From positions 372,001 to 436,000 of the forward strand of contig NZ_NESG01000003.1 of NCBI RefSeq assembly GCF_002778275.1: a DNA stretch of 64,000 nt, given 5' to 3'. Made by a program: the position numbers and the translations under genes. Shown here one piece after another: positions 1 to 64,000 of the stretch. The notes beneath the pieces were generated by a model, which was given only the letters and a program-made list of their open reading frames with translations, was not told the DNA's origin and made no database searches. Origin of the DNA: Limnohabitans sp. G3-2 (GTDB lineage Bacteria > Pseudomonadota > Gammaproteobacteria > Burkholderiales > Burkholderiaceae_C). Every line of letters begins with the position of its first letter. The stretch's first letter is position 1.

Positions 1-858
1 GCCGTTGCGCACCATGATGGAAAACGCCACTTGCTCAAAAAACCGATGCAAGTTGTCACTGGGCAATTGCAGTTGGCGCAACAGTTCTGCAATGCGCTGG
101 TAGCTGCCTTGGTACTTGCGGTCCGACAAGATGTCGCGCACGCGCAGCCCAGCCAGGGCTGCAATGTCTTCAAAGCCCAAGCGCTCTACACGGCCATCGT
201 CATGCGTCACCAAATCAAATCGGTCCAGCACCAGCATCTGCCCATCGTCCGACAGATCAAAGGTTGGGGTCTCGATGCCCGCTTCGCGTGCGGCCGAGAG
301 GCACAAAAATTCGTTGGCGGCCAGGCCGGGGTATGCGGGGCTGGCCGCCTTCACGATGAGCGAAGGGATCGGCACGGTGGGCCGGTCTGGCACCATGATT
401 TTGGGCTGCATGCCTGCGATGCCCGCGCCTGTGCTCAGGTAGGCCGCCACCAGATCGTTGAACACCTCGGGTGTGTAAGCCGTACCCAGCAATTCGCTTT
501 TACTGAGTGTTCGAGGCATGGGCGTGGGGCTTGAGCCGGGCAGGCTGTAGCCCAGCCGCCCAATGCCGTTGCGCCCCACCAGCGCCAGCATGTGCATGGG
601 TGTCATTTGCTGCTTAGGGAAGAGTTCCCGAATCTTCATGAACAGGTCACCCTCAGGCAGGTTTTGATCCATCGGTGGGAAAAGGTCACCGTCTTGCCAG
701 GTGAACTGCTGCGCGGGCGGCATCAACAAGGCCACAGCGGCTTGCTTGGGGTCGGTCTGCACATAACGAAATTCGTAGGTGGACGCCCGGATCAGTTGAC
801 CCGCGTCGTCAGCATCACCTATCGAGACGTTCAGTTGACGAATCTTTTCAGGCAGCAT
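1..858 (-). CDS. hipA: HipA-type serine/threonine kinase toxin (3' part off window)
   Basis: The reading frame stays open for 286 codons to the window edge. HipA toxins phosphorylate glutamyl-tRNA synthetase in E. coli and cause growth arrest; they are held inactive by HipB. Visible family marks are GMQPK near residue 150 (the HipA GxQPK element), the stretch IVKAASPAYPGLAANEF with the usual N-E pair, and LVLDRFD near residue 208. The last readable residues, IMVRNG, are where the family's N-G-D-A-H-x-K-N catalytic loop starts, so the catalytic Asp is just outside the window and activity cannot be judged. The ATG overlaps the last 11 bases of the upstream antitoxin gene, which implies coupled translation. 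The family call is firm; the physiological target is not shown. Confidence 0.85.
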   Translation of the reverse strand, partial: MLPEKIRQLNVSIGDADDAGQLIRASTYEFRYVQTDPKQAAVALLMPPAQQFTWQDGDLFPPMDQNLPEGDLFMKIRELFPKQQMTPMHMLALVGRNGIGRLGYSLPGSSPTPMPRTLSKSELLGTAYTPEVFNDLVAAYLSTGAGIAGMQPKIMVPDRPTVPIPSLIVKAASPAYPGLAANEFLCLSAAREAGIETPTFDLSDDGQMLVLDRFDLVTHDDGRVERLGFEDIAALAGLRVRDILSDRKYQGSYQRIAELLRQLQLPSDNLHRFFEQVAFSIMVRNG

Positions 859-1117
859 CGTCGTCTTCCATGAACCGGGCAGCGACTTCGCTGGCAGTTG
901 GCAGGCCTGCGCGTTCCATGCGCATCACCAGGCCCAAGGCCCCCATGACGGCCATCAGTGAGGACACGGTGGTGTCTTCTCCGGCCTCCAGCCGGTAAAT
1001 GACTTCGCGGACCTTGCCTGCCCTTTCAGCCAGCGCGGACTTGCTCAAGCCCAGCGCTTTTCGGTGTGCTTGCAGTTGTTGGCCCAGTTCATCGGGCAGA
1101 CGAATATTGTCAGTCAT
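848..1117 (-). CDS. hipB: HipB-like HTH antitoxin (Xre family)
   Basis: An 89-residue protein with a helix-turn-helix of the Xre/Cro type (LGLSKSALAERAGKVREVIY, about residues 19-38). It is the expected antitoxin and autorepressor for the HipA encoded immediately downstream, whose start lies inside this gene's 3' end. The start is taken at the ATG giving MTDNIRLP; an ATG three codons earlier (1124-1126) is also possible. The longer open frame upstream is non-conserved-looking sequence running through the operator. A 20-bp palindrome 30 bases upstream fits negative autoregulation by the HipBA complex. Confidence 0.8.
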   Translation of the reverse strand: MTDNIRLPDELGQQLQAHRKALGLSKSALAERAGKVREVIYRLEAGEDTTVSSLMAVMGALGLVMRMERAGLPTASEVAARFMEDDDAA

Positions 1118-1146
1118 GGCTTTCATTTTATGGTTTAAACTGCATA

Positions 1147-1166
1147 TTGCAAGCCATAACTTGCAA
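1147..1166 (-). promoter_or_regulatory. Probable HipB operator palindrome
   Basis: TTGCAAG-N6-CTTGCAA, with perfect 7-base arms, 30 bases upstream of the antitoxin start. A TTGCAA on the minus strand can serve as a -35 element, so binding here would block transcription. A second, looser inverted pair (TTATGG/CCATAA, 1128-1159) overlaps it. Function is inferred from position and symmetry. Confidence 0.5.
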
Positions 1167-1317
1167 AATAGCCCGGCAAGCTTAGCCCAAAACCCATGGC
1201 CGCATGAGGCACCAAGCACTTCTTGACCCAGGGCGATTTGCGGCACGGCCCCCATGACCTTTGCAGCACAGCGCACCAAATGGCAGGCCGCAATCCGCGA
1301 CAATGGGGGCATTACCG

Positions 1318-2601
1318 ATGAACACCATGCACACCCCCCATTTTTCCATCCTCTCCGTCGCGCTCGCCATCACCGTGGGCGCCCTGCTGCCCAGCTCTGG
1401 CGCTTGGGCCGCCAAGCCCCACAAGGCCAAAACAAACACCGCCAAATCGGCCCCGGCCAAGTCCGCAGCGTCCAAAAAGGGGGCGCCAGCGGTGAATGCT
1501 TTGCCCCCACTGCCCGCAGATGTGGCCCTGGCCCCCAACGCGCCGGCACTGCCGGCCAAAGCTTGGCTGCTGATGGACTTTGACTCTGGCGAGGTCCTGG
1601 CCTCGGCCAATGCCAACGAGGCGCTGCCTCCCGCCTCGCTGACCAAAATGATGACCAGCTACATCGTCGAGCAGGCGCTGCGCTCGGGCAAGCTCAAGCC
1701 CACCGACCTGGTCACCGTGAGCGAGAACGCCTGGTGCCGAGGCACCAGCGCAGAGTCTTGCATGTACCTGCCCTTGAACAGCCAAGCCACCGTGATCGAC
1801 CTGCTGCGCGGCATCATCATCCAGTCGGGCAACGACGCGTCCAAGGCGATTGCCGAGCACATGGCCAGCTCTGAAGCGGGGTTTGCCAAACTGATGAACG
1901 CAGAGGCCCAGCGTTTGGGCATGACGCACACCCAATTTGTGAACCCCACCGGCCTGCCCGATCCGGCGCACAAGTCGTCCGCGCGCGACTTGGCCATTTT
2001 GGCGCGCGCCATCATCAAGGACGGTGCCGAGTACTACCCCCTCTACGCTGAACGCGAGTTCAAGTACAACGGCATCAAGCAAGGCAACCGCAACGCCCTG
2101 CTTTACACCGACCCCACCGTGGACGGCCTCAAAACAGGCCACACTGCCGAGGCGGGGTATTGCTTGGTCACATCGTCCAAGCGCAACGACACGCGGCTGA
2201 TCTCGGTCATCCTCAACACCCACAGTGCGCAGGCACGGGCTGACCAAACCCGCACGCTGCTCGGCTGGGGTTTTGGCAGTTTCGAAAAAGTCAGCCCGCT
2301 GGCAGCCAACGCGGTGGCCGGCACGGCCAAGGTCAACTTTGGCAAGGCCGACACCGTGTCCGCAGGCTTGGCTGCGCCTTGGATGATCACTGTGCCGCGC
2401 GGCACCAGCGTGCAAACCGCGGTGGAACTCAAAACGGGCTTGGAAGCCCCGCTCGCCAAAGGGGCTGTGCTGGGCAAAGTCGTGGCCACGGCCAATGGCA
2501 AACCAGTGGGCGAAGCAGCGCTGGTGGCGCAGACCGACGTGGAGCGCTCAGGCTGGCTGTTGTTGGCTTGGCAGCATCTGACCCGCTTGTTCGGCAAGTA
2601 A
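1318..2601 (+). CDS. dacA: D-alanyl-D-alanine carboxypeptidase (PBP5/6 family)
   Basis: A low-molecular-weight penicillin-binding protein of 427 residues that trims the terminal D-Ala from peptidoglycan pentapeptides in the periplasm. All three active-site motifs are present in order: SLTK (107-110), SGN (170-172) and KTG (272-274), followed by a C-terminal PBP5-type beta domain. The N-terminus has a signal peptide ending near the AWA at 29-31, then an Ala/Lys-rich linker before the catalytic domain. The start was placed at 1318 so that the signal peptide is at the N-terminus; codons upstream encode no signal. dacA versus dacC naming cannot be settled from sequence alone. Confidence 0.92.
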   Translation: MNTMHTPHFSILSVALAITVGALLPSSGAWAAKPHKAKTNTAKSAPAKSAASKKGAPAVNALPPLPADVALAPNAPALPAKAWLLMDFDSGEVLASANANEALPPASLTKMMTSYIVEQALRSGKLKPTDLVTVSENAWCRGTSAESCMYLPLNSQATVIDLLRGIIIQSGNDASKAIAEHMASSEAGFAKLMNAEAQRLGMTHTQFVNPTGLPDPAHKSSARDLAILARAIIKDGAEYYPLYAEREFKYNGIKQGNRNALLYTDPTVDGLKTGHTAEAGYCLVTSSKRNDTRLISVILNTHSAQARADQTRTLLGWGFGSFEKVSPLAANAVAGTAKVNFGKADTVSAGLAAPWMITVPRGTSVQTAVELKTGLEAPLAKGAVLGKVVATANGKPVGEAALVAQTDVERSGWLLLAWQHLTRLFGK

Positions 2602-2610
2602 GCCGCAGGA

Positions 2611-3252
2611 TCAGGGGTGCCGCTCCAGCACCCGCGTCAAAGCCGCCTGCAAATGCTCTGAGGGCAGGCGCTTGAAGCCCGAACGGGCAAAGCGCTGCAA
2701 GCGGCCTTGCATGAAAGCGACCAACACAGAAGCCTGTACCTGGGTGTCCACGGTGGGCGTGCTGGACGCGGCGTTCGCCTCGCGCAGGGATTGACGCAGT
2801 TGCGCCTCGATCTTGTCAAACAGCAAGTTGATGCGTTCTTGCAAACGCTCATGCTCGAGCACCAAGGCGTCGCCGATCATCACGCGGCTCATGCCCGGGT
2901 TTTTCTCTGCGAATTGCAGCAACAAGGCGACGATGCGGCTGGCCTGCACAGCACCCGCGGGTTCACGGTCGGTGACCTGCCGAATCAGTCCGATGACCGA
3001 TTGGTCCACAAAATCGATCAGGCCTTCAAACATCTGCGCCTTGCTGGCGAAGTGGCGGTACAAAGCCGCTTCGCTCACGCCGATCTTGGCGGCCAAACTG
3101 GCCGTGGTGACGCGCTCGGCACCCGGCTGCTCCAGCATGGCGGCCAGGGTTTGCAAAATTTGCAAGCGTCTCTCGCCCGGACGCGGGCGTTTGCGCACGG
3201 GGGCCTCATCACCTTCTGAAAATCGCTCGCTTTGTGGCTCTTGGTCCGACAT
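2611..3252 (-). CDS. slmA: Nucleoid occlusion factor SlmA (TetR family)
   Basis: A 213-residue TetR-fold protein with an N-terminal HTH (VTTASLAAKIGVSEAALYRH, about 48-67) and the characteristic SlmA body (GLIDFVDQSVIGLI, FAEKNPGMSRVMIGDAL, FMQGRLQRF). SlmA binds specific chromosomal sites and inhibits FtsZ ring assembly over the nucleoid. The charged N-terminal tail (residues 1-30) is somewhat long. It lies directly downstream of argB in the same direction, an arrangement common in Burkholderiales. Confidence 0.9.
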   Translation of the reverse strand: MSDQEPQSERFSEGDEAPVRKRPRPGERRLQILQTLAAMLEQPGAERVTTASLAAKIGVSEAALYRHFASKAQMFEGLIDFVDQSVIGLIRQVTDREPAGAVQASRIVALLLQFAEKNPGMSRVMIGDALVLEHERLQERINLLFDKIEAQLRQSLREANAASSTPTVDTQVQASVLVAFMQGRLQRFARSGFKRLPSEHLQAALTRVLERHP

Positions 3253-3294
3253 GTCGCCCCCGCTGTTTTTTCAAATGATGGATGGCTGCAGCAT

Positions 3295-4194
3295 TCAGCG
3301 GCTGCGGATCATGGTGCCAAAGGCTTGCTCGGACAACACTTCGAGCAGCATTGCGTGCGGCACACGCCCATCGATGATGTGCACCGCATGGACGCCGCTC
3401 TTGGCGGCATCCAATGCCCCTGCGATTTTGGGGATCATGCCGCCGCTGATGGTGCCGTCCGCACACAACTCGTCGATGCGGCTGGGCGTCAACTCGGTCA
3501 GCAACTGGCCTTCTTTGTCCAGCACGCCACGGATGTTGGTGAGCATGAGCAATTTCTCAGCTTGAAGAACGGTGGCCAGTTTGGCGGCCACCACGTCAGC
3601 GTTGATGTTGTAACTCTCGTTGTTCACACCAAAGCCAATGGGGCTGACCACGGGTATGAAGGCGTCGTCCTGCAGGCAGGTCAAGATCGAAGGGTCAATG
3701 CTTTCAATTTCGCCGACCTGGCCCACATCGTGCTCAATGCTTGCGTCTTGGCTGTCGACCAGGCGCAGTTTTTTGGCGCGGATCAAGCCACCGTCGCGGC
3801 CTGTGAGGCCCACGGCCTTGCCGCCCGCGCGGTTGATCATGCCCACAATGTCTTGCTGCACTTCGCCGCCCAACACCCACTCGACCACTTCCATGGTTTC
3901 TGCATCGGTCACGCGCATGCCCTGAATGAACTCGCCGGTCTTGCCCAGGCGCTTCAATGCGGTTTCGATCTGCGGTCCGCCGCCATGCACCACCACCGGG
4001 TTCATGCCGACCAGTTTCAACAGCACCACATCCTCGGCAAAAGCCTGTTGCAGCGCCGGGTCCGTCATGGCGTTGCCGCCGTATTTGATGACCAGCGTTT
4101 TGCCGTGGTACTTGCGGATATAGGGCATGGCCTGCGCCAAAATTTGGGCTTGGTCATGCGGGGCCAGGGCAGCGGTTTTGGTGGTGTCGGTCAT
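3295..4194 (-). CDS. argB: Acetylglutamate kinase
   Basis: A 299-residue amino acid kinase that phosphorylates N-acetylglutamate, the second step of arginine synthesis, in the cytoplasm. Visible motifs are KYGGNAM (37-43) for phosphate binding, HGGGPQ (70-75) for N-acetylglutamate, and the C-terminal GGMIPK segment near residue 255. Start taken at the ATG giving MTDTTKT; an upstream frame extension adds 11 hydrophobic residues not expected in this cytoplasmic enzyme. It probably shares a transcript with slmA. Confidence 0.95.
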
Positions 4195-4271
4195 GTTCAA
4201 AAGCATCCAGCAAAAAATGGAAAACAAGGCTCAAGCGTTTGGCAGGCATTGTGCCGCATGCCCAAGGTGCA

Positions 4272-5162
4272 TCACAGCATCTCCGCGAGCATGCGGTCGA
4301 CGCCTTGTTGCCAAGGTGGCAGCACCAAACCGAAGCTTTGCTGCAGCTTGTGTGTGCTCAACCGAGAGTTCAAAGGACGCTGTGCGGGCGTTGGAAAGGA
4401 CGCGGTGGACACGGGCGCCACCTCCTTGACTTGCAAGGCCAGATCGGGCTTGATCTGGCGGGCGGTGGCGATCACGTGGCTGGCGTAGCCGTGCCAAGTC
4501 GTCTCGCCGGCCGCCACCAAATGGTACACACCCGCCAGATCTTGCTGCTGCAACACGCAACGGATGGCGTGCGCGGTGACATCGGCAATCAAATCGGCGC
4601 CGGTGGGCGCTCCGTGCTGGTCGTCGATGACCGTCAAGCGTTCGCGTTCAGCGGCCAATCGCAACATGGTTTTGGCAAAGTTGCCACCCCGCGCCGCATA
4701 GACCCAGCTGGTCCGAAAAACCAGGTGCTTCGCGCACGCGGCGGCAATGGCTTGCTCACCCTCCAGTTTGGTTTGTCCGTAAACACTCAAAGGCGCCGTG
4801 GCGCCGCCCTCTTGCCAAGGCTGGTCGCCTTGGCCATTGAACACGTAATCGGTGGAGTAATGCACCAACCAAGCGCCCACCTCGGCAGCGGCTTTCGCCA
4901 GGGCTGCGGGGGCGGTGGCATTGAGGCAGCGGGCCAGTTCAGGCTCGGACTCGGCTTTGTCCACCGCCGTGTGCGCGGCCGCATTGACCACCACGTCCGG
5001 TCGGAGGTCCCGCACCGTTTGGGCCAGACGCTCGGGCTGGCTCAGGTCACCGCACCAAGGGGTGCTGTGCCGATCCAGCGCCAGCACTTCGCCCAGCGGG
5101 GCCAAGCTGCGCTGCAACTCCCAGCCCACTTGGCCATTTTTCCCCAGCAGCAAGATCTTCAT
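4272..5162 (-). CDS. rfbD: dTDP-4-dehydrorhamnose reductase
   Basis: A 296-residue extended short-chain dehydrogenase that catalyses the last step of dTDP-L-rhamnose synthesis. It has the N-terminal nucleotide fold GKNGQVG (7-13), STDYVF (103-108) and the catalytic YGQTK (128-132). The ATG overlaps the stop codon of rfbB as ATGA, so the two are translationally coupled. The usual partners rfbA and rfbC are not adjacent, so they must lie elsewhere or the pathway must be completed by paralogues. Confidence 0.93.
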
Positions 5163-6229
5163 GCTTGGCGCTCTGCATAGTTCTTGCTGACCCACTCGCG
5201 GTATGCGCCACTTTGCACATGGGCCACCCACTCGGGGTTGGCCAAATACCACGCCACGGTTTTGCGGATACCCGTCTCAAAGGTCTCGGCAGGCTTCCAG
5301 CCCAGCTCGGCTTCGAGCTTGCGGGCGTCGATGGCGTAGCGACGGTCGTGACCTGGACGGTCGGTCACATAGGTGATTTGCTCCGCGTAAGAGGTGCCAT
5401 CGGACTTGGGGCGCATCTCGTCGAGCAGTTGGCAAATGGTTTGGACGATCTCGATGTTGGGCTTTTCATTCCAGCCGCCCACGTTGTAGACCTCGCCCAA
5501 ACGCCCGGCTTCCAGCACGCGGCGAATGGCACTGCAGTGGTCTTTGACGTAGAGCCAATCGCGGATTTGCATGCCGTCGCCGTACACCGGCAGTGGCTTG
5601 CCTGCCAAGGCATTGACGACCATGAGCGGGATGAGCTTTTCCGGAAAGTGATAGGGCCCGTAGTTGTTGGAGCAGTTGGTGGTCAGCACCGGCAAGCCAT
5701 AGGTGTGGTGCCAAGCGCGGACCAAATGGTCACTGGCCGCTTTGCTGGCGCTGTAGGGGCTGTTGGGCTCGTAACGGTGGTTTTCGTTGAAGGCCGGATC
5801 GCCTTTGGCCAAAGAGCCATAGACCTCATCGGTGGAGACGTGCAAAAAGCGGAAAGCCGATTTCTCGGCGGCGGGCAAATCGGTCCAATATGCACGCACC
5901 GACTCGAGCATGCGGAAGGTGCCCACGATGTTGGTGTCAATGAACTCGCCCGGGCCATGGATGGAGCGGTCGACGTGGCTTTCTGCCGCAAAGTTGACCA
6001 CCGCGCGCGGGCGGTGCTCGGCCAACAAGCGGCTGACCAATGCGCCGTCTCCAATGTCCCCTTGCACCAACTGGTGCCGCGCATCGCCCTGCAAGCTGGC
6101 CAGCGTTTCGGGATTGCCCGCGTAGGTGAGTTTGTCAAGGTTGATGATGGCCTCGTTGCTGGCGGCCAGCCAATCGAGGACAAAGTTGGCGCCAATGAAG
6201 CCGGCGCCGCCGGTGACGAGAAGGGTCAT
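5159..6229 (-). CDS. rfbB: dTDP-glucose 4,6-dehydratase
   Basis: A 356-residue NAD-dependent enzyme forming dTDP-4-keto-6-deoxyglucose for rhamnose-containing polysaccharides. It shows the Rossmann start TGGAGFIG (6-13), the catalytic TDEVYG (133-138) and YSASK (159-163), and the length typical of RfbB. The start is the ATG at 6229; upstream in-frame codons lack homology-like composition. It is first in a two-gene unit with rfbD and diverges from the phasin gene. Confidence 0.95.
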
Positions 6230-6339
6230 GAGGATGCGGATCTGCTGGGTGCCACGGGACGCGGCACCACGGTCTGGCGATTTTAGAAGCATTGCGCCTG
6301 AACGCAGGTTAAAGTGGCACCTTGTTCAGGAAGTGCACC

Positions 6340-6891
6340 ATGGCCAAATCAAAAGACCCCACACGCAACACCAGCAGCGCCTCTGCGCCACAGGGCAGCA
6401 CCCCGCCGCCGGCCCAGCATGTTTGGCTGGCCGGTTTGGGCGCCATGGCCAAAGCCCAAGAGCAAGGCAGCAAAGCCATCGAGACCTTGTTGAGCGACGG
6501 TTTGGCGTTCCAGCGCAAAAGCCAGGCTGAGGCGCAGCAACGCCTGCACGAAGCCACCGAGCGTCTGAGCCATTTGGCCACCGACTTTGGCCAACAGGCC
6601 ACTGGCCGCGTCGACAAACTGGAGCATTTGTTTGAAGACCGGGTGGCCAAGGCCTTGCACCGCTTGGGCATGCCAACCCTCTTGGACATTCAGATGCTGA
6701 GCGACCGCGTGGCGCAACTCGAAACTCAATGGGCGGCAGCGCAGAAACCGTCCTCTGCATCCGCGAAGAAAGCGCCCGCCAAGGCGGCAGCAAAAACCGC
6801 GGCCCCCAAAGTGGCCACAAAGGCGGCCCCAAAAGCCGCCCCCAAAGCCGTCCGAACACCCGCCCAGAAAACCCGGTCAAAGTCCGCCTAA
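6340..6891 (+). CDS. Phasin family protein with Ala/Lys-rich tail
   Basis: A 183-residue protein resembling polyhydroxyalkanoate granule-associated proteins (PhaF/PhaI type). Residues 25-135 are predicted helical with heptad-like spacing (QHVWLAGLGAMAKAQEQG..., ending in a coiled coil around LDIQMLSDRVAQLE). Residues 140-183 are built from Ala-Lys-Pro-rich repeats (KKAPAKAAAKTAAPK and similar), like the histone-H1-like tail of PhaF that ties granules to DNA. Followed 21 bases later by a TetR gene in the same direction, which may regulate it. Assignment rests on architecture; granule binding is inferred. Confidence 0.75.
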   Translation: MAKSKDPTRNTSSASAPQGSTPPPAQHVWLAGLGAMAKAQEQGSKAIETLLSDGLAFQRKSQAEAQQRLHEATERLSHLATDFGQQATGRVDKLEHLFEDRVAKALHRLGMPTLLDIQMLSDRVAQLETQWAAAQKPSSASAKKAPAKAAAKTAAPKVATKAAPKAAPKAVRTPAQKTRSKSA

Positions 6892-6912
6892 GAACTGGCA
6901 GGGCGCACCGAC

Positions 6913-7581
6913 ATGGCCAAAAAAGCCCCCCGCAGAACCGCCGAGCGGATTGCCGAGGTCACGCTGGCCTTGTTCAACCGGTTTGGCGAGCCCAACGTTT
7001 CCACCACGCTGATTTCTGCCGAACTCCACATCAGCCCAGGCAATCTGTACTACCACTTTGCGTCCAAGGATGCCTTGGTCAACCACTTGTTTGACCAATA
7101 CGAAGTGTCGATGTTGGCGCTGCTGGATGCCGCACCCGATGTGCGCGACATCGAAGACGCCTGGTTCTTTTTGCACTCCCTGTTTGAGCAAGTGTGGAAC
7201 CACCGGTTTTTGTACCGTGACCTGAACAACCTGCTCTCGGGTAACCGCCACTTGGAGACGCATTTCCATGCCGTGCTGGAGCGCCAAACTTTGGCGTTCA
7301 GGCAATTGCTGGAGTCTTTGGCATCGGCGGGCTTGATGGCAATCGACGCGGACAGCATCGAAACCCTGTCGGCCAGCATGTCGGTGATGGTGACCTATTG
7401 GCTCAGCTATGAATATGTGCGCAACCCTCGGCAAGCGCTGGAGCCGGCCAGTGCGGGCTTGGCCCTGACACGGGGTGCACAGCATGTGCTGGCCCTGCTG
7501 ACGCCCTACATGGCCAGTCAGGATCTGCAAACGCATTTGCAAGCCTTGAGCTCGGCCTACAGCGCCAACGACACGCGCTGA
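6913..7581 (+). CDS. TetR/AcrR family transcriptional regulator
   Basis: A 222-residue regulator with an N-terminal HTH (TTLISAELHISPGNLYYHF, about 35-53) typical of TetR proteins and an alpha-helical ligand-binding C-terminus. It follows the phasin gene closely and probably shares its transcript, so control of polyhydroxyalkanoate or fatty-acid metabolism is a reasonable guess, but nothing in the ligand domain identifies the effector. Confidence 0.75.
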   Translation: MAKKAPRRTAERIAEVTLALFNRFGEPNVSTTLISAELHISPGNLYYHFASKDALVNHLFDQYEVSMLALLDAAPDVRDIEDAWFFLHSLFEQVWNHRFLYRDLNNLLSGNRHLETHFHAVLERQTLAFRQLLESLASAGLMAIDADSIETLSASMSVMVTYWLSYEYVRNPRQALEPASAGLALTRGAQHVLALLTPYMASQDLQTHLQALSSAYSANDTR

Positions 7582-7617
7582 AGCCGCCGCTCGAGGCCTT
7601 CCGCTTCTTGCGAGCGC

Positions 7618-8391
7618 TCAGGGCCTTGCCGTGAACCGCAAAGCCGCCAAAGCCAGCAAGCCGTCAAAAATCAGGTTGTCCACCAGCTCAAATTGAAGCG
7701 ACATGCTGGGGGCCATTTTCCAACCCGCACCGCCGGTCATGATGCACAGGGGCTCCTGCCCGGTGCGTTCGCGCAGGTGCTGCACCATGCGTTCGCAAGC
7801 CCCGGCAATGGCGTAAGTGCCGCCACTGGTCAGGGCATCGCTGGTGTTGGTGGGGAAAGGGGTCACCTCGCCGGTGGGCACATGCAAACCGGCTGTACCG
7901 GATTCCAGCGCCCGCAGCATGATGCCGTGGCCAGGCAAGATCAGCCCGCCTAAAAACCGGCCATCGGCGTCGATGGCTTCGACCGTCACAGCCGTTCCCA
8001 CCATGACCACCACCAAGGGGCGTGCAGGACCGCAGGCCAGCAAACGGTGACGTGCACCCACCATGGCCACCCAGCGGTCTGAGCCCAAGCGCGAGGGGTG
8101 GTCGTAGCCATTGGTCAGTCCCGCCTCTTGGGCGCTGGGCACCACCCAATGCGGGGTGACGTCCCAAATGTCCATTTGCTCTTGCACCCGGCGTTTGATC
8201 GCATCGCCAGCCACCACGCACCCCAGCATCTGGTCCGGCTTGGGCAACTGCGCCCAAGCGCCTTCGGACAGGCGGTCGATGTTCTCCAGAAACTCGGCGC
8301 CATGCGCCAGCAATTGGCCCTGGGGGCTGGGTTGGTCGTAAAGCGCCCATTTCAGGCGCGTGTTGCCCACATCGATGGCTAAAAATGTCAT
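7618..8391 (-). CDS. coaX: Type III pantothenate kinase
   Basis: A 257-residue ASKHA-fold kinase that phosphorylates pantothenate, the first step of coenzyme A synthesis. Motifs include the N-terminal phosphate-binding [11 protein letters not shown] (5-15), [11 protein letters not shown] near 105 with the catalytic Asp, and GGLILPG near 158. It converges on the TetR gene with only 36 bases between the stops. In Burkholderiales coaX often follows birA; here the upstream neighbour is an unrelated amidase, so it appears to be transcribed alone. Confidence 0.93.
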
Positions 8392-8455
8392 CCGGCGATG
8401 ATAATGAGTTTCAGCGCCGATGGACGCCGTGCGAAGCAGTTCTCGCCGCTTCCCG

Positions 8456-9874
8456 TCAAATGGCGGGGCGAACCACGGGCATCACCGACTCATAAGCCCT
8501 GGCCGCACGCAAGACCAGCGCATCGCCAAACATCGGCCCCACGATCTGTAAACCCATGGGCAAGCCCTCACGGGTCAAACCACAGGGGACCGTGATGGCC
8601 GGTTGTTGGGTCAAATTGAAGGGGTAACTGAAAGGCGTCCAGCCCAACATGGACGCCGGATTCATGGGCACGGTGCCAGCTGCACGCGCCTCGAACGCGG
8701 GGATCGAGACGGCGGGCGTGACCAGCAGGTCATAGCGTTGCATGAACTGGCGCATGTGCGAGCCCAACACGCCACGCCTTTGGTTCAGTTGCTGGATTTG
8801 CAAGGCGCTCAGTTGCGCGCCCAACTCGGCCTCGGTCTGGAAATCCGGGTCAGCCACGGCTTGCTGCGCGGCGCTCAAACCTTGCCAGACGGTGTAGGCA
8901 CCCAAAAACCACAGGCCGGTGGTGATCTCCAGGGGGTCCTCGAAACCGGGGTCAACTTGCGCCACTTGCGCGCCCAAGGCCTGCAGTTGTTGCACAGCCG
9001 CCGCCACCGCCGCAGCGATCTCGGGATGGACATTTTTGGCATAACCCAAGGTGGGTGAATAGGCGATCCGCAAGCCACGCAAGCCGTCTTCCAGGCCCAC
9101 GGTGTAGTCGCTCGCGTCGGGGGGCAGCGCCGTCCAGTCGCGGGCATCGGGCTGCTTGAGCACATTGGTCATCAAGGCGGCGTCGCGCACGCTCATGGTG
9201 TGCGGGCCCAGATGCGCCACCGAACCAAACGGTGACAGGGGATAAGCGGGCACGCGGCCAAAGCTGGGTTTGAAGCCCACATTGCCGCAAAAGGCGGCCG
9301 GGATGCGCACGCTGCCCGCACCGTCGGTGCCCACGCCCATGGGCCCCAGGCCTGCCGCCACAGCCGCCGCCGTCCCCCCCGAAGAGCCGCCAGGCGTGTG
9401 GTTCAAATTCCAGGGGTTGCGGGTGATGCCTGTCGCTGGCGAGTTGGTCTCGCCCTTGCACCCAAACTCAGGGGTGGTGGTTTTGCCCAGCAAAACAGCC
9501 CCCGCTTCGCGCAAACGGGCGGTGGCGGGCGCGTCCACATCCCAGGGCTGGTTGCGGTCAATGGTGCGGCTGCCGCGCAGGGTGGGCCAGCCTTGGGTCA
9601 GGATCAGGTCCTTGATGGAAGTGGGCACACCGTCCAAAGCGCCCACGGGCGTGCCTTGTTGGCGGTGGGCTTGCCAACGGGTTTCACTGGCTCGTGCGCT
9701 GGCCAAAGCGGCCTGCTCATCCACCAGACAAAAGGCGTTGATTTTCGGGTTGACACGCTCGATGCGCTGCAGCACGGCCTGGGTGACTTCCACCGGTGAG
9801 GCCTGGCCACTGCGGTACAGCGCCAGCAGTTCGTGGGCGGGAACTTGGGTCAGGTCTTGGGGTGTCGCGCTCAT
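8456..9874 (-). CDS. Amidase signature family hydrolase
   Basis: A 472-residue amidase with an intact Ser-cisSer-Lys triad: Lys88 (TSIKDL), Ser164 (first Ser of GGSSGG) and Ser188 (GTDGAGSVR). It hydrolyses an amide bond of unknown substrate. It is not GatA by context, since no gatB or gatC is near. It sits 48 bases downstream of the MlrC-like gene, in the same direction as the peptide importer genes, which suggests it acts on an imported amide or peptide. It differs clearly from the second amidase at 16665-18095. Confidence 0.85.
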
Positions 9875-9922
9875 GGGGTGTGCCTCTTCAAAAAAGTTCA
9901 AAAGCCAGACCGACCCGCCGCC

Positions 9923-11422
9923 TCAAGGCCGGGTACGGGTGTTCGGACTGAGTTTTTTCCAGGGCAAGTCGCCCGGATCGGCGGCCATGGGGCCGGCCGC
10001 TTTGGCCACCAGCACGCGGCTGGCGATGGGGGTGAAGTCGGCCCGGAAATGGTTGGAGCTTTTGACGACCAGCAGCTTCATCTGCTCGGGGTGGATGCCC
10101 ACGGCGCGAAACAATTCGCGGTCGAGCATTTGGCATTTGCCACTGGACACGGCGATCAGCACGCCGTCTATTTCCAGGCAGGCGCATGGGCCGATGTGGG
10201 CTTTCATGCCGGTCATCATGGGGCCTTTGAGCTCGCAGTATTCGGGGCCCAAAGCCCGCACCATGAAGCGCCCTTGCAAAGGCGGGTCACTCGCCTCGCC
10301 GGTGAAGGTCGGCACCGCTTTGCCCAAGGCCAGTTGCAGGCTGGCCCCGACCCCTGCCGCATGCGCCATGCGGGCGGCGTCAGGGTCGTACAACAAGCCC
10401 AGCGCCACTTGGCCAGGCCAGCGCTGGCCCGCGCCTTGTTGCAGCAGCGCATGCAGCATGCCCGTGGTGTTGCTGTCACCCCCTGCGCCCGGGTTGTCCT
10501 GCGTGTCGGCCATGACCACAGGGGCCGCAGACCGCTCGGCCGTGGCCAAGGCTTGCGTGACGGCCTCACGGGCCAACAGCACATCGGGGCGCCACTGTCC
10601 AGGTTCGGCCACGCGTTCAAACAAGCGCTGCACCGCGGCTTGCGCCTGCGGGCCGTGCCCCCAGACCACCGGGCCGCACTCGGCAAAGTCAGACGCCGGA
10701 AAACCCATGCAAAAACTGAGCATGCAGCCTGTTTGTGACTCCAGCGCGATCATCTCGTCGTACAGGTCTTTGGCCGGGGCCATCCAGGTGCTTTGGGCGT
10801 TGAGCGGAATCAAAAACGGCAGGCGACGCGCCTGCATGGGGCGCTTGCTGCCTGCACGCAAATGTTCGCGCAGCAGCAAGGCGGCCCGCTCACCGGTCTC
10901 GGCCATGTCGATGTGCGGGTAGGTGCGGTAGGCCACCAGGCCATCTGACAGGCGCAGCATGTTGTCGGTGACGTTGGCGTGCAAGTCCAAGCTGGCCACG
11001 ATCGGCACCCGTGGGCCGACCAGCGCGCGGATGCGGGCGATGAGCTCGCCTTCGCTGTCGTCGGCATTCTCGGCCACAGCCGCGCCGTGCAAGTCCAAAT
11101 AAACGCCGTCCAGGCCCTGCACCAAGGCCGAACGCACGTCTTCAAGGATGGCGCTGCAGATGCGCTCAAACGCGTCTTCGGTCACATACGACGAGGGGGT
11201 GGCCCCGGCCCATGCCGAAGGCAGCAACTGCCAGCCTTCGCGCTTGGCCGCGTCGATGAAGCCGCCCGCCGGGATGTTCACACCCGTCATCTGGTCCAGC
11301 ATGGCCTGCCCACGCACATAGGCCGGAAAAGCCTCGCCACTTTGGAAGGCCGTCCAATCGGCCAGGCTGGGCGCAAAGGTGTTGGTCTCGTGCTGGTAAC
11401 CAGCGATCAGGATTCGGGTCAT
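9923..11422 (-). CDS. M81 family metallopeptidase (MlrC-like)
   Basis: A 499-residue protein of the family founded by microcystinase C, a Zn enzyme that cuts linearised microcystin and tetrapeptides in sphingomonads. Visible landmarks are the N-terminal GYQHETNTFAPS (8-19), SLDLHANVTDNM near 180, PHIDMAETG near 205 and DNPGAGGDSNTTGML near 310. The length fits the family. Most members lie beside ABC transporters in bacteria that do not degrade microcystin, so the substrate here is unknown; a small peptide or amide brought in by the adjacent importer is the best inference. Confidence 0.85.
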   Translation of the reverse strand: MTRILIAGYQHETNTFAPSLADWTAFQSGEAFPAYVRGQAMLDQMTGVNIPAGGFIDAAKREGWQLLPSAWAGATPSSYVTEDAFERICSAILEDVRSALVQGLDGVYLDLHGAAVAENADDSEGELIARIRALVGPRVPIVASLDLHANVTDNMLRLSDGLVAYRTYPHIDMAETGERAALLLREHLRAGSKRPMQARRLPFLIPLNAQSTWMAPAKDLYDEMIALESQTGCMLSFCMGFPASDFAECGPVVWGHGPQAQAAVQRLFERVAEPGQWRPDVLLAREAVTQALATAERSAAPVVMADTQDNPGAGGDSNTTGMLHALLQQGAGQRWPGQVALGLLYDPDAARMAHAAGVGASLQLALGKAVPTFTGEASDPPLQGRFMVRALGPEYCELKGPMMTGMKAHIGPCACLEIDGVLIAVSSGKCQMLDRELFRAVGIHPEQMKLLVVKSSNHFRADFTPIASRVLVAKAAGPMAADPGDLPWKKLSPNTRTRP

Positions 11423-11443
11423 GGCTGCGTTGGGTGTGAGCGC

Positions 11444-13069
11444 TCAGGCGGCTTCGAGCGGCGGTAAAGCGGCAGGCGCCGCCTGGAGCAGGCGGCGGGT
11501 GTAGTCTTGTTGAGGGTTGGCATACAACTGGGCCGTTGGGCCTTCTTCGACGATGTGGCCCTGGTGCATCACGATCACGCGGTCACACAACTGGGCCGCC
11601 ACCCGCAAGTCGTGCGTGATGAACAGCAAACCGAGTCCCAGTCGCGCCTGGATTTCGCGCAACAAATTGAGGATCTGAGCCTGAACGCTCACATCCAAGG
11701 CACTCACCGCCTCGTCGGCCACCAGCACCTGGGGCCGACAAGCCAGTGCACGGGCAATGGCCAGGCGTTGCCGTTGTCCGCCGCTGAATTGGCTGGGGTA
11801 ACGCTGCAGCGCTTCGACCGGCAGGCGCACCTGCGCCATCAACTCGGCGGCCAAGGCTTGGGCCTCAGCGCGCGACTGGCCAAAGTTCATGGCCCCTTCG
11901 ACCATGGACTGGCCCACCGTGCGGCGCGGGTTGAGCGAACGGTTGGGGTCTTGAAACACCACCTGCACCCGATTGCGCAATGGCCGCAAACGGCCCTCGG
12001 GCAAGGCGGCAACGTCTTGCTCGCCCCAAAGAATGCGGCCCTCGGTCGGGTCGATCAGGCGGATCAGGCAGCGGGCAAAAGTGGACTTGCCCGATCCGGA
12101 CTCGCCCACGATGCCCACCGTCTCGCCTGCGTGCACGGCCACATGGGCGTTTTGCAGCGCAGCGGTGGCGCGGTTGCGGCCCATCCAGTCGCGGCTGGCA
12201 TAGGTTTTGCCCACCCCCTGCCCAGACAACAGGGCCTGGCCTTGGAAGGCGGGTTTGGCCGCAGGCGGCATCATGCCCGGCACGGCGGCAAGCAACTGGC
12301 GTGTGTAGGCGGCTTGGGGGCGGCGCAGGACCTGCTCACAGGGTCCGCCTTCCACGGCTTCGCCCTGGTTCATCACCAACACATCGTCGGCAATCTCGGC
12401 CACCACGCCCATGTCGTGGGTGATGAACAGCACGGCACTGCCTTGTTCGCGCTGCAGGTCGGCAATCAGGCGCAAAATTTCCTTTTGCGTGGTCACGTCG
12501 AGCGCCGTGGTCGGCTCGTCGCAAATGATCAGGGCGGGCTTGAGCACCACGGCCATGGCGATCACGATGCGTTGGCGCTGACCACCGCTCAGTTGGTGGG
12601 GGTAGCTGCGCAGCATGCGCTCGGGGTCTGGCAAACGCACACGCTCAAAAATGCGCAGAATTTCGGCGCGGCGCTGGCTCTTGGGCCAATCGGTGTGGGT
12701 CGAGAGCAATTCATCGACTTGGTCACCACAGGTCATGACGGGGTTGAGCGCCGTCATGGGTTCTTGGAACACCATGCCCATGCTGCGCCCCCGCAAGGCC
12801 CGCAAACGTGCCGCAGAGGCACCGAGCAAGGACTCGCCCTGCAACACAATCTCACCCTCGCTGGGGCGCAGTTCTTTGGCCAACAAGCCCATGACGGTGG
12901 TGGCCATGACCGACTTGCCCGAGCCCGACTCGCCCACCACACACAAGGTCTGACCCGGCAAGATGCTCAGGGACACCTGGTGCACCGCATGCACCCGATC
13001 CCCCCCGGCAGGCAAGGCCACCGACAGCTGGCGAATGGAGAGGACCGGAGTAGGAGATGCTGTGCTCAT
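11444..13069 (-). CDS. Peptide ABC importer, fused double ATPase (DppD-DppF type)
   Basis: A 541-residue protein with two complete nucleotide-binding domains: Walker A at 46-53 and 322-329 (both GESGSGKS), ABC signatures LSGGQRQR at about 160-167 and FSGGQRQR at 428-435, and Walker B motifs CDEPTTALD and ADEAVSALD. It energises uptake through the two permeases encoded upstream, replacing the usual separate DppD and DppF. The start codon overlaps the permease stop by one base (TGATG), so translation is coupled; a longer upstream reading is therefore rejected. Confidence 0.92.
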   Translation of the reverse strand: MSTASPTPVLSIRQLSVALPAGGDRVHAVHQVSLSILPGQTLCVVGESGSGKSVMATTVMGLLAKELRPSEGEIVLQGESLLGASAARLRALRGRSMGMVFQEPMTALNPVMTCGDQVDELLSTHTDWPKSQRRAEILRIFERVRLPDPERMLRSYPHQLSGGQRQRIVIAMAVVLKPALIICDEPTTALDVTTQKEILRLIADLQREQGSAVLFITHDMGVVAEIADDVLVMNQGEAVEGGPCEQVLRRPQAAYTRQLLAAVPGMMPPAAKPAFQGQALLSGQGVGKTYASRDWMGRNRATAALQNAHVAVHAGETVGIVGESGSGKSTFARCLIRLIDPTEGRILWGEQDVAALPEGRLRPLRNRVQVVFQDPNRSLNPRRTVGQSMVEGAMNFGQSRAEAQALAAELMAQVRLPVEALQRYPSQFSGGQRQRLAIARALACRPQVLVADEAVSALDVSVQAQILNLLREIQARLGLGLLFITHDLRVAAQLCDRVIVMHQGHIVEEGPTAQLYANPQQDYTRRLLQAAPAALPPLEAA

Positions 13070-13944
13070 CACGCGCCCCTTTTCGCAAACTTGGGATCGA
13101 GCACGTCGCGCAAACCATCGCCCAACAAATTCACGGCCAACACCGTCGGCACCAAAAACAAAGCCGGGTAGAGCACGTTGCCCGGATACTGGCTGAACTG
13201 CACGCGCCCCTCGGCCATGATGTTGCCCCATGTGGGGATGTCAGGCGGCAGGCCCAGTCCCAGAAAACTCAAAATCGCCTCGGTCAGCACGGCCGAAGCG
13301 GCCACAAAAGTGCCTTGCACGATCAAGGGCGCCAAAGCATTGGGCAAGATGTGTCGCCACAAAATCACGGGCGTGGGGGTGGCCAGCGCACGGGCCGCTT
13401 CGACAAAAGGCTCTTCGCGCAAACTCAGCACCAAAGAGCGCACCAGACGGGTCACCCGCGGCACCTCAGGAATCGCAATGGCCACCACCACGGTGCCCAC
13501 CTGAGCGCCGAGCGCGGCCACCAGCGCAATGGCCAGCAAGATGGCGGGAATGGCCATCAGCCCATCCATGAAACGCATCAGCACCGCATCGACTTGCCGG
13601 AAGTAACCGGCCAACATGCCCAAAAACCCGCCCAGCGCCAGCGCCAGCGCAGCGGTGAAACCACCCACCAGCAAAGACACTTGCGCCCCATACACCACGC
13701 GGCTGTACAGGTCGCGGCCAAAGCTGTCGGTGCCCAGCCAGAAGGTGTGGGCCACCGTGCTGCCGTCGAGCAAAGTGAAGTCGCCTTGGAGCCCTGCGGG
13801 TTTGTTGATGAAGTTGGAGTCCATGGCGGACGGGTCCACCGTGCCCAGCCAAGGCGCCAGCAAGGACACCAGGACCATGAACCCGAGCACCACGGCACCA
13901 AACCGGATAGAGCCATTGGCCCACAAACGATGAGAGAGGGACAT
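13069..13944 (-). CDS. Peptide ABC importer permease (DppC type)
   Basis: A 291-residue inner-membrane subunit with an N-terminal DppC/OppC segment, about six transmembrane helices, and the cytoplasmic coupling loop (EAARALATPTPVILWRHILP, around 210-230) that contacts the ATPase. It overlaps both neighbours by one base (TGATG), placing it in a tight operon: binding protein, DppB-like, DppC-like, fused ATPase. Confidence 0.92.
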   Translation of the reverse strand: MSLSHRLWANGSIRFGAVVLGFMVLVSLLAPWLGTVDPSAMDSNFINKPAGLQGDFTLLDGSTVAHTFWLGTDSFGRDLYSRVVYGAQVSLLVGGFTAALALALGGFLGMLAGYFRQVDAVLMRFMDGLMAIPAILLAIALVAALGAQVGTVVVAIAIPEVPRVTRLVRSLVLSLREEPFVEAARALATPTPVILWRHILPNALAPLIVQGTFVAASAVLTEAILSFLGLGLPPDIPTWGNIMAEGRVQFSQYPGNVLYPALFLVPTVLAVNLLGDGLRDVLDPKFAKRGA

Positions 13945-14897
13945 CAGTAACGGATCCTCGGATCAAGAAAGAGGTAGCTCAAATCGACCATGAGGTTGAT
14001 GAACACATAGGCGCAGGAAAACAGCAGCACCAGACCCTGGATCACCGGGAAGTCGCGGTTGAGCACCGCATCCACCGTGAGCATGCCCAGGCCGGGAATG
14101 GCGTACACCGTCTCGGTCACCACCACCCCCCCAATGAGCAGGGCCACGCCAATGCCGATGACGGTGACGATGGGCACCGCCGCATTGCTCAGGGCGTGGC
14201 GCAGCAGCACCACGCGCTCGCTCAGGCCCTTGGCCCGTGCCGTGCGGATGTAGTCTTCGGTCAGCGCCTCGGACACGCTGGCCCGGGTCACCCTGGCGAT
14301 CAGCGCCACATAAATCATGGCCAGCGTCATCCAGGGCAAGACCAGCTGCCGCATCCAATCCCACACCCCGACACTGCGCGGCCCGAACAAAGCTTTGTAG
14401 CCCTGCACCGGCAACCACTCCAGGCGAATGGCAAACAGGTAAATGAGCAAGTAACCCACCACGAACACCGGCACCGAAAACCCAGCCACCGAAAACCCGG
14501 ACAGGATTTTGTCAAGCCAGCCGCCCATGCGCCAAGCGGCGATGGTGCCCAGCGGAATGGCCACCGCGATGGCCAGCACCAAGGTGCCCGCGGCCAAGGA
14601 CAAGGTGGGCTCGATGCGCTGGGCGATCAGCTCCGTGACGGGCTTGCTCAGGTAATACGAATACCCCAGATCGCCCTGAAACACCCGACCGATCCAGATG
14701 AAGTACTGGGACAGGATCGAGCGATCCAGGCCCAGTTGTTCGCGGATGCGGTGGATGTCTTCGGTGGTGGCGCTGTTGCCCGCAATCACCGCCGCCGGAT
14801 CACCGGGGGCCAACCTCAAGATGAGGAAGACCACCAGCGAGACGACGAGCAGGACCGGCAGCACCGCCAACAAGCGGCGCAGGACGAATTGAAACAT
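13944..14897 (-). CDS. Peptide ABC importer permease (DppB type)
   Basis: A 317-residue inner-membrane permease with the N-terminal DppB signature (FVLRRLLAVLPVLLVVSLVVF), the periplasmic region after the first helix, and the EALTEDYIRTARAKGLSE coupling loop near 205-222. It forms the translocation pore with the DppC-like subunit. It begins 14 bases after the binding-protein stop. Confidence 0.92.
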   Translation of the reverse strand: MFQFVLRRLLAVLPVLLVVSLVVFLILRLAPGDPAAVIAGNSATTEDIHRIREQLGLDRSILSQYFIWIGRVFQGDLGYSYYLSKPVTELIAQRIEPTLSLAAGTLVLAIAVAIPLGTIAAWRMGGWLDKILSGFSVAGFSVPVFVVGYLLIYLFAIRLEWLPVQGYKALFGPRSVGVWDWMRQLVLPWMTLAMIYVALIARVTRASVSEALTEDYIRTARAKGLSERVVLLRHALSNAAVPIVTVIGIGVALLIGGVVVTETVYAIPGLGMLTVDAVLNRDFPVIQGLVLLFSCAYVFINLMVDLSYLFLDPRIRY

Positions 14898-14911
14898 CGC
14901 TCAGAACCTGG

Positions 14912-16507
14912 TCAGTTTTTCTTGATGTTCCACATGGCCGGGATACCGGGGGTTTGCAAAATGCCACTCACATTGCTGCGGATCACCGTGGGCGAGCGGT
15001 ACTGACCCAAGGGCGCGTGGGTGGCGGTCTCCAAGGCCACGGCCTGAATTTGGCTGGCCAGTTTCTTTTTCTCTTCAGCCGAGCTTGCACGGGCGAAGCT
15101 GGCCTTCAGGGTCTCCAAGCGGGGCTCGTTTTGCCAACCGAACCAACCCGTGTCGCCCTTGGCGTTGAGCATGGCCATGGCCAGCGGGTTGGAGATGTCG
15201 CCGGCTGTCCAGGCGGTCAGGAATGCGTTCCAGCCCCCAGCGGCAGGCGCGTCTTTCTTGGCGCGACGGGCAACCAAAGAAGCCCAGTCCATTTGCTGGA
15301 AGTCCACTTTGAAGCCTGCCGCTTCGAGCTGCTGCTTGGCCACCAAAGGAATCTTGGCAATCGAGGCCAGATCGGTTGGGCGCATCAAGAGCACAGGCGT
15401 GTTGTCGTAACCCGCTTCCTTGAGCATTTCGCGGGCTTTGGCCGGGTTGGCAACGCCGGTGAAATAGCCCGTGTTTTCATCGGCGTACACCGTACCGCAA
15501 GGGAAGATGCTGCGGCACAGCTTGCCCAACTCGGGCACCCCAATTTGGGTGTTGATGTAAGCCTGCTGCCCCATCGCCACCATGGCCGCCTGACGGATTT
15601 TGGGGTTGTCAAAGGGCTTGTGCAGGTGGTTGAAGCGCATGATGAACTGCAAGCCTGCTGGCGAGAAGTCATCGATCTTCAAACCTTCGGTTTTCTTCAA
15701 GGTTTCGTACTGCTCAAAGCTGGGCTGCTCGACCATGTCCACTTCACCGGCTTTGATGGCGTTGAACTGGGTTTGCGGGTCGCGGATGATGACCCATTCC
15801 ACACGGTCAAAGTTAACCGGACGGCCACCGGCCATGCCGCTGGGCGCTTCAGCGCGTGACTTGTACTTGGCGTTGCGCGTGTACACCGCCAAAGCACCGG
15901 GCTTGAATTCGTCGGCCTTGAAGATGAAGGGGCCCGAGCCAATGTGTTCCTTGATTTGCTCGGCGCCTGGCGTGGCCGCAATGCGAGCGGGCATGATGAA
16001 AGGCACGTTGGACGAGGCCTTGCCCAGAGCGTCGATCACGATGCCACTGGGCTCCTTGAGGATCAGACGGAAGGTGCTGGCATCGGGTGCTTCGTAACGG
16101 TCGATGAAGGTGTTCAGGATGCCGCCCATGGCGTCGCGGCTGGCCCAACGCTTGAGCGAGGCCACCACGTCTTCGCTGGTGACCGGCTTGCCATCGTGAA
16201 ACTCCAGGCCGCTGCGCAGCTTGAATGTCCAGGTCTTGCGATCGGGCGAGTTGGTGTAGGTGTCCACCATCTGGGGCTTGATGTTGCCCTGTGCGTCTTC
16301 AGAAAACAGGGTGTCGTAGATCATGTACGCGTGGTTGCGCGTCACGTAGGCCGTGGTCCAGATCGGATCGAGCACCGCCAAGTTGGCGTGCGGCACAAAG
16401 CGGAACACCTTGTTGTCTGGGGTTTGGGTTTGGGCTTGGGCCACCACGGGGGCCAGCATGCTCAACCCCAACAAACCCGTTGCAGCAAACAGAACACGTC
16501 TCTTCAT
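14912..16507 (-). CDS. Peptide/amide ABC importer periplasmic binding protein
   Basis: A 531-residue family-5 solute-binding protein (DppA/OppA type). A signal peptide is evident at residues 1-25 (hydrophobic core ATGLLGLSMLAPVVA, cleavage after AQA). The body carries the DPIWTTAYVTRNHAYMIYD and LRSGLEFHDGKPVTSEDV elements usual for this family. A strong GGAGA ribosome site sits 8 bases before the ATG. The gene leads the importer operon and diverges from the second amidase gene over a 157-base gap that must hold both promoters. Ligand specificity cannot be read from the sequence. Confidence 0.92.
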   Translation of the reverse strand: MKRRVLFAATGLLGLSMLAPVVAQAQTQTPDNKVFRFVPHANLAVLDPIWTTAYVTRNHAYMIYDTLFSEDAQGNIKPQMVDTYTNSPDRKTWTFKLRSGLEFHDGKPVTSEDVVASLKRWASRDAMGGILNTFIDRYEAPDASTFRLILKEPSGIVIDALGKASSNVPFIMPARIAATPGAEQIKEHIGSGPFIFKADEFKPGALAVYTRNAKYKSRAEAPSGMAGGRPVNFDRVEWVIIRDPQTQFNAIKAGEVDMVEQPSFEQYETLKKTEGLKIDDFSPAGLQFIMRFNHLHKPFDNPKIRQAAMVAMGQQAYINTQIGVPELGKLCRSIFPCGTVYADENTGYFTGVANPAKAREMLKEAGYDNTPVLLMRPTDLASIAKIPLVAKQQLEAAGFKVDFQQMDWASLVARRAKKDAPAAGGWNAFLTAWTAGDISNPLAMAMLNAKGDTGWFGWQNEPRLETLKASFARASSAEEKKKLASQIQAVALETATHAPLGQYRSPTVIRSNVSGILQTPGIPAMWNIKKN

Positions 16508-16664
16508 GATCAGATCTCCAAAAAAGGAACAGTTGAAAAATCATGATGACAGCTTTCAAAACGAAGCAGCGTCACCTTTGCGCAAATCCAAGTCGGGGTT
16601 TTCACCAGTGGCCGATCACCCTTTGACCGCTTTCATAATACAAATCAATCCGAAAGTGCCACAC

Positions 16665-18095
16665 ATGGTCAACCCTGATATTTCCGCCGTCGATTTGTCC
16701 CGCGCCATACACCTCAAGCAGGTGTCATGCCAAGAAGTGATGCAGTCCACACTGGCGCGCATTGCGCGACTGAATCCGCAATCGAACGCCATCGTCAGCC
16801 TGCAAGAACCCGAGTTGTTGATGGCGCAAGCGCGCGAGCGCGATGCGCAGCTGGCCCGCGGCGAGTCCATGGGCTGGATGCATGGCATGCCCCAAGCCAT
16901 CAAGGATTTGGCGAATGCAAAAGGCGTGCGCACCACGCTGGGCAGCCCCCTCATGAAGGACTTTGTGGCCCCTGAAGATGGCCTCATGGTTCAGCGCATG
17001 AAAGCCGCTGGCGCCATCGTCATTGGCAAGACCAACACGCCCGAGTTTGGGTTGGGGTCGCACACCTTCAACGAAGTGTTTGGCCCCACCCGCAACGCCT
17101 GGAACCCCGGCAAATCGGCAGGCGGCAGCAGCGGTGGTGCAGCGGTGGCGCTGGCCCAGCGCTTGTTGCCGGTGGCCGACGGCTCGGACTTCATGGGCAG
17201 CTTGCGCAACCCCGCGGGGTGGAACCATGTGTTTGGTCTGCGCCCCTCACAAGGCCGCGTGCCCATGTCGCCCGCGCAAGATGTGTTCGTGGCCCAATTG
17301 CCCACCGAAGGCCCCATGGCCCGCCATGTGGCGGATTTGGCCATGCTGCTGTCGGTGCAAGCGGGTGCGCACCCGTCCAGCCCCTTGAGCCTGACGCAAG
17401 ACCCTGCCGTCTTTGCAGGATCTCTGGCCAGCAACCCCAAAGGCTTGCGCATGGGTTGGCTGGGCAATTTGCAGGGCTACTTGCCGATGGAAGACGGGAT
17501 TCTCGACGTCTGCCAAGCCGCGCTGAACAGTTTTTCGGGGATGGGCTGCAGCGTGGACGAAGCCCGACTGGGCATGCCCCCCGAAGAAATTTGGCGCACT
17601 TGGTTGGTCTGGCGGCAAGCTTTGGTCGGTCCGCGCATCGCCCCTTTCTTGCTCAACCCGGCCAACCGAGCACACATCAAAGCCGAAGCCCTTTGGGAAC
17701 ACGAGCAGTCCCTGGGTTTGACCGGTACCCAACTGCTGGCTGCCAGTGCCAGCCGCACGCGCTTTTACCAAAGCATGTTGGCCCTGTTTGACCAATTCGA
17801 CGTGCTGGCCATTCCGGTTGCGCAGGTGTGGCCTTTCGATGTGGGCTTGCGCTGGCCCCAAACGGTTGCTGGGCAAAGCATGGACACCTACCACCGCTGG
17901 ATGGAAGTGGTGATCTACGCCACGCTGGCAGGCCTGCCCTCGATCAGCGTGCCTGCAGGTTTTGGCCAGAACGGTTTGCCCATGGGCCTGGCCTTGATTG
18001 GCAAACCCCAAGGCGACTGGGATTTGCTGAAGCTGGCCCACGCTTACGAGATGGCGAATTCAGACATGATCGCCCGCCGCCCGCCGGGTGTTTGA
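16665..18095 (+). CDS. Amidase signature family hydrolase, divergent from importer
   Basis: A 476-residue amidase with the triad Lys80 (AIKDLA), Ser155 (first Ser of GGSSGG) and Ser179 (FMGSLRNPA). It resembles the group annotated as AtzF/6-aminohexanoate-cyclic-dimer or indoleacetamide hydrolases only in general shape, so the substrate stays open. The start is the ATG at 16665, giving MVNPDISAVDLS; upstream in-frame codons cross the intergenic promoter region. Divergence from the importer operon suggests joint regulation. Confidence 0.85.
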   Translation: MVNPDISAVDLSRAIHLKQVSCQEVMQSTLARIARLNPQSNAIVSLQEPELLMAQARERDAQLARGESMGWMHGMPQAIKDLANAKGVRTTLGSPLMKDFVAPEDGLMVQRMKAAGAIVIGKTNTPEFGLGSHTFNEVFGPTRNAWNPGKSAGGSSGGAAVALAQRLLPVADGSDFMGSLRNPAGWNHVFGLRPSQGRVPMSPAQDVFVAQLPTEGPMARHVADLAMLLSVQAGAHPSSPLSLTQDPAVFAGSLASNPKGLRMGWLGNLQGYLPMEDGILDVCQAALNSFSGMGCSVDEARLGMPPEEIWRTWLVWRQALVGPRIAPFLLNPANRAHIKAEALWEHEQSLGLTGTQLLAASASRTRFYQSMLALFDQFDVLAIPVAQVWPFDVGLRWPQTVAGQSMDTYHRWMEVVIYATLAGLPSISVPAGFGQNGLPMGLALIGKPQGDWDLLKLAHAYEMANSDMIARRPPGV

Positions 18096-18114
18096 GCCTG
18101 GCGGTTCGTTCCGC

Positions 18115-18549
18115 TCAGTTTTGCTGCCAAGGCAAGCTGCGCACACGCCATCCGCCCAGCGTTCCTCGGTGCGCTTGGCCGTCGGGGTCGCCTTCAAACC
18201 CCTCCAGGATGTTGTAGGCCTGCACGCCCAACTCGGTGGCGCGCTGGGCAGCGGCAATCGAGCGCACCCCGCTGCGGCACAGCAACACCAGCTTTTTGCC
18301 GCTCGCACCCAAGGCCTGCACACCCGAATCAAAGCCGGGGTTCACTGCCATGCCGGGCCACTGCTTCCAAGCCAGGGCATGGGCACCCGGCACAAAACCC
18401 ACCCAGGCACGTTCTGCGTCGCTGCGCACATCCACCAGTTCGGCCTCACCCGACTGCACCCAGGCCCAAGCCTGCTCGGGTGAAACGTCACCCGCATAGC
18501 CTGTGGCCGATTGGAGCGGGGGGAGTACAGGTGCGGCGGGAGAGGTCAT
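18115..18549 (-). CDS. Rhodanese-like domain protein
   Basis: A 144-residue single-domain sulfurtransferase-like protein. The active loop CRSGVRS (near residue 96) carries the catalytic cysteine and fits thiosulfate or persulfide transfer. The start is taken at the ATG at 18549; a TTG five codons earlier would also read. It is a single gene converging on the second amidase with 19 bases between stops, and its physiological sulfur donor is unknown. Confidence 0.85.
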   Translation of the reverse strand: MTSPAAPVLPPLQSATGYAGDVSPEQAWAWVQSGEAELVDVRSDAERAWVGFVPGAHALAWKQWPGMAVNPGFDSGVQALGASGKKLVLLCRSGVRSIAAAQRATELGVQAYNILEGFEGDPDGQAHRGTLGGWRVRSLPWQQN

Positions 18550-18675
18550 GGGGCGTTCATCCAAGAATAGGGAAAGTCATTTTGAAAGGCTTTTGAGTCC
18601 AAATCATAGCTTTTCGCCAACTCGCCAATGCGTCAGTGACAGGACAGGCTGCAGCGGCTAAGATGCGGGTTTTGG

Positions 18676-18691
18676 TTGACGTTTACGTCAA
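18676..18691. promoter_or_regulatory. Palindromic operator upstream of icmF
   Basis: TTGACGT-TT-ACGTCAA, perfect 7-base arms, 40 bases before the icmF start, followed by a further CGTCAA. It resembles the LiuR-type (MerR family) sites found before branched-chain amino acid and fatty acid degradation genes in proteobacteria (from memory). No such regulator is encoded in the window, so the protein that binds it is inferred. Confidence 0.5.
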
Positions 18692-18730
18692 CGTCAAAGC
18701 TGCAAGCCTGCCCCGCTACCGGAGACCCTC

Positions 18731-21700
18731 ATGACCGACCTGTCCGCCGAATTCAAAGCCCTGGCCGAATACCGCCCCACGAACAAGGTGCGTTTTGTCA
18801 CCGCCGCTTCTTTGTTTGATGGCCACGACGCCGCCATCAACATCATGCGCCGCATCTTGCAGAGCATGGGCGCCGAGGTCATCCACCTGGGCCACAACCG
18901 CTCGGTGGACGAGGTGGTGACCGCGGCCCTGCAAGAAGACGCACAGGGCATCGCCATCAGCTCTTACCAAGGTGGGCACAACGAATACTTCAGCTACATG
19001 GTCGATTTGCTCAAGGCCCGTGGCGGCGAGCACATCCAGGTCTTTGGCGGCGGTGGCGGTGTGATCGTGCCGGCCGAAATTCGCGCTTTGGCCGAGAAAG
19101 GCGTGCGCATTTTCAGCCCCGAAGACGGCCAAAAAATGGGCTTGGCGGGGATGATCGGCGAAATGGTCATGCGCTGCGACCAGGACGTGAGCCCCTTGGC
19201 GCCCAAAACCATCGACGCCATCGAAGGCCATGGCGAGATGAACTGGCGTGCGCTGGCACAACTGATCACCGCTTTGGAGAACGACAAAGCCGATGCGGGC
19301 GTGGTCAAGGCCGTGCGCGAACAAGCCGCGCAAAAGAAAGTGCCCGTGTTGGGCATCACCGGCACCGGCGGCGCGGGCAAGTCTTCGCTCACGGATGAAT
19401 TGATCCGCCGCCTGCGCCTGGACCAAGGCGATGCGCTGCGCGTGGCGGTGATTTCGATCGACCCCTCCCGCCGCAAGAGCGGCGGTGCGCTGCTGGGCGA
19501 CCGCATCCGCATGAATGCGATCTCTCCTTGGTCACAAGGCCCCCGCGTGTTCATGCGCTCGCTGGCCACGCGTGACTTTGGCAGTGAAATCTCAGCCGCC
19601 CTGCCCGACGTGGTGGCCGCTTGCAAGGTCGCAGGCTTTGATGTGATCGTGGTCGAGACCTCGGGCATTGGCCAGGGCGACGCAGCGATCGTGCCGCATG
19701 TGGACGTGCCCATGTACGTGATGACGCCCGAGTTTGGCGCGGCCAGCCAGCTCGAAAAAATCGACATGCTGGACTTTGCCGAATTTGTGGCGATCAACAA
19801 ATTCGACCGCAAAGGTGCGTCGGATGCCTTGCGCGATGTGGCCAAACAGGTGCAGCGCAACAAAGAAGCCTGGAGCACACCCACAGAGCAGATGCCCGTG
19901 TTTGGCACCATGGCGGCGCGGTTCAACGACGACGGCGTGACCGCCTTGTACCAAGCGCTCAAAACCCGCTTGGCAGAACTGGGCATGCACACCACCGAAG
20001 GCCGCTTGCCCGTGGTCAACGTGCGCTTCAGCACCCACCAAAACCCGGTGGTACCGTCTTCCCGCACCCGCTACTTGGCCGAGATCAGCGACACCGTGCG
20101 AGGCTACAAGAAACGCGCCATCGACCAGTCGCGCCTGGCCCGTGAAATCCAGCAGCTGCGCGCAGCCGCCCGCATGCTCGAGGTGGGCAAATCGGGTCGC
20201 GCCAAAGCGGCCGAAGCCGCCATCGATTTGGCCGTGGCCCGCGAAGAAGCCCAAGACCCCTCAGCCAAAAAGTTGCTGGCCCAGTGGCCCGACATGCAAA
20301 AAGCCTATGCGGGCGACGAGTACGTGGTGAAAATCCGCGACAAGGAAATCCGCACGGCGCTGACCAGCAAGAGCCTCTCCGGCACCACCATCCGCAAGGT
20401 GGCGCTGCCCCAATACGAAGACCACGGCGAAGTGCTCAAGTGGTTGATGCTGGACAACGTGCCCGGCAGCTACCCCTACACCGCAGGCACCTTTGCTTTC
20501 AAGCGCGAGGGCGAAGACCCGACGCGCATGTTCGCGGGTGAAGGCGACCCCTTCCGCACCAACCGCCGCTTCAAGCTGGTGAGCGAAGGCCTGCCCGCCA
20601 AGCGCCTGTCCACTGCGTTCGACTCCGTCACGCTGTACGGCAACGACCCCGACCTGCGCCCCGACATCTACGGCAAGATCGGCAACTCGGGCGTGAACGT
20701 GGCCACGCTGGACGACATGAAGGTGCTGTACTCGGGCTTTGACCTGTGCAACCCGACCACCTCGGTGTCCATGACCATCAACGGCCCGGCCCCCTCGATC
20801 CTGGCCATGTTCATGAACACGGCCATCGACCAGAACATCGACAAGTTCAAGGCCGAGAACGGCCGCGAACCCACCGACACCGAGACGGCCAAAATCAAGG
20901 CATGGGTGCTGCAAAACGTGCGCGGCACGGTGCAGGCCGACATCCTGAAAGAAGACCAAGGCCAGAACACCTGCATCTTCTCGACCGAGTTCTCACTCAA
21001 AGTGATGGGCGACATCGCGCAATACTTTGTGCACCACGATGTGCGCAACTTCTACTCGGTGTCCATCTCCGGTTACCACATCGCCGAAGCCGGGGCCAAC
21101 CCGATCAGCCAGCTGGCTTTCACGCTGTCCAATGGTTTCACGTTCGTGGAAGCGTACCTGGCGCGCGGCATGCACATCGACGACTTCGCACCCAACCTGA
21201 GTTTCTTCTTCAGCAACGGCATGGACCCGGAATACACGGTGCTCGGCCGCGTGGCGCGCCGCATCTGGGCCGTGGCCATGAAAGAGAAATACGGCGCGAA
21301 CGAGCGCAGCCAAAAGCTCAAGTACCACATCCAGACTTCGGGCCGCTCGCTGCACGCACAAGAAATCCAGTTCAACGACATCCGCACCACGCTGCAGGCG
21401 CTGATCGCGATCTACGACAACTGCAACAGCCTGCACACCAACGCCTTTGACGAAGCCATCACCACGCCCACCGAAGACTCGGTGCGCCGCGCCATGGCGA
21501 TCCAGATGATCATCAACCGCGAATGGGGCCTGGCCAAAAACGAAAATCCCAACCAGGGCGCTTTCATCATCGACGAGCTCACCGAGTTGGTCGAAGAAAT
21601 GGTCTTGGCCGAGTTTGAAAAGATCGCCGAGCGTGGCGGCGTGCTGGGTGCGATGGAAACCGGCTACCAGCGCGGCAAGATCCAAGACGAGTCCATGCAC

Positions 21701-22021
21701 TACGAGATGCTCAAGCACACCGGCGAGCTGCCCATCATCGGCGTCAACACCTTCCGCAACCCCAAGGGTGACGAAGTGCTCGAAAGCCTTGAGCTGGCCC
21801 GCTCCACCGAAGAAGAAAAGCAGAGCCAACTCCAACGCCTGAACGACTTCCACACCCTGCACGCCGCCGAGTCACCCGCCATGCTCCAACGCCTGCAGCA
21901 AGCCGTGATCGACAACGGCAACGTGTTCGAGGTGCTGATGGACGCGGTGCGGGTGTGCTCGCTGGGTCAGATCACCAACGCGCTGTTTGAGGTGGGTGGG
22001 CAGTACCGACGCAACATGTGA
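18731..22021 (+). CDS. icmF: Fused isobutyryl-CoA mutase with GTPase chaperone
   Basis: A 1096-residue three-part enzyme. Residues 1-140 form the B12-binding domain (FDGHDAA at 29-35, His32 as the lower cobalt ligand, and a GGGGG loop). Residues 200-420 are a MeaB-type GTPase with P-loop GTGGAGKS (211-218). Residues from about 550 to the end are the acyl-CoA mutase barrel ([12 protein letters not shown] near 777). IcmF interconverts isobutyryl- and butyryl-CoA, and some members act on isovaleryl/pivalyl-CoA; which applies depends on pocket residues I cannot compare here. A GGAGA ribosome site precedes the ATG. It is transcribed alone from a promoter overlapping the palindrome at 18676. Confidence 0.95.
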
Positions 22022-22029
22022 ACCACCCA

Positions 22030-22090
22030 TGTTGGGGTTAAAGCCGCCGACCTGCGGGATGTTTGTAGGTCGGTGGCTTTAGCCCCGACA
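22030..22090. terminator. Long imperfect hairpin after icmF
   Basis: Arms 22030-22053 and 22067-22090 pair at 21 of 24 positions around a 13-base loop; it lies between the convergent icmF and BKACE stops. There is no clean T-tract, so it is either a bidirectional terminator or a copy of a dispersed hairpin repeat. The core GTCGGGGCT...AGCC also occurs at 43602-43617. Confidence 0.5.
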
Positions 22091-22106
22091 GTGAACCTAC
22101 CGCGTC

Positions 22107-23039
22107 TTAGAAGTTCACCCGATCCCCACCCTTGAGCGCCAGCATGCTGCGGGCCTCGTCGGGGGTGGCGATCTCGAGGTTGAGGGCTTCGAGCACGGTG
22201 CGGATGCGGCGCACTTGCTGTGCGCTCGACTGGGCCAGCTGGCCCGGGCCAATCCACAAGGAGTCTTCCAGTCCCACCCGCACGTTCGAGCCCATGGCGG
22301 CACCGATGCTGGCCAGTGCAATCTGGCCTTTGCCAGCGCCCAAAATCGACCACTGGTAATCGTTGCCAAACAGGCGGTCGGCCGTGCGGCGCATGTGCAT
22401 CAGGTCTTCGGGGTGCGGGCCGATGCCGCCCAAAATGCCAAACACCGACTGCACAAACAAAGGCCCCTGCACCAAGCCCCGATCGCGGAAGTGGGCCAGG
22501 TTGTAGAGGTGGCTGATGTCGTAGCACTCGAACTCGAAGCGGGTGCCATTGTCAGCACCCAAGCGCAAAATGGTTTCGATGTCTTTGTAGGTGTTCTTGA
22601 ACACCAGGTCGCGGCTCTTTTCCAAGTGCTCACGCTCCCATTCATGCTCAAAATTTTTGAAGCGCTCCAGCATGGGGAACAAACCAAAATTCATCGAGCC
22701 CATGTTGAGCGAGGCCACCTCGGGTTGGAAGGTCAAGGCCGGCTGCATGCGCTCATGCACCGTCATGTGCGGGCTGCCACCGGTGGTCAGGTTGATCACG
22801 GCGTTGGTGTGGGCTTTGATCTTTTGCAAAAACGGCACAAAAAACGCCGGGTCTTGGGTGGGGCGACCGTCTGCCGGGTCGCGGGCGTGCAAATGCAAAA
22901 TCGCCGCGCCCGCCTCGGCGGCGGCAATCGCCGCATCGGCAATCTCGTCGGCGCTCACGGGCAAATGCGGCGACATGCTGGGCGTGTGGATGGCCCCCGT
23001 GGGGGCACAGGTGATGATGACTTTTCGGGCTTTGCTCAC
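22107..23039 (-). CDS. BKACE family beta-keto acid cleavage enzyme
   Basis: A 310-residue TIM-barrel metalloenzyme (formerly DUF849). Family members cleave a beta-keto acid with acetyl-CoA to give acetoacetate and an acyl-CoA; the founding member, Kce, acts on 3-keto-5-aminohexanoate from lysine fermentation, others on dehydrocarnitine. The Zn-binding HLHARDP sits at 49-55. A GTG start at 23039 is chosen because AGGAG lies 8 bases upstream and it gives the canonical KVIITCAPTGA N-terminus; no ATG is suitable. No neighbour identifies the substrate. Confidence 0.85.
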   Translation of the reverse strand: MSKARKVIITCAPTGAIHTPSMSPHLPVSADEIADAAIAAAEAGAAILHLHARDPADGRPTQDPAFFVPFLQKIKAHTNAVINLTTGGSPHMTVHERMQPALTFQPEVASLNMGSMNFGLFPMLERFKNFEHEWEREHLEKSRDLVFKNTYKDIETILRLGADNGTRFEFECYDISHLYNLAHFRDRGLVQGPLFVQSVFGILGGIGPHPEDLMHMRRTADRLFGNDYQWSILGAGKGQIALASIGAAMGSNVRVGLEDSLWIGPGQLAQSSAQQVRRIRTVLEALNLEIATPDEARSMLALKGGDRVNF

Positions 23040-23237
23040 GAGATGACTCCTGACGGTGAACCCAAGGAAACGCGCCTTGAATGCCTGAGAGCATGCCCGA
23101 GCCGCCGCCAACCTGCGGTCACCCAGGCAACATGGGGGCCTGCCAGATTTGCGCCTTGCCACACCCGCGTCATCGACCCCCACCCAAATCGCCAGTGGCT
23201 GAGCCACTAAACTCAACAAACCTTTTCAGGACACCCC

Positions 23238-24734
23238 ATGCAGCACCTGCCGCCCTTCATCGCCCCTTCCGAGCACCACGATGCCGACAGCGCCCTGGCG
23301 CAAATTCAGCACATCTACCAGCACAGCGTGAACCACCTGCGCCAGGCCATGCGCGAGTTTGTGGCGGGTGCAGACATGACGGACACCCGTGTGCGCGGGT
23401 TTTACCCCTTTGTGCGGGTGCAGGTCAGCAGCGCCAGCCGCAAAAGCGCGGGGCTGGACAGCCGCTTGAGCTACGGCTTTGTGGCCGAACCCGGTCGGTT
23501 TGAAACCACCCTCACGCGGCCCGATCTTTTCGCCTTCTACATCCGCGCGCAGTTGGCGCTGCTGCTGCAAAACCACGGCGTGAGCCTGCAGGTGGGCACC
23601 AGCAACCAACCTATTCCCATCCACTTCTCATGGGCCGAAGACGAGCACATGGAAGGCAGCTTGAGTCCCGAACGACAAGCGCTGATGCGCGACATCTTCG
23701 ATCTGCCCGACCTGACCGCCATGGACGACGGCATTGCCAACGGCACGCACGCGCCTGCAGCCACCGAAGCGCGACCACTGTCGCTGTTCACGGCGCCCCG
23801 CATTGACTACTCGCTGCAACGCCTGCGCCACTACACCGGCACCTCGCCACGTTGGTTTCAGAACTATGTGCTGTTCACCAATTACCAGTTCTACATCGAC
23901 GAATTCATCGCGCTGGGCCGCGCCGAGATGCAAAACCCGCACAGCGAGTACATCGCCTTTGTCGAACCCGGCAACATGGTCACGCGCCGTGTGGGCCTGG
24001 CGCCCGAGGACGTGGACGCCCTGGGCCAAACCCCGCCGCGACTGCCGCAAATGCCCGGCTACCACCTGGTGCGCAAAGGCCACAGCGGCATCACCATGGT
24101 CAACATCGGTGTGGGCCCGGCCAATGCCAAAACCATCACCGACCACATCGCCGTGCTGCGCCCACATGCTTGGCTGATGCTGGGCCACTGCGCAGGGCTT
24201 CGCACCACGCAGCTGCTGGGCGACTACGTGCTGGCCCACGCCTATGTGCGCGAAGACCATGTGCTGGACGAGGAACTCCCGCTGTGGGTGCCGATTCCGG
24301 CTTTGGCCGAGATTCAAGTGGCCCTGGAACAAGCCGTCGCCGAAGTCACCGGGTGCGAAGGTCCAGAACTCAAACGGATCATGCGCACCGGCACCGTGGC
24401 CAGCACCGACAACCGCAACTGGGAGCTGCTGCCGGACAACACGCCGCAGCGCCGATTCAGCCAAAGTCGCGCCGTCGCGCTGGACATGGAAAGCGCCACG
24501 ATTGCGGCCAACGGTTTTCGTTTTCGGGTGCCCTATGGCACGCTGCTGTGCGTGAGCGACAAGCCCTTGCACGGCGAAATCAAACTCCCCGGCATGGCCA
24601 ACCATTTCTACCGCGAACGCGTCCATCAGCACCTCCAAATCGGCATCCGGGCCGTGACCTTGTTGCGCGATGCCGGCCCCGAGCAACTGCACAGCCGCAA
24701 GCTGCGCAGCTTTGCCGAAGTCGCTTTCCAGTAA
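23238..24734 (+). CDS. amn: AMP nucleosidase
   Basis: A 498-residue enzyme that hydrolyses AMP to adenine and ribose 5-phosphate, adjusting adenine nucleotide pools. It has the N-terminal Amn-specific domain followed by a nucleoside-phosphorylase-like domain (MVNIGVGPANAKTITDH near 289, AVALDMESATIAANGFRF near 415, with the conserved DMES). Length agrees with E. coli Amn. It ends 12 bases before the lipid-kinase-like gene, with which it may be co-transcribed. Confidence 0.95.
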   Translation: MQHLPPFIAPSEHHDADSALAQIQHIYQHSVNHLRQAMREFVAGADMTDTRVRGFYPFVRVQVSSASRKSAGLDSRLSYGFVAEPGRFETTLTRPDLFAFYIRAQLALLLQNHGVSLQVGTSNQPIPIHFSWAEDEHMEGSLSPERQALMRDIFDLPDLTAMDDGIANGTHAPAATEARPLSLFTAPRIDYSLQRLRHYTGTSPRWFQNYVLFTNYQFYIDEFIALGRAEMQNPHSEYIAFVEPGNMVTRRVGLAPEDVDALGQTPPRLPQMPGYHLVRKGHSGITMVNIGVGPANAKTITDHIAVLRPHAWLMLGHCAGLRTTQLLGDYVLAHAYVREDHVLDEELPLWVPIPALAEIQVALEQAVAEVTGCEGPELKRIMRTGTVASTDNRNWELLPDNTPQRRFSQSRAVALDMESATIAANGFRFRVPYGTLLCVSDKPLHGEIKLPGMANHFYRERVHQHLQIGIRAVTLLRDAGPEQLHSRKLRSFAEVAFQ

Positions 24735-24746
24735 ACCCAAGCCGCC

Positions 24747-25646
24747 ATGGCTTTGGTCCTGCTCAACCCCCATGCGCAAGGCGGCCGTGCTGCACGGCGC
24801 CTACCGGCCCTGCGCGCATGGCTGGCCGCGCATGCGCCGGAGGCACAACTGGCGGCGCCCGAAGCCCTGCACGACAGTGTGGCGCTGCTGCAGACGCTGC
24901 CCGAAGGCAGTCGCGTGGTGGTGGTGGGCGGTGACGGCACACTCAACCGCTGGCTGCCCGAGCTGTTGGCGCGGCGACTCAGCGTGGGCCTGGTGCCCAT
25001 GGGCAGTGGCAACGACAGTGCCCGGGCATGGGGGGTGGATGGCCTGCCTTGGCCGCAAGCCTTGACCCTGGCCTTGCAAGGCCCCGCGCAAGCCATCGAC
25101 ACCGGTCTGGCCCACTGGCGTGATCTGCAAGGCCAAACGCACGACACCCCTTTTCTGTCCAGCCTGACGGCTGGTTTTGACTCCGCTGTGGGGCTGCGCG
25201 CCCTGAACGGCCCGAGCTGGCTGCGCGGCTTGCCCCGCTACCTGTGGGCCACGCTGCACGAGCTGATCCACCTGCGCCATTGGGAGCTGACCCTGCACAG
25301 CGATGGGCAGTTGAGACACCAGGGCACCAGCCTCTTTGCCTCCAGCCTGAACACCCCGACCTTTGGCTCAGGCATGCCCGCTGTGCCCCACGCGCAATTG
25401 GCCGATGGCCAGCTGGATGCGTTGCTGGCGGGCACCTTTGGCCGACTGAGCGCCTTGTGCATGCTGCCCCGGCTGTTGATCGGCCGTCATCTGGGGCACC
25501 CGCGCATCGGCTGTTGGCCCTACCGTCAGCTGGACATCGCCTGCGCGCAGGGTGTTCCTTTGGCGGCCGATGGAGAATACCTGGGTGAAGCCCAGCATGT
25601 GCGCATCCACTGCCAAGCGGCCAGCTTGCACGTGGTGCGGCGGTGA
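24747..25646 (+). CDS. Diacylglycerol/sphingosine kinase-like lipid kinase
   Basis: A 299-residue protein with the DAGK catalytic fold: the nucleotide-binding GGDGTLN at 61-67 and PMGSGND at 84-90, plus a C-terminal beta domain. Related bacterial proteins (YegS, BmrU) phosphorylate lipids at the membrane; the real substrate is unknown. Close spacing after amn suggests read-through. Confidence 0.82.
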   Translation: MALVLLNPHAQGGRAARRLPALRAWLAAHAPEAQLAAPEALHDSVALLQTLPEGSRVVVVGGDGTLNRWLPELLARRLSVGLVPMGSGNDSARAWGVDGLPWPQALTLALQGPAQAIDTGLAHWRDLQGQTHDTPFLSSLTAGFDSAVGLRALNGPSWLRGLPRYLWATLHELIHLRHWELTLHSDGQLRHQGTSLFASSLNTPTFGSGMPAVPHAQLADGQLDALLAGTFGRLSALCMLPRLLIGRHLGHPRIGCWPYRQLDIACAQGVPLAADGEYLGEAQHVRIHCQAASLHVVRR

Positions 25647-25730
25647 TCTCGGCCGCCTTCGCACCTGGTCCACACCCGTTTTGGCGTTCTGTGTCACAGT
25701 TCGCCCATTGACTTTGAAATCTGACCGCTC

Positions 25731-26681
25731 ATGAAAATACTGTTCATTGCCGACCCACTCGAATCTTTCAAAATTTACAAAGACACCACCTTCGCCATGA
25801 TGCGCGAGGGGCAAAAACGCGGTCACCAGATCGTCGCCTGCCAGATGACCGATGTGCGCTGGCAGCAAGGCGAGGCCGTGTCGGCCCAAGTTCGCCACAT
25901 CACGCTCACCGGGCAGCCCGGCACCTGGTTCACCGAAACCTCAACGGGCCGTGCCAACCTCCATGACTTTGATGCGGTCATCATGCGCACCGACCCGCCT
26001 TTTGACAGCGAATACTTCTACGCCACCCACTTGCTGACGCAAGCCGAGCGGGAAGGCGCCAAGGTCTTCAACAGCCCAGCGGCCTTGCGCAACCACCCTG
26101 AAAAACTCGCCATTCTGGAGTTCCCACAATTCATCGCGCCCACCTTGGTCACCCGCAGCGAAGCGGACATCCGCGAATTCCACGCCAAGCACGGCGACAT
26201 CATTCTGAAGCCGCTGGACGGCATGGGGGGCATGGGTATTTTCAAAGTCGGCGCCGACGGCCTGAACCTGGGCGCCATCATCGAAACCCTGAACCAGGGC
26301 GGCGCCCAAACGGTGATGGTGCAAAAGTTTTTGCCTGGCATTGCGCAAGGCGACAAACGCGTGCTCTTGATAGGCGGCAAGCCTGTGCCGTTTTGTCTGG
26401 CGCGCATTCCGCAAGGCGGTGAAGTGCGCGGCAACCTGGCCGCAGGTGGCAAGGGCGTGGCCCAACCCATTTCGGCGCGTGACCGCGAAATCGCCGAGGC
26501 CCTCGGGCCCATCTTATTCGCACGCGGCCTGATGCTGGTGGGCTTGGACATCATTGGCGAGAGCCTGACCGAAATCAACGTGACCAGCCCCACCTGCTTT
26601 CAGGAAATCACCGACCAGATGGGCTGCGACGTGGCGGCGCTGTTCATGGATGCGGTGGAAGCTGCGCTTTCAGAACACTGA
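25731..26681 (+). CDS. gshB: Glutathione synthetase
   Basis: A 316-residue ATP-grasp ligase joining gamma-glutamylcysteine and glycine. Visible motifs are IADPLESFKIYKDTTFAM at the N-terminus (residues 5-22), DGMGGMGIF near 162-170 and the metal-binding region EINVTSPTCFQE near 283-294, all typical of the bacterial enzyme. gshA is not next to it. It converges on the caspase-like gene over 103 bases. Confidence 0.96.
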   Translation: MKILFIADPLESFKIYKDTTFAMMREGQKRGHQIVACQMTDVRWQQGEAVSAQVRHITLTGQPGTWFTETSTGRANLHDFDAVIMRTDPPFDSEYFYATHLLTQAEREGAKVFNSPAALRNHPEKLAILEFPQFIAPTLVTRSEADIREFHAKHGDIILKPLDGMGGMGIFKVGADGLNLGAIIETLNQGGAQTVMVQKFLPGIAQGDKRVLLIGGKPVPFCLARIPQGGEVRGNLAAGGKGVAQPISARDREIAEALGPILFARGLMLVGLDIIGESLTEINVTSPTCFQEITDQMGCDVAALFMDAVEAALSEH

Positions 26682-26784
26682 AAAAGGTTCTTTCCACGGC
26701 CTTTCCCCAGTGGGGTTCTTCAAACGCTTGAGCGTCAAAGGGGCTGAACCCAAGACGACTTTTCCGTGACGCACCCAGCCAAGC

Positions 26785-28284
26785 TCATCGCTTGAAATAG
26801 AAATCCCCCACCGCTTGGTCATACAGGGCTGGGGTTTGCTCATGCCCAATGGACTTGGCCAAGCGCACGACCTCGGTGCGAACATTGCGCAAAACACGAT
26901 CGACAGACACGCCTGGCTTGGCCATTTCTTTGATGAAAATGCGGGTAAACAAGCCGTTTTTCTCTTTGTCGTTGTCACCCAAGCGGTCAAGGGCCTGTTG
27001 GCCTGAGCCCGCCGAAAACATGACCATCTGACCCGTTGCCGCCGTGGTGGGCGCAAGGCCACGGCCGCCAATCGCACGGCCTTTGCTGGACTTGAATGGG
27101 TTGTCTCGGCAGGCGTCGATCACCGCCAAGGCGAACTTGGTCTTCTTCTCTTCCAGATCGTCCAAGACCTTTTGCAACAAAATGGATTCGTCTTTGACTT
27201 GCTCTTCTTGTTCACCTTGAACATCGATGGGCAACAAATAGTTGGCGCTTCCCAGTTGCACGGCATGACCGGCGTAGAAGAACAGCACCTCGTCACCACC
27301 CGCCAAATTTTGTCGGAAATCACGCACGGCTTGCTTGAATTTCTTTTCGTCCACATTCAAGTGTTTGAACACCTTGTAGCCCACCGCCTCCAGCGACTTG
27401 GCCATGGCTTCGGCATCGGCCACAGCGTTTTGGAGCGGGGACACCTTCGCATAACGGTCGTTGCCAATCACCAAGGCTTTACGGGCGGCATACGTGACGG
27501 GCTCATTAGAAGCCACAGGTTCAGGCGTGGCAGCAGCCACAGGAGCAGCCGTCACCGACGCCTGTTCTCTGGCCTTGCCTGCAGCGGCGCTGGCTGACAG
27601 TGCCACGGCCGCAGGGGCCGCAGGGGCCGATGGGCGCGAGGTGCCAGGCGTGCGGCGCGCTTCTTCATCTTTGCGCAATTGCGCTTCGCGGCGCTCCAAC
27701 TCGCGGGCTCTGAGGCTCAACTCCATCTCGCGCGTGGCGGCTTGTTGAATCAGCAGATCCTGCTTGGCTTTTTCTGCAGCAGCCAAAGCCAAGCGCTCAC
27801 GTTCGGCCACTTCTTTCTCACGTGCAGCGGCTTGTTGGGTGGCCGCTTCAGCGGCAAGTTGTGCTGCGCGTGTTTCTGCGGCCAGTTTTTCCGCCGCAGG
27901 ATCGATCACTTTCACGCTCACTTGTTTCGTCAAAACATTGCAAGCCAAGGCGGAATTCAAACCCCGGGACATGAAGCGCCCTTCGAGTTTGATGTTGTAG
28001 TTGCCCGGATTCAGGTAAGCGTGGTTGATCGTTGCCGGGGAGGTTTTGTGTTGGTCATGGCCCAGGCGAATGCTTTGCTGAGTGCCATTTCCCCAATCAA
28101 TCACCACACCACAAAGCGACGTGTCTTCGGTTGTGAAACTGATTTGCAGTGAAGCGTTGGTATTGACCGGGACGTTCGGCTCAGCCAACACCAAGCCATT
28201 GATGTCTTTCGCTTGCACCATACAGGCAGCCATGGCGGCGATGCTCGCCACCCCATACGAACGTGCATTTTTAATCAGCTTCAT
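26785..28284 (-). CDS. Exported caspase-like (orthocaspase) protein
   Basis: A 499-residue protein of the peptidase C14 superfamily. Residues 1-25 form a signal peptide (GVASIAAMAACMVQA). Residues 28-128 are a beta-rich PKD-like domain (VVIDWGNGTQQSI; HAYLNPGNY). Residues 130-210 are an Ala/Glu/Arg coiled coil, followed by a Pro/Ala linker. Residues 266-499 are the caspase domain, with the catalytic dyad intact: His340 (FFYAGHAVQ) and Cys392 (VIDACRDNPF). Prokaryotic caspases usually cut after Arg or Lys; substrate and role here are unknown. It is transcribed alone, behind an AT-rich hairpin at 28448-28498. Confidence 0.85.
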   Translation of the reverse strand: MKLIKNARSYGVASIAAMAACMVQAKDINGLVLAEPNVPVNTNASLQISFTTEDTSLCGVVIDWGNGTQQSIRLGHDQHKTSPATINHAYLNPGNYNIKLEGRFMSRGLNSALACNVLTKQVSVKVIDPAAEKLAAETRAAQLAAEAATQQAAAREKEVAERERLALAAAEKAKQDLLIQQAATREMELSLRARELERREAQLRKDEEARRTPGTSRPSAPAAPAAVALSASAAAGKAREQASVTAAPVAAATPEPVASNEPVTYAARKALVIGNDRYAKVSPLQNAVADAEAMAKSLEAVGYKVFKHLNVDEKKFKQAVRDFRQNLAGGDEVLFFYAGHAVQLGSANYLLPIDVQGEQEEQVKDESILLQKVLDDLEEKKTKFALAVIDACRDNPFKSSKGRAIGGRGLAPTTAATGQMVMFSAGSGQQALDRLGDNDKEKNGLFTRIFIKEMAKPGVSVDRVLRNVRTEVVRLAKSIGHEQTPALYDQAVGDFYFKR

Positions 28285-28671
28285 TTAGCGGGTACTCAAT
28301 TGATGTTGTGGGTGCGAACGCCGTTCAATACAGCGTGATGGGTGTCCATCACAGCCCCAAATTGGCTCCCAAATCTCTTGGCGATTCCGGTCTGCTTTTC
28401 GCTGTGGGCCCACTTGCTCTGGGACAGCCCGAGCAAAAGCACACCACTTTTGTTGTTTTTTACAATTTGGTTTTTAAATTGTAATAGAAACAACAAAATA
28501 TCACAGAGAAGGGCATGGCCATCACCGCACACGCCACCGCCTTTTGTCTTTGTGCCCTTGTGAGCGCGAAAGCCCCTACATCAGGTTCACTTTGTGACCG
28601 ATTGGGGGGTCGCCTCACCGCTGGCCAGGCGTTTCAGATTCAGGCATGGGGCATCCGAGCGTTTGACGGAC
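28285..28671. other. Gene-free stretch with AT-rich inverted repeat
   Basis: A gap of 387 bases between the glutamine amidotransferase stop and the caspase-like gene start. Short open frames here lack conserved features. The main structure is a hairpin at 28448-28498: outer arms TTTTGTTGTTT/AAACAACAAAA, inner arms TACAATTT/AAATTGTA, a 7-base loop. It is far more AT-rich than its surroundings and sits about 165-215 bases before the caspase-like gene. It could be a terminator for the upstream gene, a regulatory site, or both. Confidence 0.6.
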
Positions 28672-29436
28672 TCAATCCCTCAGCTCCCCACCCTCAAAGG
28701 TGTACAAGCGCCCCGGCTCAAACGCCACCCAGGCCTCGTCGGTGGTCAAGGGCGCCGTCACCACCACTGCCACGCGATCGGTCTCGCGGGTGTGCTCGGC
28801 AAAGTTCACGCTCAGATCATCATCACTCAAGGTCGCTCGGTTGAAGGGGTGCCTGCGCAGCACGTAGTGCAGGTTCGTGCTGGCTTGCGCCCACAAGGCC
28901 TGACCGTTGGAGAGCAAAAAATTGAAGGTGCCGTGCTGGGCAATTTGCGGCACCAACTCGCGCAAGGTGCAAGCGAGTTCTGCCACGCTGGGCACGCTGG
29001 CGTGCGACTTGGCCAGCTCTTGCATGAGCCAGCAAAACGCCCGCTCGCTGTCGGTTTGCCCCACCGGCTTGAAACTGCCGTGCAGGCGCGGTGCGTAGTC
29101 CGCCAAATTCCCGTTGTGCGCAAACACCCAGTAGCGCCCCCACAGTTCGCGCACAAAGGGGTGGCAGTTTTCCAGACTCACCTCGCCCTGCGTGGCTTTG
29201 CGGATGTGGGCGATGACGTTGCGGCTTTTGATCGGATAGCGCCGAATCAATTCCGCCACAGGCGAACTGCTGGCACTTTGGTGGTCCACAAAATGGCGCA
29301 CGCCCTGGCCTTCAAAAAAGGCGATGCCCCAACCGTCGCTGTGGTGGTCGGTGATGCCGCCCCGCTGCGCAAAGCCGCTGAAGCTGAAGGTCACATCGGT
29401 GGGGGTGTTGCAGTTCATGCCGAGCAGTTGGCACAT
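28672..29436 (-). CDS. Class II glutamine amidotransferase (YafJ type)
   Basis: A 254-residue protein with an N-terminal nucleophile Cys2 after processing (MCQLLGMN), GWGIAFFEG, HIRKATQGEVS and FAHNGNLADY, all signatures of class II amidotransferases. YafJ/EgtC-like members hydrolyse gamma-glutamyl amides. Its specific partner is unknown. It follows the MFS transporter gene by three bases and belongs to the same transcript. Confidence 0.85.
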   Translation of the reverse strand: MCQLLGMNCNTPTDVTFSFSGFAQRGGITDHHSDGWGIAFFEGQGVRHFVDHQSASSSPVAELIRRYPIKSRNVIAHIRKATQGEVSLENCHPFVRELWGRYWVFAHNGNLADYAPRLHGSFKPVGQTDSERAFCWLMQELAKSHASVPSVAELACTLRELVPQIAQHGTFNFLLSNGQALWAQASTNLHYVLRRHPFNRATLSDDDLSVNFAEHTRETDRVAVVVTAPLTTDEAWVAFEPGRLYTFEGGELRD

Positions 29437-29439
29437 GGT

Positions 29440-30975
29440 TCAGTCTTTCTTGTCCATCGTTGGGGCTTCACCCATTTTCCATGCAGCCAACAGGGCCAAG
29501 GCGGTCATGCTCGCCAAAAACACAAAGGTCTCGTTGAAGGCCCGCAAATCGGCGCTGCCCGGTCCGGTGGCGGACAAGGCATACACCGCCAGTCGCCACT
29601 CCAGCACGATGGCGCAAATGCTCACGCCGGCCGCCCCGCCCAACATGCGCACAAAACCAATCACGCTCGACGCCTGCGGGATCAGGTCTTTGGGCAAGCC
29701 CCGCATCGCGCCCAGATTGAGCGAAGGCAAGATGAAACCCAGGCCAATGCGCCCCAAGATCACCAAGACCCAGAGCAGCGCCAAGCCCGCCGCCGGGCGG
29801 ACCCAAGGCATGAGCGCGAACGACAGCGCCAGCAAAGCCAGGCCCCAACTCACCCAATGGGCGGGCGGCATGCGGTGCGACCAACGCCCCACCGCCGCAA
29901 TGGTCACGGCCAGCAAAATGCCCGCCGGCAACAGGGCCGCGCCAATGTAGGACGGCGACAGACCCAGGCCCATCTGCATGTAGACCGGCAGCAAATAGGT
30001 CGAACCAAACAGCGCAATGCCGTAGGTGAAAGACACCAGCGCCCCCATGGCGAAATGGCGGTGGCCAAACACCTGCAGGTTCATGAGCGGGCCACGCGGC
30101 ACCGGGCGGACTTGCCGAACCGCTGGGCCATTTCGGTGCAAAGCTGCGCGGCGCTTGCGCCCACGGGGCTGCAACAAATGCCGCTGCCAGGCCACAAACA
30201 ACGCCATGCCCACGCCCGCCAGCGCCAGCAAGGCCACGGCCAGCGTGTGGTCGTCGCCGCGCAGCTGCACCAAGCCATTGAGCAGCATCAGGGTCGAGGC
30301 GCTGGCCAGCGCCAGCCCGACCCAGTCCAGGCCGGGGCTGCCCGCATCGGCCTGCACACCCCCCGGGGCCGAGGTGGGGACATAGCGGCGCGACAACCAC
30401 AGCGCCACCATGGCCAGCGGCACCACCATGAAAAAGATCGAACGCCAGCCGAACACATCGACCAGCACGCCGCCAATGCTGGGGCCAATGGCCGGAGCCA
30501 GCACCACACCCATGCCAAAAAAGCCGCTGGCGCGGCCCTGCTCGTGCGAGGCAAAGGCCCGCAAGATGATGATGGCCGGTATGGGCTGCACCACCCCCGC
30601 GGCCAGACCTTCGGCCACACGTGCCGCCAAAACCCAAGGGAAGTCGTTGGCCAGGCCCCCCACCACACCGCCGCCCAGCAGCAGCCACATGCACACCTCG
30701 TACACCCGTCGGTAACCGTAGCGTGACAGCAGCCAAGGCGTGGTGAGCATGGACACCGTCATGGCCACCATGAAGCCCGAGGTCACCCACTGCACGCGGC
30801 TTTGGCCGAGCGTGAAGTGCGCACTCATGTCGGGGATGGCCACGTTCATGATGGTGGACGACATCACCGCCGCCATGGAGCCCAGCATGACCGACAGCAG
30901 CAGCAACCAGCGATGCCGCTCGCCATAACGCACTTGCAGTGCCTGCAGGCTGTGGGGGCCTTGGGCCAGGCTCAT
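29440..30975 (-). CDS. MFS exporter of the DHA2 (EmrB/QacA) family
   Basis: A 511-residue proton-driven drug exporter in the inner membrane with about 14 hydrophobic segments. Family marks: STIMNVAIPDMS in helix 1, the motif-A-like LLSRYGYRRVYE, and motif C-like GMGVVLAPAIGPSIGGVLVD near 155. The loop around residue 265-290 is unusually basic (RGRKRRAALHR). Start at 30975, whose ATG overlaps the upstream stop (ATGA); the longer reading contains the neighbour's sequence out of frame. No membrane-fusion protein is adjacent. Confidence 0.88.
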   Translation of the reverse strand: MSLAQGPHSLQALQVRYGERHRWLLLLSVMLGSMAAVMSSTIMNVAIPDMSAHFTLGQSRVQWVTSGFMVAMTVSMLTTPWLLSRYGYRRVYEVCMWLLLGGGVVGGLANDFPWVLAARVAEGLAAGVVQPIPAIIILRAFASHEQGRASGFFGMGVVLAPAIGPSIGGVLVDVFGWRSIFFMVVPLAMVALWLSRRYVPTSAPGGVQADAGSPGLDWVGLALASASTLMLLNGLVQLRGDDHTLAVALLALAGVGMALFVAWQRHLLQPRGRKRRAALHRNGPAVRQVRPVPRGPLMNLQVFGHRHFAMGALVSFTYGIALFGSTYLLPVYMQMGLGLSPSYIGAALLPAGILLAVTIAAVGRWSHRMPPAHWVSWGLALLALSFALMPWVRPAAGLALLWVLVILGRIGLGFILPSLNLGAMRGLPKDLIPQASSVIGFVRMLGGAAGVSICAIVLEWRLAVYALSATGPGSADLRAFNETFVFLASMTALALLAAWKMGEAPTMDKKD

Positions 30976-31226
30976 GCCCCTTGGCCTTGGCGTTGGCCTT
31001 GAGGTGGCGGCGCGGACGCCGCCACACAGGCCGCGCAAATGCAGGCCTTGTTGCGGGCCGCTTCGGGCACTCGCTTCAACACATCGGCGCTGAACTGAAC
31101 CCGCGTGCACCAACACGGCCCGTTGGGTGCAGCCCCCAATTGGGGTGCGGCCATGGCGCAAGCGTTGGGCTGCCCGCACAAGGGGCAGCGGCAAGGGTCT
31201 AAGGCAGTTGGCGTCATGGCGTTCAC
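30972..31226 (-). CDS. Cysteine-rich CWC family protein
   Basis: An 84-residue protein with nine cysteines in CRCPLCGQPNACA, CWCTRV and ACICAACVA, the pattern of the small 'cysteine-rich CWC' family, presumably metal-binding. A GTG start at 31226 is preferred because AAGGA lies 7 bases upstream; an ATG at 31217 is the alternative. It overlaps the MFS gene by four bases. Function unknown. Confidence 0.75.
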   Translation of the reverse strand: MNAMTPTALDPCRCPLCGQPNACAMAAPQLGAAPNGPCWCTRVQFSADVLKRVPEAARNKACICAACVAASAPPPQGQRQGQGA

Positions 31227-31229
31227 CGC

Positions 31230-31463
31230 TCAGTCCTTGGCTTGGCGGCGACGCTGCGCCTCACGCCACAAGCGGATGAACAAGACCACCAGAGGGGTGG
31301 TGTGCAAGAAAAAATCAAAGACATCGATGGGCTTGCCCAAGGTGCCGTCCAAGAGCATGCGCCACTTCTCGACCAAATGCGGCTCGGGCACAAACGGGGC
31401 GCCGGCCAAATAAACGGCAATGCCCGCCAGCCACAACATCGGTATCCGGTCAATCCAGCGCAT
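31230..31463 (-). CDS. Small membrane protein of unknown function
   Basis: A 77-residue protein with two hydrophobic segments (MLWLAGIAVYLAGAPFV, about 9-25, and FFLHTTPLVVLFIRLW, about 52-67) and a basic C-terminus (REAQRRRQ). It leads the four-gene unit with the CWC protein, MFS exporter and amidotransferase. Starting at 31463 avoids reading through the terminator at 31503. I do not recognise a family. Confidence 0.6.
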   Translation of the reverse strand: MRWIDRIPMLWLAGIAVYLAGAPFVPEPHLVEKWRMLLDGTLGKPIDVFDFFLHTTPLVVLFIRLWREAQRRRQAKD

Positions 31464-31502
31464 CGCGCCCTCCTCAAAAACACCATTTTCATCCAGCACA
31501 GC

Positions 31503-31528
31503 AAAACGGCTCCCGAAGGAGCCGTTTT
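31503..31528. terminator. Intrinsic terminator of glcB
   Basis: An 11-base perfect stem (AAAACGGCTCC/GGAGCCGTTTT) with a CGAA loop, 33 bases past the malate synthase stop. On the minus strand it ends in TTTT. It is symmetric, so it can work in both directions, and separates glcB from the small-membrane-protein operon. Confidence 0.85.
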
Positions 31529-31560
31529 CAAGCATCGGACCGTCTGCGGCCACTGCGTTT

Positions 31561-33792
31561 TCAGGCCGCCTTGACCTTCAAACGCCAGGCGTGCAGCAAG
31601 GGCTCGGTGTAGCCGCTGGGCTGCGCCTTGCCTTTGAAGACCAGGTCACAAGCCGCTTTGTAAGCCGCCGACTTGGCGAAGTTGCCCGCCATGGGCTGGT
31701 AAGCCGCGTCGCCCGCGTTTTGCGCGTCCACCACAGCGGCCATGCGCTCCATGGTTTGCTTGACTTGCTTTTCGGTCACCACGCCGTGCTGCATCCAGTT
31801 GGCCATGTGCTGGCTGCTGATGCGCAAGGTGGCGCGGTCTTCCATCAGGCCCACACCGTTGATGTCGGGCACTTTGGAGCAGCCCACGCCTTGGTCAACC
31901 CAGCGCACCACATAACCCAAGATGCCTTGGGCGTTGTTGTCGAGTTCTTTTTGCTTGTCCTCAGCCGACCAGTTGGCCGCGTCTTTGGCCACCACCGGGA
32001 ACTGCAGCAAAGCGTTGAGGGTGTTTTCGCGCAGCACTTTGGCGTCTTGCTTGGCCACGGCTTTTTCCATCTGCTTTTGCAGTGCAGGCACGTCCACCTG
32101 GTGGTAGTGCATGGCGTGCAGCGTGGCGGCTGTGGGGCTGGGCACCCAAGCGGTGTTGGCACCGGCCAGGGGGTGGCCAATTTTGGCCTTGAGCATGTCG
32201 GCCATCAGGTCGGGCATGGCCCACATGCCTTTGCCGATCTGGGCGCGGCCACGCAGGCCACAGGCCAGGCCCACATTGACGTTGTTCTTCTCGTAAGCGC
32301 CCAACCAGGTGCTGTTCTTGATGTCGCCCTTGCGCATGACGGGGCCGGCCAGCATGCAGGTGTGCATTTCGTCGCCTGTGCGGTCCAAAAAGCCGGTGTT
32401 GATGAAGGCCACGCGGCTCTTGGCGGCGGCGATGCAGGCTTTCAAGTTGGCGCTGGTGCGGCGCTCTTCGTCCATGATGCCCAGCTTCACGGTGGAAGGC
32501 TTCATGCCGATGACTTTTTCCACACGGCCAAACAGCTCGTCAGCAAAGGCCACTTCGGCCGGGCCGTGCATTTTGGGCTTGACGATGTAGACGCTGCCGG
32601 TGCGGCTGTTGCGCAGGGGGTGCGAGGCTTTTTTCTGCAAGTCCACCAAGGCGCAGGTCACGGTGACCATGGCGTCCAAGATGCCCTCAGGGATCTCTTT
32701 CATGCTCCCGTCGGCGGCTTTGTAGAGGATGGCGGGGTTGGTCATCAGGTGACCCACATTGCGCACAAACATGAGCGAGCGGCCGTGCAGCTTGACGGTG
32801 CCCTTTCCTGCGGGCTTGGTGTATTCGCGGTCACCGTTCATGGTGCGGGTGAAAGTCTTGCCGCCCTTTTGCACCTCTTCGCTCAGCGTGCCTTGCAAGA
32901 TGCCCAGCCAGTTGGCATAGGCCAGCACTTTGTCGTCCGCGTCCACAGCGGCGACCGAGTCTTCCAAATCGAGGATGGTGGACAAAGCGCTCTCGGCAAT
33001 CAGGTCCGACACGCCAGCCGGGTCGGTTTTGCCGATGGGGGTGTTTTTGTTGATTTGCAGGTCCAGGTGGATGCCGTTGTGCACGAACAGCACGGAGGCG
33101 GGGGCTGATGCGGAGCCCGTGTAGCCCACGAACTGCTTGGCGTGGGCCAGCGTGGTGCTCTTGCCATTGGCCAGGGTCACGACCAGCTTGCCTGCTTTGA
33201 CGGCGTAGCCCTTGCTGCCCACATGCGAGCCGGTCTTGAGCGGGGTTGTGCGGTCGAGCACATGGCGGCAGTAGTCGATGACTTTGGCGCCGCGTTGGGG
33301 GTTGTAGCCCGAGCCTTTTTCACAGCCATCGGCTTCGCTGATCGCGTCGGTGCCGTACAGCGCGTCATACAAGCTGCCCCAACGGGCGTTGGCGGCGTTG
33401 AGGGCGTAGCGTGCGTTCAAAATCGGCACCACCAGCTGGGGGCCGGCCAGCTTGGCCAACTCGGCGTCCACATTGGCGGTGATGGCTTGGGCGTTCTTGG
33501 GCTCGGGCACCAAGTAGCCGATTTGGCTCAGGTGTTTGCGGTAAGCCTTCATGGCCTTGCCCTCTGACACCGGGCCGGGGTTGGCGGTGTGCCATGCGTC
33601 CATGGCGGTTTGGATGCGGTCACGCTCGGCCAACAAGGCGATGTTTTTCGGGGCCAAGTCGGCCACGATGTCGTTGAAGCCTTTCCAGAACTTGTCTTTG
33701 TCCACGCCTGTGGCGGGCAGCATCTGGTCGTTGATGAAGCTCAGCAGCGGGTTGGCCACTTGCAGGTTGTGAATCGCGGTGCGTGCAGTCAT
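31561..33792 (-). CDS. glcB: Malate synthase G
   Basis: A 743-residue enzyme condensing glyoxylate and acetyl-CoA to malate, used for growth on acetate, glycolate or fatty acids. Landmarks: [15 protein letters not shown] near 273, [16 protein letters not shown] with following EERRT near 415-440, and the C-terminal HAWRLKVK. Length matches isoform G rather than A. GAGG lies 8 bases before the ATG. No isocitrate lyase or glycolate oxidase gene is nearby. It diverges from mvaB over 185 bases. Confidence 0.96.
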
Positions 33793-33977
33793 GGAAACCT
33801 CGAAAGGATGTTGAAAAAATCAGGGGGATACCGTCAGGGCATGGCGGTCAGAAGGCAAAGCCCACGACACCACGGCGCGTTGAAGGACTTTATTCTAAGT
33901 TTGGATGCAGATAAACACGCTCGAAAGCCATAAACCCATGACTTTTGCGCACAAATCCACTGCGGTCTAATGGGGTC

Positions 33978-34913
33978 ATGACACGCATTCATGCCCCTGA
34001 GGTCCTGATCAGCGAAGTGGGCCCGCGCGATGGCCTGCAATCGGTCAAAGCCACCATGCCCACTGCCGACAAGCTGCGCTGGATCGATGCACTCGCGGCG
34101 GCGGGCCTGCGCGAAATTGAAGTCGCCTCCTTTGTGCCCGCTCAGCTGCTGCCGCAAATGGCCGATGCCGCGGCGGTGGTGCAGCATGCGCTGCGCCACA
34201 CCGGCGTGCGCACCATGGCCCTGGTCCCCAACCTGCGTGGCGCGCAAGCCGCGCTGCAAGCGGGGGCGCAAAAGCTCACCTTGCCGGTGTCGGTCAGCCC
34301 GGCGCACTCCATGGCCAATGTGCGCAAAGCACCCGAAGCCATGGTCGAAGAGGTCAAGGCGGTCTTGCGCCTGCGCAAGGACACAGCGCCCGGCGTGCCC
34401 GTCGAAGTCGGCCTGTCCACCGCTTTCGGGTGCACGCTGCAAGGGGCCGTGCCCGAAGACGATGTGCTGCGCCTGGCCCACCGCTTGGCCGAGGCGGGTG
34501 TGGACGAAATCGGCCTGTCCGACACCACCGGCATGGCCAACCCGGCGCAGGTCAGCCGTCTCTTCAAACGCATGTTTCAGGAAATCGGCCCCCTCACGGG
34601 CTCGGCCCACCTGCACAACACCCGGGGCCTGGGCCTGGCCAATGCGCTGGCCGCTTACGAGGCGGGCGTGCGCACCTTTGACAGCTCTTTGGGCGGTTTG
34701 GGCGGCTGCCCGCACGCCCCAGGTGCTTCGGGCAATGTGGTGACCGAAGACCTGGTGTTCATGCTGGAGGCCATGGGCGTGTCCACCGGCATTGACCTGG
34801 ACAAACTCATGGCCGCACGCGCGCCCCTGAAAGCCGGTCTGCCCGGCGAGCCGCTCTACGGCATGACGCCCGAAGCGGGCTTGCCCAAGGGCTGGGCTGG
34901 CCGCCTGCGTTGA
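33978..34913 (+). CDS. mvaB: Hydroxymethylglutaryl-CoA lyase
   Basis: A 311-residue TIM-barrel lyase splitting HMG-CoA into acetoacetate and acetyl-CoA, the last step of leucine degradation. It carries EVGPRDGLQ (13-21) and the lyase signature GGLGGCPHAPGASGN with its catalytic cysteine near residue 246. The start at 33978 gives the canonical N-terminus. Other leucine-degradation (liu) genes are not adjacent. A LysR gene follows 165 bases downstream. Confidence 0.93.
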   Translation: MTRIHAPEVLISEVGPRDGLQSVKATMPTADKLRWIDALAAAGLREIEVASFVPAQLLPQMADAAAVVQHALRHTGVRTMALVPNLRGAQAALQAGAQKLTLPVSVSPAHSMANVRKAPEAMVEEVKAVLRLRKDTAPGVPVEVGLSTAFGCTLQGAVPEDDVLRLAHRLAEAGVDEIGLSDTTGMANPAQVSRLFKRMFQEIGPLTGSAHLHNTRGLGLANALAAYEAGVRTFDSSLGGLGGCPHAPGASGNVVTEDLVFMLEAMGVSTGIDLDKLMAARAPLKAGLPGEPLYGMTPEAGLPKGWAGRLR

Positions 34914-35078
34914 CACGGGTGCAGGTCGCCTTTGTGGCCGATGTCGGCGGCTGCGGTCCACCCGCGTTCGCGCACAGGGGGGTGCTCCCCCAAAAAACCG
35001 GCAAAACACGCATTCACGCGCACCAATCCCGCATCGCAACAGCGGCATTGCAACCTTGAACCCGCATAATCGGGTCGC

Positions 35079-36005
35079 ATGGACAAGCTCAAAGCCTTCG
35101 AAACCTTTGTTTCGGTTGCCACCAAAGGCAGCCTGACCGCTGCAGCCCGGGCCGAGGGCGTGGCCCCAGCCATCATCGGGCGCAGGCTCGATGCGCTGGA
35201 AGAAAACCTGGGCGTGAAGCTGCTGGTGCGCACCACACGGCGCATCACCCTGACGCACGAAGGCAGCGCTTTTCTGGAAGATTGCCAGCGCTTGCTGTCC
35301 GATGTGGCCAATGCCGAAGCCAGCGTCTCGGCCGGTGGCGTCAAAGCCAGTGGGCATTTGCGCATCACCGCGCCGGCCGGGTTTGGCCGGCGCCATGTGG
35401 CCCCACTGGTGCCGCGCTTTCGCGAACTGCACCCCGATGTGTCGATTTCGCTGAACCTGAGCGACCGGGTGGTGGACCTGGCCGCCGAGGGTTTTGACTG
35501 CGCCGTGCGCGTGGGCGACCTGCCCGACAGCTCCCTGGTCAGTGTGCGCATGGCCGATAACCGCCGCCTGTGCGTGGCCACGCCCGCCTATCTGGCCCGG
35601 CGCGGCACCCCGACCCAGCCGTCCGACTTGCTGCAGCACGACTGCCTGACTTTGTCGAGCGACGCCTCACAAACGCGCGGTTGGGCCTTTCGCAACCCGG
35701 CAGAAGATGGCCAAGGCGTGGTCCACTTGCGCCCAGGGGGACCACTCGACTGCTCGGACGGACAGGTGTTGCACGACTGGTGCCTGGCCGGTTATGGCAT
35801 CGCTTGGCGCAGCACCTGGGAGGTGGAGGGCGAAATCCGATCAGGCCAGTTGGTGGCGGTGCTGGAGGACTTTGCGGCCCCGCCCAACGGCATATTCGTG
35901 GTCTTCCCTCAGCGCAAGCATTTGCCGCTGCGCGTGCGGCTCTGGATTGACCACCTGAAACACCATTACGCGCAACCCGGTTACTGGCAAACCGCAGCCC
36001 CGTAA
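35079..36005 (+). CDS. LysR family transcriptional regulator
   Basis: A 308-residue regulator with an N-terminal winged HTH (GSLTAAARAEGVAPAIIGRRLDALEENLGVKLL, residues about 17-49, read in two parts) and a periplasmic-binding-like effector domain. It belongs by eye to the large group that resembles DmlR/YafC. Its target is unclear; neighbours mvaB and argS are in the same direction and not obviously regulated by it. Confidence 0.88.
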   Translation: MDKLKAFETFVSVATKGSLTAAARAEGVAPAIIGRRLDALEENLGVKLLVRTTRRITLTHEGSAFLEDCQRLLSDVANAEASVSAGGVKASGHLRITAPAGFGRRHVAPLVPRFRELHPDVSISLNLSDRVVDLAAEGFDCAVRVGDLPDSSLVSVRMADNRRLCVATPAYLARRGTPTQPSDLLQHDCLTLSSDASQTRGWAFRNPAEDGQGVVHLRPGGPLDCSDGQVLHDWCLAGYGIAWRSTWEVEGEIRSGQLVAVLEDFAAPPNGIFVVFPQRKHLPLRVRLWIDHLKHHYAQPGYWQTAAP

Positions 36006-36014
36006 AATCCCCCC

Positions 36015-37724
36015 ATGCTTTCTGCCAAACACCAATTGCTCACGGCCCTGGCCGCTGAACTCGACAAACTTCAACCCGGTGCGGGCGCACGCGCGGCCTT
36101 CGAATCGCCCAAAGTGGCAGCCCATGGCGACTTGGCCTGCACGGCGGCCATGCAACTGGCCAAAGCCCTCAAGCAAAACCCCCGGCAATTGGGTGAAGCC
36201 CTGCGCGAAGCACTGCTGGCCACCCCGGCTTTTGAGCGCTGGGTCGACGCCATTGAGCTGGCAGGGCCGGGCTTCATCAACATCCGCCTGAAAGACGCGG
36301 CCAAGCAGGCCGTGGTGCACGAAGTGCTGCAAGCGGCCGAGTGCTTTGGCGATCAGCCCGCCAAGGCCGACAAAGTGCTGGTCGAGTTTGTGTCGGCCAA
36401 CCCCACCGGCCCCCTGCATGTCGGCCACGGCCGCCAAGCCGCATTGGGCGACGCGATTTGCAATTTGCTGGCCACGCAAGGCCAACAGGTCTACCGCGAG
36501 TTCTATTACAACGATGCGGGCGTGCAAATTGGCACCTTGGCCAAGAGCACACACATGCGGGCGCAAGGCATCCAGCCCGGCGATGCGACTTGGCCCACCG
36601 ACCCCGACAACCCCGAGAGCAAAGCGTTCTACAACGGCGACTACATCCAGGACATCGCCAACGACTTTCTGGCAGGCAAAACCGTGCAGTCCGACGACCG
36701 CAGCTGCACGGCCAGCGGCGATGTGAACGACGTGGACGGCATGCGCGAGTTCGCCGTGGCCTATTTGCGCCGTGAACAAGACCTGGACTTGAAGGCCTTT
36801 GACGTTCGCTTTGACAACTACTACCTCGAGTCCAGCCTGTACACCAGCGGCAGGGTCGATGCGGCCGTGCAAAAGCTCAAGGACGCGGGCAAGACCTACG
36901 AACAAGACGGTGCGCTGTGGCTCAAATCCACCGACTACGGCGACGACAAAGACCGCGTCATGCGCAAGGGCGACGGCACCTACACCTACTTTGTGCCTGA
37001 CGTGGCCTACCACATCGCCAAGTGGGAACGCGGCTTCACCCGTGTGGTCAACATCCAGGGCACCGACCACCACGGCACGATTGCCCGCGTGCGCGCGGGC
37101 CTGCAGGCCGCAGGCGTGGGCATCCCCGAGGGCTACCCCGACTACGTGCTGCACACCATGGTGCGCGTGATGCGCGGCGGCGAGGAGGTCAAGATCTCCA
37201 AGCGGGCGGGCAGTTATGTCACCTTGCGCGACCTGATCGAGTGGACCAGCAAGGACGCGGTGCGCTTTTTCTTGCTCTCACGCAAGCCCGACACCGAATA
37301 CATCTTCGACATCGATCTGGCCCTGGCCCAGAACAACGACAACCCGGTGTATTACGTTCAATATGCCCATGCCCGCATCTGCTCGGTGCTGGCGGCATGG
37401 AAGGAAAAAGACGGGGGTGATGTGACCCAGCTGGCCCAAGTCGACCTGTCGCCACTGCAAAGCCCGCAAGCCCACGCGCTCATGCTGGCCCTGGCCAAGT
37501 ACCCCGAGATGCTGACGTCTGCCGCCACCGACTTCGCGCCACACGACGTGACGTTTTACCTGCGCGACCTGGCCTCGCTGTACCACAGCTACTACGACGC
37601 CGAGCGCATTTTGGTGGACGACCAAGCGCTCAAGCAAGCCCGCCTGGCCTTGGTGGCAGCGACCGCACAGGTGCTGCGCAATGGCCTCCAAGTGCTGGGC
37701 GTGTCAGCCCCGCAAAAAATGTAA
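36015..37724 (+). CDS. argS: Arginyl-tRNA synthetase
   Basis: A 569-residue class I synthetase charging tRNA-Arg. The N-terminal additional domain is followed by the HIGH-like HVGH (135-138, in [13 protein letters not shown]) and the KMSKS-like KISKRAG near 395. The C-terminal anticodon-binding helices end with LQVLGVSAP. The start lies 10 bases after the LysR stop. Length is near the usual 560-580. Confidence 0.96.
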
Positions 37725-37735
37725 AGGGACGGGAC

Positions 37736-38395
37736 ATGCCACTCCACAGCCAACGCGGCGGTACTTTTCTGGGTTTCATCATCGGTTTGGTGCTGGGCCT
37801 GGGCGTGGCCTTGGCCGTGGCCGTTTATGTGACCAAGGTGCCCACACCGTTTTCCAACAAAAACCAGCCCCGCACCACCGACCAAGACGTGCAGGAAACG
37901 CAAAAGAACAAAGATTGGAACCCCAACAGCGTGTTCCAAGCCAAGCCTCCCGCAGAGGCGCCAACCACGCCCGCCGCCACCTCGCCAGCCAGCAAAGAGG
38001 CAGGTGCCGACAAAACCAACCCAGGTGATGCCGGCAAAACGGCTTCGGACACGCCCAAGCCCGAAGCCCGTCCAGCCGTCACCGCAGACCCGCTGGGTGA
38101 CTTGGCCAAGTCCAAGTCGGGCCTGTCCACACCCGCTGCCGCGGGCAATGCGGCGGACCCGTTTGACTACGTGATCCAAGTGGGGGCCTACCGGACCCTG
38201 GCGGACGCCGACGCCCAGAAAGCCAAGCTCGCCTTGATGGGCTTGGACGCCAAGGTTTCTGAACGGGACCAAGCTGGCCGCACCGTCTATCGCGTACGCT
38301 TGGGACCTTTTTCGGACAAAACCGCCGCAGAACGCATCCGCACCCGCCTGGAAGGCAGTGGCCTCGAAAACACCTTGGTGCGCGTTCAACGCTGA
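37736..38395 (+). CDS. SPOR domain protein (FtsN-like)
   Basis: A 219-residue bitopic membrane protein: one transmembrane helix (FLGFIIGLVLGLGVALAVAV, about 10-29), a long Pro/Ala/Lys-rich periplasmic linker, and a C-terminal SPOR domain (YVIQVGAYRTLADADAQK... to the end, 143-219) that binds denuded septal peptidoglycan. This fits a division protein of FtsN type. It follows argS by 11 bases and precedes dsbA. Confidence 0.88.
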   Translation: MPLHSQRGGTFLGFIIGLVLGLGVALAVAVYVTKVPTPFSNKNQPRTTDQDVQETQKNKDWNPNSVFQAKPPAEAPTTPAATSPASKEAGADKTNPGDAGKTASDTPKPEARPAVTADPLGDLAKSKSGLSTPAAAGNAADPFDYVIQVGAYRTLADADAQKAKLALMGLDAKVSERDQAGRTVYRVRLGPFSDKTAAERIRTRLEGSGLENTLVRVQR

Positions 38396-38425
38396 ACCCG
38401 TGACCCTTCTTTTTGGAGTACCGAC

Positions 38426-39100
38426 ATGAAACGCCGTTTGTTTGCCACCTTGGCCGTGACCGCCAGCACTTGGTTGAGCGCCCCTTTGGCCTGGGCCCAG
38501 GCTGCGCTTTTCCGCTCCGGCAAGGACTACCTGACCTTGGATCGCCCCGTGGCCACCGAGTCTGGCACCGGAAAAATCGAGCTGATCGAGTTCTTTTGGT
38601 ACAGCTGCCCCCATTGCAATATGTTTGAGCCCAGCTTTGCCCAGTGGGTCAAAAATGCGCCCAAAGATGTGATGGTCCGCCGCATTCCGGTGTCTTTCCG
38701 CGATGACTTTGCCCCACAGCAGCGCTTGTTTTTCACCATCGAGGCCATGAACCTGATGGAAACGCTGCACCCCAAGGTGTTCGCCGCCATCCATGTGGAA
38801 AAGCTGATGCTCAACACCGACGCCAGCGTGCTGGCGTGGGCTGAAAAACAAGGCGTGGACAAGGCCAAGTTCAACGAGGTGTACAAGTCCTTTGGCGTGG
38901 CCAGCAAACTCAAGCGTGCCGTGCAACTGCAAAACGACTTCAAGGTGGAAGGCGTGCCCTCGCTGGGTGTGGCGGGCCGTTACTACATCGATGGCACCTT
39001 GGCGGGCAGCATGGAGCGGGCCCTGAAAGTGGCCGAATCCCTGATCGCTCAGTCGCGCGCCGCCCCCGTCCCGGCCTCAGCGCCCAAAAAACAAAGCTGA
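38426..39100 (+). CDS. dsbA: Thiol:disulfide interchange protein DsbA
   Basis: A 224-residue periplasmic oxidase that introduces disulfides into exported proteins. Signal peptide at 1-25 (LFATLAVTASTWLSAPLAWAQ region) and active site CPHC at 61-64 in a thioredoxin fold; the cis-Pro loop is GVPSLGV near 175. GGAG lies 8 bases before the ATG. The C-terminal PVPASAPKKQS tail is variable. A strong terminator follows. Confidence 0.94.
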   Translation: MKRRLFATLAVTASTWLSAPLAWAQAALFRSGKDYLTLDRPVATESGTGKIELIEFFWYSCPHCNMFEPSFAQWVKNAPKDVMVRRIPVSFRDDFAPQQRLFFTIEAMNLMETLHPKVFAAIHVEKLMLNTDASVLAWAEKQGVDKAKFNEVYKSFGVASKLKRAVQLQNDFKVEGVPSLGVAGRYYIDGTLAGSMERALKVAESLIAQSRAAPVPASAPKKQS

Positions 39101-39133
39101 TTGGCTTTTTCACGCGGACACCCGCGCAGCCCC

Positions 39134-39169
39134 AGCCCGTCCAAGCGCCTGTTTGGCCGGGCTTTTTTT
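39134..39169 (+). terminator. Intrinsic terminator after dsbA
   Basis: Stem AGCCCG/CGGGCT with additional CCAA/TTGG pairs inside, followed by seven T residues. It separates the argS-SPOR-dsbA unit from lptA. Confidence 0.85.
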
Positions 39170-39246
39170 ATGGCCTCACCGCCGGCGCAGAGGCCGATCC
39201 GACCGCGCTTGCCCCTACAATCCCAACAAATTCTTCAGCAAGATTC

Positions 39247-39885
39247 ATGCCCTCAATCACCATACGCCACGCCATCGGCCTTTTTGCCTTAGGGATGAGT
39301 GTTCTTGGCATGCCTGCTTGGGCCGAAAAAGCCGACCGCGACAAGCCCTTGCTGATCGAAGCAGACGCCATGCGTCACGACGAAAAAAACCTGCTGACCC
39401 ACTTCACGGGCAAGGTGGTGGCCTTCAAAGGCACCATGGTCTTGCGCGGTGCTCGGATGGAAGTGCAACAAGACAAAAATGGCCAGCAAATCGCGCAAAT
39501 TTGGGCTGAGCCCAATGAACGCGTGTTCTTTCGGCAAAAGCGCGAAGGCGTGGACGAATTCACCGAAGGTGAAAGCGAAATGGTGACGTACGACAGCCAA
39601 GCCGACGTGGTGACCTTGGTGCAGCGGGCCGAATTGCGCATCTTGCGCGGCACGGTTTTGGCCGACCAGATCACAGGACAAAAAATTGTGTTCAACAACA
39701 CCACCGAAGTGATGACGGTGGACCGCCCTGCGCCAGGCACGAAACCCACAGACCCGCGTGACCAACGTGTGCGGGCCGTGCTGACCCCCCGCAAAACCAC
39801 CCCGGTCACGGCACCACCAGCGCCCCACTCGGCGCTGCCGGCCTTGCGGGTCAACCCCAGCGCAACCGAAGGCAAAAAGCCATGA
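39247..39885 (+). CDS. lptA: LPS transport periplasmic protein LptA
   Basis: A 212-residue beta-jellyroll protein bridging the periplasm for lipopolysaccharide export. Signal peptide at 1-26 ending in MPAWA. The OstA-like core starts with [17 protein letters not shown] and [19 protein letters not shown]. The Pro-rich C-terminus is not conserved. It overlaps lptB by ATGA. lptC was expected upstream but is not present; the preceding gene is dsbA. Confidence 0.9.
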
Positions 39886-40640
39886 GTGCACCCGTCATCA
39901 ACAGCAGCTTGGTGGCGCACCACCTGAAGAAAGCCTATGGCAGCCGCAAGGTGGTGCACGATGTGTCGGTGCAAGTTGAAAAAGGCGCGGTGGTGGGTCT
40001 GCTGGGCCCCAATGGCGCAGGCAAAACCACTTCCTTTTACATGATTGTCGGCCTGGTGCGCGGCGATGGCGGACAAATCCTGATCGACGGTGCAGACGTC
40101 ACGCGCATGCCCATCCACAAGCGATCGCGCATGGGCTTGTCCTACTTGCCCCAAGAGGCGTCGATTTTTCGCAAGCTCACGGTGGCGCAAAACGTGCGTG
40201 CCATTTTGGAGCTGCAAACCGATGCGCAAGGCCAAGCCTTGTCGTCCGAAGCGATCGAAAAACGCCTGAGCGATTTGTTGGCCGATCTGCGCGTGGAGCA
40301 CCTGCGCGACTCGCCTGCCGTGGCGCTATCGGGGGGCGAGCGCCGCCGGGTCGAGATTGCCCGCGCCTTGGCCACGGACCCGCGTTTCATTTTGCTGGAC
40401 GAGCCTTTTGCGGGCATTGACCCGATCGCCGTGATCGAGATCCAACGCATCATCGCCTTCCTCAAGCAACGCGGCATCGGCGTGCTCATCACCGACCACA
40501 ACGTGCGCGAAACGCTGGGCATTTGCGACCACGCCTACATCATCAGTGAGGGACGTGTGCTGGCCGAGGGCACACCCGAAGACATTGTGGCCAACCCCGA
40601 GGTACGCAGGGTGTACTTGGGCGAACACTTCCGAATGTGA
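39882..40640 (+). CDS. lptB: LPS export ABC ATPase LptB
   Basis: A 252-residue cytoplasmic ATPase powering LPS extraction with LptFG. Walker [10 protein letters not shown] (about 41-49), signature LSGGERRR near 149-156, Walker [14 protein letters not shown] near 167-179, and the usual LptB ending [12 protein letters not shown]. It is coupled to lptA and precedes rpoN, a conserved proteobacterial order. Confidence 0.97.
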
Positions 40641-40680
40641 TGCACCGCCTAATGTTCGCTTACCCCAAGAAAGCACAGCC

Positions 40681-42222
40681 ATGAAACCCGGTCTGTCGCT
40701 TCGCATGTCCCAGCACCTGGCGCTCACGCCCCAGTTGCAACAATCGATCCGCCTGCTGCAACTGTCCACGCTGGAGTTGTCACAAGAGGTCGACCAGATG
40801 CTGGACGACAACCCTTTCTTGGAGCGCAGCGAAGAAGAAGCCCCCATGGAGGCCTTTGGCCTGGACCAAACCGACACCCGTGTGAGCCTGGGCGACCGCG
40901 TCAGTGAAAGCGCCAGCACGGCCAGCAGCAGCGATGACGGCCCCAGCGAAACCCGCGACGAAGCCGTCACCGACGTGGCCGAAAGCTGGGACGGCGACGG
41001 CAGCGTGGACATGCGCCCCGACGACAGTGAATGGGGCGGCGACGCTGGGCCACGGCAAAACAACGGCGAAGAAACCGCCGACGCCATCGACCTGGCCCGC
41101 AGCAGCGGGTCCCTGACCGACTTTTTGCACCGCCAAGCGCTGTCGCTGCGCCTGTCCGAGGTGGACAGCGCCGCACTGCGCTTTCTGATCGAGTCGCTCA
41201 ACGACGACGGCTACCTGACCGAGCCCCTGTCCGAGTTGGCGGCAGCTCTTGCGGGCAGCGACGACTACGAGCAACTGGACGAGCTGGTGCACCGCTTCAC
41301 CGTGGCGCTGGGCTTGCTGCAATCGCTCGAGCCTGTGGGTGTGGGCGCTCGCGATTTGGCCGAATGCCTGCGCATCCAAATCAAGGCCTGGCTCCAAGAC
41401 GATCCGCAAGATGAAGTGGCCCTAGCTGCGCTGGCCATTTGCAAGCAACCCCTGGACATGCTGGCCAAACGCGACTTCAAGCGCCTGGCCGTGTCGTGCG
41501 GCCTGGAAGAAGCCGTCGTCAAAGCCGCCATCCCCTTCATCGCCCGACTCGAACCCAAGCCCGGCCGACCCTTTGTGCAGGCCGAGCAAAACATCATCAT
41601 CCCCGATGTGTTGGTGGTGAACACCAGCAAGACCGCCACGCCCAAATTCCGCATCCAGCTCAACCCGGATGTGATGCCCAAACTGCGCGTGCACGACATC
41701 TATGCCAACGCCCTGCGCGGCAGCAAAGGCTCGTCGCACGCGGGTTTGCAGCAGCGCTTGCAAGAAGCGCGCTGGTTCATCAAGAACATCCAGCAGCGCT
41801 TTGACACCATCTTGCGCGTGTCCACCGCCATCGTGGAGCGCCAGAAAAACTTCTTGATGCACGGCGAGCTGGCCATGCGCCCGCTGGTGCTGCGCGAGAT
41901 CGCGGACGAGCTGGGCATGCACGAGTCGACCATCAGCCGTGTGACCACGGCCAAATACATGTCCACGCCGCAAGGCACGTTTGAGCTGAAGTATTTCTTT
42001 GGCTCGGGCCTGGGCACCGACAGCGGCAGCGCCGCGTCCAGCACCGCCGTGCGGGCGCTCATCAAGCAGTTTGTCGCCGCCGAGAAACCCGCCAAACCCC
42101 TGTCGGACAACCAGATTTCCGAGATGCTGAAAGAGCAAGGCATCGACTGCGCACGCCGCACCGTGGCCAAGTACCGCGAAGCCCTGAAGATCGCGCCTGC
42201 GAACCTGCGCAAAACCCTTTGA
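40681..42222 (+). CDS. rpoN: RNA polymerase sigma-54 factor
   Basis: A 513-residue sigma factor for promoters that need enhancer-binding activators. Region I (QHLALTPQLQQSIRLLQLS, 12-30), an acidic Ser/Asp-rich region II that is longer than in E. coli (about 60-150), the core-binding and HTH regions, and the RpoN box ARRTVAKYRE near the end. Start taken at 40681 where the canonical MKPGLSLRMSQHLALTP begins. Confidence 0.97.
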   Translation: MKPGLSLRMSQHLALTPQLQQSIRLLQLSTLELSQEVDQMLDDNPFLERSEEEAPMEAFGLDQTDTRVSLGDRVSESASTASSSDDGPSETRDEAVTDVAESWDGDGSVDMRPDDSEWGGDAGPRQNNGEETADAIDLARSSGSLTDFLHRQALSLRLSEVDSAALRFLIESLNDDGYLTEPLSELAAALAGSDDYEQLDELVHRFTVALGLLQSLEPVGVGARDLAECLRIQIKAWLQDDPQDEVALAALAICKQPLDMLAKRDFKRLAVSCGLEEAVVKAAIPFIARLEPKPGRPFVQAEQNIIIPDVLVVNTSKTATPKFRIQLNPDVMPKLRVHDIYANALRGSKGSSHAGLQQRLQEARWFIKNIQQRFDTILRVSTAIVERQKNFLMHGELAMRPLVLREIADELGMHESTISRVTTAKYMSTPQGTFELKYFFGSGLGTDSGSAASSTAVRALIKQFVAAEKPAKPLSDNQISEMLKEQGIDCARRTVAKYREALKIAPANLRKTL

Positions 42223-42232
42223 GAGTATTTGA

Positions 42233-43534
42233 GTGAATTCATTGAACCTGTTCATGCCTTGCGCCGCTGGCGTTGAGGGCTTCTTGGCCGACGAGGTCCA
42301 CGCCATCACGGGCCTGACCGGCCACGACCTGATGACTGGGCGTGGCGGCGTGATGGCCCGCGCCTCTTGGCGCGACGCCCTGCGCATCAACCTGCACAGC
42401 CGCCTGACCCAGCGCGTGCTGGTGCAGCTGTCGGTCACCGACTACCGCAACGAAAACGACCTGTACAACGCCGCCAGCGAGGTGGCCTGGGAAATCTGGT
42501 TCACCCCCAAGCAAACCTTCAAGATCGACATCACCGCGCAACACAGCCCGCTGACCAGCCTGAACTTTGCAGCGCTCAAAATCAAAGACGCGGTGGCCGA
42601 CCGTTTCCGCCACAAGCGCGGCGAGCGCCCCAGCGTCGACACCACCTGGCCCGATGTGCGCATCTACGCGCACCTGACGCCCGAAACAGCCACGCTCTAC
42701 ATCGACACCTCGGGCGAGCCGCTGTTCAAACGCGGCTGGCGCACCGACAAGGGCGACGCGCCGCTGAAAGAAACCTTGGCCGCCGCCATGATCGCGGCCA
42801 GTGGCTGGGATGCCGCCGTGCCCCTGTACGACCCTTGCTGCGGCAGCGGCACCCTCCCGATCGAGGCGGCACAAATCGCTTGCGGCATCGCCCCCGGTTT
42901 GCAACGCCGCTTTGGTTTCGAGAAATTGCTGCCCTTCCAGAACCACGTTTGGCAAGGCCTGATCGAAGAAGCCCGCGACCTCGAACACGAACCCACCGCG
43001 CCGATCTTTGGCAGCGATGTGGCCTTCCGCATGGTCGACTTTGCCGAGCGCAACGCCGAACGCGCAGGCGTCTCGGGCGTGATCGAATTGCGGGGCGGCG
43101 ACGCCCTGCAACGCATGCCGCCCAGCGAGACGCCCGGCGTCATGCTGCTCAACCCGCCTTATGGCGAGCGCATCGCCGCAGCCGGTGTGGCCGGGCGTGG
43201 GCGCGAGAACTTCCAGCCGGGTGCGCTGGCACATTCCCGCGCCGCAGACCCCAGCCACCACCGCGAAACCGCCCAAACCGATGATGGCGGCGACTTCTTT
43301 GCCCAACTGGCCAGCCACTGGAAGAAAAACTACAGCGGCTGGAGCGCCTGGATGCTCACGCCCGACCTGAAGCTGCCCAGCAAAATGCGCCTGAAAGAAT
43401 CGCGCCGCGTGCCCATGTGGAACGGCCCCATCGAATGCCGCCTGTTCCGCTTTGACATGGTCAAAGGCAGCTTGAAGCGCACACCCAGCGAAGGCCCCGG
43501 CAGCCCCGATACATCGGCAACGTCTGCGACATGA
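42233..43534 (+). CDS. rlmL: 23S rRNA guanine-N2 methyltransferase, RlmL type
   Basis: A 433-residue THUMP/SAM-dependent methyltransferase corresponding to the N-terminal half of the E. coli RlmKL fusion (G2445 modification). It has an N-terminal FMPCAAGVEGFLADEV segment, DPCCGSGTLPIEAA near 199 for SAM and the catalytic NPPYGER near 305. A polar insertion of about 30 residues follows NPPYGER. The start is GTG at 42233; an ATG at 42254 would remove conserved residues. The RlmK half is absent. It overlaps the PIN gene by four bases. Confidence 0.85.
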   Translation: MNSLNLFMPCAAGVEGFLADEVHAITGLTGHDLMTGRGGVMARASWRDALRINLHSRLTQRVLVQLSVTDYRNENDLYNAASEVAWEIWFTPKQTFKIDITAQHSPLTSLNFAALKIKDAVADRFRHKRGERPSVDTTWPDVRIYAHLTPETATLYIDTSGEPLFKRGWRTDKGDAPLKETLAAAMIAASGWDAAVPLYDPCCGSGTLPIEAAQIACGIAPGLQRRFGFEKLLPFQNHVWQGLIEEARDLEHEPTAPIFGSDVAFRMVDFAERNAERAGVSGVIELRGGDALQRMPPSETPGVMLLNPPYGERIAAAGVAGRGRENFQPGALAHSRAADPSHHRETAQTDDGGDFFAQLASHWKKNYSGWSAWMLTPDLKLPSKMRLKESRRVPMWNGPIECRLFRFDMVKGSLKRTPSEGPGSPDTSATSAT

Positions 43535-44022
43535 GTTTGGCGCGGGGCCCTGTGCTGAACCTTGAGGTGGACACCCTCCTGTGTGAAGGTCCGGTCGCAG
43601 ACGGGGCTCAAGCCCCGACACGCCGCGTGCTGGACACCAACATCGTGCTCGACCTGTGGGTGTTTGACGAACCCCAAGCCCAAGCGCTGCGCAACAGCGT
43701 GCAGAGCGGCCGCACGCAGTGGCTGGCCACCGCCGCCATGCGCGAAGAACTGGCCCGTGTGCTGGCTTACCCACAAATCGCCAAACGCCTGACGCACCGC
43801 CAACTGCCCGCCAGCGCGGTGCTGGACCACTTTGACCGCTGGGCCCAACTGCAGCCCGACGCGCCCAAAGCCCCTTACGCCTGCAAAGACGCCGACGACC
43901 AAAAATTCATCGACCTGGCCGTGCAGCACACCGCCGCCCTGCACAGCAAAGACGCGCAGGTGCTGTGCATGAAAAAACGCTTGGCGCGCTGCGGCGTGGT
44001 GCTGAACCCGACCGTCTCCTGA
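43531..44022 (+). CDS. Orphan PIN-domain putative RNase toxin
   Basis: A 163-residue protein with a PIN nuclease fold. Acidic metal-binding residues are in VLDTNIVLDLW (near 33), EELARVL (near 73) and the CKDADDQKFIDLA segment (near 117). PIN proteins of this subgroup are annotated as VapC-like toxins of 'PIN family, COG1569' type. No antitoxin gene is adjacent. The first 30 residues look atypical and include a palindromic repeat (43602-43617), so a GTG at 43627 may be the true start even though the ATG overlaps rlmL as ATGA. Confidence 0.75.
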   Translation: MSLARGPVLNLEVDTLLCEGPVADGAQAPTRRVLDTNIVLDLWVFDEPQAQALRNSVQSGRTQWLATAAMREELARVLAYPQIAKRLTHRQLPASAVLDHFDRWAQLQPDAPKAPYACKDADDQKFIDLAVQHTAALHSKDAQVLCMKKRLARCGVVLNPTVS

Positions 44023-44044
44023 CAACGGGCCCATCGGCTGTTCA

Positions 44045-44118
44045 GTGGGAGGCCGCCCCTGCGGCCGAATGCCCTGTGTGGCCACGGCAGACATTCGCGA
44101 GCAGGGGCTCGCTCCCAC
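44045..44118. repeat. REP-like hairpin element, copy 1
   Basis: A 74-base element beginning GTGGGAGGCCGCCCCTGCGG and ending with CTCGCTCCCAC, able to fold end to end. Near-identical copies are at 50752-50825 and 50880-50953. It sits alone in the 177-base gap before the UPF0149 gene. Confidence 0.8.
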
Positions 44119-44199
44119 GGGGCAGCCGAGCACTGCGTGGGCTGAGGCACAGCGGCGCAACGCCCCTTCTACAATCCTCGGATTCAACAGGAACACCGC

Positions 44200-44976
44200 A
44201 TGAACACCACCGCTGGCTTGGAAGCCGAAGACTTTGACACCCTGGACAACATCCTGGACGACCTGCGCGAGCGTTTTGAAGAAACGCCGCAGTGGGAGTT
44301 TTGCGAGGGCTTCATGGCCGCGCTCGTGTGCTGCCGCCGCGCCATTCCCGACAGCGAGTGGCTGCCCATGCTGCTGGGCATTGACCCGGACGAAGCCGAG
44401 GGCGGCAGCTTTGCCGACGACGCCCAGCGCCAGCAGTTCATGGCTTTGTGGCAGCGCCGCTTTGACGAAATCAAGCTCGCACTCGACACGCCTGTGCAAG
44501 CGCTGGACGACGACCAGGCTTATGCGCCCGAAGTGATGGATGTGCGCGGCGCGATCGCGTCATTGCCCCCTGAAGAGCGTGAAGAGATTGAAGACAGCGA
44601 GATCCCGTCGTTTGCGCAGGTGTGGGCACTGGGCTTCATGTTCGCGGTGGAAAACTGGCCCGACGAATGGGCCACCCCGAAAGACAAAGACGCGGCCAAG
44701 TGGCACGACCTGTCGCTTGAAGCGGTCGTTGCCTTGAGCGAAGACGACACCGATGTGCCCACCTTGTCGGCCCTGTCAGAAGACGGCCCCCCCAGCGTGA
44801 GCGAAAACCGCCTGAACGCCTACGGCGAAGCGCTGTGGGCGGTGTACGACCTGCGCGAGATCTGGCGCAACATCGGGCCCCGCGTGGCCCAGGTGATCAA
44901 GGAAGCCACGCCCGGCCGCAACGATGTTTGCAGCTGCGGCAGCGGTAAAAAATACAAAAAGTGCTGCGGGGCTTGA
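44200..44976 (+). CDS. UPF0149 (YecA-like) protein with SEC-C motif
   Basis: A 258-residue cytoplasmic protein with the UPF0149 helical domain (residues 15-190) and a C-terminal Zn-binding SEC-C motif, CSCGSGKKYKKCC, the same module that ends SecA. In other proteins it mediates contacts with ribosomes or SecB; the role here is unknown. It is transcribed alone and acidic throughout. Confidence 0.83.
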   Translation: MNTTAGLEAEDFDTLDNILDDLRERFEETPQWEFCEGFMAALVCCRRAIPDSEWLPMLLGIDPDEAEGGSFADDAQRQQFMALWQRRFDEIKLALDTPVQALDDDQAYAPEVMDVRGAIASLPPEEREEIEDSEIPSFAQVWALGFMFAVENWPDEWATPKDKDAAKWHDLSLEAVVALSEDDTDVPTLSALSEDGPPSVSENRLNAYGEALWAVYDLREIWRNIGPRVAQVIKEATPGRNDVCSCGSGKKYKKCCGA

Positions 44977-45033
44977 GCGCCTGGCCGTTCACCCCTGTGC
45001 GCTGGTCGCGACGGGGGCGTCGCGCCTGAAACA

Positions 45034-46017
45034 TCAAACCATCCACTGCGCCAGCGCGTCGCTGGTGGCTTCGGGCAGTTCTTCTGGGATGAAGTGACCA
45101 GAGGCCAAGACCTGGCCTGCCACTTGGCCAGCGCACTGCGCTTGCCACAACGCAACCGGTTTGAACATGCGGTTGACCACGCCCCGACTGCCCCACAGAA
45201 CCAGCGTGTCGCACGCGATTTTGTCGCCGCGCTCTCGGCCCTCCAAGTCGTGCTGCAGGTCAATGCCCGCGCTGGCACGGTAGTCCTCGGCCGCGCTGTG
45301 GATGGCGGCGGACCAGCCTTGGTCGTTGAGTGCGGGGTTGCAAAAGGCGCGTTCGTATTCGGCCAAGGCTTCAGGCTCGATGTAGCCCATGCCTTGGCTG
45401 CCCCAGCCGCCCAGCTTGGCGTGCAGATAGGCCTTGGGGTTGCCGCCGATCATGAACTCGGGCAAGGGCGCAGGCTGCGCCAGGTGGAACCAGTGGTAGT
45501 AGGCCTTTGCAAACGCAAAGTACGGGTCGGCCACCGGGCCGGAGACCTCAGGGGTTTGACCCGGCAATGGGCCCCAAAAACCGCTGTACATGTCAAACGT
45601 AGGCGCGATGTCGATGACGCACAACTTCTTGACGCGTTGGGCATGGTCCAGCGCCAAACGGTGCGCCACGCGGCCACCCCGGTCGTGACCGCACAGAAAG
45701 AAATCGCCCACGCCCAGCGCGTCGAGCAAGTCCACCACTTCTTGCGCCATGGCGCGTTTGCTGTAGTGCGCGTGCTCGGCGTCGCCCACGGCGTGCGACG
45801 AGTCGCCGTAGCCCCGCAGGTCGGGCATCACCAGGCGGTAACGGCCGCGCAGGTTTTGCGCAACGCGGTGCCACATGACATGGGTTTGCGGAAAGCCGTG
45901 GAGCAGCACCAGCACAGGCAGGTGCGCTTGCGCCGCCCAATCGGCCGATTGCCGAAAGCACACGGGCAAGCCCGCCACCGTGCGCGTATGCCGTTCGAAG
46001 CCTTCAAACCAGGCCAT
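45034..46017 (-). CDS. Alpha/beta hydrolase, fluoroacetate/haloacetate dehalogenase type
   Basis: A 327-residue alpha/beta hydrolase. Key features match fluoroacetate dehalogenases: HGFPQTHVMWH (40-50), nucleophile Asp112 in GHDRGGR with two substrate-binding Arg, and the halide-site pair His175-Trp176 in HWFHLAQPAPLPE. The catalytic His is in SGHFIPEE near 312. It may hydrolyse a haloacid or an epoxide/ester instead. It is the last gene of the left catabolic unit and starts within the stop codon of the Bug protein gene (TGATG). Confidence 0.82.
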   Translation of the reverse strand: MAWFEGFERHTRTVAGLPVCFRQSADWAAQAHLPVLVLLHGFPQTHVMWHRVAQNLRGRYRLVMPDLRGYGDSSHAVGDAEHAHYSKRAMAQEVVDLLDALGVGDFFLCGHDRGGRVAHRLALDHAQRVKKLCVIDIAPTFDMYSGFWGPLPGQTPEVSGPVADPYFAFAKAYYHWFHLAQPAPLPEFMIGGNPKAYLHAKLGGWGSQGMGYIEPEALAEYERAFCNPALNDQGWSAAIHSAAEDYRASAGIDLQHDLEGRERGDKIACDTLVLWGSRGVVNRMFKPVALWQAQCAGQVAGQVLASGHFIPEELPEATSDALAQWMV

Positions 46018-47027
46018 CAGTCGACCTTGGCGCCCGAGGCTTTGACGACCTCGGCCCACTTCTTGTGCTCGGCGTCAATCAGCGCGGCAAACTGTGCCGG
46101 CGTGTTGCCGCTGGGGATGGCCCCCAAGGTGGCCAGGCGCTCTTTCATGGCAGGAGAGGCCAATGACTTGGCGACTTCTTGCTGGATGCGGCTGACCACA
46201 TCGGCAGGCGTACCTGCCGGAGCCAGCAAACCGAACCAGCTGCTGGCTTCAAAGCCTTTGAGGCCAGCCGCTTCTTCCACGGTAGGCAAGTCGGGCAAAG
46301 CGGCCGAGCGTTGGGCGCTGGTCACGGCCAAGGCCTTGAGTTTGCCCGCCTTGATGAGCTGCATGGCCGAGGGCAGGTTGTCGAACATCACGTCCATGCT
46401 GCCGCCCGCCAAATCGAGCAAGGCCGGGCCGGAGCCGCGGTATGGGATGTGCGCCATGAAGGTGCCAGTTTGCGACTTGAACAACTCGCCCGCCAAGTGG
46501 ATGGAGGTGCCGTTGCCGCTCGACGCCATGTTCAGTTTGCCAGGGTTGGCTTTGGCGTATTTGATGAAATCGTTGACGCTGTTGATTTTGTTGGCGGCGG
46601 CTTTTTCGGCGTTGACCACCATCACGTTGGGCACACCCGCCACGAGGGTGATGGGGGCAAAGTCTTTGAAGGGGTCGTAGGGCAGCTTGGCGTACAGGGC
46701 GCGGTTGATGCCGTGCGTGCCCACGGTGCCCATGAGCAGGGTGTAGCCGTCGCCTGCCGATTTGGCCACTTGTTCGGCCCCCAGGTTGCCGCCTGCGCCG
46801 CCCTTGTTTTCGATCACGAACTGCTGGCCAAAGGCTTTGGCCAAATCAGGGGCGATGGCACGGGCCAGGATGTCGGTGGTGCCACCGGGTGCAAAAGGCA
46901 CCACGATCTTGACCGGTTTGTTGGGCCAGGCGGTTTGCGCCCAGGCCAAAGACGTGGTCGACAACAGAACTGCGGCCGCCATGCCCAGAACCGGGCGGCG
47001 AGTGAAATGGCGTGACAGCTGAACCAT
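46017..47027 (-). CDS. Bug-type (TctC) tripartite tricarboxylate transporter binding protein
   Basis: A 336-residue periplasmic binding protein of the family greatly expanded in Burkholderiales. Signal peptide at 1-30 ([19 protein letters not shown]). Mature part begins [19 protein letters not shown], the family hallmark, and contains [17 protein letters not shown] near 75. AAGGAG 7 bases before 47027 decides the start over an upstream ATG. No TctA/TctB membrane subunits are present, as is usual for orphan Bug proteins; it probably captures the substrate or a carboxylic acid of this pathway. Confidence 0.9.
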
Positions 47028-47112
47028 GCGTATCTCCTTGTTTTGATGCATTGGATGATGATGCCATGCAGGTGTGACAACGCTGTCACGCAGGCGAAGA
47101 AAGGGGTGGTTT

Positions 47113-48663
47113 TTAAGGGTTTGTCCCGGTCAAAAGGGCCAGCAAAGCGGGCTTTTGCACCTTGCCCAAAGCGCTCTTGGGCAGGCTGTCCATGAACACC
47201 ACGCGGCGCGGCAACTTGAAGCGCGCAATGCGCGACTGCAGATGGGCCAGCACCGCGGGTTCACTCAGGGCTTGCCCTGCAGCGTCGGGGCTGCGCACCA
47301 ACACCGCCACGGGCACTTCGCCCCAGCGGGCATCGGCCACGCCGACCACCGCGTTGTCGGCCACACCGGGCAAGGTGACGAGCTGGTTTTCGATTTCGGC
47401 CGGGTAGATGTTCTCGCCGCCCGAGATGATCATGTCCTTGCTGCGGCCCACGATGGTGATGCAGCCGTCTTCGGCGCGCTGGCCCAGGTCACCCGAGTGG
47501 AACCAACCGTCCTGCAGACCCGTGTGGGACTTGCCGTTGGCACACCAGTAGCCGCGCATCAGGTTGGCCGCGCGGATGCAGACTTCGCCCGTCTCACCCG
47601 GGCCCACTTCCTGCCCTTGGGCGTCGATCAGTTTGACCTGCGCCTCAGGTTGCGGCCAGCCCGAAGCGCCCACGCGGGCCATGGCGTCCGGCAGGCGCAG
47701 CACGATGGACACCGGGCCTGTTTCGGTGGTGCCATAGACCTGCCCGACGGGCACGCCGCGCGCATGCAGGGTTTCAAGGTAAGCCACAGGCACGGTGGAC
47801 GAGCCGGTCATGATGCCGCGCAGGCTGGCCAGCGAGGTGTCGGCCCAGCGCGGGTGTTCGAACACGGCGCGCATGGTGGCGGGCACCAAGAGCGACAGCG
47901 TGGGGCGGCTGGTGTGCATTTCGTCCAGCCAAGCCGTGGGGTCAAAGCGGGGGTGCAGCACCACCTCGACACCGGCCAGCAGCGCAGGCAAGGTCTGGAT
48001 GCACAGGCCGCCCACATGGAACATCGGCAAGGTGGACAGCACTTTGTCGCCGGGGGCAAAGTGATGCGCCCAAGCACTGGCGCGGGCATTGGCCAGCAGC
48101 GCCGCTTGCGTGTGCACCGCCCCCTTGGGCACGCCCGTGGTGCCAGAGGTGTAGACGAGCAGCAGCGGCAGCTCGCCATGGACGGCAGGCCGCGGCAGTT
48201 CGCGCGGCGAAGCGGTCGCGATCAGGCTGTCGTGGTGGGTGTGCTGCAGGTCGGCCCCTTGCAGCGCACGGGCTGTATCGGCATGGTGGCTGTCGTGCAC
48301 CAAGAGGCGCGGCTGGGCGTCTTGCATGACCTGCTGCAGCTCGGGCACGGCCAAGCGAAAGTTGAGCGGCAAGAACACCGCACCCAAACGGGCGCAGGCC
48401 ACCAGCGTGACCAGTTGCAGCTCGTGGTTGAAGCCGAGCCAGGCCACGCGCTCGCCCGGCTGCACGCCCCAGGTGGACTGCAGGTGCGCGGTGACGCGTG
48501 CCACGCGCCGCCAGAATTTGGCAAAGTCGTAAGCGAAGGTGCTGTCACCCGTCTGGGTGGCTTTGCGCTCATCGCCCCGGAAGGTCATGGCGGGCTGCGT
48601 GCCGCAGTCTTGCGCCAGCTGCGCAAAGCGCGCCGCGAGGGGGCTGGTTTCGTCGCCCACCAT
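47113..48663 (-). CDS. Acyl-CoA ligase (AMP-dependent synthetase)
   Basis: A 516-residue ANL-family ligase activating a carboxylic acid to its CoA thioester. P-loop [11 protein letters not shown] near 178-188, core motif YGTTETGP near 312, and the hinge [20 protein letters not shown] near 418. It resembles the fatty/aryl acid CoA ligases rather than the 2-aminobenzoate ligase encoded at 53678-55357. Coupled by one-base overlap to the upstream acyl-CoA dehydrogenase-fold gene. Substrate unknown. Confidence 0.88.
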
Positions 48664-49931
48664 CACTCGTCTTTTTCGCCAGGTTCGTACAGCGCTTCGC
48701 GGCCGATGCGGTCCATGCACAGCTCGGCCGTCCAGGGCAGCATGAGCGAGCCGCAACGTGCATCGCGGTACAGGCGCTCGAGCGGCAGGCTTTTGAGCAT
48801 GGACTGACCGCCGCAGGTGCGGATGGCCAAACGGGCGATGTCTTGCGCGTTTTCCATGATGGTGTACTGCGCGGCGTAGGCCCGCAGGCGGGTGGACTTG
48901 GCTGGATCGACCTTGGCGTCTTCAATGGCACGCAAGAACAGGTTGCGGGTCTGCTCGAGCTTGATGAACATCTCGGCCACGGCGATCTGCTTGGTGGCGA
49001 ACTGGCGGCGCTTGACGGGGCCCGTGCCCGGAATTTCGCCTCGCAGATAGGCCACCGTGAAGTCATACGCCGCTTGCGCGATGCCCATGTAGGTGGGTGA
49101 GAGCGTCATGAACATGTGCGGCCAGCGGCTGGCCGCTTGGAAGTAAAGGCCCTGCGGCATGAGCGCTGCGTCGTCGGGCACGAACACGTCATTGAAGATC
49201 AAGTTGCGCGACACGGTGGCGCGCATGCCCAGCGGGTCCCAAGCGCCTTCGATCGTCAGACCCGGCGCGGTGCGGGGGATGGCCAGGTACAGCGTGTCGC
49301 GGCGCGACAGATCAGCACCCTCTTTTTTCTCGGTGCAGAGCACGCCAAAGTAATCGGCCGCATCGGACAGGGAGGCGAAGATTTTTTTGCCATTGATCTT
49401 CCAGCCGCCATCGACCTTGACGGCGAGGGTGCCAAAGGGTTGCGCGCCTGAGGCGGCAGCGCCGCCTTCTGAAAATGGTTGTGCGTAAATCGCGCCGTCC
49501 TTCACCACCCGCGCAAAGTGCGTGGCCTGGTGCGTGCGGTGTGAGGCGCGTTGCTCGGGCGTCATGTCCAGGTCTTCGGACAGCAAGCCGCTCCACAGCA
49601 TGGTGCAAACATGCATGTTGAAAGTCAGCGCGGTCGCGCCGCAGTAGCGACCGATCTCGGCCGACACCATCGCATACGTCGCGTAATCGGCACCTTGACC
49701 GCCATGCGCTTCGGGCACGCACAGGGCCAGCAGGCCCGAGTCGCGCATGTCGCCGTAGTTGGCAAACGGAAACTGGGCGTCGCGGTCGAGCTGCGCGGCA
49801 CGTAGGGCGAATTTCTCACGGCCCAGTTGCCGTGCCAGTGCCATCAGCTTTTGCTGCTTCTCGGTCAGGGGGTAGTCGTCGCCACAGATGGGCATGACGT
49901 CTGGTTGGGAGGGGGCTTGCACGTCGGTCAT
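48663..49931 (-). CDS. Acyl-CoA dehydrogenase-fold flavoprotein, atypical active site
   Basis: A 422-residue member of the acyl-CoA dehydrogenase superfamily, with N-terminal helical domain, central beta domain and C-terminal helices (RTCGGQSMLKSLPLERLYRD). The segment where typical enzymes carry the catalytic Glu in YEGTxEI reads RDARCGSLMLPW here, so the canonical base is not at that place. It could use a base elsewhere or be a group-D flavin monooxygenase, which share the fold and need a flavin reductase such as the one at 52165. It overlaps the next upstream gene by ATGA. Confidence 0.8.
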   Translation of the reverse strand: MTDVQAPSQPDVMPICGDDYPLTEKQQKLMALARQLGREKFALRAAQLDRDAQFPFANYGDMRDSGLLALCVPEAHGGQGADYATYAMVSAEIGRYCGATALTFNMHVCTMLWSGLLSEDLDMTPEQRASHRTHQATHFARVVKDGAIYAQPFSEGGAAASGAQPFGTLAVKVDGGWKINGKKIFASLSDAADYFGVLCTEKKEGADLSRRDTLYLAIPRTAPGLTIEGAWDPLGMRATVSRNLIFNDVFVPDDAALMPQGLYFQAASRWPHMFMTLSPTYMGIAQAAYDFTVAYLRGEIPGTGPVKRRQFATKQIAVAEMFIKLEQTRNLFLRAIEDAKVDPAKSTRLRAYAAQYTIMENAQDIARLAIRTCGGQSMLKSLPLERLYRDARCGSLMLPWTAELCMDRIGREALYEPGEKDE

Positions 49932-50710
49932 GGTTTCACGTCCTTCAGAAATTTGTCGAGTTCGGCGTTGAACGCCTCGGGCTGTTCGCAATGCAGCAAA
50001 TGCCCAGCTCCGGCCAGGCAGGCGTAGCGCGCACCGGGGATCTTTTGCGCCATCCTCTCCATCACGGCGGGCGGGGCGGTGCGGTCATGCTCGGCGGCCA
50101 GGCACAGCACGGGCACAGAGAGGGTGGGCAAAGCGGCGCGTTGCTCAAACTGCACCAGCGCATGCAGGGCGGCGCGGTAGGTGGCGGGTGGCACGGCCGA
50201 CATGCTTTGGTGTGCCGACTTGAGCCGGAGCGCATCGCCACCGGGCGCGGCCATGCTGGGGATCAGCTTGCCCGCGATGTCGCCCATGGTTTTACCCGCG
50301 TCCAGCGGGGCCAGGCGTTGCGCCAAAAACTGCTTTTGAAAATCACCGTCGCTGTGACCAAACGCCGGGCTGCTGGCGGCCAGCAGCAGGCCACGGATGC
50401 GCTCAGGCTTTTGCGTCCAGGCCTGCAGGGCCACCATGGCCCCCATGCTGTGGCCCACCAACACGGCTTGGTCGATGTGCGCCGCGTCCAGCATCTGCCA
50501 GAGGGCTTGCGCCAAGTGCGCGAAGTCATAAGGGCTGACCATGGGGCTGTCGCCATAACCGGGCATGTCCCAGGCCAGACTGCGCCAACCCAAGGCGGCC
50601 ACATGCGCTTGCTGCGCAGCCCAGCCGTGTCGGCCGCCACCCACGCCGTGCAAGAAGACCACGGCGGGCTGTGTGGGCAAGCCCACGTCGGTGAAGGCGG
50701 GCGTAGTCAT
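49928..50710 (-). CDS. Alpha/beta hydrolase in NicX-like operon
   Basis: A 260-residue hydrolase with oxyanion HGVGGGRHGW (near 22) and nucleophile Ser in GHSMGAM (near 91), a catalytic Asp near EHDRTAPP and His in GAGHLLHCE. In nicotinate degradation the deformylase NicD, also an alpha/beta hydrolase, lies next to nicX; this neighbour could act likewise on the ring-cleavage product. That link is by position only. ATG at 50710; a TTG one codon upstream is less likely. Confidence 0.85.
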   Translation of the reverse strand: MTTPAFTDVGLPTQPAVVFLHGVGGGRHGWAAQQAHVAALGWRSLAWDMPGYGDSPMVSPYDFAHLAQALWQMLDAAHIDQAVLVGHSMGAMVALQAWTQKPERIRGLLLAASSPAFGHSDGDFQKQFLAQRLAPLDAGKTMGDIAGKLIPSMAAPGGDALRLKSAHQSMSAVPPATYRAALHALVQFEQRAALPTLSVPVLCLAAEHDRTAPPAVMERMAQKIPGARYACLAGAGHLLHCEQPEAFNAELDKFLKDVKP

Positions 50711-50751
50711 CAAAAGTACCGCCTCAAAATCTGCCGCCTTGCAGCTTGGAT

Positions 50752-50825
50752 GTGGGAGGCCGCCCCTGCGGCCGAATGTTCAACGCGGCCCCTTCCGACA
50801 TTCGCGAGCAGGGGCTCGCTCCCAC
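50752..50825. repeat. REP-like hairpin element, copy 2
   Basis: Same 74-base family as 44045-44118, with GTGGGAG and CTCCCAC ends. Together with the following 54 bases it forms the first unit of a 128-base direct tandem duplication (50752-50879 and 50880-51007). Confidence 0.85.
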
Positions 50826-50879
50826 AGGGATTCACAGGCGTGCAATCTTCCTTCTTCATGAAAGTGCATCCGTTTGAAT

Positions 50880-50953
50880 GTGGGAGGCCGCCCCTGCGGC
50901 CGAATGGTTGAAGTGGCTCCGGCCCAAATTCGCGAGCAGGGGCCCGCTCCCAC
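50880..50953. repeat. REP-like hairpin element, copy 3
   Basis: Second unit of the 128-base tandem duplication. Its tail (from 50984) contains the last codons and stop of the dioxygenase-like gene, so the duplication copied that coding end into the space downstream, where a non-coding twin remains at 50856-50878. Confidence 0.85.
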
Positions 50954-50983
50954 AGGGATTCACAGGCGTGCAACCTTGCATCT

Positions 50984-52069
50984 TCATGAAAGTGCATCCG
51001 TTTGAACCACCCCAGCATCGACCACCACCGTGTCGTCAAGCCGGATGGTGCAGCCGCGCATGGGCAGGTCAAAGTGGCCCAGCGTGTGGCGGCCCGCAAC
51101 TTCGTTGGCCCCGGTCGAATACAAAAAGTTGCCTGCAAAAGCCCGCAACTCGGTGCCGTTGCAGTCGCGCTTGTCATAAAACGCCATGGCGTCCCAACGC
51201 GCCGCCGGGTTCAGGCCAAAGCCCACGTGCGAGACGGCATAGGCGGCGCGGTGGCCCTCGGCGTCTTCCCAGGCTTTCCAGTAGCCGCGCATCATGTCCA
51301 CATCCACGCCCTGCCCCTCGATGGCGACCACGCTGTCGTGCTCGATGGTCAGGCGGATCGTGTCGCGCAAATAGCTTTTGAAGGTCAGGTTCACGTCGCC
51401 CGGAGCCATGACCAGCGTGCCGTTGACACTGCCCGCGGCCGGGAAAGCCAGCGCCAGCCCAGCAGGCCAGTGCGACACCATGCCCGGCTTGGGGCAAAAG
51501 CCCCACACACCGCCCACCACGGCTTGTTTGTCGCCCTGTTTCAGGTTCACGCGCAGGTCGGTGCCTGCGGCAGACGTGACGTGCATCTGCTGCGCAGAGC
51601 GCAGTTTCTTCATCGCAGCACGCACCACGCCTTCGAGCGCCGGATCGGGCACGGTGCGCTCCAAAATTTCAGGGTGCTCGTTGGACACCATCAAGAGACG
51701 CGGCATGTGCCCGTCCACACCCTTCATGATGGTGGGCAACTCGGGCGCGTGCAGCAGGCCTTCAACAGTGCAGTCCACCACCATGTCGGCGCGGGCCAAT
51801 GCAGCCACCACGGGACCGAGTTGCCCAATCGCGTCGCTCGCGCCTGTGGAACGCACGGGCGCGGGGGCAGTCAGAGCGGGCGTGGTCAACGTCACCTCGA
51901 ACACGCGGGCGCCCATGGCCTCCAGCGCGAGGCGGGCCAAGTCCACGTTGACCCGGCGTGATTGGGTTTCGGCCAAAATAGCGACCACTTCGCCAGGCTG
52001 CACCTTGCACAGCGTGAAGGTGCGGGTAAAGGCCGCGAGCCACCTGTTTTCGATTCGTTCCACCAGCAT
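50984..52069 (-). CDS. NicX-like non-heme iron ring-cleaving dioxygenase
   Basis: A 361-residue protein related to 2,5-dihydroxypyridine 5,6-dioxygenase NicX, which descends from the M29 aminopeptidase fold; databases may call it 'leucyl aminopeptidase'. The three Fe ligands of NicX (His265, His318, Asp320, from memory) have clear counterparts: His281 in SHVGFG and His332/Asp334 in GHFDLP. Other shared parts are HWPAGLALAFP, GDVNLTFKSYLRD and FAGNFLYSTGAN. AAGGAG lies 7 bases before the ATG. It leads the left catabolic unit and probably opens an aromatic amine, aminophenol or hydroxypyridine ring. Confidence 0.75.
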   Translation of the reverse strand: MLVERIENRWLAAFTRTFTLCKVQPGEVVAILAETQSRRVNVDLARLALEAMGARVFEVTLTTPALTAPAPVRSTGASDAIGQLGPVVAALARADMVVDCTVEGLLHAPELPTIMKGVDGHMPRLLMVSNEHPEILERTVPDPALEGVVRAAMKKLRSAQQMHVTSAAGTDLRVNLKQGDKQAVVGGVWGFCPKPGMVSHWPAGLALAFPAAGSVNGTLVMAPGDVNLTFKSYLRDTIRLTIEHDSVVAIEGQGVDVDMMRGYWKAWEDAEGHRAAYAVSHVGFGLNPAARWDAMAFYDKRDCNGTELRAFAGNFLYSTGANEVAGRHTLGHFDLPMRGCTIRLDDTVVVDAGVVQTDALS

Positions 52070-52164
52070 GCTTGTCTCCTTGGCCTGCAGCTTTGAACGG
52101 TTCTCCTGCAGACATGAATGGTCAGTTTATATGAAAATTCATGCAATTCAACTATCATCCCCCC
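52070..52164. promoter_or_regulatory. Divergent promoter region with short palindrome
   Basis: The space between the NicX-like and flavin reductase genes is locally AT-rich. It contains ATGAA-AA-TTCAT at 52131-52142, which is symmetric and lies where a MarR dimer could block both promoters. A second ATGAA occurs at 52114-52118. The binding protein is inferred to be the MarR encoded at 52710. Confidence 0.4.
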
Positions 52165-52713
52165 ATGCACCAAGTCCCCCCACCTCACATCAAAGCGCTG
52201 AGTCCAGACTTTGAAACGCCGCATTTCAAGCAAGCCCTGTCGCGCTTTGCCACGGGGGTGACCGTCATCACCACATTCGCGCCAGGCGCACACAAAGGCG
52301 ATTCGGTCAGCAGCAGCTTTGTGGGCATCACCGCCAGTTCATTCAACTCGGTGTCGCTCACGCCCCCGTTGGTGCTGTGGAGCCTGGGGCAAAGCGCCAG
52401 CAGCGCCCCGCTGTTCCATGCGGGCACACATTACGTGGTGAACGTGCTGGCCGCGGATCAGCTGGATGTCTGCAACCGTTTTGCCTTCGGCAAAGGCGAC
52501 CGCTTTGCCGACACCGCTTACACGCTGGGCGCATCGGGTTTGCCCATTTTGGATGGGGCGCTGGCCTGGTTCGAATGCCACAACCGCAGCCGCCACGAAG
52601 AAGGCGACCATGTGATTTTTGTGGGCGAAGTGGAGCGCTGCGGCTTCAGCGATGGCTCGGCCCCACTCGTTTACCAGGGCGGTCGGTTCAGCACCACGGT
52701 GGCCCTGTCATGA
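52165..52713 (+). CDS. Flavin reductase family protein
   Basis: A 182-residue FMN-binding split-barrel protein with FKQALSRFATGVTVITT, the flavin site SSSFVGITASSFNSVSLTPP, and HYVVNVLA. Such proteins supply reduced FMN/FAD to two-component monooxygenases. No classical oxygenase component lies next to it; candidates in the cluster are the atypical dehydrogenase-fold protein at 48663. Start uncertain: an ATG at 52141 would add eight residues but lies within the palindrome. It overlaps the MarR gene by ATGA. Confidence 0.83.
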   Translation: MHQVPPPHIKALSPDFETPHFKQALSRFATGVTVITTFAPGAHKGDSVSSSFVGITASSFNSVSLTPPLVLWSLGQSASSAPLFHAGTHYVVNVLAADQLDVCNRFAFGKGDRFADTAYTLGASGLPILDGALAWFECHNRSRHEEGDHVIFVGEVERCGFSDGSAPLVYQGGRFSTTVALS

Positions 52714-53144
52714 GCAACACGCCAGGCTTTGTCGACGACTACCTGGCCTATTTGCTGGCGCGCGCCAGCCATTTGATTTCGAGCGAATTTCACGCCGTGG
52801 TCGAGGCCAGTGGCCTGTCCCTGATGGAGTGGCGCGTCATGGCCAGCCTGTCGGGCAAAGCAGCGCTGAGCGTGGGTGAGTTGGCCGACATTGTGCTGGC
52901 CAAGCAACCCACTGTGACCAAGTTGGTGGGCCGCATGGCAGAAGCTGGTTGGGTCCGACGCGTTGACGCCCCGCACGACAAGCGCCAGTCTCTGGTCAGC
53001 CTCACGGCCACGGGTCAACGCAAGGTCAAGCCCTTGCTGGCCCAAGCACGGGCACATGAAGCCCAGATCATGAAAGACATCGGATCAGACCCGGTTCATC
53101 AGCTCAAGCAGGCGCTGGAGCAGCTGATCGCGGTGCGGGCGTAG
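52710..53144 (+). CDS. MarR family regulator (left module)
   Basis: A 144-residue winged-helix regulator: ALSVGELADIVLAKQPTVTKLVGRMAEAGWV (about 55-85, in two helices) and the wing DAPHDKRQSLVSLT near 90-103. Proteins of this family release DNA on binding an aromatic or CoA-thioester ligand. It is translationally coupled to the flavin reductase and is the probable repressor of the divergent NicX-like operon. Confidence 0.88.
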   Translation: MSNTPGFVDDYLAYLLARASHLISSEFHAVVEASGLSLMEWRVMASLSGKAALSVGELADIVLAKQPTVTKLVGRMAEAGWVRRVDAPHDKRQSLVSLTATGQRKVKPLLAQARAHEAQIMKDIGSDPVHQLKQALEQLIAVRA

Positions 53145-53150
53145 CGCATT

Positions 53151-53546
53151 TCACTCCGGCACCACCGCCGTCACCTCAATCTCCACCAAAGCCCGGTCCT
53201 CCACCAGATCGGCCACTTGGACCAGCGTCATGGCCGGGTAGTTCTTGCCGATGACTTCCTGGTAGACCTTGCCCAACTCGCGACCACGGGCCAGGTATTC
53301 CTTTTTGTCTTTGACGTACCAGGTCATGCGGGCCATGTGCTTGGGGCCTGCGCCGGCGCAGGCCAGTGTGTCGACGATGTTTTGCAGGGCCTGGCGGCAC
53401 TGGGCCACAAAGTCGTCGGTCTCGAATTGGGCTTGGCCGTTCCAGCCGATCATGCCCGCGACGAACACCATGCGGCCACGCGCTTCGATGCCGTTGGCAT
53501 AGCCTTTGGCGGGTGCCCAGCCTTCGGGTTGCAAGACGTTGAACAT
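53151..53546 (-). CDS. RidA family enamine/imine deaminase
   Basis: A 131-residue RidA/YjgF protein. Members hydrolyse reactive enamine or imine intermediates to ketone and ammonia. Marks: VFVAGMIGWNG near 30 and the catalytic Arg region MARMTWYV near 75. A YjgF-like gene also belongs to the Azoarcus 2-aminobenzoate clusters, where ring reduction gives an enamine-type CoA thioester; that supplies a clear role here. AAGGAAAAG precedes the ATG. Separated from the ligase gene by three 41-base hairpin repeats. Confidence 0.85.
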   Translation of the reverse strand: MFNVLQPEGWAPAKGYANGIEARGRMVFVAGMIGWNGQAQFETDDFVAQCRQALQNIVDTLACAGAGPKHMARMTWYVKDKKEYLARGRELGKVYQEVIGKNYPAMTLVQVADLVEDRALVEIEVTAVVPE

Positions 53547-53564
53547 GCTTTTCCTTTATCAGTT

Positions 53565-53677
53565 GGGGACAGAGCTAAAGATCTGTCCCGCAAGGTTGTT
53601 CAAATGGGGACAGAGCTAAAGATCTGTCCCGCAAGGTTATTCAGATGAGGACAGTGCTCAAGGTCTGTCCCGCAAAG

Positions 53678-53687
<10 letters not shown>
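53565..53687. repeat. Three tandem 41-base hairpin repeats
   Basis: Units start at 53565, 53606 and 53647. Each contains GGGACAG...CTGTCCC, then GCAAGGTT and a short tail; the first two differ at two bases, the third is more diverged. The third unit contains the stop codon of the CoA ligase gene (53678-53680). Similar GGGGACAG/CTGTCCC hairpins are known to me as REP elements linked to IS200-like (RAYT) transposases, none of which is encoded here. Confidence 0.85.
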
Positions 53688-55357
<1,670 letters not shown>

Positions 55358-55358
55358 G

Positions 55359-56543
55359 TCAAGCTTTCAGCAAGTCTTTGCCGATGATCAGCTGCTGCAC
55401 TTCGGTGGCGCCTTCGTAAATGCGCAGCGCCCGGATCTCACGGTACAGCGACTCGACCATCACGCCTTTTTTGACGCCCATGCCGCCGTGCATCTGCACC
55501 GCCATGTCGATGATCTGCTGGGCGTTTTCGGTCGCCTTCATCTTGGCCATGGCCGCTTCACGGGTGATGCGCCCGCCCTGGTCGCGCAGCCAAGCGGCGC
55601 GGTAGGTCAAGAGCGTGGCCGCATCGAGCATCGTGGCCATCTGGGCGATCTTGGTTTGGGTGATCTGAAAGTCGCCCAGGCTTTGGCCAAACATCTTGCG
55701 TGAACGCGCCCAATGGATGGACTCGTGCAGCGCACGCCGCCCAAAGCCCAAAGCGGCCGCCGCCACCGAGGTGCGGAACACATCGAGCGTGGCCATGGCC
55801 ACCTTGAAGCCTTGGCCCGCTTCGCCAATGCGCTGATTGCTTGCCACCTTGCAGTGGTCAAACTTGAGCGTGGCCAGCGGGTGCGGTGCGACCACGTCGA
55901 TGCGCTCTTCAATCGACAGACCGGGTGTGTCGGCATCGACAATGAAGGCGGTGATGCCGCGTGCGCCCGGGGCTTCACCCGTGCGGGCGAACACCACATA
56001 AAAGTCGGCGATCCCCCCATTGCTGATCCAGGTCTTGCGGCCATTGAGCACATAGCCGTCTGCGGTGGCCGTGGCGCTGCACTGCATGGCGGCCACGTCC
56101 GAGCCCGCATCGGGTTCACTCAAGGCAAAGGCGCTCAAGGCCTGGCCCGATGCCACACGCGCCAAGTAGCGCTGCTTTTGATCGTCGCTGCCCATGAGGC
56201 TGATGGCGCCGGTGCCCAAGCCCTGCATGGCAAACGCGAAGTCAGACAAGCCGTTGTGAAAGGCCAGCGTTTCGCGCAGCAAGCACAGCTGGCGCGTGTC
56301 GATCACGTCCGACGCTGCGCCATAGGCCGTGCCCGATACCGCATGCTTGAGCCAGCCGCCTGCGCCCAGCAGGCGCACCAGACGGATGCATTCGGCGTCC
56401 ACCGCGTCACGGCTTTCGTCGTGATGGGCGTGTGCAAGGTGCTCTTGACACCAAGCGTCCAGGCGCACTTTGAAGTCGCGGTGGCTGTCGTCAAAGAAAG
56501 GCCAGTCGAGTTCTGGCGGGTGGGTGGCTGGGTGGTCTGACAT
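55359..56543 (-). CDS. Acyl-CoA dehydrogenase of 2-aminobenzoyl-CoA pathway
   Basis: A 394-residue FAD enzyme with [15 protein letters not shown] near 140, the substrate loop, and the C-terminal [13 protein letters not shown], in which Glu is the usual catalytic base. It would introduce a double bond into the CoA thioester formed after ring reduction. Three bases separate it from the enoyl-CoA hydratase stop, showing operon membership. Confidence 0.88.
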
Positions 56544-56546
56544 GGC

Positions 56547-57407
56547 TCAGTCGCCTTCAAAGATGGGCGTTTGTTTGGCCACAAAGGCGTGGTAGGCCCG
56601 GTGGAAGTCGTTGGTGGCCATGCAGATGGCTTGCGCCTGGGCTTCGGCCTCAATGGCTTCGTCCACGCCCATGTTCCATTCTTGTTGCAGCATTTTTTTG
56701 GTGATGCCGTTGGCAAAGGTGGGGCCGGCCACCAGCTGGGCGGCGATGGCTTGTGCATCGGCCAGCAGGCTGCCTGCCTCGCACACGCGGTTGTAAAAGC
56801 CCCAGCGCTCGGCTTCCAGCGCCCCCAGGCCACGCCCGGTGAACAGCAGCTCGCTGGCACGGCCCTGGCCGATGATGCGCGGCAAAAGCGCGCACGCGCC
56901 CATGTCGCAACCGGCCAAGCCGACCTTGTTGAACAAGAAATAGGTTTTGCTGCGCTCGGTGCCGTAGCGCAGGTCAGAGGCCATGGCCAAGATCGCGCCA
57001 GCGCCCGCGCACACGCCGTCAATCGCCGCGATGATGGGCTGCGGGCAAGCGCGCATGGCCTTGACCAAGTCGCCCGTCATGCGGGTGAAAGCCAAGAGGC
57101 CGGGCATGTCGAGTTGGGTGAGCGGGCCGATGATCTCATGCACATCGCCACCCGAGCAGAAGTTACCGCCCTCGCCCGTGATGACCACGGCGTGGATGTC
57201 GGGTGCGTAGGGCAAAGCGCGGAAAAAGTCGCGCAGTTCGGCGTACGAGTCAAACGACAGCGGGTTCTTGCGCTCGGGGCGGTTCAGGCTCACCGTGGCC
57301 ACACCGCCCTTGACGGACAGCAAAAAATGCTCGGGCTGGTAGAGCGCCATGGACTGGTTGTGGCGGGGCAGCTGGTGCGGCTGGCCGGGCAAGTAGCGTT
57401 GGCTCAT
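56547..57407 (-). CDS. Enoyl-CoA hydratase/isomerase of 2-aminobenzoyl-CoA pathway
   Basis: A 286-residue crotonase-fold protein: [15 protein letters not shown] near 41-55, oxyanion loop [15 protein letters not shown] near 79-93, and [19 protein letters not shown] near 125-143. Such enzymes hydrate or hydrolyse alicyclic CoA thioesters in this pathway. The start is 57407 because GGAGG lies 7 bases before that ATG; a later ATG at 57350 is possible. Confidence 0.87.
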
Positions 57408-57447
57408 GACTGACCCTCCACCGGGCTGCCCCAAGCAGGGCAAAGCC

Positions 57448-57491
57448 CTCTCGGGGGGCAGTGAGTACACGAAGTGACGAGCGTGGGGGTC
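57448..57491 (+). repeat. Inverted repeat copy A beside MarR gene
   Basis: Element CTCTCGGGGGGCAGTGAGT...CGAGCGTGGGGG. It lies between the enoyl-CoA hydratase and MarR genes and reaches into the MarR stop codon. Copy B in opposite orientation is at 57973-58019. Confidence 0.75.
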
Positions 57492-58062
57492 ATGGTTTCT
57501 CCTTCGAATGTGTTGATGTGCCGGACTTCAAAGTGCCCAGCAAGGTGTGCAGTTGTGTTTGCTCTCGTTCAGCCAGCGGCGACAGCAGCTCGACGACCCA
57601 GCCCTCGTGTGCCTGGGCCATGGCCGCAAATGCGCTGCGCCCGGCCTCGGTCAGGCTGACGGTGTAGGAGCGGCGGTCGCTGGCCTGCATTTGCCGCTGC
57701 ACCAGTTGTTCTTTTTCGAGCTGGTCGACGATGGCTGTGACGTTGCCCCCCGTGACCATCATGCGGCGCGACAGCTCGCTCATCGACAAGCCTTGCGGCT
57801 CGCGCTCGAGCTGCGCCATCAGGTCAAAGCGCGGCAGCGTGATGCCAAACTGCTCGCGCAAACGTTGGCGGATGGTGTCTTCGATGCGGGTGGTGGCCGA
57901 GAGCAGACGCAGCCACAAGCGCAGCGAGGCGTGGTGGTCGGCGTGCGCGCGCACTTCCATGTCGACAGATGCGGCCCCCACGCTCGGTACGGCGTGTCCT
58001 TCGCTGCCCCCCGAGGGGGTGCGAGCTGGTTTGAGGCGGCTTGGCGCTGCGCTCGCGCTCAT
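57490..58062 (-). CDS. MarR family regulator (2-aminobenzoate module)
   Basis: A 190-residue winged-helix regulator: [30 protein letters not shown] (about 92-121, in two helices) and wing [12 protein letters not shown] near 127-138. Azoarcus abm clusters also contain a MarR-like gene. ATG at 58062 overlaps the SDR stop (ATGA), but the first 34 residues are read from a dispersed repeat ([17 protein letters not shown]) and may be dispensable; an ATG at 57960 would give a more usual length. Likely target: the palindrome at 61425. Confidence 0.85.
57973..58019 (-). repeat. Inverted repeat copy B within MarR 5' end
   Basis: Opposite-orientation partner of 57448-57491, about three quarters identical by eye, with the shared cores CTCGGGGGGCAG and CGAGCGTGGGGG. 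The pair brackets the MarR coding region. Confidence 0.75.
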
Positions 58063-58850
58063 CCCGCCAACTCCCCACCATCGATGGCGATGGCCTGTCC
58101 GTTGACGGCATCGCTGCCGGCGGCGCACAGCCACAGCACGCTTTGCGCCACTTCGTGCGGCTGCACCAAGCGCTGCTGCGGGTTGCTGGCAGCCAGCGCT
58201 TGGCGCGCTTCGGTTTCACTCTTGCCTGTTTTATTCACGATGTTTTGCACCGCTTCGCGCACGATGTCGGTCTCGGTGTAACCGGGGCAAATGGCGTTCA
58301 CGGTCACACCTTTGCGGGCCAATTCGAGGGCCAGCGCTTGGGTCAGGCCCACCACGCCGTGCTTGGCGGCCACATAGGCGCTCACATAGGCATAGCCCTT
58401 GAGCCCTGCGGTGCTGGCGATGTTGACGATGCGCCCGGGCGTTCCACTGGCTGCCGCTTCAAGCATGCCCGGCAGCACCGCCTGGATGCAGTGGTAGGTG
58501 CCCGTCAGGTTGACGTTCAGCATCCGCTGCCACAGCGCGGCATCGGTCTTGGCAAAGGGCGCGCTGTGCGCCTGGCCCGCGTTGTTGACCAGGATGTTCA
58601 CCGGGCCAAAGCGGGCTTGCGCTTGCTGCACCGCCGCTTGCACGGCGTGTTCATCGGCCACGTCCATGGGCGCGACCAGCACCGCCACGTCGGGCACTTG
58701 CGCGCGCAGTGCCTCGGCCTGCGCCTGCAGCTTGTCTTGCGAGCGGCCACACAGGGTCAGGCGGCAACCCGCTTGCGCCAGTGTCAGGGCAATGGCCGCG
58801 CCAATGCCAGCACCCGCGCCAGTGATGAGGGCATGGCGATTGCTCAGCAT
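58059..58850 (-). CDS. SDR family 3-hydroxyacyl-CoA dehydrogenase-like oxidoreductase
   Basis: A 263-residue classical short-chain dehydrogenase: GAGAGIGAAIA (11-21), NNAGQAHSAPFA near 90, the Ser of IASTAGLKG near 146 and YVAAKHG near 159-165. In the 2-aminobenzoyl-CoA pathway an SDR oxidises a beta-hydroxyacyl-CoA intermediate. GAGG lies 8 bases before the ATG. It overlaps the MarR gene by four bases. Confidence 0.88.
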   Translation of the reverse strand: MLSNRHALITGAGAGIGAAIALTLAQAGCRLTLCGRSQDKLQAQAEALRAQVPDVAVLVAPMDVADEHAVQAAVQQAQARFGPVNILVNNAGQAHSAPFAKTDAALWQRMLNVNLTGTYHCIQAVLPGMLEAAASGTPGRIVNIASTAGLKGYAYVSAYVAAKHGVVGLTQALALELARKGVTVNAICPGYTETDIVREAVQNIVNKTGKSETEARQALAASNPQQRLVQPHEVAQSVLWLCAAGSDAVNGQAIAIDGGELAG

Positions 58851-58891
58851 GCGTTCACCTCTGCAGGCGCAGCGCTCTCGGCGCGATTGGA

Positions 58892-58989
58892 AATTGTGGG
58901 AGCCGCCTCGCTTTGATCGTTTTCTGCGGGAGCGGCGCCCTCGCCGCGATGGACACCCATGCGCGACGAGGGTGTCGCTCCCACCAATT
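58892..58989. repeat. Composite palindromic repeat between SDR and monooxygenase genes
   Basis: Outer arms AATTGTGGGAGC and GCTCCCACCAATT, with a nested GCGGGAGCGGCGCCCTCG/CGACGAGGGTGTCGCTCCC hairpin (58926-58984). It shares the GTGGGAGC ends of the 44045 family but has a different core. The mRNA of the catabolic operon would fold here. Confidence 0.7.
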
Positions 58990-59033
58990 CAAATTGCAAG
59001 GATGTTGAAGTCCCTCCATGTGAATTCAACATC

Positions 59034-61367
59034 TCAATCCCCCTTTGTCGCAGCCTGCTGGGCACGCTCGCGGGCAAATCCCGCTTCGAGCTGGGGCTTG
59101 CCTGACACATAGGCAGGCGGCCAAGCGATGTCTTTGTAGCCAATGCGTGCAGCTTCGGTCAGCGTCCAGGCGGGGTTGGCCAAATGTGGGCGGGCCACGG
59201 CGCACAGGTCGGCGCGCCCAGCGGCCAGGATGCTGTTGACATGGTCGGCCTCAGAGATGGCACCCACTGCGATGGTGGCAATGCCCGCTTCCTGGCGGAT
59301 GCGGTCGGCAAACGGTGTCTGGTACATGCGGCCGTAGGTCGGCTTTTGCTGCGCACTGACCTGGCCCGATGAGCAGTCGATCATGTCCGCACCTGCGGCC
59401 TTGAAGGCGCGGGCGATCTCGACCGCATCGGTGGGCGTGATGCCACCCTCAACCCAGTCATGCGCCGAGATGCGCACCGACATGGGCAGGTCCTGGGGCC
59501 AGGCCGCACGCACAGCGGCAAACACTTCGAGCGGGTAGCGCAGGCGATTGTCGAGCGAGCCGCCGTATTCGTCTGTTCGGTGGTTGGTGAGCGGGCTGAT
59601 GAAGCTCGACAGCAAATAGCCATGAGCACAATGCAACTCCAGCCAGTCAAAGCCAGCTTGTGCAGCGCGCTGGGTGCTGGCCACGAAGTCGGCCGTGACG
59701 CGGTCCATGTCGGCTCGCGTCATGGCACGGGGCACATCACCGTGGGGCAAGTAGGGCATGGGCGATGCAGCGATCAGCGGCCAGTTGCCTTCTGCGTCAT
59801 CCGCGGGCACAGGCTGGTCCATGCCCGGGCCTTGCCAAGGGCGGCAGCTCGAACCTTTGGGCCCGGCGTGGCCGATCTGCAGGCCAATCTTCGCGTCAGA
59901 CTTGGCATGCACCCAATCCACGATTTTTGCAAAGTCGCTGCTCTGCTGCGCATTCCACAGACCCGGGCAGCCGTGTGTGATGCGGCCGTCGGCGCTGGGC
60001 GCGGTCATCTCCACCATCACCAGCCCGGCGCCGCCCATGGCGCGGGCGCCCAAGTGGACCAGGTGGTCGTCGCCCACGCGGCCGTCCACCGCCATGTATT
60101 GCGCCATCGGTGAGACCACCACGCGGTTTTTGAGCGTGACCGAGCGCAGCGCGAACGGCGTGAACATGGGTGGGCGAATACCCGGCTTGGCCGTGCGTCC
60201 CGCAAACCAAGCCTCGTAGCCCTCCAACCAGGCTTTGTCGCGCAGACGCAGATTCTCGTGGCTGATGCGCTGGCTGCGGGTGAGCATGGAGTACATGAAC
60301 TGCTCGGGTTCGAGTTGGTCGCAGTAGCGCTCCCCACAGACCTCGAACCACTCCATCGCATTCCACGCAGCGTTTTGCAACCGAATGACGTCGATCTCGC
60401 GCACGGCTTGGTAGTGTTTCAACACTTCGGGAATGCGGTCGGCGGTGTCCCCCAGCGCCTTGAACTGGCGCACCAGCTCGATGGCGTCTTCGAGTGCGAG
60501 CTTGGTGCCCGAGCCAATCGCAAAGTGCGCGGTGTGCACCGCGTCACCCATCAGCACCACGTGGCTGTTGCCGTTGAAGGTGGACCAGTTGGCACACTTG
60601 ACGCGCTGGAAATTCAGCCATGCCGAGCCACGCAAGTGCCGGGCATTGGTCATCAGCTTCTCGCCTTGCAGGTTCTTGGCAAAAAGCTGTTCACAGAAGG
60701 CGATCGAAGCATCTTGGTCGGCCTTGTCCAAGCCGTGCGCGAGCCAAACATGCTCGGGACACTCAACAATGAAGGTGGAGGTTTGGTTGTCAAACTTGTA
60801 GACGTGCGCCTGAAACCAGCCGTGCTCGGTCTTTTCGAACAAAAAGGTGAAGGCGTCGTATTGGCGATTGGTGCCCAACCAGATGAAGCGGTTGGGACGG
60901 GTGACGATGTCGGGCTGAAATACCTCAGGCATGCGGCTGCGCACACGCGAATTGACGCCATCACTGGCAATGATGAGATCGGCATCCGGAAAGTCCAAAT
61001 CCGAATTCACGTCTTGCTCAAACAGGAGCTTGACGCCGACTTGCTCGCACCGGTCTTGCAAAATATTGAGCAATTTTTTACGGCCAATGCCCACAAAACC
61101 GTGGCCACCCGAGCGGATCACCTGGTCCTTGAAGTGCAACTCGATGTCATCCCAATGGTTGAAGGCCTGCTCCACCTCGGCTGCGGTCTCGGTGTCCCAC
61201 TGGCGCATGTTCTCCAGCGTTTGATCAGAAAACACCACGCCCCAGCCAAAGGTGTCGTAAGGCTTGTTGCGCTCGACCACGGTGATGTCGTGGTGGGGGC
61301 CGAGCTTTTTCATCAGCAACGCAAAGTACAAACCCGAAGGTCCACCGCCAATACACACGATTTTCAT
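59034..61367 (-). CDS. Fused 2-aminobenzoyl-CoA monooxygenase/reductase
   Basis: A 777-residue two-domain flavoenzyme. Residues 1-385 form a FAD-dependent aromatic hydroxylase (GGGPSG at 7-12, [14 protein letters not shown] near 277). Residues 395-775 form an Old-Yellow-Enzyme reductase ([51 protein letters not shown]). In Azoarcus evansii this fusion hydroxylates and then reduces the ring of 2-aminobenzoyl-CoA with NAD(P)H and O2. Databases often label relatives as salicylyl-CoA 5-hydroxylase; the 2-aminobenzoate ligase and RidA in the operon favour the anthranilate role. First gene of the right unit; promoter palindrome 58 bases upstream. Confidence 0.87.
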
Positions 61368-61424
61368 GTTCGTTCTCTTTGCTACTGACCGCACAGGTCA
61401 TTGATTAAAGCCTATATATTTCAG

Positions 61425-61441
61425 GCCTCAAGTATTGAGGC
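61425..61441 (-). promoter_or_regulatory. MarR-type operator at catabolic promoter
   Basis: GCCTCAA-GTA-TTGAGGC, perfect 7-base arms. On the minus strand it lies between a possible -35 (TTGCCT) and -10 (TATATA) spaced 19 bases apart, 58 bases before the monooxygenase/reductase start. This is the classic place for repression by the MarR protein encoded at 57490-58062. Confidence 0.55.
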
Positions 61442-61531
61442 AAATAATGGCTCGGTCAATCAGGGGGTAACCCGTAGAAATCAAAAGAGGGAACTGGAAT
61501 GGTGCGGCAGAGGAAATGCTGCGCACAAAGC

Positions 61532-61561
61532 AAAACGCCCCACCGAATGGTGAGGCGTTTT
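61532..61561 (-). terminator. rRNA operon terminator
   Basis: Stem AAAACGCCTCACC/GGTGGGGCGTTTT (one mismatch) ending in TTTT on the minus strand, 12 bases beyond the 5S 3' end. It separates rRNA transcription from the catabolic promoter only 90 bases further on. Confidence 0.85.
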
Positions 61562-61573
61562 GGGCTGTTAGAA

Positions 61574-61687
61574 GCCTGACGATGTCCTACTTTCACACGG
61601 GAATCCGCACTATCATCGGCGCTAAGTCGTTTCACTGTCCTGTTCGAGATGGGAAGGAGTGGGACCAACTTGCTATGGTCATCAGGC
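61574..61687 (-). rRNA. rrf: 5S ribosomal RNA
   Basis: About 114 bases. Ends pair as GCCTGAT/GTCAGGC, and internal segments CCCACTCCTTCCCATCTCGA and GATTCCCGTGTGAAAGTAGG are the usual 5S sequences. Short open frames crossing it are not genes. Confidence 0.96.
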
Positions 61688-61847
61688 ATAACTTGTTGTC
61701 ATCTTGCACTTGTCAAGACAACGAATTCATAGAGTTTGGAATCAGATTTCGGCCTCTCAGCCAGGCCTTTCAGCCTTTTTTTGAATGCGTCAACTTGGCA
61801 TAACTTCCTTGACCAATGCACACCCTGCGGCGTGTGATCAAAGTTAT

Positions 61848-64000
<2,153 letters not shown>

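Follow-up and report, generated by a model that had tools for sequence, protein, structure and literature searches.

Several described bacterial systems approach, from different sides, the locus considered here. In the nicotinate (nic) cluster the dioxygenase NicX coordinates Fe(II) through His265, Ser302, His318 and Asp320, and its Glu177 binds the C2 oxygen of dihydroxypyridine (PMC7910607). In the iif/ind clusters of Acinetobacter and Cupriavidus a two-component flavin oxygenase acts on an indolic substrate with anthranilate as the product, and in Cupriavidus the indole-derived anthranilate is degraded via a 2-aminobenzoyl-CoA cluster (PMC6221969); the oxygenase of iif is the group E enzyme IifC, accompanied by an SDR (PMC7225977, PMC6221969). 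According to the same 2018 review iif cannot be the sole indole-degradation cluster; it also relates that as early as 1953 N-formylanthranilate had been put forward as an intermediate of bacterial indole degradation, in a scheme that reached it through isatin, and that one indole degrader did not decompose it (PMC6221969). Two proteins of the acyl-CoA dehydrogenase (ACAD) fold likewise act on indole: XiaF, which together with a flavin reductase hydroxylates its C3 (PMC5481743), and IacA of the indole-3-acetate (iac) cluster, which is accompanied by the flavin reductase IacG, accepts indole as a substrate and does not oxidise indole-3-carboxylate, in a route described there without a NicX-like enzyme (PMC7225977). 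The 2-aminobenzoyl-CoA pathway of Azoarcus evansii, in turn, is described with a ligase, a 2-aminobenzoyl-CoA monooxygenase/reductase (ACMR) and beta-oxidation-type genes, and without a NicX-like module (PMC4539516).

We analysed a window of 64,000 nt from the freshwater bacterium Limnohabitans sp. G3-2 (GCF_002778275.1, contig NZ_NESG01000003.1, 372,001-436,000, forward strand), in which an earlier note had read a catabolic module built around a NicX-like dioxygenase; all the genes that it named are present where it placed them (Table 1). The starts of the ACAD-fold (49931), CoA ligase (48663) and dehalogenase-like (46017) genes were picked by eye from the open reading frames, and with the chosen starts small overlaps at the hydrolase/ACAD, ACAD/CoA ligase and flavin reductase/MarR junctions suggest translational coupling. 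The 254-bp repeat between the NicX-like and hydrolase genes has 97 matches in its own genome. An operon spans 53151-61394(-) in two parts (53151..57470 and 57490..61394) and, like the Azoarcus pathway, has a ligase-like gene, an ACMR and beta-oxidation-type genes; the module only adjoins it. Its ACMR passes NF006101 (1328 bits against a cut-off of 1078), a family named for salicylyl-CoA 5-hydroxylase, so that this match does not settle the substrate; its ligase scores 352.8 bits with TIGR02262, under the cut-off of 375.25.

Table 1. Features of the NicX-like module and the adjacent operon in the window
Feature	Position	Strand	Basis or remark
Fluoroacetate-dehalogenase-like hydrolase	45034..46017 (ORF 45034-46059)	-	PDB matches
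TctC/Bug solute-binding protein	46017..47051	-	PF03401 6.5e-77
AMP-binding acyl/aryl-CoA ligase	47113..48663 (ORF 47113-48756)	-	PF00501 1e-76
ACAD-fold flavoprotein, proposed oxygenase component	48663..49931 (ORF 48663-49991)	-	Pfam PF02771/PF00441/PF08028
Alpha/beta hydrolase, proposed N-formyl/other amide hydrolase	49928..50713	-	Pfam PF00561 1.8e-30
Dispersed repeat copy, 254 bp	50722..50975		separates NicX-like and hydrolase genes
NicX-like Fe(II) dioxygenase, 361 aa, proposed ring cleaver	50984..52069	-	PDB match 7cn3
Palindrome ATGAANNTTCAT, likely MarR operator	52131..52142		single exact copy in window
Flavin reductase, divergent	52141..52713 (start possibly 52165)	+	PF01613 9.1e-40
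MarR regulator, divergent	about 52710..53144	+	PF12802 6.2e-13
RidA	53151-53546	-	adjacent operon, first part
Benzoate-CoA-ligase-like protein	53678-55357	-	adjacent operon, first part
ACAD of adjacent operon	55359-56543	-	sequence reading
Enoyl-CoA hydratase	56547-57470	-	sequence reading
MarR of adjacent operon	57490-58134	-	sequence reading; second part
SDR	58059-58850	-	sequence reading
ACMR (2-aminobenzoyl-CoA monooxygenase/reductase type)	59034-61394	-	NF006101 1328 bits

The gene neighborhoods of the NicX-like gene were compared in the best 80 of 465 confirmed loci, counting for each gene those loci that were long enough to show it or in which it was actually seen. Within this set the alpha/beta hydrolase comes after the NicX-like gene in 78/78 loci, the ACAD-fold flavoprotein in 75/75 and the CoA ligase in 62/62. 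The divergent flavin reductase occurs in 57/74 and the divergent MarR in 68/77, the reductase being absent from 17 of the 61 loci outside Cupriavidus/Pandoraea. This identical order recurs in other genera, and the gene set is thus beyond chance: the proposed conserved catabolic set holds, with its NicX-like, hydrolase, ACAD and CoA ligase order kept and flavin reductase and MarR usually divergent. The module is apparently undescribed so far, no account of it having been found among the open-licence papers listed, by title and abstract opening, under topics such as NicX, indole, anthranilate and Limnohabitans. Two core loci (L113 and L115) lack the CoA ligase and retain the ACAD; in alphaproteobacterial clusters of the f91, f95 and Ensifer types a glutamine-synthetase-like gene takes the place of the ligase, and the f91/Aminobacter clusters additionally code for a gentisate-dioxygenase-like cupin and a fumarylacetoacetate hydrolase. 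The Bug protein (28/44 loci) and the dehalogenase-like hydrolase (34/45) are each found in 0/12 Cupriavidus/Pandoraea loci that are long enough, which rules them out as core parts of the module and makes them Limnohabitans-side extras. Their inclusion in one pathway, as first proposed, was accordingly dropped, and with it any case for a halogenated substrate.

The NicX-like protein received no family from Pfam or NCBIfam scans, and against PDB sequences it has a single match at E<=1, P. putida NicX (7cn3; 35-36% identity, E 3.8e-52). Its predicted model superposes on 7cup/7cn3 with a TM score of 0.86 (Foldseek 7cup, E 2e-38), PF26233 is precomputed on 120/120 homologues among the matches listed, and relatives are named '2,5-dihydroxypyridine 5,6-dioxygenase' or 'peptidase M29' at JGI. 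The fold, the Fe(II) ligands and His105 are common to NicX and the module protein, both the ligand set and His105 being kept in 37/37 aligned relatives, including the window protein itself (L001). The module further resembles the nic cluster in combining flavin oxygenation, cleavage beside the nitrogen and a subsequent alpha/beta hydrolase, with a MarR gene nearby. The sequence identity and fold match to NicX, together with the JGI naming, would favor a hydroxypyridine or nicotinate-type pathway with 2,5-dihydroxypyridine or a close analogue as the substrate of the NicX-like enzyme. However, Glu177 is replaced by V, G, N or T in 37/37 relatives and retained in both nic-cluster NicX rows of the same alignment, and the tree places a deep split between the NicX-like clade and nicotinate NicX (support 100/100). 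Moreover, the window does not show the nicC/D/E/F neighborhood that surrounds NicX in L131 and L132: nicC/nicE/nicF-type genes were not found among the ten window proteins scanned with Pfam and NCBIfam. A search of the own genome with PF17645 (maleate-isomerase-type) gave one match of 43.8 bits on another contig. The nicotinate-type pathway was therefore rejected on the loss of Glu177 and the missing nicC/E/F neighbors, and the hydroxypyridine substrate suggested earlier is highly improbable. The oxygenase also differs, being of the ACAD fold rather than NicC-type, and the module is coupled to anthranilate genes instead.

The ACAD fold and a cognate flavin reductase gene are features that the module has in common with the group D two-component flavin monooxygenases. 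Among the module genes there is no group E oxygenase IifC, and the candidate oxygenase is the ACAD-fold protein, which with the NicX-like enzyme stands in place of the iif pair. A competing reading makes this protein a genuine acyl-CoA dehydrogenase whose substrate is the product of the ligase, with the NicX-like enzyme working on an independent compound. Its fold matches to acyl-CoA dehydrogenases and the CoA ligase alongside fit such a role; in fact, by sequence and fold it is about equally near acyl-CoA dehydrogenases and any oxygenase, and the fold search, in which XiaF was not among the matches listed, did not separate the two. However, the canonical catalytic glutamate of the C-terminal YEG motif is absent: judged at the YEG position only, all alignment rows spanning the stretch have LMLP, and two true ACADs in the same alignment keep YEG. 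Isovaleryl-CoA dehydrogenase has an alternative position for this glutamate. Rows L057, L067 and L128 are cut or misaligned at this stretch, some ACAD rows carry over-long N-termini from the chosen starts, and odd or short-ORF loci were excluded. The true dehydrogenase is further opposed by the retention of the ACAD in the two ligase-less core loci, by its usual accompaniment by the flavin reductase, and by its best two PDB sequences, 5gj7 and 5z8t, the latter titled flavin-containing monooxygenase; we consider it very unlikely, only slightly less so than the hydroxypyridine pathway. The YRDxRCGxLMLP stretch has no histidine in the ACAD rows; XiaF, whose His371 lies above the flavin, was not among the rows aligned. 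The alpha/beta hydrolase is PcaD-like, placed by sequence near PcaD and esterases, reaches the cut-off for none of the 25 NCBIfam families among the matches listed and has no BLASTP match to NicD at 1e-5.

Examination of gene contexts revealed a recurrent coupling to anthranilate metabolism. Kynurenine-pathway genes (kynureninase) adjoin the module in 13/13 loci of the Cupriavidus/Pandoraea group, which include L068 (Burkholderiaceae bacterium 16), with KynA, KynU and KynB above NCBIfam cut-offs in L069 and L076. Outside this group, 2-aminobenzoyl-CoA genes adjoin it in 44 of 54 loci among the best 80 of 465 and are not neighbors in the other 10/54; such adjacency is seen in Limnohabitans and in families f3, f11 (G180), f88 and f95. 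ACMR is present in 16/16 Burkholderiales genomes with the core module against 57/399 overall (hypergeometric 4e-15 by genome and 1.6e-6 by genus, in samples that contain related genomes), and in 14/14 further genomes of the phylum with the NicX-like gene against 61/369, 12 of these 14 showing the ACAD. G234 and L018 are probably one genome entered in different counts. The distance between ACMR and the NicX-like gene is 0.6-15.3 kb in 14 of the 30 genomes. Exceptions are G670 and G439, in which both genes occur and a module-type ACAD is missing next to the NicX-like one. In line with the coupling, five f19 genomes have the NicX-like gene with neither module-type ACAD nor ACMR. Kynureninase is absent from 8/30 genomes (6/16 and 2/14), which consequently need another source of anthranilate. 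Taken together, the adjacency, the co-occurrence with ACMR and the missing kynureninase indicate that the module probably feeds the 2-aminobenzoyl-CoA pathway. The earlier note had it feeding or fed by the anthranilate operon: the coupling stands, and of the two directions feeding is preferred, since 41/57 ACMR genomes in the 399-genome sample lack the core module and 0/16 module genomes lack ACMR.

The same data bear on a parallel route for anthranilate or hydroxyanthranilate, in which the ACAD and flavin reductase would hydroxylate, the NicX-like enzyme would cleave, and the hydrolase and ligase would process the fragment. The module does adjoin kynurenine-pathway genes, and the cupin and fumarylacetoacetate hydrolase of the f91/Aminobacter clusters would fit 5-hydroxyanthranilate, a known intermediate (PMC4539516). 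Yet a parallel route should sometimes replace ACMR, which is present in 30/30 genomes, and the genomes without kynureninase also speak against it, making it a doubtful alternative.

Flavin-dependent oxygenation, ring cleavage and hydrolysis or deformylation, as originally suggested, remains the best reading of the set. We infer the substrate, each enzymatic step and the direction of flow in the route that follows. Reduced flavin from the flavin reductase would allow the ACAD-fold flavoprotein to oxygenate C3 of indole or an indolic acid to an indoxyl, of which the NicX-like Fe(II) enzyme would cleave the C2-C3 bond to give N-formylanthranilate; the N-CH=C(OH) geometry of indoxyl is that of C6-C5 of 2,5-dihydroxypyridine. 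The alpha/beta hydrolase would then take off formate, and the anthranilate would be converted to 2-aminobenzoyl-CoA for ACMR by the module CoA ligase, by that of the adjacent operon, or by both. XiaF and IacA are precedents for the oxygenation of indole by an ACAD-fold protein, and Cupriavidus is one for the 2-aminobenzoyl-CoA exit of indole-derived anthranilate; the isatin step of the 1953 scheme, the degrader that did not decompose N-formylanthranilate, the lack of a NicD match for the hydrolase and the loci with no flavin reductase or no 2-aminobenzoyl-CoA neighbor count against the route. Stated broadly, our leading, if tentative, reading is a MarR-controlled module in which the nitrogen ring of a benzo-fused N-heterocycle is oxygenated and opened, so that anthranilate reaches the neighboring 2-aminobenzoyl-CoA pathway; we rate it somewhat short of an even chance. 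More tentative still is its specific form, in which the NicX-like enzyme would be a bacterial indoxyl 2,3-dioxygenase. Together with a deformylase and the ACAD-fold oxygenase it would make up a hitherto unrecognised indole-to-anthranilate route via N-formylanthranilate, one that occurs across Burkholderiales and Alphaproteobacteria and is linked to kynurenine and 2-aminobenzoyl-CoA genes.

Transporters in various neighborhoods, namely Bug, an ABC importer (by eye, L147), an MFS protein (L112) and APC permeases, suggest a polar substrate. Plain indole needs no transporter, although among indolic acids indole-3-carboxylate was not oxidised by IacA. Plain indole would also leave unexplained the glutamine-synthetase-like gene in place of the ligase and the cupin and fumarylacetoacetate hydrolase of the f91/Aminobacter clusters. 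A different benzo-fused N-heteroaromatic of the quinolone or kynurenate type might instead undergo oxygenation, ring cleavage and hydrolysis, yielding anthranilate together with an acid that the CoA ligase would activate. The acid-type transporters nearby would suit such a substrate, as would the module ligase, whose highest scores are with fatty-acid, o-succinylbenzoate and malonate ligases, and the dependence on ACMR is accounted for equally well. On chemical reasoning, however, C2-C3 cleavage of a 3-hydroxy-4-quinolone gives no anthranilate directly, and the ligase is absent from L113, L115 and those alphaproteobacterial clusters in which the glutamine-synthetase-like gene stands in its place; we regard this alternative as unlikely, though less so than the parallel anthranilate route.

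If the indoxyl route is correct, the module would provide the first candidate genes for a long-suspected bacterial reaction, proteins now called 'peptidase M29' or '2,5-dihydroxypyridine dioxygenase' would gain a new assignment, to an additional way into anthranilate metabolism next to kynurenine and iif-type indole oxidation, and the NicX active site would have been adapted to a benzo-fused ring in place of a pyridine. Should the substrate not be indolic, the module would still be a conserved, as yet unassigned route tied to 2-aminobenzoyl-CoA.

The MarR regulator of the iac cluster is IacR, and the module too has a MarR, for which the palindrome ATGAANNTTCAT is the likely operator. A search across the window found no second exact copy, and hence there is no sign that the same MarR controls the 2-aminobenzoyl-CoA operon. 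The palindrome was counted in 116 loci less L126 (NicX <45%), 80 with MarR and 35 without; in 31 of the 35, 2.5 kb of upstream DNA could be read. The upstream DNA of L020 is cut, but the palindrome is there. It occurs in 76/80 loci with MarR and 0/31 without; nine of these 31 belong to near relatives (NicX identity 77-81%) in which MarR has been lost, and the remainder are more distant.

The module comprises two divergent, facing units in a genome of 3.25 Mb, and its NicX-like protein is 98-99% identical to the nearest Limnohabitans records. A search of 84,980 species genomes recovered 465 relatives, of which the best 80 were retained; gene counts are sums of two groups (Cupriavidus/Pandoraea and the others), with the loci long enough for the gene in question as denominators. 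Among these best 80 of 465, the hydrolase follows the NicX-like gene in 78/78 loci, the acyl-CoA-dehydrogenase-fold flavoprotein (ACAD) comes after this pair in 75/75 and the CoA ligase is found in 62/62, with MarR (68 of 77) and flavin reductase (57 of 74) upstream. The Bug protein (28/44) and the dehalogenase-type hydrolase (34/45) are confined to loci outside Cupriavidus/Pandoraea, each being found in 0/12 inside. We therefore define the module by its NicX-like gene, hydrolase and ACAD, to which a CoA ligase, a flavin reductase and a MarR gene are usually added; the six-to-eight gene set proposed in the earlier note stands for this core but loses its last two members. The NicX-like and hydrolase ORFs overlap in locus L013, whereas in the window they are separated by a repeat for which the same genome gives 97 matches, several of them arranged in tandem. 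Contig CALQKH020000018.1 (L031), labelled as an Akkermansia muciniphila MAG, bears a Limnohabitans-like module whose NicX identity is 94%, and this bin is thus probably contaminated or mislabelled.

Positions of features in the window and in homologous loci (ACMR, 2-aminobenzoyl-CoA monooxygenase/reductase homologue)
Locus	Feature	Position	Remark
Window	Leftward unit: NicX-like, alpha/beta hydrolase, ACAD, CoA ligase, TctC/Bug protein, fluoroacetate-dehalogenase-like hydrolase		Genes in this order
Window	Rightward unit: flavin reductase, MarR		
Window	Fluoroacetate-dehalogenase-like hydrolase	45034-46017	GHDRGGR and HW stretches align with solved relatives
Window	Dispersed repeat	50722-50975	Between NicX-like and hydrolase genes
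Window	Palindrome ATGAANNTTCAT	52131-52142	Between the divergent units
Window	2-aminobenzoyl-CoA-type operon	53151-61394	Next after the module
L114 (family f11)	2-oxopent-4-enoate-hydratase-like gene	14002-14823	Adjoins CoA ligase; profile-scanned, below cut-off
L117 (family f11)	2-oxopent-4-enoate-hydratase-like gene	2464-3276	Adjoins CoA ligase; called by similar N-terminal letters
L109 (genome G180)	Second, distant NicX-like gene (32%)	16551-17630	Beside ACMR; the NicX-like gene belonging to the module is about 6 kb away

The palindrome recurs in 76 of 80 loci with MarR and in 0/31 loci lacking it with readable upstream DNA; elsewhere it occurs three times in 2.08 Mb of loci (duplicates counted), twice adjoining the MarR of L110 and L112. 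Nine close relatives without MarR (L041, L044, L049, L050, L051, L054, L056, L065 and L081) have lost palindrome and flavin reductase as well, and retain the NicX-like gene and hydrolase, as well as the ACAD and the ligase if the contig extends far enough. This palindrome is likely the operator of MarR.

A NicX-like match at the 1e-60 threshold was obtained in 22 of 399 Burkholderiales genomes, and 16 of the 22 have an adjacent ACAD. All 16 code for ACMR, as against 57 of the 399; the genome-level hypergeometric probability of 4e-15 overstates independence because the samples contain related genomes, and by genus the association is 9/9 versus 39/158 (1.6e-6). ACMR was not found in five f19 genomes that have a NicX-like gene without a module-type ACAD (L122-L125, L163); it is present in G204 (L126), which lacks the module and has a NicX-like protein at 42%. 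All 14 of 14 further genomes with a NicX-like gene (1e-80) in a phylum-wide sample have ACMR, against a background of 61/369; ACAD was seen in 12 of these, the exceptions being G670 and G439. Kynureninase is found in 10/16 and 12/14 of these respective sets. In both samples, then, the core module never occurs without ACMR, ACMR often occurs without the module, and kynureninase can be dispensed with. Most simply read, this means that the module supplies ACMR with anthranilate, or with the CoA ester of anthranilate, drawn from a non-kynurenine source. The previously suggested coupling to the adjacent anthranilate operon is hence supported, with the module probably as feeder.

Kynureninase adjoins the module in 13/13 Cupriavidus/Pandoraea-group loci, and in L069 and L076 neighboring genes score as tryptophan 2,3-dioxygenase, kynureninase and arylformamidase above the respective NCBIfam cut-offs. 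Of the 54 other loci of sufficient length, 44 have RidA, 2-aminobenzoate-CoA-ligase-type or ACMR genes next to the module, and the remaining ten have none of the three (L014, L021, L022, L029, L037, L044, L057, L058, L060, L061). ACMR itself is a neighbor in families f3 (L108, L110, L111, L112), f11 (L109), f88 (L147, L148, L156, L157, L161) and f95 (L155, L162). G505 (f88) has RidA, ligase, ECH and SDR near the module and its ACMR match on a different contig, and Shinella L159 has 51% ligase and 63% KynA matches within 11 kb.

In NicX, iron is bound by His265, Ser302, His318 and Asp320, and Glu177 holds the C2 oxygen of dihydroxypyridine (PMC7910607). The four ligands and His105 are invariant in 37 aligned relatives, whereas Glu177 and Glu308 are each replaced in 37/37. 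Structure prediction (pLDDT 86) gives the NicX fold at TM 0.86. In a tree, the split between nicotinate NicX and the module clade has 100/100 support (midpoint root, for drawing only). We file the protein as a putative NicX-fold dioxygenase other than 2,5-dihydroxypyridine dioxygenase. His189 is retained in 31/37; Tyr replaces it in L121-L125 and Ser in the case of L153, and no module-type ACAD was found at any of these loci. The NicX-like proteins of L121-L125 and L163 (f11, f19) are not part of the core module and probably act on a different substrate.

Two ACAD-fold two-component oxygenases offer precedents: XiaF hydroxylates indole at C3 (PMC5481743) and IacA takes indole, not indole-3-carboxylate or tryptamine (PMC7225977). 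The module ACAD lacks the usual catalytic Glu in the alignment, and its top two PDB matches by sequence are 5gj7 and 5z8t, the latter titled flavin-containing monooxygenase, but the fold does not by itself tell an oxygenase from a dehydrogenase.

NicX cleaves the C5(OH)-C6(H) bond beside the ring nitrogen, yielding a carboxylate and an N-formyl group. The counterpart in indoxyl would be the C3(OH)-C2(H) bond beside N1, whose cleavage would give N-formylanthranilate, which the hydrolase could convert to anthranilate and formate; by analogy with XiaF and IacA, ACAD and the reductase may serve as the indole oxygenase. Such a scheme would account for the oxygenase and reductase, for the NicX-like enzyme and the hydrolase, and for the dependence on ACMR. 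The transporters and the glutamine-synthetase-like gene do not follow from it, nor do the cupin and fumarylacetoacetate hydrolase of f91/Aminobacter clusters. An indolic acid may fit better than plain indole, as may a hydroxyindole in f91/Aminobacter-type bacteria. No description of this cluster was found among the papers listed from the open-licence literature, and we file the module as a new form of two-component oxygenation plus N-ring cleavage.

Ensifer, Aminobacter, f91 and f95 clusters have a glutamine-synthetase-like gene and TetR in place of the CoA ligase, two with an annotated APC permease. The alphaproteobacterial L129, L152, L154 and L158 combine the glutamine-synthetase-like gene with a gentisate-dioxygenase-like cupin and fumarylacetoacetate hydrolase, a version that may represent a route for 5-hydroxyanthranilate or for a hydroxyindole; L129, L152 and L158 also code for a C-N hydrolase.
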